From Candidatus Latescibacterota bacterium (lineage in GTDB: Bacteria; Latescibacterota; UBA2968; UBA8231): a stretch of DNA of 51,403 bases. Of this stretch, positions 1-51,403 are shown one piece after another (position 1 is the stretch's first letter; the number at the start of each line of letters is the position of its first letter). The stretch is taken from assembly GCA_022826515.1 (NCBI GenBank), contig JAJDUT010000056.1, positions 1 through 51,403 of the forward strand. The letters are read 5' to 3'. The notes beneath the pieces are model-generated. The model ran no database searches, was not told where the DNA came from, and saw nothing but the letters and a program-made list of their open reading frames with translations. The position numbers and the translations under genes were made by a program.

Positions 1-152
1 ACCGAAACACGGGTGGGATGTGCCATACTCAACCGGCTACTGCATTTGGCTAAACCCGAATCCTATCCCCTAACCGAGAAAGCCTAAACTACACACACAA
101 GAAGCCAACACCCCGGCACGAGTTTTATGCACCAAAGCCGTTGGAAAGTGTA

Positions 153-174
153 GATAATTGGTGACCCAATTATC
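153..174. repeat. Perfect 9-bp hairpin upstream of the transposase
   Basis: Arms GATAATTGG and CCAATTATC flank the loop TGAC. The hairpin lies 10 bases before the transposase promoter. It could be part of the element's left end or a transcription barrier. I found no matching copy at the right side, so it cannot be called a terminal inverted repeat. Confidence 0.45.
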
Positions 175-183
175 ATAAAATCG

Positions 184-212
184 TTGATGCGTAACTCATT
201 TTATGTTATATT
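184..212 (+). promoter_or_regulatory. Putative sigma-70 promoter of the transposase
   Basis: TTGATG and TATATT are separated by 17 bases. They are followed 11 bases later by the strong ribosome site AAGGAGA and the ATG at 238. This supports 238, not the in-frame TTG at 184, as the transposase start. Confidence 0.55.
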
Positions 213-237
213 ACTTACCATAAAAGGAGAGCTTAAA

Positions 238-1171
238 ATGTCACCTAATGGCCCCGGTAAATCGCATCGTAAAGGCATCACGATCATCGACCTTTTCAAG
301 ATGTTCCCCGACGACCAATCTGCTGAACAATGGTTCGAGGCCCAGCGCTGGCCTAGCGGTGTTCGCCAGTGTCCTGACTGTGGTTCTAATCAAACTGGCC
401 TAACTACTCATAAGACTATGCCCTATCGTTGTAAGGAGTGCCGCCAGTTCTTTTCTGCACGTAAGGGCACGGTCTTAGAGGGTAGTCGTATCGGGATGCA
501 GAAGTGGGTTATTGCGATCTATATGATGAGCACGGCACTAAAGGGAACCTCCAGCTTGAAGCTACATCGTGAGCTAGGTATCACCCAAAAGACGGCGTGG
601 TATATGATGCAGCGCATCCGTGAGGGTTTTCTTGGGGAAAGTGCGCCAATGGACGGCCCGGTTGAGATCGACGAAACGTACATCGGCGGTAAGGAAAAGA
701 ACAAGCACGCTAAGAAGAAGCTCCGCGCTGGACGCGGCACAGTAGGTAAGACCGTCGTGGTTGGTATGAAGGATCGTTCCACGAATGAAGTTCAAGCTGA
801 AGTGGTGGCTAATGTCAAGCGAGAAACGCTTGAAGAATTTGTGGAGAATTACACGACGATAGAGGCCACGAAGTACACAGACGAGAGCGCCGCCTACAAC
901 CGCCTCACAAACCACTGCGCTTGTAACCATAGCATAGGGAGCCTATGTAGATGGCGAGGCCCACACAAACGGCATAGAGAGCTTTTGGGCGATGCTAAAG
1001 CGTGGGTACTATGGCGTGTTCCACTACCTCAGTCCTAAGCACCTAAACCGATACGTGCATGAGTTCACGGCGCGGCACAATATGCGCCACCTTGATACCG
1101 CCGATCAAATGGCACATATCGCCGACCTTATGGTGGGTCGGCGCATACGGTATCGAGACCTAATAGCCTAG
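238..1171 (+). pseudogene. IS1595-family transposase, frameshifted near its C-terminus
   Basis: DDE transposase of the IS1595 type. The N-terminal half carries a zinc ribbon (CPDCG about residue 45, CKEC about 67), followed by the catalytic domain. The first Asp is in VEIDETYIGG, the second in KYTDESAAYN, and the third catalytic region in TNGIESFWAMLKRG. The reading frame starting at 238 is open only to 1038 and becomes nonsense after HSIG. The genuine C-terminus (YVDGEAHTNG through RYRDLIA, stop TAG at 1169-1171) continues in the next frame. One extra base between about 937 and 943 explains the switch, because the second frame has its own stop at 935-937. The gene is therefore probably inactive unless the frameshift is a sequencing error or is recoded. 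The start at 238 is chosen from the AAGGAGA site. The ends of the element could not be located. Confidence 0.85.
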
Positions 1172-1497
1172 GAGGTATCACATGACTTCTCCGGTAGCCG
1201 TTCCTCAAGAAGTGTCTCAATCCGTTGTAGAGTTGCCAGTTCCGGCGATGGATCAAGATGTTCAAGCACTTGTCGAGCAAAAGACACAAGAGCTTTTTTC
1301 TCTATTAGAAAAGGAACCGAACTTGCAAGGTTTAGATCGGGGCCGATCTCTCCTATTTCCTCATCCCGATGTCTGGCAAATACCACCAGAGCTAATGTTT
1401 CTCGATCAGGTACCAGAGCTATTTTATAATTGTAAACACGCTCAGGAACTACATCAAATACTTTACGTAGTTCTTCAGTGTTATAGGCATCAAGCAT
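1168..1497 (-). CDS. Hypothetical protein, 109 aa
   Basis: Family not recognised. The protein is mixed alpha/beta in composition, rich in Glu, Leu, Arg and Val, with no signal peptide or membrane segment. The ATG has an upstream AAAGGA at a plausible distance. Codon use (many AT-ending codons) resembles the other accessory genes at 1.7-4.1 kb. Its stop overlaps the end of the transposase gene by 4 bases, tail to tail. A plus-strand frame (1182-1550) with a perfect AGGAGG lies antisense to it. I prefer the minus frame because its composition is more protein-like, but the choice is not certain. Confidence 0.55.
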   Translation of the reverse strand: MLDAYNTEELRKVFDVVPERVYNYKIALVPDRETLALVVFARHRDEEIGEIGPDLNLASSVPFLIEKKALVSFARQVLEHLDPSPELATLQRIETLLEERLPEKSCDTS

Positions 1498-1684
1498 TAG
1501 AAGTCCTTTCTTCTAATAGTGGGCAGCCATTGGTTCCAGCGCAGACGTAGATATAGCTTGCGTCTTACTCTGAATTACCGTAGGTTCAGGGAACCTTTTT
1601 GTGACAACGCCAGTAGGGCCGCTAACCCTATGATCTGGCGATAGGTAGAACGTAGAAAAGTACTTGCTTTCTTGCAAGGACTAA

Positions 1685-1722
1685 AAAAGCAGCGCCTAGC
1701 ATCCTCGCTAGGGGCTGCTTTT
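1685..1722. terminator. Bidirectional intrinsic terminator
   Basis: A 16-base arm rich in A at its outer end pairs with 1707-1722, which ends in TTTT. The loop is ATCCTC and there is one internal mismatch. The A-tract on one side and T-tract on the other make it usable on both strands. It lies just past the stop of the minus-strand gene at 1741-2100. Confidence 0.75.
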
Positions 1723-1740
1723 ACGTTGATCTAAACATCA

Positions 1741-2100
1741 CTACTCTAAGGCTGCGGCCTGCACCTTTATGAAGGTTTTTCTATCTGCCGTCGCTAGGAA
1801 CTTTCTCCCATCTTGAAGCACCGCGATAAAGGTGATCTCCTTTCCCCTGCCTCCCACTAAAGCACCAGCTAATAGGCCGAGTGGGCCTAGTAATACTGCG
1901 CCAGCCGCCCCCCAGCCCACCGTCCCCGCTAATCGCTTCACAGACTCTTCCGTTGCGACCTCAACCGTTGTGATTTCACTAGCGGACATAACCTCCCTTT
2001 TATCACCTAAAAGGCCATGCCGTATCGGAAGGGATAGTGTGCCTAGCATAATTGACCCTTCTCCACCCTTTAGAAAATCCCCAGCGTGAATTTTGAACAT
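1741..2100 (-). CDS. Small glycine-zipper protein, 119 aa
   Basis: Unrecognised small protein. Residues about 60-85 form a Gly/Ala/Leu-rich hydrophobic stretch (GWGAAGAVLLGPLGLLAGAL) of the glycine-zipper kind, which suggests membrane insertion or packing. The N-terminal part holds a beta-rich segment, and the C-terminal part (FIAVLQDGRKFLATADRKTF) reads like a small beta-sandwich that may sense or bind something. There is no signal peptide. The ATG is preceded by GGGAGGT, a strong ribosome site. The gene stands 11 bases downstream of the lipoprotein gene on the same strand and probably shares its transcript. It is followed by the terminator at 1685-1722. The function is unknown. Confidence 0.65.
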   Translation of the reverse strand: MFKIHAGDFLKGGEGSIMLGTLSLPIRHGLLGDKREVMSASEITTVEVATEESVKRLAGTVGWGAAGAVLLGPLGLLAGALVGGRGKEITFIAVLQDGRKFLATADRKTFIKVQAAALE

Positions 2101-2111
2101 AGCATACCTCC

Positions 2112-3515
2112 CTAAAAGTCGGACGTATGCGCTAGCTGAAAGTCCTGCACGTATCCACTGCCAACGGTCGGCAGCTCGCCGTGCGAGGTATAGAACAGGT
2201 CAAGCATTCTTGATGGATCGCCTACTGCGGAAACCGACAAAGCACCGGCCACGTCTTGAGTGAAAAACATGAATCCGCCAAGTGCGTCTATCTCAATAGC
2301 ACTCATCACCGGCCAACTGTATCTGTGTCGGCTGTTCTCTATCTCAAAAAGCGTTTCAATGTTTCCGCCGTCCAAGTCAGACCTTCTGATACTGTGAATC
2401 CAATACAGGTCATTGCCGTTCCTATATGGCAAGCGCGACACCGACCAGTATATCTTTCCGGCCATCGCGTCAATCGCAAAGCTGTGTATATCAGCAAGTC
2501 CCCAATGTCTTGGTTGAATCAGACCGTCGGGGCATTCGCCGCCACACTCAACAACCACTTGCATGTAGGACGAATCTTCGCTTGGTATCATGGACTTGAT
2601 TGAGCTTGAGCCTATCCGTCCTCCGCCCCTTGCGTTGCTAACAGAAATGCTTGACCAGTACAACCGGCCCGTCGATGGGTCAACAGTTATGTTGCTCAAG
2701 TTATCTGAAAGGTCGTCGAGTGGGAAAATCTCTTGCTTGTCGCGTCCGTCCGGCAACGTAGCATGAAACAGGCCACCGCCGTTGCCGTCCACGTTTATCC
2801 AATAGGCAACCTGTCGCTGGTGGTCTATGGCAAGCTCTCGGTATCGTATCGCCGGGCCTATGGCATCTTGCAACACCGCCCTTCTATTGGAACCATCCAA
2901 ATCCGCCTGCATAAAGGGCGTTTGCCGGTCGTTTTCGTTTATCCAATACACCTTGCCAGTGGCAACGTCAAGCTCAAATTCCTTCATTCGGACGGAATCA
3001 CTAAGGGGAATCAAGGTCTCATGGTTGCCACCATATATGTCGCAACGCCTGAACGCATCCCAATCGACGTAATAGATGCTATTGTATTCTTCTTGGATAT
3101 ACGGCTCAGGGGGTACTACATTCGGATCGACTAGCGTCGTGAATACCTCCGCTAATACCCAGGGTGAAACCCCATCCCGATTTTGAGCGCGAATAGCCCA
3201 GCGATACTCCGTATCTGGTTCGAGAGGATGGATCGTGCTGTGGAGCGTCGCAGCGCCCCGGTGCGGCCAGTTCGTCCAGCGGCCCCCCTCCATCTTCTTA
3301 TAGTTGAGGTCGTAGTCTGTGGCGGCCTCTACGGCATCCCAAGCCACCTTGACGGATGTATCCGTAAGGACCTCAATGCGTAGGTTAGTCGGCTCTTGGA
3401 GCACGTCCACCGCAATGGCCGTGCCTTTACCGGCTGGCGCTACTGGAGTAGATTTATCACCTGAACAGGCGAGAAGAAAAAGAAAGATGGGTACTGCGAT
3501 AGAACGGAGGATCAT
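2112..3515 (-). CDS. Lipoprotein with fibronectin-III domain and YWTD-like beta-propeller
   Basis: The signal peptide ends in a lipobox (FLLAC, Cys17), so this is an exported lipoprotein. Residues about 40-127 form a fibronectin type III domain, with the typical ending of the form EPDTEYRWAIRAQN. Residues about 140-460 contain repeats of the form GKVYWIN, GRLYWSS, GKIYWSV and GGFMFFT, each spaced by about 45-60 residues. That is the pattern of LDL-receptor class B (YWTD) propeller blades, usually a protein- or ligand-binding surface. No catalytic residues are evident. The gene precedes the glycine-zipper gene on the same strand. Its ribosome site GAGGT lies inside a long hairpin (3519-3592), so translation may be controlled by RNA folding. 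A role in surface binding is inference. Confidence 0.8.
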   Translation of the reverse strand: MILRSIAVPIFLFLLACSGDKSTPVAPAGKGTAIAVDVLQEPTNLRIEVLTDTSVKVAWDAVEAATDYDLNYKKMEGGRWTNWPHRGAATLHSTIHPLEPDTEYRWAIRAQNRDGVSPWVLAEVFTTLVDPNVVPPEPYIQEEYNSIYYVDWDAFRRCDIYGGNHETLIPLSDSVRMKEFELDVATGKVYWINENDRQTPFMQADLDGSNRRAVLQDAIGPAIRYRELAIDHQRQVAYWINVDGNGGGLFHATLPDGRDKQEIFPLDDLSDNLSNITVDPSTGRLYWSSISVSNARGGGRIGSSSIKSMIPSEDSSYMQVVVECGGECPDGLIQPRHWGLADIHSFAIDAMAGKIYWSVSRLPYRNGNDLYWIHSIRRSDLDGGNIETLFEIENSRHRYSWPVMSAIEIDALGGFMFFTQDVAGALSVSAVGDPSRMLDLFYTSHGELPTVGSGYVQDFQLAHTSDF

Positions 3516-3518
3516 AGC

Positions 3519-3592
3519 GCACCTCTGCTGGTTAGGAATGGAGGCTAGTCCCGACTAAAAATCGGGCCTTGCCTCCACCACCGCAGAGGTGC
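3519..3592 (-). promoter_or_regulatory. Leader hairpin that sequesters the Shine-Dalgarno
   Basis: Three nested pairings: GCACCTCTGC (3519-3528) with GCAGAGGTGC (3583-3592), GGAGGC (3540-3545) with GCCTCC (3571-3576), and CCCGA (3550-3554) with TCGGG (3562-3566). On the minus-strand mRNA, the 3' arm of the outermost stem contains the GAGGT used by the lipoprotein gene whose ATG is at 3515. Folding should block ribosome binding, so the element may act as a thermometer, riboswitch or protein-controlled switch. An attC-like recombination site was considered, but the core motifs are missing. Confidence 0.6.
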
Positions 3593-3748
3593 GGGACGGT
3601 CCCACCTATTTACCTGATATTGTACACTGAGCTTCGGGGTCCGGGAGCGACCCTAACCACGATGCTCAAGGCTGTTGTATTCAGCGAGAGACCCGACAGA
3701 GCGGCCCCCTGCTGGTAGTGAAGGCAGTTGAAAGATAAAAAGCTCCCG

Positions 3749-3777
3749 TTGGTAATTCAAGTATTTTTTATTATACT
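3749..3777 (+). promoter_or_regulatory. Putative sigma-70 promoter for the two small genes
   Basis: TTGGTA and TATACT with 17-base spacing, ending 27 bases before the ATG at 3805. The rest of the intergenic stretch upstream (3593-3748) shows no other feature I can support. Confidence 0.6.
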
Positions 3778-3804
3778 CTCTGTACCATTCATAAGGAGCT
3801 AGTC

Positions 3805-3960
3805 ATGTTATCTGAGTACATCACCCCTGCCGTACTGCTCGCCGCCATAATAGCCGTTTGGCGATTTCTACACGCTGATATAAAGAGCTTGGGCAACCGC
3901 ATAGATGAGCTCAATCGCCGCATAGATGCCCACCTCGAAGGCCACGCCCCTAAACCATAG
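3805..3960 (+). CDS. Small membrane protein with C-terminal coiled coil, 51 aa
   Basis: Starts MLSEYITPAVLLAAIIAVW, a single transmembrane helix of about 18 residues near the N-terminus. It is followed by a charged heptad-like segment (IKSLGNRIDELNRRIDAHLE) that should form a short coiled coil. The small membrane proteins of phages and plasmids often look like this, but no family is recognised. The gene has a consensus promoter and the ribosome site AAGGAG 6 bases before ATG. The identical leader AAGGAGCTAGTCATG recurs in front of the next gene, 15 bases downstream, so the two form a small operon ended by the terminator at 4118-4152. Confidence 0.7.
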   Translation: MLSEYITPAVLLAAIIAVWRFLHADIKSLGNRIDELNRRIDAHLEGHAPKP

Positions 3961-3975
3961 AGCAAGGAGCTAGTC

Positions 3976-4116
3976 ATGTCTAAGAAAGATAGCCCTCGAC
4001 GGGGACGGCCTGAGACAAGGGTCCTCCGCATCAACGCCACGCCCGAAGAGATAGCGCGGCGCATCTGTGAGAATGCCCGCCCCCCTAAGCCCCTCCAGCG
4101 CCAGACGCGGAAATAG
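3976..4116 (+). CDS. Small basic protein with RGRPETRVLRI motif, 46 aa
   Basis: A 46-residue, strongly basic protein. Residues 8-21 (RRGRPETRVLRINA) combine an AT-hook-like GRP tripeptide with a beta strand. A helix follows (TPEEIARRICENA), then a Pro/Lys-rich tail. The strand-helix order recalls the start of ribbon-helix-helix DNA-binding proteins, but the second helix is missing or reduced, so this is only a hint. The gene has its own AAGGAG ribosome site, within a leader copied from the gene before it. It lies 15 bases after that gene and ends directly at the terminator. A DNA-binding or copy-control role is inference. Confidence 0.65.
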   Translation: MSKKDSPRRGRPETRVLRINATPEEIARRICENARPPKPLQRQTRK

Positions 4117-4117
4117 A

Positions 4118-4152
4118 AAAGGCCCCGGTAGTTGCTCGCTACCGGGGCCTTT
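4118..4152 (+). terminator. Intrinsic terminator after the small-gene operon
   Basis: A perfect 14-base-pair stem (AAAGGCCCCGGTAG with CTACCGGGGCCTTT) encloses the loop TTGCTCG, with a short T-run at the end. It begins 2 bases after the stop of the 46-aa gene. Confidence 0.85.
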
Positions 4153-4213
4153 CTGCGTCTATCTGGTAACTTAGCTATATAGTTCCCTAAATTATTATGA
4201 TTCAAAAGAAGTT

Positions 4214-4269
4214 TTAGTTGGGCAGATCCTCGGCGGGAATATCCCGCAGCCGCGGGTTATTTTGGTCTC
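4214..4269 (-). repeat. Second, diverged copy of the rfbC 3' end
   Basis: These 56 bases match 5818-5873 at 51 positions and encode, on the minus strand, DQNNPRLRDIPAEDLPN and the stop. Three of the five differences are synonymous, so the copy looks like the end of a real but diverged homologue. With the copy at 5818-5873 it brackets the ATPase/DUF4276 cassette as direct repeats. That is the pattern left when an element integrates into, and rebuilds, the 3' end of a gene. Confidence 0.8.
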
Positions 4270-4280
4270 CTTTCGAGATT

Positions 4281-4558
4281 TCATGGGGGATATGCCTTCC
4301 TAATGCCCTGTGGCTGGGCGAGAAAATGCAAGGCCCTCTCCAAGGTTCCAAAGCAGGGCACACCGGCATTCCGCAAGCGGTCAAAGTCGAGCATCCGGGT
4401 CATTCCGCGCCTCTTTGCAGGCCCTGTTCTAAGTGAAGATTATTCCAGCGAATAGGCGTTGACCATGGAAAAGTAGAAAGCCGAGCGAGAAGGTTCCCCG
4501 CCGCCTGTACCTCGCCGTGTCCTTCTACCAAAACGTAGCCCTTTCCCGGCCAACTCAT
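4281..4558 (-). pseudogene. DUF4276 (TOPRIM-like) partner gene with internal deletion
   Basis: Starting at the ATG that overlaps the ATPase stop (ATGA, 4555-4558), the frame gives 52 residues beginning MSWPGKGYVLVEGHGEV. The hydrophobic strand followed by EGHGE is the typical N-terminus of DUF4276, a TOPRIM-like protein that accompanies RecF/OLD-type AAA ATPases. The frame stops at 4400-4402. An overlapping ATG then opens a frame of 40 residues (MTRMLDFDRLRNAGVPCFGT and on, to 4281), which resembles the C-terminal end of the same family. DUF4276 proteins are usually about 200 residues or more, so most of the middle is missing and the two ends are joined out of frame. The partner is therefore very likely non-functional. 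Family assignment is from memory of sequence patterns, not a search. Confidence 0.65.
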
Positions 4559-5721
4559 TGCTCGGTGAGTCCTAGCTGCTCTTGCTGTAGCCCCTCGGTC
4601 GTCATCAGCTCGCCTAATCTGATTAGATGGTTTGAGATGGCTTCGCGTTGATTGTCAGCCAAGGGACAGATAATGGTCCCGCCATTTGTGTACTCGACAA
4701 CCCGAACTTCCTCTACTTCCACCAAATTCAGAAGTTCAGGGCTGTGAGTCGTGATCAGCACTTGGCTCCGCTTGCTGGCTTGTCGTAGGTAATCCATCAG
4801 CAGGGGCAAGGCTCTAGGATGAACCGTCAGTTCTGGCTCTTCAATGCCCACAATCGGCAGGGGTGGCTCTTGGAGCAGGGCCGTCAATATCCCCGCAACG
4901 CGGAGAGTGCCGTCGGATTCCTGTACTGCCTCAAACCACTTGCCCTGTTTGTTTGACACATGCCTGAATTGGGCCACTAGGTAGCCTGCCACCTCGCTCA
5001 CCTTGACATCCTTGATATTCCCAGTGAGCCGCTCAAGCCCCGCCACGATCTCCGGTTTCCACGTTGACTGTTCCTGATCTCGTAAAATCGAGACCCAATT
5101 GTCGCCATGCCGGTGCATCGGCCGGTCAGGACTGTACTTCTGGGGTTGCCGCAGGGTATCTGGGTAAATCGAGTAGATCACCGGACATACGAGCAACTCA
5201 AAGAGGTGTCTGAACCGTTCGTCGCCAGCGATGGTCGGCAGCGCGAGACTGGTGCCGCTTACCTTGGGTTCAAGCCCCTCTGGTCCATTCCATTTACCGC
5301 GCTCGACCGTGAACCTCACGCTGCCTTGGTCTGTGAAAACGACAGCTTCTTCCGATCTGACTCGGAATTCTTCCTTCCGGTCACCCGCGATCTCAAAAGA
5401 ATAGGACCCCGGCCCAGATTCCAGTGCGACGTTGAGCTTGATGGAGACATTGTGCGGATGTCCCGAACTCCACCGCCTCACCGCGCCGATCCCTCCCCGA
5501 TCTGCAATCGCGCCCGAGAGGCCCATCTGCATGGCGTCGCGGACGAAGCCAAGGACATCAACCACATTGCTTTTGCCCGAACCGTTGGGGCCGACGAGGA
5601 CAGTCATACGTCCTAGTCCAATGCACTGGTCGCGCCCTATGCTTCGATAGTTAGAGATGCTGATTTTCGTGATTCGCGGATGAGATTCTGTCACGTTAAA
5701 CCTCACTCTGGTGGCCAACAC
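4555..5721 (-). CDS. AAA-family ATPase (RecF/OLD/AAA_21-like)
   Basis: An ABC/SMC-type ATPase without a long coiled coil. The N-terminal strand KISISNYRSIG is typical of RecF-like proteins. The Walker A is GPNGSGKS (residues 44-51). The Walker B lies in VGIEEPELTVHP near residue 295, followed by the switch motif ITTHSPELL near 327. Such ATPases normally act together with a DUF4276/TOPRIM nuclease-like partner in phage defence or DNA processing. Here the partner follows with an ATGA overlap but is deleted, so the pair is probably disabled. The open frame begins at a GTG (5721) that overlaps an AAGGAG. GTGs further in (about 5706 or 5691) are possible starts. The gene lies between two copies of the rfbC 3' end and seems to be cargo of a small integrated cassette. 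Confidence 0.85.
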   Translation of the reverse strand: MLATRVRFNVTESHPRITKISISNYRSIGRDQCIGLGRMTVLVGPNGSGKSNVVDVLGFVRDAMQMGLSGAIADRGGIGAVRRWSSGHPHNVSIKLNVALESGPGSYSFEIAGDRKEEFRVRSEEAVVFTDQGSVRFTVERGKWNGPEGLEPKVSGTSLALPTIAGDERFRHLFELLVCPVIYSIYPDTLRQPQKYSPDRPMHRHGDNWVSILRDQEQSTWKPEIVAGLERLTGNIKDVKVSEVAGYLVAQFRHVSNKQGKWFEAVQESDGTLRVAGILTALLQEPPLPIVGIEEPELTVHPRALPLLMDYLRQASKRSQVLITTHSPELLNLVEVEEVRVVEYTNGGTIICPLADNQREAISNHLIRLGELMTTEGLQQEQLGLTEQ

Positions 5722-5817
5722 TCCTTCGCGTACATGCCGCTCTGAACTCTCTGAGGAATATCTTCACCTCCTTCAGGATGTACAGGTTTTGTGGAATTAT
5801 GGGCATTGCAAAACCAC

Positions 5818-5873
5818 TTAGTTGGGCAGATCCGCGGCGGAAATATCCCGTAGCCGTGGGTTGTTTTGGTCTC
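5818..5873 (-). repeat. Native rfbC 3' end, partner of the repeat at 4214-4269
   Basis: These are the last 17 codons and stop of the intact rfbC-like gene, plus two bases of the preceding codon. The direct repeat of this segment at 4214-4269 marks the other side of the 1.5-kb ATPase cassette. No integrase gene lies between the repeats. Confidence 0.8.
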
Positions 5874-6360
5874 GCGGCGAGAGAACCGGCACCCCTTCAA
5901 TACCCCAGTCCAACCCCGCATCGGGATCGTCCCAAGCCACGCCCCACTCATCCGTGCCGTCGTAGTAGGAATCGACCAAATAGAAAAGCATCGCGTCGGT
6001 GACGGCGTAAAAGCCATGCGCCACCCCCGCCGGAATAAAGACACCGCGCAATACCTCTTGGTCTAACTCGATGACTTGTCCCTGCCCGCGAGTCGGCGAA
6101 CTGCGGCGCAGATCGAGCAGCCCGACGCGCAGCGTGCCCAAGCCGCAGTGCCAGTAGTCAACTTGGCGGTGGTGATAGTGCAAGCCGCGCAGCACCCCCT
6201 GCTGCGACTCCGAGCGGCTCCACTGCAAAGCGTCCCAGCAGCGCTGGGGAAACCACTCCTTGCGGTACACCTCGGTAAAGCGGCCTCGCTCGTCGCCGTG
6301 CGACTGTAGCTCGGCGATATAGACGCCTTCAATGGCCATAGAGGGGCGAATCTGGGCCAT
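5818..6360 (-). CDS. rfbC: dTDP-4-dehydrorhamnose 3,5-epimerase-like protein
   Basis: A 180-residue cupin of the RmlC/RfbC type, the usual family length. It is expected to epimerise dTDP-4-keto-6-deoxyglucose in deoxysugar synthesis for cell-surface glycans. The sequence shows the GDERGRFTEVYR entry, the catalytic histidine in GVLRGLHYH, the motif IPAGVAHGFYAV, and the tyrosine-rich segment FYLVDSYYDGTDEWG. The start at 6360 (MAQIRPSMAIEG) is preferred. It follows the stop of the SEC-C gene by one base, so the two are translationally coupled, and upstream sequence in this frame is only a shadow of that gene. The 3' end is duplicated at 4214-4269. A sugar 4,6-dehydratase (rfbB-like) is 20 kb away; rmlA and rmlD are not in the window. 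Confidence 0.85.
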   Translation of the reverse strand: MAQIRPSMAIEGVYIAELQSHGDERGRFTEVYRKEWFPQRCWDALQWSRSESQQGVLRGLHYHHRQVDYWHCGLGTLRVGLLDLRRSSPTRGQGQVIELDQEVLRGVFIPAGVAHGFYAVTDAMLFYLVDSYYDGTDEWGVAWDDPDAGLDWGIEGVPVLSPRDQNNPRLRDISAADLPN

Positions 6361-6361
6361 C

Positions 6362-6979
6362 TCAAGCGGCCTTGCCGCAGCATCTTTTGAACTTCTTGCC
6401 GCTGCCGCAAGGGCACGGGTCGTTGCGGCCGACCTTGGGGGTTTCGCGGCGGAAGGTCTCCACCTTGGTGGGAAAGAGCCGACCTCCGTCCAGCACGTCG
6501 GCCGGTTTTTCACCTTCTAATGCGGGACGCGGCGTCTGCAACCACTCCTCGTGCAATTCCCGCATGGCCTCGCTCATCTCCGCTTCGCCCAGCTCGCCAT
6601 CGAACCCGCGCTCTTGGCAAAAGGCGCTAAAATCGGCCAGCATAGCGCCCTGCGGCGAGCGCAGCATTTGCTCGACTTGCTGCACGTCAACTCCGGGCGG
6701 CAGGGCCTGCTGGAGTTGGGCCAAGTCCAACTCCTCCACTGCGGCCGGTTCTTCATCGTCTGTATCTGGGGCAGGAGCAGGTGCGACCACAGCGGCGATT
6801 TCGGCCAGCACTTGGCCCATTTCACTGCGGTCGGCCTCAGCCGCCGTCGGCAGCACTTGATCGAGGATCCAATCTACCTCTTCACCATCTTCCAACAGCT
6901 CGACTATTTCTTCAGCCGAGAATTTTTCTGCCCCCTTGGCTTGGCACAAGGCCTCCAAGCGCGTGGCCAACTCTTGCAC
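6362..6979 (-). CDS. SEC-C motif protein, 205 aa
   Basis: The last 22 residues form a SEC-C zinc-binding motif ([19 protein letters not shown]), as found at the end of SecA and in many stand-alone proteins, where it binds zinc and helps contact partners. The rest is acidic and mostly helical, with a Pro/Ala/Asp-rich linker around residues 65-80. No enzymatic domain is recognised. Translation appears to start at a GTG preceded by GGAG. The gene is followed after one base by rfbC. Its particular role cannot be read from the sequence. Confidence 0.8.
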
Positions 6980-7173
6980 GAAAGCACTCCATTTTTAGCA
7001 ATTACGCGGGTGAATTTACCGGTGCGAAATCTACCGCTTGCCCCTGTACCTGTCAAAAGACGCGCCTCAGAAATCTGAGGATGTTCAAATATCTGAGGCT
7101 TTTTGGTGTCAATTATCCCTAAAAACAGGCGATAAGACGCGAATTTTCCCCTTAATACATAATGGCATGATTT

Positions 7174-7203
7174 TTGCTTATTACACATAGCCATGACGAT
7201 AAT
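7174..7203 (+). promoter_or_regulatory. Putative promoter of the ECF sigma gene
   Basis: TTGCTT and GATAAT with 18-base spacing, 31 bases upstream of the ATG at 7235. The rest of 6980-7173 is AT-rich and shows no clear feature. Confidence 0.4.
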
Positions 7204-7234
7204 CGCTTGAATTGTACCAGAAAGGAGCACAACC

Positions 7235-7843
7235 ATGGTAGCGATGAATGAATTCACCGATCGGGAAATTTTGCTGCGGGCCGCCGAAGACCAAGGGCAC
7301 CTTGGCGTGCTGGTCAAACGCTATCGCACCCCCCTGTATAACTTTGTCTATCGCTTTGTCGGCGACAAGGAAACAGCCGAGGACATCGTCCAAGAGACTT
7401 TTCTCCGCTGCCTGCGCCACAGCCACCAGTACCCAGCCATCGAACAGGTTTCCACTTGGCTCTACACCATTGCTGGCAACTTGGCCAAAACCGAGTTGCG
7501 CCGCCGCAAACGCTGGAATTGGATTCCGATCAGTCCCACTGACGACGAACAGACCGCCGCCTTTTACGAACCGGCCGCCAAAGATCCCCTCCCCGGTGAA
7601 CAGACCGACGGCAATCGCGTCAAGTCCCTCGTCGTCGATGCCATCGAGGATCTACCCACAGAATTTCGCGCCGCCGTGCTCCTCCGCGACTTAAAAGGAC
7701 TCTCGTACGAGGAAATCGCCAAGATCATCAACTGCCCCGTAGGCACGGTCAAATCGCGCGTCAACCGGGGCCGCCTGCGGCTGCAAAAGACCTTGCGCGG
7801 GCTGGCCGAAGAAGTGATTGGATCGCTCGCCGCACCAGCCTAA
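7235..7843 (+). CDS. RNA polymerase sigma factor, ECF (RpoE-like)
   Basis: A 202-residue ECF sigma factor. Region 2 covers about residues 25-95, with the characteristic DKETAEDIVQETFLR and STWLYTIAGNLAKTELRRRKR. Region 4 covers about 130-185, with LPTEFRAAVLLRDLKGLSYE and the helix-turn-helix core IAKIINCPVGTVKSRVNRGR. ECF factors direct RNA polymerase to specific promoters, usually under control of an anti-sigma factor. No anti-sigma gene is adjacent: the next gene downstream is a peptidase on the same strand, 85 bases away. The ATG at 7235 has AAAGGAG at good spacing. An internal ATG four codons later (7244) is the alternative. Confidence 0.9.
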   Translation: MVAMNEFTDREILLRAAEDQGHLGVLVKRYRTPLYNFVYRFVGDKETAEDIVQETFLRCLRHSHQYPAIEQVSTWLYTIAGNLAKTELRRRKRWNWIPISPTDDEQTAAFYEPAAKDPLPGEQTDGNRVKSLVVDAIEDLPTEFRAAVLLRDLKGLSYEEIAKIINCPVGTVKSRVNRGRLRLQKTLRGLAEEVIGSLAAPA

Positions 7844-7928
7844 TCCCTTTGCCAGCTTCCCGTAGCGGCGTTGTCGTTGCCCCGCGGCGTGCTCCTAACT
7901 ATCTTCGCTCACCTGCAAGGAGCAAGCC

Positions 7929-8984
7929 ATGACCATTGATGCCCAACGCCTCTACGGCTTTGTCGAGCAACTGCTCGCCGCGCACGCGCCCTCGGGCGCG
8001 GAATCCGCGATGGACGCCCTCGTCAACGAGCTCGCCGCCCCCATCGGCGACGCCGTCTGGCAGGACGCAGCCGACAATATCATCATCCACATCAAGGGCC
8101 AAAGCCAAGATCAGCCCGTGGCCGCCGTCGCCCACAAGGACGAAATCGCCCTCATCGTCAAGCGCGTTGACCCCGACGGCAAAATCAGGGTGCAGCCCTT
8201 GGGCGGTTTGCACCCCTGGGCACTAGGCGAAAGTCCAGTGGAAATCATGACGCGGGACGGCCTCTGCCCAGGCGTGCTCTCCACCGGAGCCAAGCACGTC
8301 TCCACAGAAAGTCCAGCGGGGCGGCTCAAAGATGGCCAATCGCTCAAGTGGGAACAAATGTGGATTGAAACGAGGCTCGCGGCCGAAGAGTTGGCTCAGC
8401 GTGGGATCCGCGCTGGCACTCGGGTCGTCATCGCCGGCAAACACAAGACGCTCTGGCGGTTGGGCGATTGCGTCTGCGGCTATAATCTCGATTGCCGCGC
8501 CGGCTTGGCGGCCATGCTTGAAGTGGGCCTGCACTTGCGGGAAAACCGCCCGGCCCAAGACGTATATCTCGTGGCCAGCTCCAGTGAGGAAATCGGCGGT
8601 CACGGCGCAATCTACGCGCTCGGGCGGCTGCCGGTTGACACAGCCGTTGCCGTTGACATCGCGCCCGCGGCGGCCGAATACGGCACGGCCAACAGCGGCG
8701 ACCCCATCATCGGCGTCCGCGACAGTCGCGGCCTGTACGACGCGCGCATCATCGACCGCTTTGACGCCCTGGCCGCCACTGGCGGGTTCAACATCCAAAC
8801 AGCCGTTCTCACTTCATATTCCAGTGACTCGTCAATTGCCAAAACGTCCGGTGCCATTGCGCGCGCTGCGTTGATTGGCTATCCGGGCGACAACACGCAC
8901 GGGTACGAAATCTGCGCGTGGGACGGCATCGTCAACACGGCGCGGTTGCTTTTGGCTTATTTGGAAAATCCAGTGGTGGACTAA
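7929..8984 (+). CDS. M42-family metallopeptidase-like protein
   Basis: A 351-residue protein of the M42 glutamyl aminopeptidase family, cytosolic dinuclear metal enzymes that trim peptides from the N-terminus. Expected metal-site positions are present. His is in VAAVAHKDEIALIV, the bridging Asp in GYNLDCRAGLAAM, the Glu-Glu pair in SSSEEIGGHGA, Asp in VAVDIAPA, and the last His in NTHGYE. Several of the surrounding residues differ from classical M42 enzymes (for example NLDCRAG for LDDRVG), so substrate preference may be different. The ATG is preceded by CAAGGAG. The 3' end overlaps the convergent prenyl synthase gene by 4 bases. Confidence 0.85.
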   Translation: MTIDAQRLYGFVEQLLAAHAPSGAESAMDALVNELAAPIGDAVWQDAADNIIIHIKGQSQDQPVAAVAHKDEIALIVKRVDPDGKIRVQPLGGLHPWALGESPVEIMTRDGLCPGVLSTGAKHVSTESPAGRLKDGQSLKWEQMWIETRLAAEELAQRGIRAGTRVVIAGKHKTLWRLGDCVCGYNLDCRAGLAAMLEVGLHLRENRPAQDVYLVASSSEEIGGHGAIYALGRLPVDTAVAVDIAPAAAEYGTANSGDPIIGVRDSRGLYDARIIDRFDALAATGGFNIQTAVLTSYSSDSSIAKTSGAIARAALIGYPGDNTHGYEICAWDGIVNTARLLLAYLENPVVD

Positions 8985-10033
8985 AACGCGCGCTGGACCA
9001 GAAAGTCCAGCATTTCCCCCAGCATATCGCGCGCGGGATTGGCCGGGAGTTTTTCTAGGTGTGTCAAGCTCTCTTCGACCTTCTGCTGGCACACACCCTC
9101 GACATAGCGGTCGCATTCGTAGTGCTCGACCAAGGCTATGACCCGCTCGATTTCGGCAGTCGTGTTGAGGTGCCGCTCTTGGTGCAAGATCGCCAGCACT
9201 TCCTCGCGTTCCTCAGCCGTGCATTTGCCCAATAGGTCGATGATAATCAAGGTCCGCTTCCCCTCGGCGATATCCCCGCCCCGCTCCTTGCCGTAGGCCC
9301 CGGAAGTAACCCCTGGCGCAGAGCCTGCGTCCTGTTCGGAAGAGCTCAAGTTCAGCAGGTCGTCGCGAAGTTGGAACGCGATGGCCATGGACTCGCCGAA
9401 GTCGCCGATACGAGTTCGCAACTCCATCTCGGCCCCCGCGATAATCGCCCCGGCCGTACACGGCCCCCGGCCCGTGTACCACCCAGTCTTTTTGCGCAAC
9501 ATGATCATAAACTCGGCCTCGCTGGGAATGTAGCGCTGGCGAATCCAGCCCACGTCGTATGCCTGTCCCTCAAACGTCTCGCACGAGCCGCGAATCATCT
9601 CGTCGATCAAATCGAGCGCAATATCCGCCCCCAACACCTCGCGGTTCGCGTTGAGGATCTCAAAGACCTTGGCGTATAAGGCATCGCCGACGTTAATGGT
9701 CAATGGAATCCCGTGCAGTTTGTGCAAACAGGGCTTGCCGCGCCGCATTTCCGAATCGTCTTCAATATCGTCGTGGACTACGGCAAACGACTGGAACATC
9801 TCAAAGGCCACCGCAGTTCGCATGGCCTTCTTCACGTCGCCGCCGCAGGCTTGGCAAGCCAAAAGCACCAGCACCGGGCGGAATCGCTTGCCGCCGCGCT
9901 CCGGGTAATCGCGCATCAGCCGATATAGGAACTCCTCGGGTTCGCGCACCGCGAGGAACGAAAACATCTCCTCTTCTAGGGCTGGAATGTAGTGGTGCAA
10001 AAACTGGCGCAGGTCTCGGGGGACCGCAGACAT
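8981..10033 (-). CDS. Polyprenyl (geranylgeranyl/farnesyl) diphosphate synthase
   Basis: An isoprenyl diphosphate synthase that condenses isopentenyl diphosphate with allylic diphosphates, probably for quinone side chains or lipid carriers. The first aspartate-rich motif is VVHDDIEDD, preceded by GGKRFRPVLVLLACQA. The second region reads FQLRDDLLNLSSSE, in which the usual last Asp of DDxxD is Asn. The start at 10033 (MSAVPRDLRQ) is chosen because AAAGG precedes it; 25 further upstream codons are open but overlap the neighbour. Family length is about 320-350 residues, and this gives 350. It is the third gene of a minus-strand run after the transaldolase and SIS genes. Chain length cannot be decided from the sequence. 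Confidence 0.85.
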   Translation of the reverse strand: MSAVPRDLRQFLHHYIPALEEEMFSFLAVREPEEFLYRLMRDYPERGGKRFRPVLVLLACQACGGDVKKAMRTAVAFEMFQSFAVVHDDIEDDSEMRRGKPCLHKLHGIPLTINVGDALYAKVFEILNANREVLGADIALDLIDEMIRGSCETFEGQAYDVGWIRQRYIPSEAEFMIMLRKKTGWYTGRGPCTAGAIIAGAEMELRTRIGDFGESMAIAFQLRDDLLNLSSSEQDAGSAPGVTSGAYGKERGGDIAEGKRTLIIIDLLGKCTAEEREEVLAILHQERHLNTTAEIERVIALVEHYECDRYVEGVCQQKVEESLTHLEKLPANPARDMLGEMLDFLVQRAF

Positions 10034-10064
10034 GTTCAACCTTTCGTTGCAGAGGCTAGCGCAT

Positions 10065-10649
10065 CTACCATTTAGTGCGCTCCACTTGTACCTCGGGATG
10101 CGAGACAATTAAGTGCCAGATAACGGCTTGGAAGGATTCCGTCAGCGGCGTGACAGCGTCCGGCGCGATCGTCGGCACAATCGCGCAGGCATCGGCGACT
10201 TGAGCCGTAAAGCCGCCATCCCGCCCCACGATGCCGCAAATTTTGGCTCCGACCTCTTTGGCATACTCCAGTGCGACAACCAAGTTGACACTTGTATTTA
10301 GCGGGCGATGGCCACCGCCGACGGACAAGACCAAGATCAGATCCTTTTCGTTTAAACGGCTGCCCTCCAGCCATTTGGCAAAGGCCGTGTCCCAGCCCTC
10401 GTCGTTGATGCGCGCCGTCAGTTCCGAGACGTTGTCCGTGGGTGCGTAGGACTCAATACCAGCGATCTTGCGAAAGTCGTTGACCGCGTGGCTCGCATTG
10501 CCTGCGCTGCCTCCCACGCCGAGGATAAAGAGCCGCCCGCCGCGCTGACGAGTCTCGACGACGAGTTGGACTATCGCTTCAATCGCATTGCGATCTAGCT
10601 GCTCGATGACTTGAGCCGCCGCCGCCAAGTACTGTTGGGTGTAACTCAT
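10065..10649 (-). CDS. SIS-domain phosphosugar isomerase, GmhA-like
   Basis: A 194-residue single SIS domain. The phosphosugar-binding loop is LFILGVGGSAGNASHAVNDF and the second serine-type loop is LILVLSVGGG. The best family match is sedoheptulose-7-phosphate isomerase (GmhA), which makes D-glycero-D-manno-heptose 7-phosphate for lipopolysaccharide or glycan heptose. The gene sits 9 bases after a transaldolase, which makes or consumes sedoheptulose 7-phosphate, so the two likely serve the same sugar pool. Other SIS functions, such as regulatory sugar-phosphate binding, cannot be excluded. No other heptose gene is in the window. Confidence 0.8.
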   Translation of the reverse strand: MSYTQQYLAAAAQVIEQLDRNAIEAIVQLVVETRQRGGRLFILGVGGSAGNASHAVNDFRKIAGIESYAPTDNVSELTARINDEGWDTAFAKWLEGSRLNEKDLILVLSVGGGHRPLNTSVNLVVALEYAKEVGAKICGIVGRDGGFTAQVADACAIVPTIAPDAVTPLTESFQAVIWHLIVSHPEVQVERTKW

Positions 10650-10658
10650 CCGCCGGGC

Positions 10659-11408
10659 TTACAGGCTGTAGCCGGCAGCCGTGGCATCCGCGTAAAAGAT
10701 CTGCACCGTCTCCAGCGAGAACTGCCCCATTTCCTTGCCCAAGGTCGGCAGCTTTTTGATGATGTCGCTGGTGCAGGTGATGATGTGGCAGCCGATGCTG
10801 TCGGCTTGAACGACATTGTACACCTCGCGGGGGCTGGCCCAGATGAGTTCGGCTTGGGGGTTGGACGCGAGTAGCTCGACCGACTCGGCCATGACCGGCA
10901 TGTAGTCTAGCCCAGCGTCGGCGATGCGGCCGGCAAAAACCGATACGCAACACGGTGCCCCGCCCTCAACCGCGGCTGCCACTTCTCGCACTTGGTCGAG
11001 CAAAAAGATCGCCGTGACGTTCACCTTGACCCCGGCGTGAGACAGCCGATGGACCAAGTCGTAGCTGACCTCGCCCTTGGTGTTGCTGACGGGAATTTTG
11101 GCGTACACGTTTTCGCCCCAAGTGGCGATCTCGCGAGCTTGGCGCTCCATGTCGTCGAACTCGTCTGAAAAGACCTCAAAGGAAATGTGGCGATCGGGAA
11201 TGGCCGCGACGATGTCGTGGGCAAAGGCCCGATAGTCGGTGACGCCTGCTTGGCGCATTAAGGTGGGATTGGTCGTAAACCCAGAAACTAGCGGATTGGC
11301 ATAACTCGCCAACATGCTCTCGCGGTCGGCTCCGTCGGCGAAGATTTTGACTGCGAGGTCCGCGGCGGTTTTTTCGTACGCCAACTCTTGCGAAGTGAGG
11401 GTGGTCAT
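10659..11408 (-). CDS. tal: Transaldolase
   Basis: A 249-residue TIM-barrel transaldolase transferring a three-carbon dihydroxyacetone unit between sugar phosphates in the pentose phosphate pathway. The motif SGFTTNPTLMRQAGV is near residues 42-56. The Schiff-base lysine is in NVYAKIPVSNT, and VNVTAIFLLDQV follows. The length is between the short TalC/FSA type (about 220) and the long TalB type (about 317). The C-terminal part (SCDI-like TCTSDIIKKL, then FSLETVQIFYADA) fits the short class. The ATG is preceded by AAAGGAG. It heads a minus-strand run with the SIS isomerase and the prenyl synthase. Confidence 0.9.
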   Translation of the reverse strand: MTTLTSQELAYEKTAADLAVKIFADGADRESMLASYANPLVSGFTTNPTLMRQAGVTDYRAFAHDIVAAIPDRHISFEVFSDEFDDMERQAREIATWGENVYAKIPVSNTKGEVSYDLVHRLSHAGVKVNVTAIFLLDQVREVAAAVEGGAPCCVSVFAGRIADAGLDYMPVMAESVELLASNPQAELIWASPREVYNVVQADSIGCHIITCTSDIIKKLPTLGKEMGQFSLETVQIFYADATAAGYSL

Positions 11409-11503
11409 GGCATTGCTCCTTTAAGTTTCGTGATAGGCTTAAGTTCAAGGAATTAAACATAAAACCCACCGCGAAAAATTGCCACAACCGCGGCGCGGTG
11501 CGG

Positions 11504-11533
11504 TTGGCGATAGTAAAACGCGTATCGTATAAT
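11504..11533 (+). promoter_or_regulatory. Putative sigma-70 promoter of the TolC-like gene
   Basis: TTGGCG and a perfect TATAAT with 18-base spacing, about 50 bases before the ATG at 11585. Confidence 0.55.
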
Positions 11534-11584
11534 TACAGGTAGCCGCTGCCTCCCGCTCGCCAGCCAATAAGAAGGGACTCTGTG

Positions 11585-13024
11585 ATGAAACACCAATGGG
11601 CACTCGTCGGTTTGCTAATCGCCACCACCTGCTCGACAGCCGAGGTTCTCTCGCTGCAAGAGTGCATCGACTTGGCCATGCAAAACAACCTGCAACACCA
11701 AATGGATCAACAGACCCTAGCCAACAGCCGCGCCCAACTAACGATGGCACGTGCGCCCTTTGCCTTCGGCATGAACGCTGACGTCATCTCCCCTAGCTTT
11801 ACCGGGCTGAGCGATACCCAAGAAAATATCGCCCTTGAAACCCGAGTTCGCGAAGAGAGTTCCGATGTCTTTTACAGGGGCAGCCTGCGCATGACCCAGC
11901 GCCTGCGCCACCTCGGCCAATTCACGCTGAACACTACGGCCCTACGCCGCGATTTCTCATCCAATCGCCGCGCCGACTTCCTCGACTATTCGGGTTCGAC
12001 GCGCCTTTTTTACGAGCGCGATCTGCTTGGCCGGCCCAGCGAGGAAGTCTCGCTCAAGCGCGCCGAGCACGGCCTGCAAAGCGCACGTCTCAACTTCGAC
12101 CGCCAGCGGCTCCAGCTAGAGGGACAAGTCATCGACGATTACTACGGTCTAGTGCAAAGCGTCCGCGAACTCGAAATTGAGGAACAGCGCCTAGCGCAGT
12201 CGCGCGCCAATCTGGAGCTAGCTCAGCGAAAATTTGAGGTCGGCCTCATCGCCGAAGTAGAAGCTCTGCGCTTGCAGGTAGAGATGCTGCAAGCCGAGGC
12301 CACGTACGACCAAGCCCAAACCAATATCGAATCGCGCCGCGACATTCTCCGCGAAACCCTCGGACTCGATGTGTGGGCACCGCTCGAAATCAACACTGAT
12401 GTCCAGTACGAGATTCACCCCATCGACGCTCAACGAGCCCTTGAAATCGGCTTGGCGCACCGCACCGACATGAAACGAGCCGAGATTTTCGAGGAAATCC
12501 GCGCGTTGGAATTAGAAGACACCCGCCGCCGCACCGGCATTAACGCGACTTTCGGAGCCAATGTTAGCATGCGGGGGCACGGCAGTGAGATCGGCGACGT
12601 TAGCGATAATTTCGAGCGCAATCAATGGGGAGTTGACCTGCAAATAACCCTGCCGCTGATCGACAGCGGCCAGCGGCAAGCCAACATCAGCCAAGCGCGC
12701 ATCGCCTTGGAGCAAAGCCGCCTCAGCCGCGAGCAGCAGCGACGCCTAATCATCCAGCAAGTTCGCGACGCCACGCGCCGCGTCCACGAGGCCGAGCGCC
12801 AGATCGACCTGCGCCAAGCCGCCCTCGAATTTGCCCAGCGCACCTATGACGTCGAGCAGAGCCGCTTTGAACTCGGCTTGGCTGACAGCCAGCAATTGCT
12901 CCAAGCCCAGGGCAACCTAACCCAAGCCCAGATCAACGCCTTAGCCGCGGTCATAGGCTACCAGCGCCAGCTCAAAAACGTGCGGCTCGCCACTATGGCC
13001 GAGTTAAAAGAACTGGCTCCTTAG
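11585..13024 (+). CDS. TolC-family outer membrane efflux protein
   Basis: About 479 residues with a short signal peptide (KHQWALVGLLIATTCSTAE) and mature start at LSLQECIDLAMQNN, the standard opening of TolC-family proteins. Two repeats of long alpha-helical hairpins follow, rich in Gln/Arg/Glu/Ala. The repeat signatures are AQRKFEVGLIAEVEALRLQV near residue 215 and QSRFELGLADSQQLLQAQ near 430. It should form the trimeric outer-membrane channel and periplasmic tunnel of an efflux or type I secretion system. No inner-membrane pump or adaptor gene is adjacent, so the partner is encoded elsewhere. The start at the second codon of the open frame is favoured because AGGGA lies upstream at normal spacing. 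A REP-like hairpin follows the stop. Confidence 0.9.
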   Translation: MKHQWALVGLLIATTCSTAEVLSLQECIDLAMQNNLQHQMDQQTLANSRAQLTMARAPFAFGMNADVISPSFTGLSDTQENIALETRVREESSDVFYRGSLRMTQRLRHLGQFTLNTTALRRDFSSNRRADFLDYSGSTRLFYERDLLGRPSEEVSLKRAEHGLQSARLNFDRQRLQLEGQVIDDYYGLVQSVRELEIEEQRLAQSRANLELAQRKFEVGLIAEVEALRLQVEMLQAEATYDQAQTNIESRRDILRETLGLDVWAPLEINTDVQYEIHPIDAQRALEIGLAHRTDMKRAEIFEEIRALELEDTRRRTGINATFGANVSMRGHGSEIGDVSDNFERNQWGVDLQITLPLIDSGQRQANISQARIALEQSRLSREQQRRLIIQQVRDATRRVHEAERQIDLRQAALEFAQRTYDVEQSRFELGLADSQQLLQAQGNLTQAQINALAAVIGYQRQLKNVRLATMAELKELAP

Positions 13025-13042
13025 CTTCTCAATCCTCATACA

Positions 13043-13074
13043 AAGTAGGGGCGACCGACCGGTCGCCCCTACTT
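13043..13074. terminator. Palindromic GTAGGGGCGACC hairpin
   Basis: Perfect 14-base arms AAGTAGGGGCGACC and GGTCGCCCCTACTT enclose the loop GACC. The hairpin sits between the convergent TolC and DksA-like genes, where it could stop transcription from both. Palindromes of this GTAGGGGCGACC type are, as far as I recall, dispersed in many copies in several bacterial genomes, so it may also be a REP-like repeat. Confidence 0.65.
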
Positions 13075-13096
13075 AAATAACGCACGAATCAAGCGC

Positions 13097-13585
13097 CTAT
13101 TTGTCGTCTTCTGAGTCCATCAGCGGATGCGTGAATTCTTCTATGTCCTCGCCAAACATCCGCCGTGGGCGCAGCCGGGTATAGGACGGAATCTGGTTTT
13201 GCTCCTCGGCCTCCTGACAGGACACGCACAGCCGCGCCGTGGGCAGGGCCTCCAAGCGCGGTTTGGGAATAAACGGACAGGTCGCACACAGGTTTAAGGG
13301 CTTCTCAAGACAGGCTTCGCACTTGCCATACGTCGTGCTTTCTAGCTTTTCGAGCGCCAGCGTGACCTCCTCTAACTCGCGGCGCTCAGTATCCCCCAGC
13401 GCCACCAAAAGCTCCATGGCTCCGGCCTCGACTGCTCGGTCGAGATCGTCGGCCTTGGGATCTTGCAGTTCGTCGATCTCGTGCTCGGTGCCGTCCAAGT
13501 CGCTGAGCAACTCAGCGCGGCGCACTAAGAGCCTCTTCTTCATTCGCTCTCGATCTCGCTTGTTGAGGGCCACCTTTTTGGCCAT
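13097..13585 (-). CDS. DksA/TraR-type zinc-finger protein
   Basis: A 162-residue protein of the DksA/TraR family. The N-terminal two-thirds form a coiled coil, with ERMKKRLLVRRAELLSDLDG and a second helix at LEEVTLALEKLES. It ends in a four-cysteine zinc site: YGKCEAC near residue 95 and LCVSCQ near 125. Between the two Cys pairs is an unusual insertion with an extra CATC pair, giving a longer finger than in E. coli DksA. Family members bind the RNA polymerase secondary channel and modulate initiation. The acidic tip residues normally carried between the helices (DxxDxA) are partly recognisable at KADDLDRAVEA. The ATG is preceded by AAAGGGGAG. The gene is monocistronic or read through from upstream. 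Confidence 0.85.
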   Translation of the reverse strand: MAKKVALNKRDRERMKKRLLVRRAELLSDLDGTEHEIDELQDPKADDLDRAVEAGAMELLVALGDTERRELEEVTLALEKLESTTYGKCEACLEKPLNLCATCPFIPKPRLEALPTARLCVSCQEAEEQNQIPSYTRLRPRRMFGEDIEEFTHPLMDSEDDK

Positions 13586-13630
13586 AGTCTTCTCCCCTTT
13601 AACCGGCTCTCAAGCCAGTGGATTACCTGT

Positions 13631-15397
13631 TTAAATGCCCGCTGTCTGCAAGCGGAAAACCGCCGTGCCCAGCGGCCCTAACTCCGCGGCGAGCCGCCCG
13701 TTGGCCAGCGTCGGCTCCGCCTGCCCCCGGACCACTTCGACCCGCCCCATCGGCGGCAAGCCCTCCAGACGCAAATCGAGCTGCCGCGGATCTTCGGCGA
13801 CATTGACGGCAAATGCGTAAAAGTCGCCTTTGTACTCTTTGATCGCTACTGCGACCTCGCCACTGGCCGGTTGTGCCTCCAAGCGGTGCTCCTCCTGCAA
13901 GAGCACCGGGCCTAATTCGGCAAGCTCGGTGGCGAGATGCTGCACTTCTCGCCACAAGGCGAGGGGCTGGATGTGGCGTTCGTTTTCTTGGCAATAGCGA
14001 TAAAACAACACGCCCTTGGCCCCTCCAACCAAGCCTTGATAGATCATGTTCCGCAACTCGGTCGCTGTCGGCGAGCGCGCCCAATGCTCCACGCCGCCAA
14101 AGGCTTGGGCGATAAACCAGACCGGCTTTCGCTCCAGCGAGGTCCAGCGCGCCCGCTCCATATAGTCGCCCACCTGACTGATGGAGTAGTTCGGAATCGG
14201 ATAGACATCTATAGCCAAGATATCGCTGGCGTCCGAATACGCGGCGTATGTGTGCGGCCGGTTGTTGACCAAATAGACGGGATGATAGGGATCGAGTTCC
14301 CGGATTAGCTCGTATATCGCCGAGGCAGACGCAGGAGCCATTTTGGTCTCGTCTGGCTCGTCAACCAGATACCATGCCAAGAGCGCCGGATGCTGGCGAT
14401 AGCGTTTGACGAGGGCAGCAATGGCCCGATAATCTGGCTCGGGCTTGCGCCGGGCGTACTCGGTCAACTCTAGGAGTATCTGCATCCCCTCTACCGCGGC
14501 CGCGTCCATCAACGCGGCAACCTCTTCGCCGCGCAGCTTGTAGTAGTAATCCCCGGAGTTGAAATGTAGCTGGCGCATTGGGCCCAGATCCTCGGCCCGC
14601 AGCCAATACAGCCCAATGGGGAAAAAAGGCTCGCCATCGACGAGCAAGGACTGGCTGAACAGGTCGATTTTCACCTCTCGTATGGCTGGCGCAAACTTTT
14701 CGCAAGCCACGGCCAGCGAATCGGCCCCGCCGACCGGATCCAGCCACCGCGCCACCAACTCATAACGCCCTGCGAGCAAGGCGTCTGCGGCAAAGGCCCC
14801 AGCGACCTCCTGCCCAACCATGTTTACATCCAAGCGATCCAAAACCTCGCCGCCGCGCCGCAACTCGACCGCTACGGGGATGGTCGTATCAGCGCGGCGA
14901 TTGCGCCGCAGCCGGAAGCGGATCTCATCCTCTACGGTATAATACGAGCGATCGCCCGAAAGCTCCCAAGCGGGCCGGGCAAACAGGCGCAACGCTTCGA
15001 CCGCGTGGATAGTCGTGTCGCGTTGCGGATCGTACAGCCGCAGGGACGCGCGGTGTATGCCGGCCTCTGCCAGCCGATACGGCAGCGCATAACGCACTAG
15101 ACGCCCCTGCGGTACCTGCAACCGGTGCTCGACCTTGTGCTGCTTGCCCGAAGGAGTTTCCCACTCCAGCAGCGCTAACAGGAGGCGCGAACCAGTACCC
15201 GGCCTGAACAACTGCAAGTCGAGCAAGTTGTCGCCTACTATGGGTAGCTGTTCTTGGATGATCTGGACCGTCGGCCCATCAGGCTTCGTCTTGGGAGCCA
15301 TTTGCCCGCAAGCACTTAATAATGCCAACAAGGCAAAGTAAAAGGGCCGAGAGACAGCGCCCCTCGGCCCACTCCTCGGCAGCAAGCGTTCCTTCAA
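13631..15397 (-). CDS. Lipoprotein with glycoside-hydrolase-like TIM barrel
   Basis: A 588-residue exported protein. Residues about 18-30 form the hydrophobic core and lipobox (ALLSAC), so the mature form is a lipoprotein. Residues about 50-250 are beta-sandwich-like. Residues about 255-500 resemble a clan-A glycoside-hydrolase barrel: SLLVDGEPFFPIGLYW opens the barrel, ALLAWYLVDEPD carries a likely acid/base Glu, and SDILAIDVYPIPNYS and GVLFYRYCQENERH are late strands. The C-terminal 80 residues look like a small beta domain that ends glycosidases of the beta-galactosidase kind. The exact family and substrate cannot be named. The ATG overlaps the stop of the UVR-motif gene by the ATGA arrangement, so they are cotranscribed. 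Confidence 0.75.
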   Translation of the reverse strand: MKERLLPRSGPRGAVSRPFYFALLALLSACGQMAPKTKPDGPTVQIIQEQLPIVGDNLLDLQLFRPGTGSRLLLALLEWETPSGKQHKVEHRLQVPQGRLVRYALPYRLAEAGIHRASLRLYDPQRDTTIHAVEALRLFARPAWELSGDRSYYTVEDEIRFRLRRNRRADTTIPVAVELRRGGEVLDRLDVNMVGQEVAGAFAADALLAGRYELVARWLDPVGGADSLAVACEKFAPAIREVKIDLFSQSLLVDGEPFFPIGLYWLRAEDLGPMRQLHFNSGDYYYKLRGEEVAALMDAAAVEGMQILLELTEYARRKPEPDYRAIAALVKRYRQHPALLAWYLVDEPDETKMAPASASAIYELIRELDPYHPVYLVNNRPHTYAAYSDASDILAIDVYPIPNYSISQVGDYMERARWTSLERKPVWFIAQAFGGVEHWARSPTATELRNMIYQGLVGGAKGVLFYRYCQENERHIQPLALWREVQHLATELAELGPVLLQEEHRLEAQPASGEVAVAIKEYKGDFYAFAVNVAEDPRQLDLRLEGLPPMGRVEVVRGQAEPTLANGRLAAELGPLGTAVFRLQTAGI

Positions 15398-16164
15398 GGC
15401 GACCTGCCGGCTTGCTCGGTTTCGAGCGAACGCAAGCGATCCCTGAGCGAAGCGGCCAGCTCAAATCGCTCCGCTTCGACCGCGGCCTGTAGATCAGCCG
15501 TCAGCCGCTCGCGCAACGTGCGCGGTCGAGTGCTTTCCACCTCGCTCTCCCACTCGTGCAAAAAGAGCAGTTCAGGGCATTCGTCGAGCTGGTCCAATTG
15601 ACCAATTTTGGCGAGAAACTCCTCAATTTCGACGATGCCTCGGCGAATCTCAGTTAGGGCCTCAGCATAGTTCTCTGCCTCTAGGCAGGCCAGCGCCCGC
15701 GCCTGCACTCGATGCGCTGTGACAAAAACGCGGTATTGTTCGGCTAACTGACGATCCTCGTCCTCTTCGGCGTATTCGTAGCACAGGTCGAGGATGGCGA
15801 GGTTGTGCTCGGCGTCCTCTTCGGCCCGTTCGTATTCTTTCAGTTCAAAAAAACCGATCCGCCGCCAGTAGTATTTCATGGCCTCTTGGGCCAGCTCGGA
15901 ACAATCCTCGTGCGAGAGACGAAAAGTGCCCGGACCGTGTGCTTTTTCCCACTCGCGTCGCTTTTGGCAGTAGTAATCCAACAGCGACACATAGCCGTGC
16001 GGACGGAGCGCGTCGGGACGGCCCCGCCACTCTAACTGCATCAAGCCCATATCCATGCGGATTTGGAGCTTGGCTCTGCCATTGCCGCCTCGTATCTTGC
16101 GCACGCTCAACTCGCCTGGGGCGTATTTCCAATCGCCGAGGATCGGGCCGATATCGCGTTCCAT
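15394..16164 (-). CDS. UVR-motif protein (McsA/UvrB-C-terminal-like)
   Basis: About 256 residues. The final 35 residues form a UVR helical-hairpin motif (ERLTADLQAAVEAERFELAA), known from UvrB, UvrC and McsA as a protein-interaction module. The preceding region is helical and acidic with possible TPR-like pairs, and the N-terminal 60 residues are beta-rich and unassigned. The start at 16164 (MERDIGPILGDW) is chosen over 16224 because it follows a GAGG and lies downstream of a consensus promoter. The upstream codons read as leader sequence. It is followed by the lipoprotein gene with an ATGA overlap. The function is unknown, and there is no McsB-like kinase beside it. Confidence 0.75.
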   Translation of the reverse strand: MERDIGPILGDWKYAPGELSVRKIRGGNGRAKLQIRMDMGLMQLEWRGRPDALRPHGYVSLLDYYCQKRREWEKAHGPGTFRLSHEDCSELAQEAMKYYWRRIGFFELKEYERAEEDAEHNLAILDLCYEYAEEDEDRQLAEQYRVFVTAHRVQARALACLEAENYAEALTEIRRGIVEIEEFLAKIGQLDQLDECPELLFLHEWESEVESTRPRTLRERLTADLQAAVEAERFELAASLRDRLRSLETEQAGRSP

Positions 16165-16296
16165 AATGAGTGATAACCTCGAATTATACTTGGTCTTTCG
16201 GCCGGGGGAAAACAGGCAAACCAAGCGTCCGCGTGTCCCGCTTCAACGAGGCGGGCCTAACGCACATTTCGGTGATTTTTCGGATAGAATCGTCCT

Positions 16297-16325
16297 ATTA
16301 TATGCGCTCGCCGTACCCTTGTCAA
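16297..16325 (-). promoter_or_regulatory. Perfect consensus sigma-70 promoter
   Basis: On the minus strand TTGACA (16325-16320) and TATAAT (16302-16297) are separated by exactly 17 bases. It lies immediately past the stop of the HEAT-repeat gene and about 130 bases before the UVR-motif gene, which it should drive strongly. Confidence 0.8.
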
Positions 16326-16326
16326 C

Positions 16327-17172
16327 TTACAGATCGGAGACTGTGGAATCGGCTTCTATCGCCGGCGGCACACCACTGATTTCGCTTATTATGACCAGTA
16401 GCTCTTTGCGCAAGGTCGGGCGGCTTACGCGCAGGCTGTCTAGATGATTTTCAATCACTGGAATGGCGTCCGCCCCCACGGCTGTAATCGCCTGATGGGT
16501 TAGGGTGCGCTCCTCGGGCGTGGGGTCGTATTCCATCTGCGTAGGCTCGATAGGTGTGCCGAACATACTCACCCGAGGCTGGCCCCCCTCCCCAAAGGGG
16601 TCCAATCCCACATTTGGATAGCGTCGCGGGCCGTCCGTGGAGTCGGGATGCATCCGTCCGTAGGGATAGGGCGATATCTCCTCGCCGGTGAACACCCCCC
16701 GGGGGGTTCGCTGCTCAGAGCGCAGGGTAAGCATGTCGTAGTAGTCGAGGGCATTGACCAAAATTTCAGCCGCCTTGGCCCCTCCCATCTGCCCGAGCGC
16801 TTCAATGGCGGCCATCCGCAGTTCGGAGTCAGCCGTATTGAGCGAGTAGTTGAGCAGCCTCCCTATATCCAAGGCCGCGCTCTGGTCGCCGATGGTGCCC
16901 AAAGCGCGCAGCGCATCCTGCTTGAGCGTGGTGCGCTGGTCGTAGTCTTGGAGCGCCATTTTCAGCACCGGCACGGCGCGGGGGTCGCCGATCTCGCCGA
17001 GAATGCGCGCGGCCTTGCGCCGCGTGGCATAGGGGTAATCCTGGCGGGAGACGATCTCCATAATCCGATCTAACTGCGCGTGGTCGCCCTCCTGATACAG
17101 CTTGTGCATCTGGTTGACATTGGTGCAGCCCAAGGGGGCCAAAACGACCGCCAAAAGCGCGATCCTATACAT
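16327..17172 (-). CDS. HEAT-repeat lipoprotein
   Basis: A 281-residue exported lipoprotein: signal MYRIALLAVVLAPLGC with Cys16. Residues about 45-150 consist of three or more HEAT/PBS-type helical repeats (AARILGEIGDPRAVPVLKMA, ALRALGTIGDQSAALDIGRL, AIEALGQMGGAKAAEILVNA). These form a curved protein-binding scaffold. A Pro/Gly-rich insertion (about 160-215) precedes a last helical pair. No catalytic motif is seen. The ATG is preceded by AAAGGAG. The gene is divergent from the Mrp-like ATPase gene. The role is probably a periplasmic interaction scaffold, with unknown partner. Confidence 0.8.
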   Translation of the reverse strand: MYRIALLAVVLAPLGCTNVNQMHKLYQEGDHAQLDRIMEIVSRQDYPYATRRKAARILGEIGDPRAVPVLKMALQDYDQRTTLKQDALRALGTIGDQSAALDIGRLLNYSLNTADSELRMAAIEALGQMGGAKAAEILVNALDYYDMLTLRSEQRTPRGVFTGEEISPYPYGRMHPDSTDGPRRYPNVGLDPFGEGGQPRVSMFGTPIEPTQMEYDPTPEERTLTHQAITAVGADAIPVIENHLDSLRVSRPTLRKELLVIISEISGVPPAIEADSTVSDL

Positions 17173-17255
17173 GGCTAGCTCCTTTGTCTCTCCCCTTGCC
17201 GCGAGGAGGTATTTCCTCTATACTTCAACTTTTCCACTACACAGCAGGAACTTCA

Positions 17256-18047
17256 GTGAACGCCCCACAAACCCACAATCGCCAACCCATTCCCGGTATA
17301 AAAGATACACTCGCCATATCTAGCGGCAAGGGCGGCGTCGGCAAGTCCACGCTCTGCGCCAACTTGGCCGTGAGCTTGGCCAGCCAAGGGCTGCAGGTCG
17401 GCTTGCTCGACGCCGATATCTACGGGCCCAACATCCCGGGTCTAATCGGCCTAGAAGGCAAGCCAACCGCGGAGGACGGCCGTATCCAGCCCTTGACTGT
17501 GCACGGCCTCAAAGCCATTTCCATGGGACTGCTAATCGACGCAGGCACCCCGGTCGTGTGGCGCGGCCCCATGCTGGCCAAGATGATGCACCAATTCCTC
17601 TTCAACGTCACTTGGGGCGAGCTCGATTTGCTACTCATCGACCTACCCCCTGGTACCGGAGACGTACAAATCACGCTAACCCAAGTGGCCCCCTTAACTG
17701 CGGCTTTGATCATCACCACGCCCTCGGCCATTGCCCTCGAAGACGTGCGTCGCGGCGTCGAAATGTTCCGCCAGACCGAGGTCCCCATCGTCGGCTTGGT
17801 CGAGAACATGAGCTATTTCCACTGCGACAACTGCGGCCATACCGACCCCATCTTCGGAGCCGGAGGAGGCCGCGCCACAGCCAGCCGCTTGGACATTCCC
17901 TATCTGGGTGAAATTCCGCTCGACCCACTCGTCCGCAGTCAAGCCGACGCAGGAGAGCCGGTCGTCAAAACGCATCCTCATGCCGAGGGCAGTCAAGCCC
18001 TAGTCAACCTAGCCGCCGACATCGGCAATTATTTCCAGCGCACATGA
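17256..18047 (+). CDS. Mrp/ApbC/NBP35-type iron-sulfur cluster carrier ATPase
   Basis: A P-loop ATPase of the Mrp/NBP35 group that carries and transfers iron-sulfur clusters. It shows the deviant Walker A ISSGKGGVGKSTLCANL, DADIYGPNIPG, the Walker B-like LLLIDLPPGTGD, and the cluster-binding CxxC in FHCDNCGHTDPIFG. The N-terminal DUF59/MIP18 domain found in many Mrp proteins is absent, so this is the short form. The start is placed at the GTG at 17256, which is preceded by AGGA. The open frame continues upstream to a TTG at 17184, but that region overlaps the divergent promoter area and has no family similarity. The stop overlaps the start of the next gene (ATGA). Confidence 0.9.
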   Translation: MNAPQTHNRQPIPGIKDTLAISSGKGGVGKSTLCANLAVSLASQGLQVGLLDADIYGPNIPGLIGLEGKPTAEDGRIQPLTVHGLKAISMGLLIDAGTPVVWRGPMLAKMMHQFLFNVTWGELDLLLIDLPPGTGDVQITLTQVAPLTAALIITTPSAIALEDVRRGVEMFRQTEVPIVGLVENMSYFHCDNCGHTDPIFGAGGGRATASRLDIPYLGEIPLDPLVRSQADAGEPVVKTHPHAEGSQALVNLAADIGNYFQRT

Positions 18048-19054
18048 ACCGCGTCCAAATCGCCTGCGTCGGCGCGGGGTATTGGGGCAAAAACCTAGTG
18101 CGCGTCTTCCACGACCTGCCCGACGTCCATCTGCGCCAAGTCTGCGACGCCAGCCCGGAAATCCGCAGCGCCATTCAGAGCCAGTACCCAGAAGTTCCTA
18201 TCACCGCCAACTACGACGAGATACTCGGCGACGACGCACTCGACGCCGTGGTATTGGCTGTCCCAGCCGCTCAACATTACGAATTAGCCCTCCGCGCCCT
18301 AGAGCGAGGCAAGCACGTGTACGTCGAAAAGCCCATGACCCTCGATGCCGCTACGTCGGCCCACTTGGTCGAATTAGCCGCCAAGCGGGATCGGGTGCTG
18401 ATGGTCGGGCACCTGCTAAAGTACCACCCAGCCGTACACATGCTGCATGATTTGGTGCGGGAAGGCGCACTAGGCGACTTGTATTATCTGTACTCCCAGC
18501 GCGTCAACTTGGGCATTGTCCGCAGCGACGAAAACGCCTTGTGGAGCTTGGCACCACACGACATATCGGTCATCCTGTACCTGCTCGACCAAGAGCCGGA
18601 CGCGGTCAGCGCCCGCGGCGAGTGCTATCTGCAACCCGACATCGAAGATGTGGTCTTTGCCAATTTGCACTTTGCCGATGGCAAAATGGCGCAAATGCAG
18701 CTCTCTTGGCTCGACCCGCACCGCATCCGCCGCCTGACCGTGGTCGGCAGCCGCAAGATGGCGGTCTTTGATGATGTGGAAAGCACGGAAAAGGTGCGCA
18801 TCTACGACAAATCGGCCGAGCGGCCGCAATACGATTCCTATGGGGACTCCATCGCGCTGCGTTTTGGCGATGTCGTCATTCCGCGGCTGCAAATGGCCGA
18901 GCCGCTCAAGCTAGAGTGCCAGCATTTCGTCGAGTGCGTGCGCACCGGCCAAACACCCCGCAGCGATGGCCGCGACGGCCTGCGCGTCGTGCGGGTCTTG
19001 GAGGCTGCGCAGGCATCGCTGCGCCAAGCCGGTGCCCCGGTGCCGCTGCGCTAG
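18044..19054 (+). CDS. Gfo/Idh/MocA-family NAD(P)-dependent sugar dehydrogenase
   Basis: A 336-residue oxidoreductase. The Rossmann start IACVGAGYWGKNLVRVFHDL and the EKP motif (YVEKPMTLDA near residue 96) are typical. The motif GHLLKYHPAVHML follows, and the substrate-domain motif is WSLAPHDISVILYLL. The overall pattern resembles WlbA-like UDP-N-acetylglucosamine/glucuronate 3-dehydrogenases of surface-glycan pathways, but substrate cannot be fixed. It is coupled to the Mrp gene by ATGA. Its TAG stop and the TAG stop of the convergent M23 gene share the same four bases, CTAG. Confidence 0.85.
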   Translation: MNRVQIACVGAGYWGKNLVRVFHDLPDVHLRQVCDASPEIRSAIQSQYPEVPITANYDEILGDDALDAVVLAVPAAQHYELALRALERGKHVYVEKPMTLDAATSAHLVELAAKRDRVLMVGHLLKYHPAVHMLHDLVREGALGDLYYLYSQRVNLGIVRSDENALWSLAPHDISVILYLLDQEPDAVSARGECYLQPDIEDVVFANLHFADGKMAQMQLSWLDPHRIRRLTVVGSRKMAVFDDVESTEKVRIYDKSAERPQYDSYGDSIALRFGDVVIPRLQMAEPLKLECQHFVECVRTGQTPRSDGRDGLRVVRVLEAAQASLRQAGAPVPLR

Positions 19055-21243
19055 CGCACGGTAAATTCCGAATGTACCTCGGCTTGGTTGCCGCTCATAT
19101 CCCGCACCTTGAGCACTAGGCGGTGCGCACCCGGCGGCAAGTCTTCCACTAAATGCCCGTACACGCGCCCGGCTTCTGGATCGTATTCGGCGATCAGCGG
19201 GCGTCCGTCGAGCTCAAACTCAATGTCTGTTTCCCGCCCAATGCCCGCGCCTTGATCGCGCACTGCGCCGCGAATTTTCGGGCGCGAGCCAACGACGGCT
19301 CCTTCAGCAGGCTGCAAACTGCTGATCTCAGGAGATTCCAAGTCGGCCAACAGCGCATAGCGGCCCAAGCGGCGCACCTGAGCCACGACCTGCCTGCTCA
19401 CAGCATCCCATTCATTGCTCACCAGCGACCACTTTTCAGCGGCAACCTCTCGGTAAATGCCCAGCTTCTCCGGCGGCAGCGTTTCCCGATCGTAACGCAG
19501 GCGCAACGCGACCTTGCGGTCAAAGCTGACGTCAGGCCCCAAGGCAAAAGCCGGGCCGGCCGCGACTAGCGCAGCAGGCACGCGCGGCTCAAAGGCCACG
19601 ACCTGTGGAAAGAACGGCGCGTACGCGCTCGCCGCGGCAAAGCCCAATTCGACCGCGCCGTTGGCATAAGTCAGCTTGGCGGGGGCACCCGGCCTCACGA
19701 ATTGCCGATCGAGGACGACCTTTTGCACAGCGGCCCCCGGCGTCCGCAACAAAACCGTCCCCGCTGCTGGGTCGTTCGGCCCAAGCGGCACTGCAACCCG
19801 GAACTCGCGCAAGCCGGTCTGACGGGGGCTAATATTAACGGTATCAACGCGAACTAAGGGCGTAGCGCTAGGCACTTGTTCATAGCGCATCACGAGTTCC
19901 ACGAAATCCGGGTGGGAGCGGCGCTCTAGGGCAAAGGGCGGCGCAGCGGCCCCATCGTCGGGCAGGCGACAAACGGCAAAAGCTGCGGCACCCGCCGGAT
20001 CCCGCGCCTGAATCCGCCAATAGGAAGCGTTGCGGTGGATCTGCCACTTGAGCGGGCCGGGGCGGCTCTGCCGCCGATCTACGCGCCGCCAGTTTTCGCC
20101 ATCGCGAGAACTGGCCAATTCTACTTCCACGAGCCGATTGTCTGCATCGGTCATCCGCGCCTCGATAAAAGTCCCATTCGCTTTCGCCACGATCCGCGCT
20201 CCGGCAATGGCCGGCGGTTCATCAACCACCAAGCCAAAGCGCGCCCGGCTCTCATTGCCATTGACATCCGCAACGACGACGACGACCTCGTGCCTCCCCC
20301 TGGCCAAGTTTAGGATGCCATCTTCAGGCCCCTCGTAGAATTCGAGGCGATTGCCCGGCAGGCGACACAAGTTGTAAAAGCGGCCCACCCCACCCTTAAA
20401 AGCAGCCAGCGGCCGGTCCAAATACATCTGGTGCATATCGCCGTATCCGACCCGCTCGTAGCGCACGGCAAAAACCATCTCGCCGTCGATGTGCAATTCC
20501 GCGCGATAGGGGGCTAGTTTGTTGGGAGCCGCATCGGCGCGATCGTACATCAACGCGCTAATGCTCACCGGGCCGAGCACTTGCACGGGCCGCACTCCAA
20601 TGAATTCTCCTCGGCTCGGCTGCCAACGCAAATTCAGCACATAGGGGTCGTGCCCTCCCTCGACTTGGGCATTGCGGCCATGCGGCGTGATAGCCACTCG
20701 CTGCAAGGTCGGCGCGACTGTATCGGCGATGGCGAACCCGTGCAAGAGGGGATTGATCGCCACGTTATTTGCGTCGCGCAACTCTAGGTGCAAATGGGGA
20801 GGACCGGCTCCGCTTTCGCCACTCCACGCGATGACCGAGCCGCCGGTTACTGGAATTTCCCCTTCCTTGAAATACAAATCCACGCTGTAGCGTCCGCGCT
20901 GTTGCTGTGCTTGCTGCACGAGCTCGGCCATGGGCGCGGCAAAACCCTCCAGATGGGCATATACCACAAGGCGGCCATCGGCCAATTTCTGGTACAGCGC
21001 CCGGCCATAGCCCCAAGGCGAGGTGCGCACGCGCCATATATAACCATCGGCTAGAGCCTGTACGGGGTGGCCGGTCTCACCCCAAGTCTTGAGGTCTATG
21101 CCGGCGTGGAAGGCACGGGAACGCGATTCGCCGAAGGTGGAAGTCAGGGCCGGTGCAAGGCTCAGTGGCCAGACGAGGCCCCCTTCTTGCGCGCTAGCTG
21201 GCAGCCACAAAGCCACCGCCAATAAGAGTGTCCGTTTAATCAC
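19051..21243 (-). CDS. Exported M23 (LytM) metallopeptidase with Ig-like domains
   Basis: About 730 residues. Signal peptide KRTLLLAVALWLPASAQ. The M23 domain follows at once, with first zinc ligands in RAFHAGIDLKTWG and the HxH motif in GPPHLHLELRD. Such peptidases cut peptidoglycan cross-bridges or activate amidases in the periplasm. The remaining 500 residues contain several beta-sandwich (Ig/Big-like) segments, the last with EGAVVGSRPKIRGAVRDQGA and DMSGNQAEVHSEFTV. These could bind wall or envelope partners. I place the start at the GTG at 21243, whose frame overlaps the stop of the LpxH-like gene. The longer open frame to 21396 has no signal peptide and is antisense-like. It converges with the dehydrogenase gene. 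Confidence 0.85.
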   Translation of the reverse strand: MIKRTLLLAVALWLPASAQEGGLVWPLSLAPALTSTFGESRSRAFHAGIDLKTWGETGHPVQALADGYIWRVRTSPWGYGRALYQKLADGRLVVYAHLEGFAAPMAELVQQAQQQRGRYSVDLYFKEGEIPVTGGSVIAWSGESGAGPPHLHLELRDANNVAINPLLHGFAIADTVAPTLQRVAITPHGRNAQVEGGHDPYVLNLRWQPSRGEFIGVRPVQVLGPVSISALMYDRADAAPNKLAPYRAELHIDGEMVFAVRYERVGYGDMHQMYLDRPLAAFKGGVGRFYNLCRLPGNRLEFYEGPEDGILNLARGRHEVVVVVADVNGNESRARFGLVVDEPPAIAGARIVAKANGTFIEARMTDADNRLVEVELASSRDGENWRRVDRRQSRPGPLKWQIHRNASYWRIQARDPAGAAAFAVCRLPDDGAAAPPFALERRSHPDFVELVMRYEQVPSATPLVRVDTVNISPRQTGLREFRVAVPLGPNDPAAGTVLLRTPGAAVQKVVLDRQFVRPGAPAKLTYANGAVELGFAAASAYAPFFPQVVAFEPRVPAALVAAGPAFALGPDVSFDRKVALRLRYDRETLPPEKLGIYREVAAEKWSLVSNEWDAVSRQVVAQVRRLGRYALLADLESPEISSLQPAEGAVVGSRPKIRGAVRDQGAGIGRETDIEFELDGRPLIAEYDPEAGRVYGHLVEDLPPGAHRLVLKVRDMSGNQAEVHSEFTVR

Positions 21244-21910
21244 AGTCGTCCTCGTATGTATGTAGGGCCATGCGGTCCGGGGCCACTTCGAGAAAGTGGA
21301 GGGGTTTTTCGGTCCAAGCGCCGGTGTTGAAATAGCGCCGCCCCTGCCGCTCAATTGCCATGGCCGCGTGCGTATGCCCACAGACCACCGCTTCAACCCC
21401 CTCCTGCTGCGCCACGCGCAAGGCGTTGCGCGCTACGTGCTCGTTGAGCACCCGGTAGAGCAAAGGCCATTTCTTGGCGTATTCGGCTACGTGGGCATCG
21501 CGCCCACCGAGCCAGATGCGGCAGCGATGCAAGCGGCGAAAGGCCCATTTGAACGCCGCGTGCCGGGGCATCAGCCGGTCGAGCCGATGGCCGTGAATTA
21601 CGAGCAATCGTTGGTCGAGCCACCAGCTATCGACAAAGCGAATTTGCCCCGAATCAGCCAGCCTGAACTCGGCATCGCGATTGCCGTACACCCAGATTAC
21701 GGGCCGGGATTGCGACTCGCTCACGAGGCGCTCCAACACGGCCCGATGGGCGTCAGGCAGGGCTTGGCCCGGCCGATCTATGACGTCGCCGTTGAGTATG
21801 AGCGGCACCCCTTGGGGCAAGGTATCCAGCCAAGACAAAAAGTGGCGGTGGTAAAAGTAAGCCGATCCGAGGTGCAGATCGCTGACGACGAAGCAGCGTG
21901 TGACGCCCAT
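21236..21910 (-). CDS. LpxH-like UDP-2,3-diacylglucosamine diphosphatase
   Basis: A 224-residue calcineurin-type phosphoesterase. Metal-site motifs appear in order: VVSDLHLGS, LILNGDVID, VYGNRDAEF, LLVIHGHRLD and VVCGHTHAAM. The GNRD variant, rather than GNHD, is characteristic of LpxH, which removes UMP from UDP-diacylglucosamine in lipid A synthesis. The length and the helical insertion (residues 110-160) are also compatible. Related families such as LpxI or generic phosphoesterases remain possible. The stop is overlapped by the start of the M23 peptidase gene, so the two envelope genes are probably cotranscribed. Confidence 0.8.
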   Translation of the reverse strand: MGVTRCFVVSDLHLGSAYFYHRHFLSWLDTLPQGVPLILNGDVIDRPGQALPDAHRAVLERLVSESQSRPVIWVYGNRDAEFRLADSGQIRFVDSWWLDQRLLVIHGHRLDRLMPRHAAFKWAFRRLHRCRIWLGGRDAHVAEYAKKWPLLYRVLNEHVARNALRVAQQEGVEAVVCGHTHAAMAIERQGRRYFNTGAWTEKPLHFLEVAPDRMALHTYEDDCD

Positions 21911-21930
21911 GCCCTTTGCTGTGTGGGTTA

Positions 21931-22003
21931 TATTATTAGGAATTAAGAATTAGGAATTCCCGGCCCCAATTTTTAGTTCCTAATTCCTAATTCCTAATTC
22001 CTG
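21931..22003. repeat. Short TAATTCC / GGAATTA repeats in inverted arrangement
   Basis: GGAATTA-type units (21939-21958) are followed by three and a half TAATTCC units in tandem (21975-22003). The two arrays are complementary and could fold as a long AT-rich hairpin with a GC-rich centre. The stretch lies between the divergent LpxH-like and RsmF-like genes and occupies most of their promoter region. Confidence 0.75.
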
Positions 22004-22014
22004 AAAGCTGCCCG

Positions 22015-23478
22015 ATGAATAAACAGACAACCTCACCTGCACGCAAAGCGTACGACCCGGATAAATTACAGGCTCTGCTCCAGTACATCGGTCGCCTGCT
22101 GCCCAACGACGAAGAGCGCACGGTCTTTTATCAGTGCTCGCATACGCCTCCCCCAGCTTCGCTGCGCTTGAACGCGCTGCAAGCGCAAGCGCAACACGTC
22201 CGACCCTACCTAGACCAGCGCGGCCAAAGTGTGCCTTGGTGCAGCGAGGGCTTCGCTTTGCCGGAAAGCGACACCAGCCTCGGCCAGACCATTGAACACG
22301 CCATGGGCGCGTACTACGTCCAAGCCAAGGCCCCCATGCTAGCCGTCGAGGTCTTGGCCCCTCAGCCCGGCGAACGCGTCCTCGACCTGTGCTCCGCCCC
22401 AGGCGGCAAGGCCACCCAAATTGCCACGCGCATGCAAAACAGCGGCTTGCTGCTGGCCAATGAACCCCAGCGCAAGCGCATGCCCGCTCTCGTGGGCAAT
22501 TTGGAGCGCTGCGGAGTGGCCAATCACGTCTTGACCCAAGCCCGAGGGACCATGCTGACGCGCTACTTCCCCAACTTCTTCGACCGCATCCTCGTCGATG
22601 CACCGTGCTCGGGCGACGGCATCGTGCGCAAAGACCAGAACATGCTCACCTACTGGTCGCCGCAAGACGCCCAGCACCTCGCGCAACAACAGAAGGGCCT
22701 TTTGCGCGCCGCTTACCAGATGCTGCGCCCTGGCGGCACCCTAGTGTATTCGACCTGTTCGCTGTCGCTGGAGGAAAACGAAGAAGTACTCATCGGGCTG
22801 TTGCGCCGCTATAAGGAAGACGTCGCTATCCTCCCCATCGCAGAGTTTGAAGGACCGCCGCTACCGGATAAACTAGCCGCCCAATTTCCAGCCGAGTTCG
22901 CCCGCTGCGTCCGCATCTGGCCCCACCACCACGACACCGAAGGAGCTTTCATCGTTCGCCTCTCCAAACGCGCACCGACGCCAAGCCTCGGAGACGCCCC
23001 TGATTGGAATACCTCGACGACCGAGCCTACTGCCGCCGAAGCCCAGCTCGCCATCAAAAATCGGTGGAACGGCACCCTGCCCTGCCCCTCGGACCAGATA
23101 TTCACCCTCAGCAAGCGCCACCTGTGCCGACAACCAGCGCTCGGCCCGGCGCTCCAAGAGCATTTGCCTTACTTCGTCCGCAGCGGCATGAAGGTGGCTC
23201 GCCTCCACAAAGGCTACCACTACCTAAGTCAACAAACCGTCGCTATGTGGGGACATCTTATGCAGGGGCCCAGCATCGAGTTGAACTGGTCCCAACTACA
23301 GGACTTGTTTGAGGGTCATCCACTCTACTGCGACCCGCCTACGGACCTCAAAGGCGAAATTTTCTGCCGCTTTGGGCCGTGGACCGTCTGTCGCGCCATC
23401 GTCAAAGAGGAAGGCCGCCTGATCGAAGGTATGCTGCCGCGCGCGTTGTTCCGCGCCCAGCTAGCGTCGCTGATATAG
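22015..23478 (+). CDS. RsmF/NOL1-NOP2-Sun-type RNA cytosine-C5 methyltransferase
   Basis: A 487-residue SAM-dependent m5C methylase acting on rRNA or tRNA. The SAM-binding motif is GERVLDLCSAPGGKATQIA. The two catalytic cysteines are in VDAPCSGDGIVRKD (motif IV) and YSTCSLSLEENEE (motif VI). The C-terminal 180 residues match the RsmF/YebU type, which methylates 16S rRNA: the RLHKGYHYLSQQ segment and the terminal PUA-like CRFGPWTVCRAIVKE are there. The start follows directly on the AT-rich repeat, with only a weak ribosome site (GAAAGCTGCCCG). Confidence 0.88.
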   Translation: MNKQTTSPARKAYDPDKLQALLQYIGRLLPNDEERTVFYQCSHTPPPASLRLNALQAQAQHVRPYLDQRGQSVPWCSEGFALPESDTSLGQTIEHAMGAYYVQAKAPMLAVEVLAPQPGERVLDLCSAPGGKATQIATRMQNSGLLLANEPQRKRMPALVGNLERCGVANHVLTQARGTMLTRYFPNFFDRILVDAPCSGDGIVRKDQNMLTYWSPQDAQHLAQQQKGLLRAAYQMLRPGGTLVYSTCSLSLEENEEVLIGLLRRYKEDVAILPIAEFEGPPLPDKLAAQFPAEFARCVRIWPHHHDTEGAFIVRLSKRAPTPSLGDAPDWNTSTTEPTAAEAQLAIKNRWNGTLPCPSDQIFTLSKRHLCRQPALGPALQEHLPYFVRSGMKVARLHKGYHYLSQQTVAMWGHLMQGPSIELNWSQLQDLFEGHPLYCDPPTDLKGEIFCRFGPWTVCRAIVKEEGRLIEGMLPRALFRAQLASLI

Positions 23479-23480
23479 GG

Positions 23481-24101
23481 TTACTTTTTCCCTTCCGGCC
23501 CCTGCCAAGGCGGGAAGAGTTGGTGTTCAATCCGCAGCACGTTGCAAATGCGACCCGCAATAAAATCGCCCAAATCGTCAAAGGTCTGCGGCTTTTGGTA
23601 GAAGGCTGGCATGGCCGGCAAAATGACGGCACCAGCCTCGGCCGCGGTCGTCATATTGCGCAACTGAATCAGATTGAGCGGGGTCTCGCGCACCACCAGC
23701 ACCAGCGGCCGCCGCTCCTTGAGGCTGACATCGGCCGCTCGCTCAATCAGGCTCGCAGACGCCCCGCGAGCAATGCCCGACAGCGTCTTAACCGAACAAG
23801 GCACCACCACCATGCCGTCGATGGATACCGAACCACTGGCGATGGGAGCCGCTAGGTCGCTGGCATTGTACTCGCGTAGTTCACCAGCTTGGGTCTCCTC
23901 CCCGTAGCACCGAGTTATAAATTCGCGCAAGCTCTCCTTGTCGGGGCGGAAGCCCAATTCTTCGACGAGCAAGTAGCGCCCGTATTTGGACAGGACCAGA
24001 TGCACTTGGTGTCCGCCGATCAGCAGGGCGCGCAGCAAGCGACCAGCGTAAAGCGCACCACTGGCCCCAGTGATGCCGACGACGATCTGCTTGCCGCTCA
24101 C
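23481..24101 (-). CDS. ubiX: UbiX-family flavin prenyltransferase
   Basis: A 206-residue flavoprotein of the UbiX/Pad1 family, which makes prenylated FMN for UbiD-type decarboxylases. It has the N-terminal [19 protein letters not shown], the serine-bearing [17 protein letters not shown], and [18 protein letters not shown], all strongly conserved in the family. In organisms with the futalosine pathway, a UbiX/UbiD pair (MqnM/MqnL type) acts late in menaquinone synthesis. The mqn genes are 11 kb away and UbiD is not in the window. The start is GTG, overlapping the stop of the preceding dehydratase gene (GTGA). Confidence 0.9.
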
Positions 24102-26080
24102 GACGTCTCCTTTAGCGCCGCGCGACCCGCTTCGAGCGTGGCGACAATCGCGTCCACGTCATAGACGCAACCGCCCCAAGTGCCGCCGCCGACGTTTTGC
24201 AGCGCCGCCCACAGCTTAGTGTCGTCGGGCAGTTCCGCTTCGGGCGCAAGGTCTGGGCGCAAGGCGCGCTCGTCCAGCACCCGCTGGCCTTCCTCCGCGC
24301 CGAACTCCTCGCCTTCGCAGCCGACCAAGTCGATGCGTCCGCGCAGGTCGTGGCAGTCGATTTCAATGGCGATCAAGTCGCCGTCCCGCAGCTTGCCGAT
24401 GGGTCCGCCAGCCAAGGCCTCCGGGCCGATGTGCCCAATGCAAGGACCAGAGGAAAATCCCGAAAACCGCGCGTCCGTCAGCAGCGCCACGCGCTTGCCA
24501 ATATCCGTGTATTTGAGCGCGATCGTAACCTGCGCCACTTCCTCCATCCCCGTGCCCATCGGCCCGCAGCTAATCATCACCAGCACGTCGCCCGGCTCGA
24601 TCTTGCCGTCCTTGATCGCGGCAATGGTATCGCGTTCGGTGGTAAAAACCTTCGCCGGTCCCGTGTGCCGATAGATCCCTTGCGCGTCGAGCAGCGAAGC
24701 GTCGATGGCCGTGCTTTTGACGACCGCACCCTCGGGCGAGATGTTGCCGACCGGAAAGCAGATGGTGCTGGTCAGACCCTTAGAGTGGGCGCGGTCGGCA
24801 TCCATAATCACGTCGTCTGGATCCACCCCGTCTAGCTTTCGCAGTTTCTCGCGGAAGCGGTGACGGCGCGGTGCATTCTCCCACCAGTCGAGGTTTTCAC
24901 CTAGCGTACGGCCCGTGACCGTCATAACCCCCTCCTCCAACAGCCCCAAGCGACGCAGATGCAACATGACCTCCGGCACTCCACCGGCCAAAAAGGCGCG
25001 CACGGTAACGTGGAACTCAGGGCCGTTGGGCAGCACATCCACCAAACGCGGCACCTCGCGATTGACCCGGTCCCAATCCTCCACCTCTGGCCGCTTCCGC
25101 CCAGCCGCATGGGCAATAGCCGGCACGTGCAGGATCAAGTTCGTCGAACCGCCAAAGGCCGCGTGGACGACCATAGCATTGTGCAGCGCCTGATCAGTGA
25201 CCAACTCCTGCGAGCGAATGCCCGCGGCCTCCAGGGCCATCAGCGCCCTCGCCGAGCGCACGGCCATATCGTGCCAGACTGCTTCTCCCGAAGGAGCCAG
25301 CGCCGAATGCGGCAGCGACAGCCCCATCGCCTCGCCTACAACTTGGGTCGTGGCCGCAGTCCCCAAAAATTGGCATCCGCCCCCCGGCGTGGCACAGGCG
25401 CGGCAGCCGAGCACCTGAAAGTCGTCGATATCCATCTCGCCCTGCGCCAGCCGCGACCCGGCGGACTGGATCTTGCCCGCGTCCTCACCTTCTTCCGGCG
25501 GCAGAGTCACCCCACCGGGCACGACAACGACCGGCAGGTCCGGCGTACCCGCTAAGGCGATGAGGATCGCCGGCAATCCCTTGTCGCAGGTGCCCACGCC
25601 CATCACGCCGCGCCGCGTCGGCAACGAGCGGATCAAGCGGCGCAGGATCACGGCCGCGTCGTTGCGATACGGCAGGCTATCGAACATGCCCGTCGTGCCC
25701 TGCGTGCGGCCATCGCACGGGTCCGAGCAATAGGCGGCAAAGGGAATGCCGCCCCGGCGGTGGATTTCCTCGGCCGCGGCTTCCATCAGCAGGCCGATTT
25801 CCCAGTGGCCAGTGTGGTAGCCCAGCGCGATCGGCCGGCCGTCCGGGGCGCGAATCCCACCCTGCGTGCTGACGATGAGGAACTCTCCCCGGCCCAGTTC
25901 GTCGGGGTTCCAGCCCATCCCTGCGTTCTGGCTGTAGCCAAAGATGTGGCCACTCGGCGCTTCTACTACTTGCTCTATGGTCAGCGGCAGCTTGCCGCTG
26001 GGGCCGGGCGCACGGGTGCGGACTTGGTAGATTTCGTCATCGGTCTCGCCGACGATTTCTGCAAAGGAATCAGTACTCAT
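24098..26080 (-). CDS. YjhG/YagF-type sugar-acid dehydratase (IlvD/EDD family)
   Basis: A 660-residue dehydratase that matches the E. coli YjhG/YagF group, D-xylonate dehydratases. It is co-linear from the N-terminal [17 protein letters not shown] to the C-terminal [14 protein letters not shown]. Iron-sulfur cluster cysteines are in [31 protein letters not shown] and [19 protein letters not shown]. These enzymes convert a sugar acid to its 2-keto-3-deoxy derivative. The start at 26080 ([12 protein letters not shown]) follows GAGGT and gives family length. The 30 open codons upstream lie in a REP-like repeat and are not coding. Cotranscription with ubiX follows from the GTGA overlap. The substrate is inferred from family only. 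Confidence 0.9.
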
Positions 26081-26145
26081 GCTACCTCGTTTATGGTTCA
26101 CTAATTCACTGATGTTACGCATCGTCCTGTCTGTATGCCAGCCCC

Positions 26146-26171
26146 TGTCATGCTGAGCGGAGCGAAGCATC
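26146..26171. repeat. Dispersed-type repeat TGTCATGCTGAGCGGAGCGA
   Basis: The sequence begins with the 20 bases in the call and continues AGCATC. I recall this string as a frequent intergenic repeat in many bacterial genomes. It is imperfectly palindromic (GATGCTTCGC reads back against it). It lies between the rfbB-like gene and the dehydratase gene. Confidence 0.5.
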
Positions 26172-26217
26172 CCATCTAGGTGCTCGTGCGGAGCGTCAGT
26201 AATTCAGAGAGATGTCC

Positions 26218-27228
26218 CTACCAACCTTCTTCGCGGACTTGGATTTTCTTTAGCAGAGGACGCCACCAAGCTTCGTTGTCGCGGTACCAGTGGACCGTAT
26301 CGCGGAAGCTCTCGGCAAAATCGACTTGCGGTTCCCAACCTAGTTGAGTGCGGATTTTACTCGAATCGAGTAGGTAGCGCCGGTCGTGGCCGGGCCGGTC
26401 ATCAACGTAGGTTTTGTGCGCGGCGTCCATCCCCAAGGCGTCGAGGATCAGGTCGGCGATGGTTTCGACGTCTTTTTCAATGCCGCTGCCAACGTTGTAC
26501 GTCTCGCCGATCTCGCCCTTTTTCAGCACGAGGTCGATAGCCCGGCAATGGTCGTCAACATGGAGCCATTCGCGGCGGTTCTGGCTCGATTTGTACAGCG
26601 GCATCTTCTGGCCGGTGAGCAGACGGACGACGAAGAAGGGAATGACTTTCTCCGGGAATTGATAAGGGCCGAAGTTGTTGGCGCAGTTCGACAGCGTCAC
26701 GGGCAGGCCAAAGGTGTGGCCATAAGCGCACACGGCCAAGTCGGCGGCAGCCTTAGCCGCATTGTACGGAGTGCGCGGCCGATAGGGCGATTCCTCGCTG
26801 AAGGATTCATCCGCGTCGAGCGCCAGATCGCCATACACTTCGCAGGTGGAAATGTGGTGGAAGCGCGGCACTTGGACATCGGCCGCGGCCTGCAACAGCT
26901 TTTGCGTCCCCACGACATTGGTCTGGAAAAAGGCCGAGGGATTGACAATGGCCAAGCTGTTGTGCGATTCTGCGGCAAAGTTGACCACGTAGTCCGGGCG
27001 GTGGACCTCGAAGAGGTGACGGGTCAGATCGGCATTCTGAATATCACCGCGGACAAAGGTGTAGCGGTCGCCGTAGTTTTCCTCCACGTCCTGCAGGCTG
27101 GCCAAGTTGCCGGCGTAGGTGAGCAGATCGTAGTTGACAATGCGGTCGTCGGGGTAGGTCGATAGCCAGTAGCGAATGAAATTGGAGCCGATGAAGCCGG
27201 CACCGCCGGTGACGAATAGGGTGGTCAT
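26218..27228 (-). CDS. rfbB: dTDP-glucose 4,6-dehydratase-like SDR enzyme, STCEVYG variant
   Basis: A 336-residue extended short-chain dehydrogenase very close to RmlB/RfbB, which converts dTDP-glucose to the 4-keto-6-deoxy sugar. It has the NAD-binding VTGGAGFIGSNFIRYWL, the Tyr-Lys pair in YNAAKAAADLAV, CANNFGPYQFPEKVIP, and RREWLHVDDHCRAIDLVL. The catalytic loop reads STCEVYG where RmlB has STDEVYG, so the general-acid Asp is replaced by Cys; the AAESH motif also continues differently. This suggests a related nucleotide-sugar dehydratase or epimerase subfamily. The intact rfbC-like gene 20 kb upstream would be a natural partner. The gene stands alone on this strand. Confidence 0.85.
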   Translation of the reverse strand: MTTLFVTGGAGFIGSNFIRYWLSTYPDDRIVNYDLLTYAGNLASLQDVEENYGDRYTFVRGDIQNADLTRHLFEVHRPDYVVNFAAESHNSLAIVNPSAFFQTNVVGTQKLLQAAADVQVPRFHHISTCEVYGDLALDADESFSEESPYRPRTPYNAAKAAADLAVCAYGHTFGLPVTLSNCANNFGPYQFPEKVIPFFVVRLLTGQKMPLYKSSQNRREWLHVDDHCRAIDLVLKKGEIGETYNVGSGIEKDVETIADLILDALGMDAAHKTYVDDRPGHDRRYLLDSSKIRTQLGWEPQVDFAESFRDTVHWYRDNEAWWRPLLKKIQVREEGW

Positions 27229-27331
27229 GGATGCTCTTGGTTAGGGATTGGGGACGTGGTCCGTCATTTAATATAACATATGGGCAACTCGCAGCCGGAA
27301 TTTCAGTTAATACCCTTATTACTACCCTCAT

Positions 27332-28393
27332 TCAAGCGTTACTACCCTTATTCCCGAGAAAACGCCAGCGGGCACCCGGACCCCGGCCGCTACAAGCTAC
27401 ATCGCCGGATTTCTTTAGCTCCGCCAAGAGGGTGCGAATCCATTCACGACCGACGCCGGGGCAATCGCGTTCTAGGTCGCTCAGGCGGAATTCGCCCGGT
27501 TGGGCGCGGATGGCGGCGAGCACCCGTTCGGACTTGACACCCCGTGGGGCCTTGATCTGACCGGCGCGTTCCTCTAACTCGACGTAAGCACGGCGGATAA
27601 TCGCGAAGAGGAAATTGAACCAAGGCGTCAGCTCGTGTTTGCCGTCGTGCCAGTGCTGTGAACTGAGCCGGAGGCATTCGTAGTAGGACTCCCGGGATTC
27701 CTCAACGAGGCGTTCCAAGCTGATGTAGCGACCCACCTCGTAGCCGTGCTGGTAGAGCGCCAACAGGGTGAGCAGCCGAGATACGCGGCCGTTGCCGTCC
27801 CGGAAAGGGTGGATGCAAAGAAAATCCAAGATAAGGGCGGCGATGGCGATGAGCGGTGGGATATTCTCTTGGTCGAGAGCGTGCTGATAATGCTGGCAGA
27901 GTTGTTCTACAGCCGCCGGAGTCTCCGCAGCCTTCACACAGCGGAACCGAACCACTGGGGCCTGTCCAGGCAGGAATTCCACGATGTCGTTATCGACTCG
28001 TTTGAACTGGCCCGCGTCGCCGCTGGCGGACTGACAAAGAGCATGTAGGCGTTGCAAGGTATCCGGCGTGATAGAAAGCGCGGCGTAGTCGGAGTGAATT
28101 TCGTTCAAGGCGCGGCGATAGTCCTGCACCTCCTGTTCGGAGCGGTCACGGGGTTTCGCTTGGCCGAGCACCAGCGGATAAAGGCGGGCTTGGGCGACCG
28201 TCACGCCCTCAATGCGGTTGGAGGATTCAGCGCTCTGAATGACAGCCGTGTCGCGGAGTGCTTTGAGGGCTTGTGGCGACTGGCGCGTGAATAACTCCTG
28301 TCTCCCCCTCGACTCGGCGATATCGTTGAGCAGCCACACCGTGCTCAGAGGTGTTTCGTGGTCGCGTAGGCGATTGTTGTGGAAAGAGTTCAT
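27332..28393 (-). CDS. Fic-domain protein with N-terminal inhibitory helix
   Basis: A 353-residue Fic protein. The active motif is complete: IHPFRDGNGRVSR (HPFRDGNGR at 195-203), so it should transfer AMP or another nucleotide group to a target protein. Residues 57-63 (SSNRIEG) match the autoinhibitory S/TxxxE helix placed before the Fic core. The C-terminal 80 residues form a winged-helix-like domain (FRLSDLERDCPGVGREWIRT), common in Fic proteins with DNA-binding ability. The gene lies 48 bases downstream of the RelE toxin gene, in the same direction. A degraded copy of its 3' end lies at 28968-29040. The role may be toxin, regulator or defence. Confidence 0.88.
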   Translation of the reverse strand: MNSFHNNRLRDHETPLSTVWLLNDIAESRGRQELFTRQSPQALKALRDTAVIQSAESSNRIEGVTVAQARLYPLVLGQAKPRDRSEQEVQDYRRALNEIHSDYAALSITPDTLQRLHALCQSASGDAGQFKRVDNDIVEFLPGQAPVVRFRCVKAAETPAAVEQLCQHYQHALDQENIPPLIAIAALILDFLCIHPFRDGNGRVSRLLTLLALYQHGYEVGRYISLERLVEESRESYYECLRLSSQHWHDGKHELTPWFNFLFAIIRRAYVELEERAGQIKAPRGVKSERVLAAIRAQPGEFRLSDLERDCPGVGREWIRTLLAELKKSGDVACSGRGPGARWRFLGNKGSNA

Positions 28394-28441
28394 GATGTGC
28401 TGGCTTAACGGTCAATGGCTCCTATTCACGGACCTATTAAC

Positions 28442-28711
28442 TCAACGATACACTTCACTCCTGTGGCCAATCTTCACAATGAGGATGAGAAGGGCATCGT
28501 CCTTGATATGGCTGATTACGCGATAAGCACCCACGCGATATTTCCAGAACTCGCCTAACTTGGAACCTTTGAGGGCTTCGCCAATGCTGCGCGGGTCGTC
28601 CAGCCCAGCAACACGGTCATGCAAGAATCTCAGAATCCGCCTTGCCGCTTGTCGATCTATTCTTCTCAATTCGCGCTCGGCGTCCTTGGCAAGCTCAATC
28701 TGCCAAGCCAT
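28442..28711 (-). CDS. RelE/ParE-superfamily toxin
   Basis: An 89-residue toxin. MAWQIELAKDAERELRRIDR and AARRILRFL open the RelE fold, GEFWKYRVGAYRVISHIKDD is the typical core (arginines of the strand WKYRVGAYRV), and it ends LILIVKIGHRSEVYR. Family members cut mRNA on the ribosome or poison gyrase. The start at 28711 is chosen because it lies inside the end of the antitoxin gene in another frame (17-base overlap), the usual toxin-antitoxin arrangement. The longer frame to 28732 has no support. Confidence 0.88.
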   Translation of the reverse strand: MAWQIELAKDAERELRRIDRQAARRILRFLHDRVAGLDDPRSIGEALKGSKLGEFWKYRVGAYRVISHIKDDALLILIVKIGHRSEVYR

Positions 28712-28925
28712 GCTCTTCCATGACTTTCTCAAGCGGCACAGTCTGAGATTTTCCCTCGTGAATATCCTTCAGCCGTTGTTCGGCAAGATGCAAGTCTTCG
28801 AGGTCGTCCAGATACTCCCGGATAGCCTCAATCATGTATTCGGTTTCGCTGCGTCCCGTGCGGGCAGCCAGTTTTTGTAGCCGCTCAAAGACTGTATCGG
28901 GCAACTGAAAAGCTACTCGGCTCAT
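28695..28925 (-). CDS. Ribbon-helix-helix antitoxin
   Basis: A 76-residue antitoxin. Residues 1-45 form a ribbon-helix-helix DNA-binding domain (VAFQLPDTVFERLQKLAART, then GRSETEYMIEAIREYL). The C-terminal half is an acidic helix (DLEDLHLAEQRLKDIHEG) that should wrap the toxin. It probably represses the operon. The ATG is preceded by AGGAGA, and the 3' end overlaps the toxin gene by 17 bases. Confidence 0.88.
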   Translation of the reverse strand: MSRVAFQLPDTVFERLQKLAARTGRSETEYMIEAIREYLDDLEDLHLAEQRLKDIHEGKSQTVPLEKVMEEHGLAD

Positions 28926-28967
28926 GTCGCTTCTCCTATGGGTTATCTACGAATCGTCTCGTGTCAA

Positions 28968-29040
28968 TTACTCCCCGTATTCTTGCAGAAAACGCCAGTA
29001 GGCCCTAGACCTCGGCCTCTGGAAGCTACATCACCGGGTT
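28968..29040 (-). pseudogene. Fossil copy of the Fic gene 3' end
   Basis: This stretch aligns with 27341-27412, the last codons of the Fic gene. Blocks such as GAAAACGCCAG, CGGCC and AAGCTACATC are shared in order, with one deleted base and substitutions. In one minus-strand frame it still reads PGDVAS-RGRGLG-like residues, against SGDVACSGRGPG in Fic. It lies between the antitoxin promoter and the end of the SIR2 gene. It suggests that a second Fic gene, or a recombination junction at the Fic 3' end, once existed here. Confidence 0.6.
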
Positions 29041-29058
29041 TTTCACCTCAGTGAGGGG

Positions 29059-32000
29059 TTAGTTCTGAGGAATTTGCACCTTAAGCTCCTCCAGTTGCTG
29101 CTTGAGTTCCGGTGAGATATCTGACTGAAGGAGTTTATCAATGAGTTTCGGATCTGGAAGCCATGTGTAGGCCGGTAAACCACAATCCCACAAATAGACC
29201 AACAGCTTTGCTACCGCTTCGGGATACTTCTGCCATAGGTCTCCTTCATTGAGTTCATGTATCACATAGCAACTTTGCAATGGAGTCTGTGGCATACCAA
29301 TTGCCAAATCAACAGCTTCGGGAAATACCTCTATCAAGTGTCTCAGCCAGTCAATCATGTATTCGACTTCGCTAGCCTCAAAGACAGTCGGCACACCTTG
29401 CAAGCGATTCTCCCAATAACGCTTGAGCCAACGTTGCCACCATTCTCGTCGCACTTCTCCATCCAAGTCGCGCAAACAGTACCCTACTTCTGTCGCAAAG
29501 CAGTCTTTGGTCTCTTGACTACTATATTGAAAAAGTGTGGGAATCCACTTATCAAAAGGATCTTCAACGAAATACGCGAGCATGGAGATGTAGTATTTGA
29601 TAAATCGGTCGCGTTGTTCAGAGAGGTCGCTGTCGATCCGCTCAACCGCTTTGATGAATAGGTCTGCCATAGCGTCAGCCACAACGGGACTGAGACGGCC
29701 CCACATCATAAAGCCATCCCAAGCTGCTTGAAAGTCACCGCTGTCAGGCGCAAAGAGGGGCAGCAAGTTTTCCTGTGTCCACACTTCATCAACAGTCAGT
29801 AGGAAGGTAAGATTGCCCACGAGGATCGTCCGCCCAAGTCTACCCGATAGCTCTCGATCTTGCAAGATGCCTGACAGTGCAGTGTGGTACTCATCGCTGA
29901 GGGTAGCGAGATTGGAGTTTTGTTCCTTGCGCCAGAGAGAGAATCCCCATAGCCAGAATCTGGCAAGGGTTCCTTCGGGGCGATTGATGGCCATCTGTAA
30001 CCAGTCGTCCCTTTCCTCGGTCTGCTCAGTTCGGTCAAGATGATGCCATAAAGCAGTCGCGATCTTGTTGGCTTGCGGAAGTAGATTCAAGGCATAGGAG
30101 GTTCCTCCATCCTTCACTAGCGCATAAAGTACATTGGCGATTTCTCGATTGTATTTCGGATGTAACTCGGTCTTGCCGATCCAATAGAGCACTTTACGAT
30201 GCTTGTCTTCATCCAACTCCATCTCTGACCAAGCTCCTATCAAGTCAGACCAGAAATGAATATCCCACTTTCCGCTCTTAGCCAAGGCATTAGCCAAACT
30301 AAGACCCCAGTCAAAATCCTGCTTTGCTGCCTTTGCGACATTATCCCTGAGTCCCATAAGGTCGCGTCCAAATGACTTCGTACTTTGGAATGACAACAAA
30401 TCGCCAAGCCAATCGACAGCCGGTTTAGCTAGTAACTCTTCAACGCTCCAAGGGCTTTGAGGGACGATGTCTCGGATCGGATCAATCCAATGTGTAAAGT
30501 CTGGATTCTCGCTTGGCTCGAAGTCTGGATACGCCGCTAGTACTTTGTCCAAGGCTCGTTTAGCTAGGGTACAATTGGAATCTGATTTATGGAGCCAATA
30601 AAACCAGTTGAAGTGCTTATATGCGGTTCGTTCTTCTCTTTCGGGGTCTTCTTCGTCCGGCCAACGGTAGGTCCGAACAGCTTCTATGACGGCTTCTCGG
30701 TGTTCCAAATTGGCCTCAGGATAAGCTATCCGTGCTGCCCGGAATACTTCATGGTGAACTGGCAAGCCGTGCAGACCTATATGCTTTAGCAGCCAATCAA
30801 TTTTTTCATCTGCCGTCAAGTCTTCGCGTTCAGACAAACCATGCACAGCCAGACGGCGAAACAGCGGCACTTCCGAGCCTGCAAGATGGATACACCAGTA
30901 CACTGCCGCGTCTCTCCGGTTCTGAATCAACCATTCGAGGCAATCTCGTGCTGCGTCGATCAACACGTCAACCGCTTTAGGGTGGTTATCCTGCTCGTGA
31001 GTCTCAATGGCCGCACGAATATAGCTTTCAGGTTCCAACTCACGCTCTGCCATTTGCCAAGCGCACCGCGTGAGATACCGTTCTTCCAGACGCCTGATAA
31101 CTCGCTCAAACAACGGTAAGGCTACTTGAGATAGTTTTGGCTTCAGACCGTTCTCCCACAGTTCATTTAGTGCGTAGTGATCTAGTGCGTAGTGCTCGCC
31201 GAGCATCGGCAATTTTACATCAACCGGTGCTCTCGTATCTCCCCCGTTGTTATCATCGGACCAAACGAAGCCTTCCTCAAGGAACAGACGACTTCCCGCC
31301 ATTGCGTCGAATATCTGCAAGAGACTATCCAACATGCCGCGCTTGATACAATGCTTTCCTATCCCCGATAGAAACGCATACGAGTTTCCATGCACCGGAA
31401 TGGCAGCAAGCAGGAGCGAAATCCAACGAGACAAAACGTCTATAGCCAGCGAAAAATCTTCATCCTTCCAAATTTTTCTCCCTAGATCGAACCAGAGGTT
31501 CAGATGTAGGCCCATGTTGTGCTTGCCAATCAGCAGGAACAGCTTATCAGCATGGTCGTATGCGAATTTCTCGGCTAACCACTTAGAGAGGATTTCATCC
31601 TGCTCGTTGAGCGTACCGTCGCCAAACAGCGCATCTAGAAGCCCGCGCTTGTCGAGCCAATCAATCCATTTGGGGTCTGATGCCGCTTCGATGAAGAATC
31701 GGGTTCTCGTGGCATCCTCAAGCGCATCCTCAATGAGATCGGCTGTTTCCGCCTCAAGGGGAGGTGGTCTTTGCGCGATCTCAGTAATTTCTCGCTGCCA
31801 GTCGAGGACACTGCGCTGGACAAGGCCAACTAGACGACTGATACCCTCGTAGAGTGCGCTATGATCGTCCTGGTCTGATTGCGGGTAGCTAATCGGTTCG
31901 ATTCCAAGCAAACGCCAGCGTTGTAAGTCAGAATCATCTTTAGCCGTCAAAACAAAACGCCGGCCATCCTCACCCCCTGGCAGAGCACGCGCCAGATAGC

Positions 32001-32607
32001 TCAAAATCGTGTCATCGTGGCGATAGCCGACAAAGAGGACCGTGAAATTACGGAACAATTCGACAAGAAAACGTCGTGCCCACCCCTCAGTTAGATAGGC
32101 GCAACTGAAATCTAAGTCCGTAAGTACCATCTCGTTGGGATGGCTTACAGCACCATGGACATGAACGATACCACTGAACCGACGTCCCAAAGGTAATGCA
32201 GGTGCTTGGAAGACTTCGGGCTTGTCGTCAAATACGGCCCTTGACGCTTTCTCGAACAAAAGGTCGAAATTAGTGGTAACGACGCGAACTTGCGCGACGT
32301 CGGAATAGATGCGTAGAAGATTCTGATGTAGCTCTGTAGCCTCCCGACCTTCACAGGAGAGAGCTTCTTCGGCAAGGACGTGAACATTTACTCCCGCATG
32401 TTGCAGTCTCCCGAGGAAACGGTCTATCGGCTCTCCTGCCTGCAAGGCTTCACCGGTTCCTTGTGCAATCATATCCGCTAACTCTACAAAGCTCGGGAGG
32501 CAAGCAGGCGCACCCATTGAAACACCAGCCCCAGCGAAAACCACCAACTTGTCTTCGCGTAAGGCGTTTAACAGGCGTTTGGGGAAGTCAATTTTTGCAA
32601 TTCTCAC
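29059..32607 (-). CDS. SIR2-domain defence-type protein with very long C-terminal region
   Basis: A 1,182-residue protein. The N-terminal 250 residues form a SIR2 NADase-like domain: FAGAGVS (GAGVS at 26-30), TTNFD (111-115), the catalytic His151 in HVHGAVSHP and FVGYRHDD (194-199). The remaining 900 residues are helical and Trp-rich with no known enzymatic motif; they resemble the DUF4020 / DSR-type extensions of anti-phage SIR2 proteins, which sense infection and then deplete NAD. Translation begins at a GTG after GAGGG. The neighbours are a toxin-antitoxin pair, Fic, a restriction-enzyme remnant and ParA/AlbA_2 genes, which supports a defence role. The specific subfamily is from memory of sequence style and was not tested by search. 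Confidence 0.85.
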   Translation of the reverse strand: MRIAKIDFPKRLLNALREDKLVVFAGAGVSMGAPACLPSFVELADMIAQGTGEALQAGEPIDRFLGRLQHAGVNVHVLAEEALSCEGREATELHQNLLRIYSDVAQVRVVTTNFDLLFEKASRAVFDDKPEVFQAPALPLGRRFSGIVHVHGAVSHPNEMVLTDLDFSCAYLTEGWARRFLVELFRNFTVLFVGYRHDDTILSYLARALPGGEDGRRFVLTAKDDSDLQRWRLLGIEPISYPQSDQDDHSALYEGISRLVGLVQRSVLDWQREITEIAQRPPPLEAETADLIEDALEDATRTRFFIEAASDPKWIDWLDKRGLLDALFGDGTLNEQDEILSKWLAEKFAYDHADKLFLLIGKHNMGLHLNLWFDLGRKIWKDEDFSLAIDVLSRWISLLLAAIPVHGNSYAFLSGIGKHCIKRGMLDSLLQIFDAMAGSRLFLEEGFVWSDDNNGGDTRAPVDVKLPMLGEHYALDHYALNELWENGLKPKLSQVALPLFERVIRRLEERYLTRCAWQMAERELEPESYIRAAIETHEQDNHPKAVDVLIDAARDCLEWLIQNRRDAAVYWCIHLAGSEVPLFRRLAVHGLSEREDLTADEKIDWLLKHIGLHGLPVHHEVFRAARIAYPEANLEHREAVIEAVRTYRWPDEEDPEREERTAYKHFNWFYWLHKSDSNCTLAKRALDKVLAAYPDFEPSENPDFTHWIDPIRDIVPQSPWSVEELLAKPAVDWLGDLLSFQSTKSFGRDLMGLRDNVAKAAKQDFDWGLSLANALAKSGKWDIHFWSDLIGAWSEMELDEDKHRKVLYWIGKTELHPKYNREIANVLYALVKDGGTSYALNLLPQANKIATALWHHLDRTEQTEERDDWLQMAINRPEGTLARFWLWGFSLWRKEQNSNLATLSDEYHTALSGILQDRELSGRLGRTILVGNLTFLLTVDEVWTQENLLPLFAPDSGDFQAAWDGFMMWGRLSPVVADAMADLFIKAVERIDSDLSEQRDRFIKYYISMLAYFVEDPFDKWIPTLFQYSSQETKDCFATEVGYCLRDLDGEVRREWWQRWLKRYWENRLQGVPTVFEASEVEYMIDWLRHLIEVFPEAVDLAIGMPQTPLQSCYVIHELNEGDLWQKYPEAVAKLLVYLWDCGLPAYTWLPDPKLIDKLLQSDISPELKQQLEELKVQIPQN

Positions 32608-32691
32608 GTCTTGCCCTCAATGATACTGATCGCTTCCTCTACAATGGCAGTTTCTTCGACACGAGACCGTGCATCAGGATTCCTTGCATTT

Positions 32692-32722
32692 TCGTATGAG
32701 GCAAATTATCCACCTCATACGA
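32692..32722. promoter_or_regulatory. 10-bp inverted repeat upstream of the SIR2 gene
   Basis: TCGTATGAGG (32692-32701) and CCTCATACGA (32713-32722) are perfect complements separated by 11 bases. The geometry (21-base centre-to-centre) fits a dimeric repressor operator. It could also act as a terminator for the upstream restriction-enzyme remnant, although no T-run is present. It lies 85 bases before the SIR2 start and 4 bases after the remnant's stop. Confidence 0.5.
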
Positions 32723-32725
32723 GAT

Positions 32726-32875
32726 TCATACATCTTCCACTGCCGCTACTTCCTCGTCCGCCAACTCATACATCTCATAGACCAGTCGGTCTATCTCCGC
32801 TTCCTGCTCACCGGTGTCCGCCAACCCATTCATTAGTTGTCTATTCCCCCGTATCCATCGTTCGGGGAGGTCACG
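32726..32875 (-). pseudogene. C-terminal remnant of a type IIG-like restriction-modification enzyme
   Basis: A frame ending at 32726 encodes RDLPERW, then EQEAEIDRLVYEMYELADEE and AAVEDV. The segment EIDRLVYELYGLTEEE is the standard last helix of Eco57I/TaqI-type methylase-restriction proteins, so this appears to be the final 50 residues of such an enzyme. No start codon with a ribosome site precedes it. It overlaps the end of the ParA frame by 5 bases, which leaves only the tail of the original gene. It may represent the point where the ParA/AlbA_2 block joined the SIR2 block. Confidence 0.55.
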
Positions 32876-33893
32876 GATTCCCGAGATTGATTCTTTGTAT
32901 GATTTTCTTCGCCAAATCCCTAAAATCCTGGTGCGCGTCTTTTGCCGCGGCGGCATGGCTACCAATGGCACCATCGGCCGTGGTGAGGTGAAAGATGGGC
33001 TTGCGTGCTTCCTGAGCCATCGGCACCAAGCTCCGGTAGTGCTTGACGGTAGCGAGGGCGTGTTCTTTATCCTGTGCCGGTGTCTCGGGATACGGTCCTT
33101 CGTTATCGTCGCGTAGGTTGCGGGCGTATTCTTCCGGCATTCGATTGACCCACTTGTCATACGCCATCACGGGGCGATTCAGACGGACGCTGTGCTGTTG
33201 CACTACATAGCCGACGGGCTGCATGTTCCCATTCGGCAGGGGAAAGTCTGGTTGCGCCCAGTGATCCCTTCGCCGCTGCCAATCTTGTCGCCACCGATTC
33301 AGCGTCGGGCCGAGATTGCGCAAACCTTGGAGCGAAAACAGGTCAGCACCCAGCGGAACGATGATATAATCACTGGCAATCAGTGCGGAACGATTGATCG
33401 CACCAAGATTGGGGCCGACGTCGGCCAAGATGATTGAGGCGTCCATCTGTGCAGCCCCAGACTGCATGACGGTCGAGAAGGAAGTCAAAATGCGGAAGGG
33501 ACGGTACAGCTCGCTAGAACCCAATGCGTTAGGCCATTCTGATGACAGAGTATCTTCAAATCCGGCCAGCGCCAAGTCTCCTGGAATCAGGCACAGTCTA
33601 GATATAAGCGTAGATGTGATTTCGACGAGCGCCGGGTCTTTGATGTCGCCAACTCTCGTCAGAGGTCGGACGCATTGCAGGATAGTCTTCGCAGATGCCT
33701 CGTTGTCTTCATCCCATAGCTTTTCCAATTGATCTTCATCCAGAAATGCAGCGGTGAGATTCGCCTGTGGATCGAGATCGCAGGCCAGCACCCGATAACC
33801 ACTGTCGGACAACATCCACGCTAGGTGATAGACAAGCGAAGTCTTGCCGACACCGCCCTTGTTGTTGAAAAAAGTCAAAACGGGAACGGTCAT
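32871..33893 (-). CDS. ParA-family ATPase
   Basis: A 340-residue MinD/ParA ATPase. Deviant Walker A FFNNKGGVGKTSLVYHLAW (KGGVGKTS at 12-19), then ACDLDPQANLTAAFLDEDQL and the Walker B-like ASIILADVGPNLGAINRSAL. It has an unusually long C-terminal part (residues 220-340) with a Pro-rich stretch, as in ParA proteins encoded with AlbA_2-domain partners on islands. No ParB gene is present. Its ATG overlaps the stop of the AlbA_2 gene (ATGA), so the two are a unit. Chromosome partitioning is unlikely; a role in island maintenance or defence is inference. Confidence 0.85.
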   Translation of the reverse strand: MTVPVLTFFNNKGGVGKTSLVYHLAWMLSDSGYRVLACDLDPQANLTAAFLDEDQLEKLWDEDNEASAKTILQCVRPLTRVGDIKDPALVEITSTLISRLCLIPGDLALAGFEDTLSSEWPNALGSSELYRPFRILTSFSTVMQSGAAQMDASIILADVGPNLGAINRSALIASDYIIVPLGADLFSLQGLRNLGPTLNRWRQDWQRRRDHWAQPDFPLPNGNMQPVGYVVQQHSVRLNRPVMAYDKWVNRMPEEYARNLRDDNEGPYPETPAQDKEHALATVKHYRSLVPMAQEARKPIFHLTTADGAIGSHAAAAKDAHQDFRDLAKKIIQRINLGNP

Positions 33894-35110
33894 GTCTGGT
33901 CATCCTGGCAAGACAGTATTGTGACTTGAACGTTGTTCATATCAACATTGAATTCCATTTCAGGGTGCCCGGCTTGTCGAAGGAGTCGATTGGCCAATGG
34001 AATGCCTATACCATAGCGTTGCACGAATCCCAAATTTCTCATCGCCTCTGCGACATTGGGATTGCGGTACGATGTTATGCCAGATCTACCGAAATTATCT
34101 ACTGTTACCGAACCGAACACCCCCCCGGGACTCAGTATTTCTATGCGGTTGTCGTACCAGTAAACTCGGGTGGGAGCGTAGTTCCCCTCGTATGATCGGT
34201 GCATGACTGCATTGCGAGCGATTTGCTGGATCGCTGAAATCGGATACGTACTGACTCGCTTCTCGGTTGGTCTCGATGTAAAGTCAACCGCTGTCCGGTT
34301 GTGTCCATTCAGCTTTTCGTCGAGGCGGCGCAGTACGTCCGTAATAGTCCCACTGATTGCTTCTTCATCGGATATGGGGTCTGTTAATTCATTGCCGACA
34401 AATCTCAAGAATTGAATGTACGCTCCCGGTAGATGATCCAGCGTCCGTTGGCCCAGTACGAGTATCCCCAACACGGTTGGCACAGGGTCGTCAGCAGAGA
34501 CAATCATCTTGGCTGCGGCTAACCGTTCTTCGAGGCTGCGTTCGTTAGCTTCCAGAATTTCGCGGTCAAAAGCCTGTGGCAAGTATTCATGCTCGAACTG
34601 GAACAGGTTGAGATCGCTCAAGGTGGCAAAAGAGACAGGCTGAAGGTCAAAAGGGCGGTCTCCGTGTCGCCGCTTTTCGTTGAGAATCCTCTCGTCTTGG
34701 GATGTGGCGATGCCACGGCGAGGACCGATGCGGACATGGATAGCACCCTTAAAGCGAACCGGCGGAGAGTTGGAGGGTTGCACTGTGATCACCGCAATTT
34801 CCTTGCCTTGCAGCCTATGCTTCTCCACCGTCAGCGAGGGCGGAGGTACAATGTTGCCATCGGTTTTCATATCGGCCAACTGCTGGAGCAACCGATCTGT
34901 AACCACTAGAGTGCCTATCGTTCCATCGTTTTTTACACCAACGAAGATGAGGCCGGGTTCTTCGTGCCCAGCCAAATCATTGGCAAAAGAGCAGATAGCT
35001 TCCCTGATTCTAGTGGCGGCATCACCAGACAAAGACTCCTTGAACTCGACGCGGTCAGTTTAGCCGGCTGCGATGATTTGTAGCAACTCTTGTTCTGTAA
35101 AATATGGCAT
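33890..35110 (-). pseudogene. AlbA_2 / HATPase protein interrupted by an in-frame TAA
   Basis: The family normally starts with a short helix followed by a TVEFKES-type AlbA_2 motif. Here the ATG at 35110 gives MPYFTEQELLQIIAAG and then TAA (35060-35062), after which the same frame continues TDRVEFKESLSGDAATRIRE without further interruption to 33890. A single base change (GAA to TAA) explains the stop. The open part has the AlbA_2 domain (residues about 20-140 of the intact product, with GLIFVGVKNDGTIGTL) and an HATPase_c_4-like C-terminal region with QIARNAVMHRSYEG, IEILSPGGVFG and GIGIPLANRLL. A shortened product could start at the TTG at 35032, but would lose the EFKES motif. The gene is followed by parA with an ATGA overlap. 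These proteins bind nucleic acid and ATP; the precise role is unknown. Confidence 0.8.
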
Positions 35111-35216
35111 TGCGATTGCCCCACTTCTGCCATGTCGGATAGAAAAAGAGGCGAACAGGCTTCCAACTACTTAGTGATTGTCTAGTTTCCATGCAACCTG
35201 AAGCCAGATTCCCCCG

Positions 35217-36104
35217 TCAAAAACGCAGCAATTCCCCCTCGCCAAAGACGAGCAGATCGGCCAAGATCGCGGCAAAGTAGATCAGGCTGACCGTGCTATT
35301 GACCGTCATAAAGGCCGTGCTCATGCGGGACAGATCGTCGGCCCGCACCAGCCGGTGCTCGTACACCAGCAAACCGGCTACCACTACGACACCCAACCAG
35401 TACAAAAAGCTCAAGCCAGCCATGCGGCCCACGATAATCAGCAGCACCACGAACAACAGATGCAAAACGCGGGCAATGTGCAGAGCACGGGCAATGCCAA
35501 AGCGGACCGGAATGGAATGGAGTCCGGCCCGAATGTCAAAGGCGTGATCTTGACAGGCGTAGATGATGTCAAAGCCGGCCACCCAAACCAGCACCCCCAA
35601 ACACAGCAACAGCGGTATGAGGTCAAAACTGCCGGTAACCGCAATCCAAGCGCCCAGCGGTGCCCCGCCCAAACTCAGCCCCAAAACCAAGTGAGAGGCC
35701 CAAGTAAAGCGCTTGGTCAGCGAGTAAAACAAGAGCACAGCCAAAACCAGCGGCGACAGATAAAAGCACAAAGGATTGAGTTGATAAGCCGCCAAAACCA
35801 AGGCCAAAGCGGACAGAATCACGAACAACCCCACGGCTTGCGGCGAGACCACGCCGCGCGGCAGTTCGCGGTTTTGGGTGCGGGGATTGGCCGCGTCGAG
35901 GTGGCGGTCAACGAGGCGATTAAAACCCATCGCCGCACTGCGCGCCCCCACCATCGCCAGCGCAATCCAGCCGATCTGAGCGGGAGTAATGCCCGTGTAA
36001 GTCGCGGCCAGCAAGGCACCACTAAAGGCGAAGGGCAAAGCAAAGACGCTGTGGGAGAATTTGATCATGCGGCCGTACACCGCAATGGCCTGCAAGGGAG
36101 CCAT
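35217..36104 (-). CDS. mqnP: UbiA-family polyprenyltransferase (MqnP-type)
   Basis: A multi-spanning membrane prenyltransferase of about 295 residues. The two Asp-rich motifs are NRLVDRHLDAANPRTQNRE and GFDIIYACQDHAFDI, which bind the magnesium-diphosphate of the prenyl donor. Eight or nine hydrophobic segments are visible. It is the last gene of the mqnE-mqnC-mqnA run, so it most likely attaches the prenyl chain to the futalosine-derived naphthoate, the MqnP step. The start at 36104 (MAPLQAIAVYGR) is preferred, since AGGAAGG stands 5 bases upstream. The TTG at 36122 is an alternative. The synthase that makes the prenyl donor could be the gene at 8981-10033. Confidence 0.88.
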   Translation of the reverse strand: MAPLQAIAVYGRMIKFSHSVFALPFAFSGALLAATYTGITPAQIGWIALAMVGARSAAMGFNRLVDRHLDAANPRTQNRELPRGVVSPQAVGLFVILSALALVLAAYQLNPLCFYLSPLVLAVLLFYSLTKRFTWASHLVLGLSLGGAPLGAWIAVTGSFDLIPLLLCLGVLVWVAGFDIIYACQDHAFDIRAGLHSIPVRFGIARALHIARVLHLLFVVLLIIVGRMAGLSFLYWLGVVVVAGLLVYEHRLVRADDLSRMSTAFMTVNSTVSLIYFAAILADLLVFGEGELLRF

Positions 36105-36134
36105 CTCGACCTTCCTCGACAAAAGCGGCCTAGG

Positions 36135-36929
36135 TCAGACCGCTGAATAAAAGCGCAGCGGGGGCACCGCGTCGATCAAGCCGTGGCGGTAAGCCAGTTG
36201 ATAGAACAACTGCAAACCAGCCTGAGCAGCCTCGTCCAAATCAAAGCGGATGTGGCGGGTCAGGTAACGCTCGTAGAACTCGGGCGAGCCGCCGCATTCT
36301 CGGCTGTGCGCTACGGCGATAGACGGCACTTGGCATACCCCCTGATCTTTGGCCCGCTGCAATTGTTGGACTTGGACGGGCGTGAGCGCCTGCTGGTGGC
36401 CAGCCCAAAAGGCAAACACAAAAGGCAAATCGGTCATGTCAGTCCATTCCCGACCCAAGTCAAAGCTCTCCACATCCCCGTCCAAGTGCGGGAAAACCTG
36501 ATCGCCGATGAGCAGGGCCGCGTCGGCGCACTCCAGCATCGCCTCCAGATCAGGCGGAGCTTCGATCAATTGCGGAGTGAGAGCAAATTTTTCGCGCAGA
36601 AGGATGGATAACAAAGCCACTGAGGTGCGTGAACTAGTGTCCAAGGCTATGCGCTCGACCTGCGGCAACGGACGGCGGCAAAAGAGGCGCACCGTCAGCA
36701 CCGGCCCCTGCGAACCAATGGCTATATCGGGGACGATCCAGTAAGGGCAAGCGCTGCGGGCGTATTCGATCGCGGGAATGATCCCCACGTCGATAGTGCC
36801 ATCTGCCAGCTCCTTCGCGCAGCGCGAGGGCACCGAATAACTCAGGGCGAAAGGTGCGGGATCGCGTTCGAGGGCAACGACGAGGGGCCGCGTGTTGAGG
36901 TACGGGACCGCGCCCAAGCGCGGCTTCAT
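36135..36929 (-). CDS. mqnA: Chorismate dehydratase MqnA
   Basis: A 264-residue periplasmic-binding-protein-like enzyme that dehydrates chorismate to 3-enolpyruvoyl-benzoate, the first step of the futalosine pathway. Family hallmarks are LGAVPYLNTRPLV at the N-terminus, DVGIIPAIEYA, SRTSVALLSILLREKF, and LLIGDQVFPHLDG followed by FDLGREWTDMTDLPFVFAFW. The ATG overlaps the stop of mqnC (ATGA), and mqnP follows. The length is normal. Confidence 0.93.
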   Translation of the reverse strand: MKPRLGAVPYLNTRPLVVALERDPAPFALSYSVPSRCAKELADGTIDVGIIPAIEYARSACPYWIVPDIAIGSQGPVLTVRLFCRRPLPQVERIALDTSSRTSVALLSILLREKFALTPQLIEAPPDLEAMLECADAALLIGDQVFPHLDGDVESFDLGREWTDMTDLPFVFAFWAGHQQALTPVQVQQLQRAKDQGVCQVPSIAVAHSRECGGSPEFYERYLTRHIRFDLDEAAQAGLQLFYQLAYRHGLIDAVPPLRFYSAV

Positions 36930-38068
36930 AAATGGGCAGCCTCTTGCAAAGCGTCTATCCGACAGGGTGAGGCCACCGGCTCGTAGCGAGTGTTGCGCCG
37001 TCGCGGCGTAAAACCCGCGTCGCGAATTAGCCGCTCCATCGCATCCAAACCCATCTCGTTAGTGTGGCTAGTGCCGGCGGCGCTGACGACGTTTTCTTCG
37101 AGCATGGTGCTGCCGAAATCGTTGACGCCGTAGCGCAAGCTGACTTGGGCGATCTTAGGCCCTTGAGTTACCCACGAAGCCTGCAGGCTGGGGATATTGT
37201 CGAGGAAGAGCCGCGCTACGGCCACCGTGCGCAAGTGATCGTACCCGGTCGCTTTAGCACCGTTCCAACGCGACTCGTCCGCGCCCAAATCCGTGTGATC
37301 GGGCTGGAAGTTCCAAGTGATAAAAGCGGTGAACCCCCCGCGTTCGTCCTGTAGCTGCCGCAGGCGGTCGAGGTGCTCTAGGCGATGTTCGACCGTCTCC
37401 ACGTGGCCGTACATCATCGTCGCTGTAGTAGGCATCCCCAGCGCGTGCGCCACGCGATGCACTTCCAGCCACTCCTCGGTGCGGTCCTTGCGAAAGCCGA
37501 TAATGTCGCGTACCTCGTCGTTGAGAATCTCGGCCCCGGCACCCGGTATCGAATCCAGCCCCGCGTCGCGCAGGCGGCGAATAGTCTCGTCCAGCGGCAG
37601 CCGCGACAGGTGCGCGATGTAGATGATTTCCGTGGCCGAAAGACAGTGTAACTGCACCTGCGGATAGCGGTCCCTGATCGCCGAGAGCAACTGTTCGTAG
37701 TAATCGAGACGCAGCTTGGGGTTGAGGCCACCCTGCATCAGGATTTCGCAGGACTTGGGCTCGTCGCCGCCAAAGGCCACCAACTCGTCGATTTTGGCAA
37801 ATATCTGCTCATTGGGCAGGACGTAGCCCTCACTGGAACCCGGCGGCCGATAGAAGGCGCAAAAGTCGCATTTGACCCAGCAGACATTGGTGTAGTTGAT
37901 GTTGCGCCCAACGTTGTAGGTGACCACCTGCTCGGGGTGTTTCTGCAGGCGCACCCAATGCGCCAGCATCCCCAGTTCGGCGAGGTTGTGGTGCGCGTAC
38001 AGGCGGCGGGCATCATCGAGCGCGAGGCGCTCCCCAGCATAGACTTTTTCGGCAATATCGGCGATCAC
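36926..38068 (-). CDS. mqnC: Radical SAM cyclic dehypoxanthinyl futalosine synthase MqnC
   Basis: A 380-residue radical SAM enzyme. The cluster cysteines 63, 67 and 70 lie in NVCWVKCDFCAFYRPPG. MQGGLNPKLRLDYYEQLL and DSIPGAGAEILNDEVRD follow. The late segment FTAFITWNFQPDHTDLG with SWVTQGPKIAQVSLRYG identifies MqnC rather than MqnE. It cyclises dehypoxanthine futalosine to the naphthoate precursor. It begins 5 bases after mqnE and overlaps mqnA by ATGA. Confidence 0.93.
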   Translation of the reverse strand: MIADIAEKVYAGERLALDDARRLYAHHNLAELGMLAHWVRLQKHPEQVVTYNVGRNINYTNVCWVKCDFCAFYRPPGSSEGYVLPNEQIFAKIDELVAFGGDEPKSCEILMQGGLNPKLRLDYYEQLLSAIRDRYPQVQLHCLSATEIIYIAHLSRLPLDETIRRLRDAGLDSIPGAGAEILNDEVRDIIGFRKDRTEEWLEVHRVAHALGMPTTATMMYGHVETVEHRLEHLDRLRQLQDERGGFTAFITWNFQPDHTDLGADESRWNGAKATGYDHLRTVAVARLFLDNIPSLQASWVTQGPKIAQVSLRYGVNDFGSTMLEENVVSAAGTSHTNEMGLDAMERLIRDAGFTPRRRNTRYEPVASPCRIDALQEAAHL

Positions 38069-38073
38069 GGGTG

Positions 38074-39198
38074 CTATCCAGCCGCCGCCAACAGCGTCGG
38101 GGTATCGGCGACGATATTGTAGAGGGAGTCGCGCTCCAAGGGCTGGCGACCGGCCTCGATGATGCGCTGCAAGAGTTCGGCCTGCGTCAGCCGCTGCTGC
38201 GTCTCGGTGAAACTCTTGCGGGTGATTTCGTAGTCCATGACTGTGCCGTCGATGTCGTCGGCCCCGTACCAGAGCGCGGTCTGCGAAATCTCAATGGTAT
38301 TCATAATCCAGAAGGTCTTGACGTGGGGAAAGTTGTCCAGCATCAGCCGCCCCACGGCGATCTCCTTGAGATCGAGGCAACCCGTCGGCCCAGGCAAGTC
38401 CTCCAACTCGGTGCGCTCGGGGTGAAAAGAGAGCGGGATATAGCAGAGGAAACCGCCGGTCTCGTCCTGTACTTCGCGCAGCCGCACGAGGTGATAGACC
38501 TTCTCCTCAGTGTTTTCGATGTGGCCGTAGAGCATGGTGGCGTTGGAGGGCAGGCCGGCTCTGTGCGCCGCCTGCGCGATCTCCAGCCATTCTTCGGAAT
38601 CCGCCTTAGTCCAAAAAAGGTCGCCCTGAACCCGATCGCTGAAGACCTCGGCCCCGCCGCCGGGCAGCGACTCCAGCCCAGCCGCCTTCATATCGTCAAA
38701 AATCTCCTCCAGCGGCTTTTTGGCAATGCGCTGAATCTGGGCGATCTCGATCATGGTGAAGGCCTTAAGATGCGCGTCGGGACGGGCTTGCTTCATCGCC
38801 TGCAAGACGTCGAGATAGTACTGATAGGGCAGCTTGGGATTGACGCCGCCGACCATGTGGATCTCGGTGATCGGAGCCTGGTCGTACTCGGCGACCCGCG
38901 CGGCGACCTGCTCGGGCGACAACACGTAGCCGCGCTCGTCTTTGGGCTTGACGTAGAAGGAGCAGAACCTACAGAGTTTGTTGCAGATATTGGTGTAGTT
39001 GATGTGCTGGTTGCGCACGTAGTACGCCGTGTCGCCGCTTTTGCGCTCGCGGACGATATTGGCCAGATAGCCCAAGACAGGCAGATCATCGCAGGCGTAC
39101 AGGCGCAGGCCATCGTCCAAGCTCAAGCGCTGTTCAGTCAGCACTTTGTCGTGGATATCTGCGAGACCGGCGCGGCCGATAAGGTCGTCGTAAATCAC
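38074..39198 (-). CDS. mqnE: Radical SAM aminofutalosine synthase MqnE
   Basis: A 374-residue radical SAM enzyme joining SAM and enolpyruvoyl-benzoate to give aminofutalosine. The cluster motif is NICNKLCRFCSFYVKPKDE (Cys72, 76, 79). The signature HMVGGVNPKLPYQYYLDVL and the later ESLPGGGAEVFSDRVQ plus GFLCYIPLSFHPERTEL are those of MqnE. It is the first gene of the menaquinone operon. The hydrolase MqnB and late enzyme MqnD are not in the window. The ATG is preceded by CAGGAGA. A structured leader lies upstream. Confidence 0.93.
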   Translation of the reverse strand: MIYDDLIGRAGLADIHDKVLTEQRLSLDDGLRLYACDDLPVLGYLANIVRERKSGDTAYYVRNQHINYTNICNKLCRFCSFYVKPKDERGYVLSPEQVAARVAEYDQAPITEIHMVGGVNPKLPYQYYLDVLQAMKQARPDAHLKAFTMIEIAQIQRIAKKPLEEIFDDMKAAGLESLPGGGAEVFSDRVQGDLFWTKADSEEWLEIAQAAHRAGLPSNATMLYGHIENTEEKVYHLVRLREVQDETGGFLCYIPLSFHPERTELEDLPGPTGCLDLKEIAVGRLMLDNFPHVKTFWIMNTIEISQTALWYGADDIDGTVMDYEITRKSFTETQQRLTQAELLQRIIEAGRQPLERDSLYNIVADTPTLLAAAG

Positions 39199-39246
39199 TT
39201 GTTTCTCCTGCGTTTAGTACATAACCAACGATGCTAGTAAAATTGA

Positions 39247-39315
39247 CCGTGGTCTTGGAGTTGCTAGGCCGAGGGCATCCTCGTCTTTCAGCTAAGGAGC
39301 GTCCCACGACCACGG
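39247..39315 (-). promoter_or_regulatory. Nested hairpin in the mqnE leader
   Basis: Outer stem CCGTGGTC (39247-39254) with GACCACGG (39308-39315), extendable by TGG/CCA after one mismatch. An inner hairpin CGAGG-GCAT-CCTCG lies at 39270-39283. It begins 48 bases before the mqnE ATG in the minus direction. It matches no riboswitch class I can recognise. AT-rich sequence with TATAAT-like boxes follows at about 39322-39345 and could hold the promoter, but no clear -35 was found. The rest of 39199-39458 shows nothing else. Confidence 0.45.
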
Positions 39316-39458
39316 CCGAGTTATAATAGCCTTATTTTATTATATCGACAATCAGATACAAGATCATTCGACTCTATACACCCCATGAGTTCGATAGTCA
39401 AACTCTTGCCGCAACGATGAAAGGTGTTAATGCGTATCACGCTGACACCTCCCGAGCT

Positions 39459-40769
39459 TCAATCCGCATCGACGAATTGCCGGGCTAATGATCCTTCTCG
39501 CGTCAGCGCGTACACCACGATATTCACGCCCAAATTATAGACCAACGGCTCCTCACCACTGGTGATAAACGGACTATTGGCCACATCTATATCCGCCTGT
39601 TCCCGTTGGGCAGTTCCCGCCCAGAAATCGGCGTAGCCCCGCATTGAATATACCCCTACCAACTGTTCCCCTACCACGATGCCCTCCAAATAGTCTGGGG
39701 TTAGCGGCACTGATCCTGTTCCTGTATAGTGCATATCGCGCATCCCCCGTGGGAGACTGTTTACATCGTAGAAGCAATGATAGACCGGATGGGTTATCTC
39801 CAATCGGCTAAACTGCCAGTCCTTCCATTCTTGATAACCCACTGCTTGGAAGCTAGCGCGAATGAGCGAACGCACTGCGGGAATGTCTAATTCGTCGTCG
39901 CTGTAATCGTGTAACAAATTGCTCACAATATCCGCAAACAGGAACCCGCCCGAAATCAAATACGCCCCTAAATTGGCCGCTTCCACCTCGGTAAACTCAA
40001 AAGGCCCACTCGCCGTCAGGAGGACGAAGGGCACCTGCAAAAGCTGCGGATCGTCGAGCCGAACCGCGTCGAGCACTTCTACGCGGACTTGCGTACTGGC
40101 GATCATCTTATCGGCCAACCCGTGCAGCATCTGTTTTTCTGCCAGTTGGCGCGTCTGATACAGTCGGCGCGATGTTTCCGACTCAGCCCGGTCAATGGAA
40201 GGACTATAAACACTAGACAAATAGAGGAAGCCCTTGAGCTGACGCCGGTCGTTGGGATCAACCACTACCATCGCCCGGTGCCGACCCGTGTCCAGCGCCT
40301 GCACATCCATCAACTCCAAGGACAAGTCAATCTCATCGGCCCCCTGCCGCGTCCCTGCCAACGCCCCAGCGCGCATCTGCGGCCCAATGTGCCGAGTGGG
40401 GAAATCTGGCACCGGCAGCATCAGCCGATCCGGCAGCGACGCCGACGGCAGCCAAAAAGCCGAGGACTTGAACACGGGCAAGGGACGCGACGCCGACGGG
40501 GCTGGTCGCATGGCCACGACTGGGGCGGCCTGCAAGGCCGGGCGGCGTATCAAGGGGCGTTGGAGAGGCCGTTGGCGGCGGGCGAGGGTGCGTTGTGGCG
40601 GCGGCCGTTTGGTAAACTTCACCATGATCGGAGGTAAGACGGGAAATTGAGTGACCCGCTCACGGTGCGTGATCCCAAAAATTACCAGCAGATGCATGGC
40701 CAACGACAACGCCAAGCAACTGTGCAGTTTTCTATTTTTATGGAATGAGACCTTCCATGACCGTCTCAT
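39459..40769 (-). CDS. DUF4159 protein with TonB-like N-terminus
   Basis: A 436-residue protein. The N-terminal 55 residues contain one membrane helix (LALSLAMHLLVIFGI) and then a TonB-like Pro/Arg-rich stretch (RPPPQRTLARRQRPLQRP), which places the body outside the inner membrane. Residues about 220-430 match DUF4159: VPFVLLTASGPFEFTEVEAA, LGAYLISGGFLFADI, and ITHPVYHCFYDV, with a Rossmann-like flavodoxin/GATase fold of unknown function. It is the last gene of the long minus-strand run, 37 bases after the FG-GAP gene, and may couple envelope energy or signals to that surface system. Confidence 0.78.
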   Translation of the reverse strand: MRRSWKVSFHKNRKLHSCLALSLAMHLLVIFGITHRERVTQFPVLPPIMVKFTKRPPPQRTLARRQRPLQRPLIRRPALQAAPVVAMRPAPSASRPLPVFKSSAFWLPSASLPDRLMLPVPDFPTRHIGPQMRAGALAGTRQGADEIDLSLELMDVQALDTGRHRAMVVVDPNDRRQLKGFLYLSSVYSPSIDRAESETSRRLYQTRQLAEKQMLHGLADKMIASTQVRVEVLDAVRLDDPQLLQVPFVLLTASGPFEFTEVEAANLGAYLISGGFLFADIVSNLLHDYSDDELDIPAVRSLIRASFQAVGYQEWKDWQFSRLEITHPVYHCFYDVNSLPRGMRDMHYTGTGSVPLTPDYLEGIVVGEQLVGVYSMRGYADFWAGTAQREQADIDVANSPFITSGEEPLVYNLGVNIVVYALTREGSLARQFVDAD

Positions 40770-40806
40770 CGGCTTACACCCGTCTCTTTTCAGCAGGGCG
40801 ACCTAT

Positions 40807-42675
40807 TCAATCGTCTGTTTTTGTCTGGTTGGACAAGATGTATAGGCCACTGCCCCCACCGCGAACGGCATTCTCCAGCACGGCCAAGTCTATATCTCCG
40901 TCTCCATCCACATCGCCTTCTACGACCGTCCCGCCCAACCCTTGCAGTGGATAGCGGCCTTCCCGCCGTGGCACTCCGTTCTTTCTTCCCATGTTGACCA
41001 CGAGTGCCGGCTGGCGGAAATCGCGATCGACAAACACCGCGTCCAAGATACCATCTTCATTGAGGTCGGAAAACACCACGTCCTGTTGTACGTATCCCCT
41101 TTCATACCATGAGACCTTGTCCAAGACGCCGTCGCCGCGATTGATTAAAAAATCCAGCCCGGTGAGCACAGGCCCCATAGCCGTAGAGGCGATGGCCCTG
41201 CCCGCCACCATATCTGTATCGCCATCCCGATCAAAATCGCCCGCATAGCAGAGCAAATCCGCCGCCGCATCCCCTCGAAGATATTCTTGGATGGTTTCTC
41301 CATTGTCGTTCAGATAGGTCGCCATATAGTCATGCGGAGTGCCAACATCGGGGCCTGCCCAAAGCAGCCCCGTCTTGCCGCCTCCCGGGACATGGTGGAT
41401 CAGACGCATGGGAAACCAATCGAATTCGCCCAACTCAGGTGCCAGAGCCATTTGTTCGTCGAACTGTCCCGTACCGTCATTGAGCAAAATGACGGCACGT
41501 ACCGAAGTCTTGGCGTAAAACTCGGTCAGCCATATATCCTCGTCGCCATCCCCATCGACATCGCCTATACCCAAGGGAATCGCTCCATCCACTTGCCGTG
41601 CCACCGACCAACCGGCGGATGAATGCTCCAATAGGTCAAGTGAACGACCAAAGCCCACGATGAGTTCCATGCGGTCATCGCCGAGCAAATCAGCACCGAC
41701 CAGCCTCGGTATGGGACCGATTTCGGGGAATGGTTCCATGCGGACCTTTGGGGAAAAGTAGCCCCTTTCATTGAACGCGCACAGCCAACCGGCCCTGCCG
41801 GAATTAGTAATGGGTTGCCAGTCTTCCCATACCGCCCCCATATCCATGTCGCCATCGCCATCCAGATCGCCCAACTCGGCTACGGGTCGGCCGCGCTGTC
41901 CTATGTCTAATCCATGCAGATCTAGAGGATAGAAATGCGGTAGGGCAAAGAGTGCCCCGACAGGATGTGGCTCTTCCCCTCGCGGCGGTGCGCCCTCTGG
42001 GTCTGTTCTTTTCGTATGGGTCAATTCGATCCAATCGATTTCCACGGCCTCGGGGATTTCTTCCGGCCCTTCCACATCCTTTGAGTAGTTGAACAAGGGC
42101 AGGCGAAGGCGTATTTCGAGCAATTCATCTTTCCAGACGCGCCGATAAATCTTCTCCTCTCTTACATAGGTCTTAGACGCCACACTATCAATCGTCACCT
42201 CCTGCCAATCCGCAGTATAGGTATGGCGTTGGCTTTTGAGCAAAGTGATATGATCGATCCCCGTTTCTGACTGTGCACTGATAAAGAATCCTCGGAGGTA
42301 CTCATTAGCAGGATTCTTCCAGAAGAGCGTAATCTGACTTTCAAGCGGCTGTGTATGCGGCACGCGCAGGCGCAGGCGGACGCGGTTGAACAGGGCCGAA
42401 TCGCGGCCAATTGGCGGGGAGATTAATTCGACTATCGGCCTGATACCGGGGGCAAAGTCCCGGGGAGCAACGCGCCATATTCCGTCGGTTGTTTCCGAAT
42501 GCAACGGTGCTCTAATTATTGCACCCGCAGCCTCACTTTCCCAAGCGACCCAACCTTGGGTATCGCCTTCTTGGGCAAAATCCCAAGTGATGGCACCAAG
42601 GTGCGAAGGAAGTAGCAACGATAGAGCTACAAACGCAACCAATCCGCCGCATCGTAGAGACATATCTTGATTCAT
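40807..42675 (-). CDS. Secreted FG-GAP/VCBS-repeat protein without sorting domain
   Basis: About 622 residues. Signal peptide LVAFVALSLLLPSHLGA. An N-terminal beta-sandwich begins ITWDFAQEGDTQGWVAWESE, close to that of the protein at 47531-49699 (both have DSALFNR/DRVRLRLR and VDWIQL-like segments). It is followed by five or six calcium-binding FG-GAP blades, for example DLDGDGDMDMGA, DVDGDGDEDIWL, DFDRDGDTDMVA and DVDGDGDIDLAV. These form a beta-propeller of the integrin-alpha kind. Unlike its paralogue, it ends without the C-terminal FlgD-like sorting domain. The start is placed at 42675, overlapping the TPR stop (ATGA); the longer frame to 42873 runs antisense into the TPR gene and lacks support. 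Confidence 0.82.
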   Translation of the reverse strand: MNQDMSLRCGGLVAFVALSLLLPSHLGAITWDFAQEGDTQGWVAWESEAAGAIIRAPLHSETTDGIWRVAPRDFAPGIRPIVELISPPIGRDSALFNRVRLRLRVPHTQPLESQITLFWKNPANEYLRGFFISAQSETGIDHITLLKSQRHTYTADWQEVTIDSVASKTYVREEKIYRRVWKDELLEIRLRLPLFNYSKDVEGPEEIPEAVEIDWIELTHTKRTDPEGAPPRGEEPHPVGALFALPHFYPLDLHGLDIGQRGRPVAELGDLDGDGDMDMGAVWEDWQPITNSGRAGWLCAFNERGYFSPKVRMEPFPEIGPIPRLVGADLLGDDRMELIVGFGRSLDLLEHSSAGWSVARQVDGAIPLGIGDVDGDGDEDIWLTEFYAKTSVRAVILLNDGTGQFDEQMALAPELGEFDWFPMRLIHHVPGGGKTGLLWAGPDVGTPHDYMATYLNDNGETIQEYLRGDAAADLLCYAGDFDRDGDTDMVAGRAIASTAMGPVLTGLDFLINRGDGVLDKVSWYERGYVQQDVVFSDLNEDGILDAVFVDRDFRQPALVVNMGRKNGVPRREGRYPLQGLGGTVVEGDVDGDGDIDLAVLENAVRGGGSGLYILSNQTKTDD

Positions 42676-43868
42676 AGAGCACCACCAGCCATCATGTTTT
42701 CTATGTCCTCTGCTTGCTCTATTTGACCCAGTTGACGGAACATTTTCTGAGCCTGTTTCCAGTTCAATATCGCGTCGTAGTGCTTTCCCCAATCCGCGTA
42801 CATAATGCCCAACCACACGTGAGCGACAGCACACGCCTCGGCGTTGCCTAGGCTCTTTTGGCAGGTCAGGCATTTGCGGTACATTGGCTCGGCGCGGTCA
42901 AACGCACCGGCAGCACAATACAACTCTCCTAAGAGCCCTGCCTGCCAAGCAATGCCCTGTACATGCTCTATTTCCTCGAACAACTGTAGTGCTCGGTGCG
43001 CCATCTCGGTCGCGCTCTTGTACTCTTGACGCTGCTGATATACCATGCTTAAATAGCCAGCGGCGTCAGCTTGGTTGCGCTTATGTCCCAAGCGCTCCTG
43101 CACGGATAGGGCTTTCCGATACATGGATTCGGCCTCGTCGAGCCGCCCAGTCTGAAGGTAAATTTGTCCCAAGGTGCCGTATTCAAGCCCCAGCCCCTCA
43201 AGGCGACCAAGCAGTTCGTCTATGGCCAGTGCTTTATGCAACAATTCTTCGGCATGAGCCATTTCGCCGTGAGCCATGTACACGCGCGCGAGACTTTGGT
43301 ACTGGTTGGCCATACCTGCGCGGTCGTCTAGGGCCCGGTATGTATTCAGGGATTCCTCTAGATACTCCCGTGCGCGGTCTAACTGGTCGCGGGCAAAAAA
43401 CAGATTGCCCATGTTGCAGTAGTCCACGGCCCGTCCAGCCTGATCTGCCAATTCTTCGCGCAAATGCAAGGCATAGCCGTACAGGCGCTCGGCATCGGCA
43501 AAATCGCCCTGCATGTGCGCCAGAAAACCCAAGTTGCTGTAATTATCCGCTAGGCGCACCCGGTCTTCACTCGCCTTGTTTATTTCGTAAGATGCCATGA
43601 GCAGTTCCCACGCCTTTGCCAAGTTGCCCTGCACCTCACACAACAGCCCCCAGCCGCTATAGGCATCCGCTTCCAACTGGACATTCTCCGACTTTTCGGC
43701 CAAAACTTGGGCACGCTGGTAGGCCGCCTCTGCCTGTTCAAGTTGGCCGGCTCTCTTATGGGCATGGCCCAGCCGAAGAGAAGCCGCAGCCATTTCTTGT
43801 TTATCGCCGGCTATTTCAGCTTGGGCCAACTCTTCCAGCAACTGTGCTTCTATTTCTCGGCGACTCAT
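42672..43868 (-). CDS. Tetratricopeptide-repeat protein
   Basis: About 398 residues composed almost entirely of TPR units of 34-40 residues. Examples are SLRLGHAHKRAGQLEQAEAA, NYSNLGFLAHMQGDFADAER, NMGNLFFARDQLDRAREYLE, LEYGTLGQIYLQTGRLDEAE and LGIMYADWGKHYDAILNWKQ. It has no signal peptide and no other domain, so it is a cytosolic protein-protein scaffold, of the kind of TPR_12/kinesin light-chain repeats. It is joined by ATGA overlaps to the glycosyltransferase before it and the FG-GAP gene after it, so it belongs to this operon. The start at 43868 (MSRREIEAQ) is chosen because of that overlap. Confidence 0.85.
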   Translation of the reverse strand: MSRREIEAQLLEELAQAEIAGDKQEMAAASLRLGHAHKRAGQLEQAEAAYQRAQVLAEKSENVQLEADAYSGWGLLCEVQGNLAKAWELLMASYEINKASEDRVRLADNYSNLGFLAHMQGDFADAERLYGYALHLREELADQAGRAVDYCNMGNLFFARDQLDRAREYLEESLNTYRALDDRAGMANQYQSLARVYMAHGEMAHAEELLHKALAIDELLGRLEGLGLEYGTLGQIYLQTGRLDEAESMYRKALSVQERLGHKRNQADAAGYLSMVYQQRQEYKSATEMAHRALQLFEEIEHVQGIAWQAGLLGELYCAAGAFDRAEPMYRKCLTCQKSLGNAEACAVAHVWLGIMYADWGKHYDAILNWKQAQKMFRQLGQIEQAEDIENMMAGGAL

Positions 43869-44941
43869 GGGATTCGCGCTTCGCTCGGTTCGGCCCATGT
43901 CGGGTGATGGTCCAACAAGGTCCGCAAATCGCGCAATCGGTCGGTGGGGCCGTGTGCGTACGCTTGGTGAAATGCTACCAAATCTCTCAGCAGGGTCTCT
44001 TCGGGCAGGAGAGGGTCTGGCCAGATACTGGCGTACCAGAAGTGGAACAGCAGTAGTTTGGGATCACTGTGTTTCTGTTCCATGTACCGCATGGCTCGCT
44101 GGGGGGCGAGCATCTCTTCGCGTGCTTTAATCGGGTCGGAAAAATCGTGGTAGTGATAGAGATGATAGGCCCTGGCCTCCGGTACGAAGCAGGGCCGACA
44201 GCCGTACTGTTGCAACCGATAAGCCAAGTCCCACCCTTCGCTAAAGGCCATGGCGGGATCAAAACCGCCTACCTCCAAAAAAGCCTCCCGCAAAACCGCG
44301 CCGTTGTTTGGGAAAAAGCCCAGCCAACCAATAGGAGAATCGGGATATTGTGCAAAGAGTTCGGTGATCTGTTCCTGTAGGATCTCAAGTTCGGGAAAGG
44401 GATACCAGCCAATCACGGCACGAGCTTCGATGCGGTCAAAAGCTCCAAGTACCATATCCTCAGTTAGGATCAATTCCTGCCGATGGACGCGGACGTACTC
44501 GCGTACTACGCTCGGCGTCTTGTCCTCCATCGGCGTACCCCGTTGGGGATCTTGCAGATATTCCAAACCGGGCAGACTGTATCCCGCACCACACAACAGA
44601 GACTCTCGCCCACCCTGTTCCAACGCTTCGATATGGCCTTGGAGCCATTGCGGATGCGGCAAAGCGTCGCCGTCCAAAAAAGCGACGAATGCTCCTGCTG
44701 CGGCCTCCACACCCCGGTTGCGAGCCACACAACGCCCTTCGTTGGGCCGCAGGCGAACGATCTTTAGGTCCATCTGGCGACCTACCTCGTCGAGCATCTC
44801 GGCTGTTCCATCGCTACTGCTGTCGTCCACGACCACGACTTCAAAGCGTACAACCGACGCGATCTGGCCGCGCAATCCGGCTAATACTAGCCGCAGACGT
44901 TCCTTTTGATTGTGAGTAGTAACAACAACGGAAATATCCAT
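43865..44941 (-). CDS. Glycosyltransferase family 2
   Basis: A 358-residue GT-A enzyme. It starts ISVVVTTHNQKERLRLVLAG, with VVVVDDSSSDGTAEML and the DxD-type metal site in GAFVAFLDGDALPHPQWL. The acceptor-side motif is GFDPAMAFSEGWDLAYRLQ. It has no membrane helices. It probably transfers a sugar to a protein, peptide or glycan in the cytosol. The start at 44941 lies one base after the stop of the fused glycosyltransferase gene. The 119 upstream codons of the open frame are antisense shadow. Together with that gene it forms a two-glycosyltransferase unit close to the Cys-rich peptides. The sugar and acceptor are unknown. Confidence 0.88.
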   Translation of the reverse strand: MDISVVVTTHNQKERLRLVLAGLRGQIASVVRFEVVVVDDSSSDGTAEMLDEVGRQMDLKIVRLRPNEGRCVARNRGVEAAAGAFVAFLDGDALPHPQWLQGHIEALEQGGRESLLCGAGYSLPGLEYLQDPQRGTPMEDKTPSVVREYVRVHRQELILTEDMVLGAFDRIEARAVIGWYPFPELEILQEQITELFAQYPDSPIGWLGFFPNNGAVLREAFLEVGGFDPAMAFSEGWDLAYRLQQYGCRPCFVPEARAYHLYHYHDFSDPIKAREEMLAPQRAMRYMEQKHSDPKLLLFHFWYASIWPDPLLPEETLLRDLVAFHQAYAHGPTDRLRDLRTLLDHHPTWAEPSEARIP

Positions 44942-44942
44942 C

Positions 44943-47441
44943 TCAGAGGCACTCCATGACAAGACGACACTCGTATTGTAAGCCCTCCGGCACGTGGGAT
45001 TGCGGCCCGGATGCGGTCTCGCGCCAAGCCAACAGGTGCGGTAGGGCCTTGACCGAGTTGGAACATACCACGCGGTGGCAATCCAACTGGCCAAAGTAAA
45101 AATCGACGTAGCGGTCGCCGACTTCGGCGATATGGCGGCGCAATGCCTCGTCGGCGACATTGTCTTTGGTCGTCGCCTGCGAGCCAATGACAATACCGTG
45201 AAACTCCACTGGCATCCAACCGCGCTCCGGCGCAAAAACTTCTGCCCAAGTGTGCCCAAAGATAATGTCTTCAAAGGTCGCCCATTCAAAACGACCATCG
45301 CCTGTGGGGTAAACAGCTAAGGCGCCAGTGACCTCCCGCGCCGCGACTCCCTGTAGGCGACAAAAGGCGATAAAGGCATTGGCCAGCGTTATGCAGTGGC
45401 CACCGCTGTCGTTCAACACCACGTGGATAGAAGAGGCCAAGTCTTGCGATCGCTCTTTGGTTTTTTTGAAGCGCTTGGTCGCGGCCAATTGGGCGTAGAT
45501 GCGACGCGCCTTTTCCAACGGATCTTCCACTCCGTCCAAGTCCAGTTCGGCAAAAAAGTTTTGCACCGTTGCCGCTTGTGCCAGTTCGGGATCAATCTCT
45601 GTGTAGCGGCGATATTCGCGGTCCGATAGCTGGGCTGGCCCCGTTGGGCCCATGCGGCCCTGTACGGTCAACTCACAGGTGTAGGAGAAATCCAACCAAG
45701 CCGGCGCGGCCTCTTCCACCCGCACGGGATAGCCGTAGAAAAAACCGGCCTGCGGCGCAAAACAAGTTCGCAACTCGTCTGGTGCCCAAGCACACAACTC
45801 GATATCCTCCTGATGTGGACTCGGTATGGGATAGGGGAGAAAGAGCCGGGCCTCCATGTCGGGCGGCAAGGTGGATGGGTAGAGCCGATAGGTATAGGTG
45901 AGGCGATAGCGCTGACGATGCCGGTGGAGTGCGATGCGGCCATTCGCCTGAGAAAAAAAATCGCGGCGTTTCTCCTCAAGGGCGCGATAATCGCTTTCAA
46001 AAAATGCGGGCTCGTGGTCGTAGAGCCAGTTCCAAGAATCCGCCCGGTCAAAGGCGACCTTGCTACCCTGCCGGAAGTGCGGCATACCGCGACTCAGGCT
46101 GCGGTGGAGCAAAGTGCGGATCTCCTCGACGCCGAGCTCGGCCGGGGTGCTCTGGTTGAGGTGGTGGACAAATTCGGGCTCGGGCATTAGGTAGGCTGAC
46201 TCTATTTGGTGAACGGAACGCTGGTCGACAAAAAAGGCGTCAACCACATTTGCCGCGGCCTCGCCCCCGTCCCATTCCCCAATGTGTGCAGCAAAGGCTT
46301 GGCAACGCGGGGCAAACTCGCTGTGCCGAGCCAAGAGATCGTCTATGGCCTCCAACAGAGGGTCCACCCGAAAAAACGCATCCCAGTTGAGCTTGTAGCC
46401 CAAGCCGAGATCACGCACTCGATTGAGGTGGTATTCTTGGTCCAAGTGCTCGGGGGCACCGATCACGGGTACGCCTTGGCGCAAGGCGTGGTAGATGGAA
46501 CCAATGCCGCCAATACCCACGAAGAGCGCCGCACGCGCCAACACCCAAGCCGCCGGCACAAAGTCAACAACGCGGATATTGGGCGCGGCGACCTGTCCTG
46601 ACCAACGACCCGCGGTGGTCACTAAGACGCGATAGGGTTTATAGGCCATGCGGGGCAGCACCTCGTCGAGAAAACCGGGATAAGCACCGGTGCTGCCGCA
46701 GTTGAAATAGACCAGCGGCAATTGATCGTCCCAATCGTCCAACGCCGCGATGGGACGGATTGGAGGCGACTCGATCAGCGGCCCCACATAGCAATAGTGC
46801 GAGGGAGTATCTTCACCCGGCGGGTGAAACGGGGGCACATCGGCCACCAAATAGAGGATATGGTGCGGCTTGAAGGCTGGGACGTTCTCGCGGGCGTATT
46901 CATCGAAGGCCTCAGTGCCCAAGGAAAGAGCCGTGGGCAGGCGAATGGGAAACGGATAGCCCGGTTGGTTGTAGGCCGCCTCTATCAGGGCTATATCTAC
47001 CCCTTCAAGAGAGGCGGTAAGCGGCAAGGTGGGCCGCATGTCCGCCAGCGCGAGGGCGGGGCGGAGCCGCCTTATGAGCGCCCGTTCGGCCTGCACACAG
47101 CGGTCTATCCACTCCGCATTGTAATAGCCGTAGTCGCTGCGAGACACGTACTCGTCCATGCGGCTTTGCGGCATGGTTTCAATCTCGTACACTGGAAAGC
47201 CTTCGTCGGCGATCCGGGGGGTGTGCGGCCCCACACCGGCGAATTCCACCGGGTAGCCGCGTGCCCGCAGTGCTCGTCCCACGACCAGAGGGCGGATGGT
47301 GTGGGCCAAACAGTAGCCGTGGAAAAAGATTAGTACGGGATACTCGTGGCGCAGCAGGTTCTTAACTGTGCTGGTCTGTTCCAGATGGACGCTCAGATGC
47401 TGTAAGCCAGCCGCTATGTGTTGGCGCAGTTTATTCAGCAT
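44943..47441 (-). CDS. GT-B glycosyltransferase fused to a transglutaminase-like domain
   Basis: An 832-residue fusion. Residues about 30-425 form an MGT/UGT-like GT-B glycosyltransferase: LIFFHGYCLAHTIRPLVVGR at the start, LVYFNCGSTGAYPGFLDEVL, then the donor-binding ARAALFVGIGGIGSIYHALR and GVPVIGAPEHLDQEYHLNRV. A linker (about 430-530) leads to a beta-rich part. Residues about 650-800 form a transglutaminase-like cysteine domain: Cys in NDSGGHCITLANAFIAFCRL, His in IIFGHTWAEVF, and an Asp/Glu-type third position in GWMPVEFHG. Such domains cleave or cross-link peptides. No signal peptide is seen, so both domains act in the cytosol unless exported otherwise. The ATG follows AGGAGC. The fusion suggests a glycosylation step paired with peptide handling of one substrate. 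Confidence 0.82.
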   Translation of the reverse strand: MLNKLRQHIAAGLQHLSVHLEQTSTVKNLLRHEYPVLIFFHGYCLAHTIRPLVVGRALRARGYPVEFAGVGPHTPRIADEGFPVYEIETMPQSRMDEYVSRSDYGYYNAEWIDRCVQAERALIRRLRPALALADMRPTLPLTASLEGVDIALIEAAYNQPGYPFPIRLPTALSLGTEAFDEYARENVPAFKPHHILYLVADVPPFHPPGEDTPSHYCYVGPLIESPPIRPIAALDDWDDQLPLVYFNCGSTGAYPGFLDEVLPRMAYKPYRVLVTTAGRWSGQVAAPNIRVVDFVPAAWVLARAALFVGIGGIGSIYHALRQGVPVIGAPEHLDQEYHLNRVRDLGLGYKLNWDAFFRVDPLLEAIDDLLARHSEFAPRCQAFAAHIGEWDGGEAAANVVDAFFVDQRSVHQIESAYLMPEPEFVHHLNQSTPAELGVEEIRTLLHRSLSRGMPHFRQGSKVAFDRADSWNWLYDHEPAFFESDYRALEEKRRDFFSQANGRIALHRHRQRYRLTYTYRLYPSTLPPDMEARLFLPYPIPSPHQEDIELCAWAPDELRTCFAPQAGFFYGYPVRVEEAAPAWLDFSYTCELTVQGRMGPTGPAQLSDREYRRYTEIDPELAQAATVQNFFAELDLDGVEDPLEKARRIYAQLAATKRFKKTKERSQDLASSIHVVLNDSGGHCITLANAFIAFCRLQGVAAREVTGALAVYPTGDGRFEWATFEDIIFGHTWAEVFAPERGWMPVEFHGIVIGSQATTKDNVADEALRRHIAEVGDRYVDFYFGQLDCHRVVCSNSVKALPHLLAWRETASGPQSHVPEGLQYECRLVMECL

Positions 47442-47530
47442 GTCAGCTCCTGCTCCTGTAGTCAGTTGAGTTTAGACTTCAAGCGGAAACGGGGTGGCAA
47501 CCACAGGCCCATGACTCTTGGTTAGGTCGT

Positions 47531-49699
47531 CTATTCGATTTTGACCATCTTGCGGGTGCGCGTCTGGTCGCCCACCTGCAACCGATACACATAGACTCCA
47601 GCGGCGACGGATTGGCCTTGGGCGTCTCGGCCATCCCAAGTTAGTTGATGCTCGCCTGCCGCCAGCGAACCCGCCCACACTTGGCGCATCGGCTGCCCCA
47701 AGACGTTGTAGATGGTTAAGTCCACGTCGCCAGCTTCTGCCGCCAGTGATACGGGGATGGTGGTGGCCGGATTGAACGGGTTGGGGTAGTTAGCACCGAG
47801 GGCAAAGGCCGCTGGCGTGGCCACCGTCTCAGCAGCGATAGCTGTGGCCGGGACGCCTTGGTTGAGAAAGACGAAGGCCCCGCCGGGACCACCTTCCACA
47901 CTCCTTCCCAGCACCACCAGATCAGTCGCCCCATCGCCGTTGAGGTCGCTGGCAAAAACCTCGCCGCCCGTGCCCGGCAGCCGATAGCGGCCTTCAACGA
48001 CGGGTATGCCATCGCGCTGGCTGATCAGCACCACCAAGGCCGGCCCGGTCGCCAAGTCGCCATCGACGACGGCCAAATCCTGCAGGCCATCGCCGTTGAG
48101 GTCGCTGGCAATGGCCTCATGCGGCAAGATCGCCTGCGGATCGAGCAGGATATGGCGTACCACCACGCCCGAAGCGTCTAACTGCCACAGCGCCAAGCCG
48201 TGGCGGGTAAGGTTGGTGTTAGTAGGGTCGAATCGTAGATTCTGCTCGAAAGACCCGATTAACTCCACCCTTCCATCGCCATCCAAGTCGGTGAGCAGGT
48301 GCAGATCACAGGGAGGGACTGCGGCCTCAAAAAACAGCGGCTCTGCCTCGCTGGCCGCCCACGGCCGGGTTAGTTGCCAAGTACCTGGAGGCTGGGAGCA
48401 CGCTTGATTCCATAATAGGCGCACGGCTTCGCCCAACGGTTGCCCGCCCAGCAGCAAAGGAAAGAGTCGTTCTTCGCTGTTGAGGGCGAACCGATCCCTG
48501 CGGACAAACCCGGCGGCTCCATCGTTGTGCCATAAGATCACGTGAGACGATTTGCCGTCATCCTCCCCGACCAATAGATCCACATCGCCATCGCCATCGC
48601 CATCGGCTAGGCCAACCAACCAGACATCGGGCTCGGTCAGTTGCAGGATCGTTTCAAAGCCGTCCTTGCCTTGGTTGTGCCACAGTTCAACGGGCCTTTC
48701 AAAGGCTAGGTCGAGGAGCCCATCCCCGTCGAAATCACCCCCTGCGACTCTGGGCGAGCCCGTGGTTGGCCCTACTTGTACTTCTCGGATGGAGACCAAG
48801 CCACCCCACCCGTCGTTGAATGCCACCGTCCAGCCCCAGTGTTGCTCGGGCAGGAAACTGCCATCGGCATCTGTGGAGCGCACCCAAACCGCCACCAAGT
48901 CCACATCCCCATCGCCGTCTATATCGCCCAAAGTGCCGTTGTTGGACTGTGGCCCCGAAACAACTTCTATCCCCTCGCCGACGGGAAAAAAGTCGGGCGC
49001 GGCAAACAGAGCATTGGGCAATCCCGCCTCCACTACCACCTCCCGGGGCTGCAACTCCCCCAGCAGCAACTCTTCGGCCCCCGTCAGTTGAATCCAGTCC
49101 ACTTCTAAAAACTCAGGATGGTCAGCCGGCCCCTCGGCGTGGTCGTTTAAGTCTAAGTCTAGATGAAAATCAAAGAGGGTGTCCTGCCAAGTGACCGCGA
49201 TCCCTTCTTCTGGGTTCGCTGCCGCAGCGGCTTCCAAGGCGCGGAGGTCTATCGTGATGTTTTCCCATTCCGTGGGATAGAATTGAAGACGGCCTGTAAG
49301 AAACGGTGATTGTGTGTCAAATTGTATATAGCCTCCGCGACTAGCGTCGATCAAGCGTTTGTACTCGGTATTGAACCACTCCATCACGAGCCGCCCTTCG
49401 GTGGGACGATCATGGATGATGCGCAGCCGTAGGGTGACCCGGTCGAACAAAGCCGAGTCTTCGCCAATCCACGGCGAGCGCAATTGAATGGCCGGTCGTT
49501 GCGCACCCGGCACCGGCGCGATGCGCCAAACGCCGTCGGCGACTTCGCTGTACACTGTGGAGACACTACCCCTATCAGTACTGAGGGCACTCTCTCGGGC
49601 CGTCCAGCCCCAAGTGGTACCTTCGTCAAAATCCCACGTTAAGGCCGAGGCTCCAGGTGGAACAGTCAATAACCCAACAACAAAGAGCAAGCAGCGCAT
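47531..49699 (-). CDS. Secreted FG-GAP protein with C-terminal FlgD/T9SS-like sorting domain
   Basis: A 722-residue protein with a signal peptide (LLFVVGLLTVPPGASA) and an N-terminal sandwich (LTWDFDEGTTWGWTARESAL) shared with the protein at 40807-42675. Several calcium-binding FG-GAP blades follow (DIDGDGDVDLVA, DFDGDGLLDLAF, DGDGDGDVDLLV, DLDGDGRVELIG, DLNGDGLQDLAV, DLNGDGATDLVV). The C-terminal 90 residues form the FlgD-like sorting domain: GANYPNPFNPATTIPVSL, LTIYNVLGQ, WDGRDAQGQ and the last beta strand RKMVKIE. In T9SS-bearing lineages this domain directs proteins to the cell surface. The ATG follows GGAGGAG. It is the first gene after the two Cys-rich peptides and may present or bind them at the surface, which is inference. 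Confidence 0.87.
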   Translation of the reverse strand: MRCLLFVVGLLTVPPGASALTWDFDEGTTWGWTARESALSTDRGSVSTVYSEVADGVWRIAPVPGAQRPAIQLRSPWIGEDSALFDRVTLRLRIIHDRPTEGRLVMEWFNTEYKRLIDASRGGYIQFDTQSPFLTGRLQFYPTEWENITIDLRALEAAAAANPEEGIAVTWQDTLFDFHLDLDLNDHAEGPADHPEFLEVDWIQLTGAEELLLGELQPREVVVEAGLPNALFAAPDFFPVGEGIEVVSGPQSNNGTLGDIDGDGDVDLVAVWVRSTDADGSFLPEQHWGWTVAFNDGWGGLVSIREVQVGPTTGSPRVAGGDFDGDGLLDLAFERPVELWHNQGKDGFETILQLTEPDVWLVGLADGDGDGDVDLLVGEDDGKSSHVILWHNDGAAGFVRRDRFALNSEERLFPLLLGGQPLGEAVRLLWNQACSQPPGTWQLTRPWAASEAEPLFFEAAVPPCDLHLLTDLDGDGRVELIGSFEQNLRFDPTNTNLTRHGLALWQLDASGVVVRHILLDPQAILPHEAIASDLNGDGLQDLAVVDGDLATGPALVVLISQRDGIPVVEGRYRLPGTGGEVFASDLNGDGATDLVVLGRSVEGGPGGAFVFLNQGVPATAIAAETVATPAAFALGANYPNPFNPATTIPVSLAAEAGDVDLTIYNVLGQPMRQVWAGSLAAGEHQLTWDGRDAQGQSVAAGVYVYRLQVGDQTRTRKMVKIE

Positions 49700-49794
49700 C
49701 GTTCTTTCTCCTCCAGAGGCGGTGGGAGTGGTAGCCAGTCTAACGCCCTAACGACCGACATTTGAGCGATAGACGCAGTAAACAGAGGACGTAT

Positions 49795-49833
49795 AGCCAA
49801 CGGGGCACCTAGGCCTAGAGTGCCCCGTTGGCT
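49795..49833 (-). terminator. Hairpin 7 bases after the first Cys-rich peptide gene
   Basis: A perfect 14-base stem: AGCCAACGGGGCAC (49795-49808) pairs with GTGCCCCGTTGGCT (49820-49833); the 11-base loop CTAGGCCTAGA is itself partly palindromic. No T-run follows on the minus strand, so it may be a partial terminator, an mRNA 3'-end stabiliser or a processing site. It is a diverged duplicate of the hairpin at 50355-50392. Confidence 0.75.
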
Positions 49834-49840
49834 CTATGTC

Positions 49841-50209
49841 TCAGGCGATGCAGGAGCAGGACCAGCTTCCTTCCTGCGTACAGCCATAACTCTCCGAGTT
49901 GCAGTATTTTGCCTTGAAGACCTTTATGGGCTGTCCCTTGTTATTAAACGCACATGGTTGGTTATCTAGACAAATCCATGAGCAATTTTTGCTCGAACCG
50001 GCACCTTCGGATATTCCGTGGCACTCATCGGCGGGAACCGCCTGCACCCGCTCAGCCGTGCCAAACACCACCGCCAAGCCAGCCACCACACTACTCAGCC
50101 AACCCAGGGCCAACCCCTGGCGCGGCTCGACGTGGCCACTAGACGACATGGCGAACTCCACCAGCGGTGCCAACAGAGTCGCCTCCAAAACAAACGTCAA
50201 AGACTGCAT
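49841..50209 (-). CDS. Secreted Cys-rich peptide 1 (8 Cys), 122 aa
   Basis: Not a family I recognise with certainty. Residues 1-57 are a long leader: an amphipathic N-region, then a hydrophobic helix (LALGWLSSVVAGLAVVFG, 33-50) and a signal-peptidase-like end ERVQA before VPADEC. The rest, 65 residues, holds eight cysteines in the order C-x12-C-x3-C-x5-C-x16-C-x6-C-x7-C-x-C, with Trp in NCSWICL and GSWSCSC. Such a density suggests four disulfides outside the cytosol. The long leader and Cys-rich body recall the methylamine dehydrogenase light chain (MauA), and a MauD-like redoxin is encoded upstream, but no twin-arginine or clear cofactor motif is present. The ATG follows AAGGAGA. It is the downstream member of a tandem pair. 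Confidence 0.78.
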   Translation of the reverse strand: MQSLTFVLEATLLAPLVEFAMSSSGHVEPRQGLALGWLSSVVAGLAVVFGTAERVQAVPADECHGISEGAGSSKNCSWICLDNQPCAFNNKGQPIKVFKAKYCNSESYGCTQEGSWSCSCIA

Positions 50210-50354
50210 AATTTTTCTCCTTACAAAAAATGATAAATCATCAACAGACCATCAGGCCTGACCTAGGATCGAATCTACGAGAATGGGACAATACCTTCTC
50301 TCTGGGCCGTAGGGATGACAGATTCGGGTCCTCTATCCAAGCTTGAACAACCCC

Positions 50355-50392
50355 AGCCAATGGGACACCCGGCCCAGAGTGCCCCATTGGCT
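50355..50392 (-). terminator. Hairpin 6 bases after the second Cys-rich peptide gene
   Basis: AGCCAATGGGACAC (50355-50368) pairs with GTGCCCCATTGGCT (50379-50392), loop of 10 bases. Compared with the hairpin at 49795-49833, one C-G pair has become T-A on both arms. One G-C pair has become A/C on this strand, which is a U-G wobble in the minus-strand RNA. Conservation of pairing despite change points to a functional RNA structure on the minus strand. Confidence 0.75.
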
Positions 50393-50398
50393 ATACGT

Positions 50399-50764
50399 CT
50401 AGCAGCTACAGGACCAGCTTCCTTCCTGTGTACAGCCGTAATTCTCCGAGTTGCAGTATTTTGCCCTGTACCACCCTATGGCGTCCCCATTGGAATTAAA
50501 CCGACATGGATTTTGTGGTTTTAGACAGATCCATGAGCAATTTTGGCTCGAGCCGACACCTTCGGATATTCCGTGGCAGTCATCAGGGTCAACCGCCTGT
50601 GCCCGGTCAGCCATACCGAACACCACCGCCAAGCCAGCCACCACACTGCTCAGCCAACCGAGAGCCAACCCCTGGCGCGGCTCGACGTGGCCGCTCGACG
50701 ACGTGGCGAACTCCACCAGCGGTGCCAGCAGAGTCGCCTCGAAAACAAACGTTAAGGATTGCAT
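50399..50764 (-). CDS. Secreted Cys-rich peptide 2 (8 Cys), 121 aa
   Basis: Paralogue of the peptide at 49841-50209. The 57-residue leader differs from the other copy at only five positions (8, 21, 51, 53, 55), ending DRAQA. The core keeps all eight cysteines and the ends ECHGISEG / DDCHGISEG and CTQEGSWSCSC. It differs mainly between the third and fifth cysteines (C-LKPQNP-C here, C-LDNQP-C there, then a different FNSNGDAIGWYRAKY segment). This conserved-leader, variable-core pattern is what secreted precursor peptides show. The ATG follows AGAGGA. It lies 125 bases after the redoxin gene stop and 190 bases before peptide 1; all are on the minus strand. The function is unknown. Confidence 0.78.
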   Translation of the reverse strand: MQSLTFVFEATLLAPLVEFATSSSGHVEPRQGLALGWLSSVVAGLAVVFGMADRAQAVDPDDCHGISEGVGSSQNCSWICLKPQNPCRFNSNGDAIGWYRAKYCNSENYGCTQEGSWSCSC

Positions 50765-50889
50765 AGTTAAGTCCTCTTTTGAGGTAAGAAAAAATGATCA
50801 ACAAGCCAGCAAGGCTTCTGATCTGAATCAAACTTGCAAACGCGTGATACACCTCCTTTCTGGGCCGTAGTGGTGATTGGCTAATAGCC

Positions 50890-51402
50890 TCAAGAGCCTT
50901 CGCTAGGCCGTGCTCGGCCAAAATCCTGGACAAAGTCCCAAGCCGATGGCCACCCCACCGCCAAGTCCACCACATTTCCGTCGGTATCGATCTGATACAC
51001 CGCAGGAACCCCTGGGGTTTTGTATGCCTGTGAAATTGAGCCAGCCGAGTCGATCAACACAGGGTACGTAAAGGAATAGGTCTCGCTAATTTTCCGAGCA
51101 CCCTCCGCCCCGGTGCAGATCAACACCAGTTGTTGATCCGCATTCAGTTCAAAGGCTTCGAGTTCCTTATTCAATTTTTGACAATACGGACACTCCGCCG
51201 TAACAAAGGCGAGCAGAGTGGGCTTTCCCTGCAATGCGCTCAGTGCCATCGTGCCGCCCTGCACGGCCGGCAGCGCAAAGTCCGGCGCAGCCTCCCCTGC
51301 TTGAAGCACCTTGGACAGCGGATCGGTCGAAGGTTCGGTCCAGACCACCGGCGAGAGCGCCGACGAAGCAGGACGCAACGCCAAAAAGAGCACGGCAGCG
51401 GC
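50890..51402 (-). CDS. TlpA/MauD-like thiol:disulfide oxidoreductase (5' end cut by window)
   Basis: A redoxin domain (AhpC/TSA type) of about 140 residues. GEAAPDFALPAVQGGTMALS leads to the active site FVTAECPYCQKLNKELEAFE (CPYC), with the cis-Pro loop in TPGVPAVYQIDTDGNVVDLAVG. The upstream residues (AAAVLFLALRPASSAL) are hydrophobic and open to the window edge, so the protein has an N-terminal membrane anchor and the real start lies beyond 51403. The form, with a membrane anchor and no long leader, resembles MauD and TlpA, which act on cysteine pairs outside the cytosol. It directly precedes the two Cys-rich peptide genes and is the natural candidate to form or correct their disulfides. 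Confidence 0.82.
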   Translation of the reverse strand, partial: AAAVLFLALRPASSALSPVVWTEPSTDPLSKVLQAGEAAPDFALPAVQGGTMALSALQGKPTLLAFVTAECPYCQKLNKELEAFELNADQQLVLICTGAEGARKISETYSFTYPVLIDSAGSISQAYKTPGVPAVYQIDTDGNVVDLAVGWPSAWDFVQDFGRARPSEGS

Positions 51403-51403
51403 A

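Follow-up and report, generated by a model that had tools for sequence, protein, structure and literature searches.

The window, by which we mean the whole 51,403-nucleotide stretch of Candidatus Latescibacterota DNA that was analysed, ends in a block of minus-strand genes in which two small precursors lie in tandem. Peptide 2 (50399..50764, 121 aa) consists of a 57-aa leader (about 50594-50764) with the signal SG-x11-W, followed by an eight-cysteine core; peptide 1 (49841..50209, 122 aa) is a tandem copy with five differences in the leader and a diverged eight-cysteine core. Direct reading of the open reading frames on the minus strand bore out the original prediction of two 121/122-aa precursors with a common 57-residue leader. 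It also bore out the claim that the cysteine frameworks are kept, in order and with eight per core, while the loop between Cys-3 and Cys-5 varies. Just upstream on the same strand lies redoxin 1 (50890..51402), a TlpA/ResA-like protein with a CPYC motif (AhpC-TSA/Redoxin, PF00578, 1.6e-17) whose 5' end is cut by the window end. A membrane-anchored TlpA/MauD-like redoxin had been proposed here; the full-length homologues are 188 aa long and start with a hydrophobic stretch. Matches to ResA- and MauD-type models fell below their cut-offs.

The genes 3' of the peptides, likewise on the minus strand, begin with the partner FG-GAP protein (47531..49699; FG-GAP_3, 2.1e-16), which carries a type IX sorting tail (about 47531-47788; TIGR04183, 38.7 bits against a cut-off of 23). 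It is followed by a fusion of a GT1-type glycosyltransferase with a transglutaminase-like domain (44943..47441; Transglut_core, 7e-15; EryCIII-like_C, 4.8e-9) and a GT2 glycosyltransferase (43865..45298; Glycos_transf_2, 7.9e-25, matching from residue 123). The true GT2 start is probably near 44941, the longer ORF overlapping the preceding gene. Next come a TPR protein belonging to this gene block (42672..43898; TPR_12, 2.8e-35), which is syntenic in related loci, a second FG-GAP protein (40807..42873; FG-GAP_3, 5.9e-15) with no peptide directly before it, and a DUF4159 protein (39459..40769; PF13709, 9.2e-19). The DUF4159 protein recurs in peptide loci, with relatives near the peptides of L042, L044, L045, L049 and L053. 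Both the glycosyltransferases and the FG-GAP proteins expected downstream are present, with the correction that the gene adjoining the peptides encodes an FG-GAP protein and not a glycosyltransferase. The window is close to genome G002, with 98-99% nucleotide identity across the glycosyltransferase and TPR genes.

Leader and core of the peptide family

Neither window peptide matched a Pfam or NCBIfam model at E<=1. A search with peptide 2 gave 199 candidates, of which 181 (the window's own two included) were at E<=1e-3, and a second search, with a shorter leader type (MQSLREFFTSSSGL...) added to the alignment, identified 346 proteins among 2552 candidates. The shorter leader type occurs in the same genomes as the long-leader peptides, and the two peptide profiles, A1 and A2, gave 16 and 20 matches, respectively, in the single 6-Mb chromosome of G001. 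Relatives were located in seven genome loci, six of them assigned by label to Latescibacterota or Latescibacteria and one to Gemmatimonadota. The peptides form a large family in Latescibacterota, far beyond what chance would produce, for which the literature searched gave no earlier description; NVEALA peptides are a possible analogue.

An alignment of 42 members revealed a near-invariant leader and a core barely conserved apart from some cysteines. The leader has a fixed layout of [SD]G, exactly eleven residues, a tryptophan, a hydrophobic stretch and usually A-x-A. Among the matches listed (120 for each search, of which only new proteins were counted in the second), the signal [SD]G-x11-W was present in 119/120 and 87/88 proteins of the first and second search, respectively; the same spacing was found in the first 80 residues of 6/249 other ORFs of at least 200 aa. 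Divergent peptides of G039, G024, G004 and G002:C25 retain the signal. The two peptides of G062 are without the exact motif, one having EDG-x10-W and the other no clear SG. Eight leader proteins in the examined loci have a type IX-like tail after the cysteine-rich part, and the tail of a leader protein in L049 matches TIGR04183 over the cut-off.

Judged from their sequences, the cores are hypervariable and their cysteine numbers mostly even (110/119 and 85/87 among the matches listed for the first and second search). Many end in CxC, and some have no tryptophan (e.g., L044:8239-8520). Between peptide 1 and peptide 2, pN was 0.040 in the leader and 0.194 in the core, and pN/pS was higher in the core than in the leader in 28/28 and 105/105 pairs, although the core values rest on uncertain alignments. 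Simple pS values hinted at homogenisation of the short leaders by gene conversion, an idea that was dropped after a four-fold-site control; within G001, four-fold-site values were 0.22 for leaders, 0.31 for cores and 0.26 for the FG-GAP partners. AF2 predicted four strands in the peptide 2 core (pLDDT 85-95 by blocks of ten; pTM 0.44, leader below 50) and a strand-helix-strand-strand arrangement in one short-leader core (pLDDT 74-89, pTM 0.39). Structure searches with the predicted models returned no significant structural match.

A putative maturation cassette

In related loci, redoxin 1 belongs to a cassette that also contains a second redoxin, an A24 peptidase and an FMN-binding-like CxxC protein (FMNB). 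The cassette genes stay together and their order varies. L065 and L050 have A24, FMNB, redoxin 2, redoxin 1 and peptide (the L050 A24 match, in G002:C10, contains one internal stop), and L042 and L152 have FMNB, A24, redoxin 2 and redoxin 1, then TPR and glycosyltransferase genes (redoxin 1 of L152, in G046, is a 60-aa ORF only). The order is ApbE, FMNB, redoxin 2, redoxin 1, A24 and peptide in L150 (G024), redoxin 2, redoxin 1, A24 and peptide in L151 and L058, redoxin 2, A24 and peptide in L153, and A24, a redoxin and peptide in L061. Redoxin 1 lies just upstream of the peptide in 6/8 long-leader loci (the window, L050, L051, L052, L062 and L065; not L049 or L063). By comparison with these loci, the second redoxin, FMNB and A24 of the window locus would lie beyond base 51403.

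The A24 proteins of L065, L042 and L061 match PF01478 over the cut-off (E values of 9.4e-8, 4.5e-6 and 4.4e-6, respectively) and contain both catalytic Asp motifs, YxDxxxRxIxN-type and GDAKL; the L050 copy is incomplete. Among 64 genomes of the phylum, the A24 profile matched eight (G001-G004, G024, G039, G046 and G062). The peptide profiles matched seven genomes each and eight together, namely the A24 set minus G039 plus G047. Direct reading just 3' of the G039 A24 gene found a short ORF with the leader and eight cysteines. Peptides are present in 8/8 A24 genomes, one of which (G039) was seen only by reading past A24. Fisher's test of the co-occurrence gave 1e-7 without G039 (7 shared) and 2e-9 with it, values that overstate independence given that the genomes are related. 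G047 has leader proteins and no A24 match. The suggestion that the peptides should not regularly occur without redoxin and glycosyltransferases holds by half: only 10/32 short peptides have a redoxin within 5 kb, yet all eight A24 genomes have peptides. GT1-fusion homologues accompany the cassette in L042, L050, L051, L052, L062, L065 and L152. Linkage of the glycosyltransferase pair is confined to the core clade; the more distant cassettes are without it (L149 has a GT1 gene).

FMNB proteins scored 18.2, 16 and 21.1 bits with Pfam FMN_bind (cut-off 22) and 1.8e-5 with the RnfG model, also under its cut-off; an SGAT/TGAT motif is present in 3/3 aligned proteins, the CxxC is invariant, and P0214 is named FMN-binding protein at NCBI. 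FMNB was detected at E<1e-30 in 6/64 genomes and at any level in 25/64, the weaker matches lying mostly across the SGAT region; it was not found in G004, G047 or G062. ApbE gave one match in each of 9/9 genomes tested and lies inside the cassette in one genome, G024. Redoxin 2 of L065 is under the Pfam cut-offs.

These genes suggest a maturation line in which the fixed leader ([SD]G-x11-W, hydrophobic helix, A-x-A) would take the peptides across the inner membrane. The two TlpA-type redoxins would make or correct the peptide disulfides and hand electrons to the membrane-anchored FMN/CxxC protein; we infer this route through the redoxins and FMNB, as well as the direction of electron flow and the attachment of the flavin. 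The A24 peptidase, which has archaeal features (a weak C-terminal-domain match of 0.11 and, for the G001 copy, a FlaK model match of 9.8e-8, far under the cut-off), would trim the leader. Against the latter step, the leaders do not conserve the G before the helix and the E at +5 that make up a canonical A24 site, and the A-x-A suggests that signal peptidase I may cut the leader instead.

The cassette resembles type III signal peptide systems, with their A24 prepilin and preflagellin peptidases, in having an A24 protein with both Asp motifs and a substrate whose hydrophobic helix is preceded by a conserved polar segment. It differs in the signal, [SD]G-x11-W plus A-x-A with no E5. An alternative that we consider quite unlikely is that A24 cuts before the hydrophobic helix and that the products are pilin-like subunits, each with a cysteine-rich head, of a type IV-like fibre. 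An A24 protein with both catalytic motifs, a weak archaeal C-terminal-domain match and the FlaK similarity does travel with the peptides, and in these a hydrophobic helix is followed by a head that is predicted to fold. However, the pilin-like substrate rule of G/A at -1 and E at +5 of the helix does not describe these leaders, which have W at the conserved place and in which G at -1 is not universal (L058, L151 and L056). Moreover, the A-x-A directly follows the helix and would leave no spine, proteins with type IX tails also have this leader, and no pilus assembly genes were noticed in or beside the cassettes.

A redoxin gene directly before a small cysteine-rich exported protein with a long leader, together with a large partner subunit nearby, recalls methylamine dehydrogenase (mauB-mauE-mauD-mauA), in which MauB is a beta-propeller; the order of a redoxin and then a small cysteine-rich protein was found in 8/9 MauA-type plasmid loci compared. 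The original prediction had noted a MauA-like leader, for which a weak likeness was obtained: A1 scored 17.6 against a shuffled maximum of 15.7 (0/200 shuffles) and A2 scored 14.6 (3/200), with hhalign probabilities of 9.1% and 3.6%, respectively, and of 8.7% and 9.4% when full alignments were used. Membership in the MauA family (TTQ dehydrogenase light chain), whose core holds the two tryptophans of TTQ, failed. The MauA model PF02975 gave no match to either window peptide at E<=1 and was over its cut-off in 0/64 genomes, and in hhalign comparisons of the cores with MauA (scores 8.5 and 8.0), 185 and 156 of the 200 controls scored as high or higher. With its flavin-type and redoxin partners, the locus could in principle encode a methylamine-dehydrogenase-like redox enzyme, in which a propeller large subunit is joined by a cysteine-rich small subunit whose cofactor is a metal or derived from the protein, with maturation by a MauD-like redoxin. 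We regard this as very unlikely. The cores do not align to MauA and, unlike a catalytic subunit, are hypervariable; some have no tryptophan; and a propeller with a type IX tail is more likely to be used at the surface. Many copies per genome, and A24 plus an FMN/CxxC-type protein in place of MauE, are further differences from the mau cluster. The parallel may tell how the system works rather than what it is.

Partial parallels have been published. ApbE, thioredoxin-like and DUF4266 genes cluster together, some with DsbD, in the available description of such clusters (eLife 2021, PMC8238504). A likeness can be counted in that many cores here end in CxC, but the flavin protein is DUF3570 in those clusters and RnfG/FMN_bind-like with a CxxC here, where A24 is added. 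A Pfam scan of the window gave no match to DUF4266, no DsbD was present among the genes scanned, and the words 'prepilin' and 'latescibacter' do not occur in the main text of that paper. Candidate RiPP families found by decRiPPter in Streptomyces combine a small precursor with MauE-type and, once, MauD-type genes outside a mau cluster (PMC7794033); they belong to another phylum, and A24, a flavin protein and an FG-GAP partner do not figure in the accessible account of them.

FG-GAP partners and a proposed assembly

The steadiest neighbour of the peptides is an FG-GAP protein and not a glycosyltransferase, a point under-weighted in the original prediction. We examined 32 short peptides from the window and L042-L065, including the third L049 peptide and a few ORFs of G001 at sites whose profile match is interrupted by internal stops, and leaving out the eight leader proteins with type IX-like tails. 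The next same-strand non-peptide gene within 700 nt encodes an FG-GAP protein for 26/32 of them, compared with 12/228 other genes. For one peptide (L061) no following gene was in view, and five are without an FG-GAP gene within that distance: window peptide 2 (exactly 700, beyond peptide 1), L043:2099 (FG-GAP at 1406), L043:10973, L058 and L065 (FG-GAP at 1116, behind a 150-aa ORF). In the distant cassettes of L149, L150, L151 and L058 no FG-GAP gene was in view after the peptide, and in L153 it lies several genes on. Most of the FG-GAP proteins that follow a peptide have a type IX tail. The TIGR04183 tail was over the cut-off of 23 in all three FG-GAP proteins tested (38.7, 28.4 and 34.9 bits), as was SprA over its own in 9/9 genomes tested.

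Core identity correlated with FG-GAP identity (r 0.68, 23 pairs, 0/5000 permutations). Of 24 pairs listed, 23 were used, the third L049 peptide being left out as its core is out of frame; the set is without pairs in L043 and L062 and at L042:18885. The correlation with the whole FG-GAP protein was 0.72 for 17 short-leader pairs (0/5000 permutations) and that for 84 between-genome pairs was 0.70. Along the FG-GAP alignment in 100-column stretches (17 pairs), r was 0.56-0.75 to column 750 and dropped to 0.43 and 0.24 in the tail; the core and its own leader gave 0.19 (17 pairs). The low values for leader and tail are partly because these constant regions vary little. Instead of contact, the co-variation with the ectodomain could stem from the two linked genes having been inherited together.

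Glycocins have a GG-type leader, a dedicated C39/ABC exporter, a thiol oxidoreductase and a GT2, and the locus resembles them in holding thiol oxidoreductase and GT2 genes in one gene block. It differs in leader, partner protein and copy number. In the alignments a hydrophobic helix and A-x-A, and not GG, close the leader. No C39 domain was found in the neighbours scanned, which did not include every ORF; the L150 peptide has a MacB-type permease nearby. Of what had been proposed, a new exported cysteine-rich peptide family with a dedicated redoxin is supported. A glycocin-like nature, in view of the leader and of the restriction of the glycosyltransferase pair to the core clade, is not supported, and neither is membership in the MauA family. 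A constant leader, a hypervariable disulfide-rich core and dedicated disulfide machinery would also suit released antagonistic, bacteriocin-like peptides with the FG-GAP protein as immunity protein, carrier or receptor, a reading we think unlikely.

The family with its leader rule, the cassette that co-occurs with the peptides, the adjacency and co-variation of the FG-GAP proteins and the sigma-54 sites described below, all apparent at the sequence level, lead us to another reading, whose chances we put at about even: the exported, disulfide-stabilised peptides would be cognate partners of the adjacent FG-GAP protein in a variable module for surface recognition, served by dedicated maturation. 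The folded core would join its own FG-GAP protein, which would leave by type IX secretion, and the two would act in adhesion or ligand binding. Cutting of the leader by A24, binding to the FG-GAP partner and recognition as the use are predicted steps of this scheme.

If right, this would give the phylum a novel export signal, a repertoire of hypervariable peptides and a maturation route from flavin to disulfide for which a pilin-type peptidase has been borrowed. The combination of constant leaders, variable cores locked by disulfides and a cognate partner resembling a receptor is reminiscent of venoms and recognition systems in eukaryotes. In bacteria, such a system would allow tests of how repertoires diversify and would offer a natural library of small folded scaffolds. 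Latescibacterota are known mainly from metagenome genomes. Some of the MAG names presumably hint at a sponge origin, which makes recognition of a host or neighbour a plausible use. The protein families of the assembly are each known, and no description of the peptide family, the leader signal or the assembly was found in the literature searched. The system failed the tests of the known kinds that were tried. The same literature contained no paper joining prepilin peptidase, redoxin/thioredoxin, cysteine-rich peptides, FG-GAP or Latescibacter, and none on NVEALA or on Latescibacter with FG-GAP or with type IX secretion; the accessible part of a paper on sponge Latescibacterota (PMC12993501) has no mention of FG-GAP, secretion or type IX.

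Possible block exchange and sigma-54 promoter sites

Comparison of the window with G002:C10 revealed 98-99% identity in the FG-GAP tail and the genes after it, and 69-84% in the FG-GAP body, peptide and redoxin 1. The change occurs near 47,900-47,950, at about the start of the FG-GAP tail, and no other compared locus exceeded about 85% identity with the divergent part of the window. The pattern looks like replacement of a peptide/FG-GAP block. A chimeric assembly could also have produced the change, since L050 is a metagenome-bin contig and the window may be one too; G002 itself holds three versions of the region.

A -24/-12 sigma-54 site scoring 9 or 10 of 10 (e.g., TGGCACGCAACTTGC) lies 150-172 nt upstream of 13/24 peptide genes, as compared to 1.2% of 3000 random 250-nt stretches from the same loci. 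All 13 belong to short-leader peptides (13/16, against 0/8 long-leader ones). Outside the cassette operon, single pairs would be switched on from these promoters.

A more specific form of the surface-module reading, which we offer tentatively as a possibility, joins these features. The constant-leader, disulfide-rich peptide would be the diversifying tip of one FG-GAP protein, and each pair would be passed on and exchanged as one block flanked by the constant leader and the constant secretion tail. A shared flavin-linked redoxin relay and an A24 peptidase reading the new export signal would serve all pairs, and propeller-type sigma-54 activators would control them. Homologues of a 1046-aa protein that combines Reg_prop repeats with a sigma-54 interaction domain are encoded in L044, L048, L049, L053, L055, L056, L059 (two), L060 and L065, in some cases several kb away from the peptide.

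A shared element upstream of the peptide genes

Inspection by eye of the 5'-untranslated regions of the peptide genes identified a common element of the form AGAAAGGAGGTG, a long Shine-Dalgarno-like match. The element lies at 50850-50861 and about 50290-50303 in the window, and is also seen upstream of the peptides in the related loci L044, L046, and L048; it occurs with both the long and the short leader type. By the same inspection, about 80-110 nt separate the element from the peptide start codon, a position remote from the genes' own ribosome-binding place.

Break in identity between the window and L050

Identity between the window and L050, a related locus from another genome, falls sharply from 98-100% to about 80% at window position about 47900-47950. 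The break approximately coincides with the beginning of the tail of the FG-GAP protein, and could reflect either recombination or an assembly chimera.

Other genes in the peptide loci and the window

Genes resembling, by eye, an efflux system of MacA/MacB type are located near one peptide locus per genome in four genomes (L065:2-2833, L046:15117-17272, L055:13793-17142, and L059 from about 14010-16025 onward), and these genes are mutual homologues. L150 encodes a MacB-type permease (3155-5650; PF12704). Peptide loci also hold propeller proteins (Reg_prop, Y_Y_Y) with a fused sigma-54 activator domain, exemplified by L044:8906-12058, L048:6016-9183, L059:5228-11947, and L065:3661-6801; further loci have them too. 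In L045, the gene for a 365-residue WD40 protein (10455-11552; PF00400, 5.3e-73) stands before that of a protein in which the leader is combined with a type IX-like tail, and L043 and L048 contain ORFs alike in length (365 residues) and position.

In the window, 44943-47441 encodes a GT1-type glycosyltransferase fused to a transglutaminase-like domain, a pairing for which we know of no precedent. Window 29059-35032 is possibly a defence or mobile island; it holds an 1182-residue ORF with a SIR2-like start, beside a ParA-like ORF (32871-33893) and an ORF resembling an ATP-binding regulator (33890-35032), all assigned by eye.
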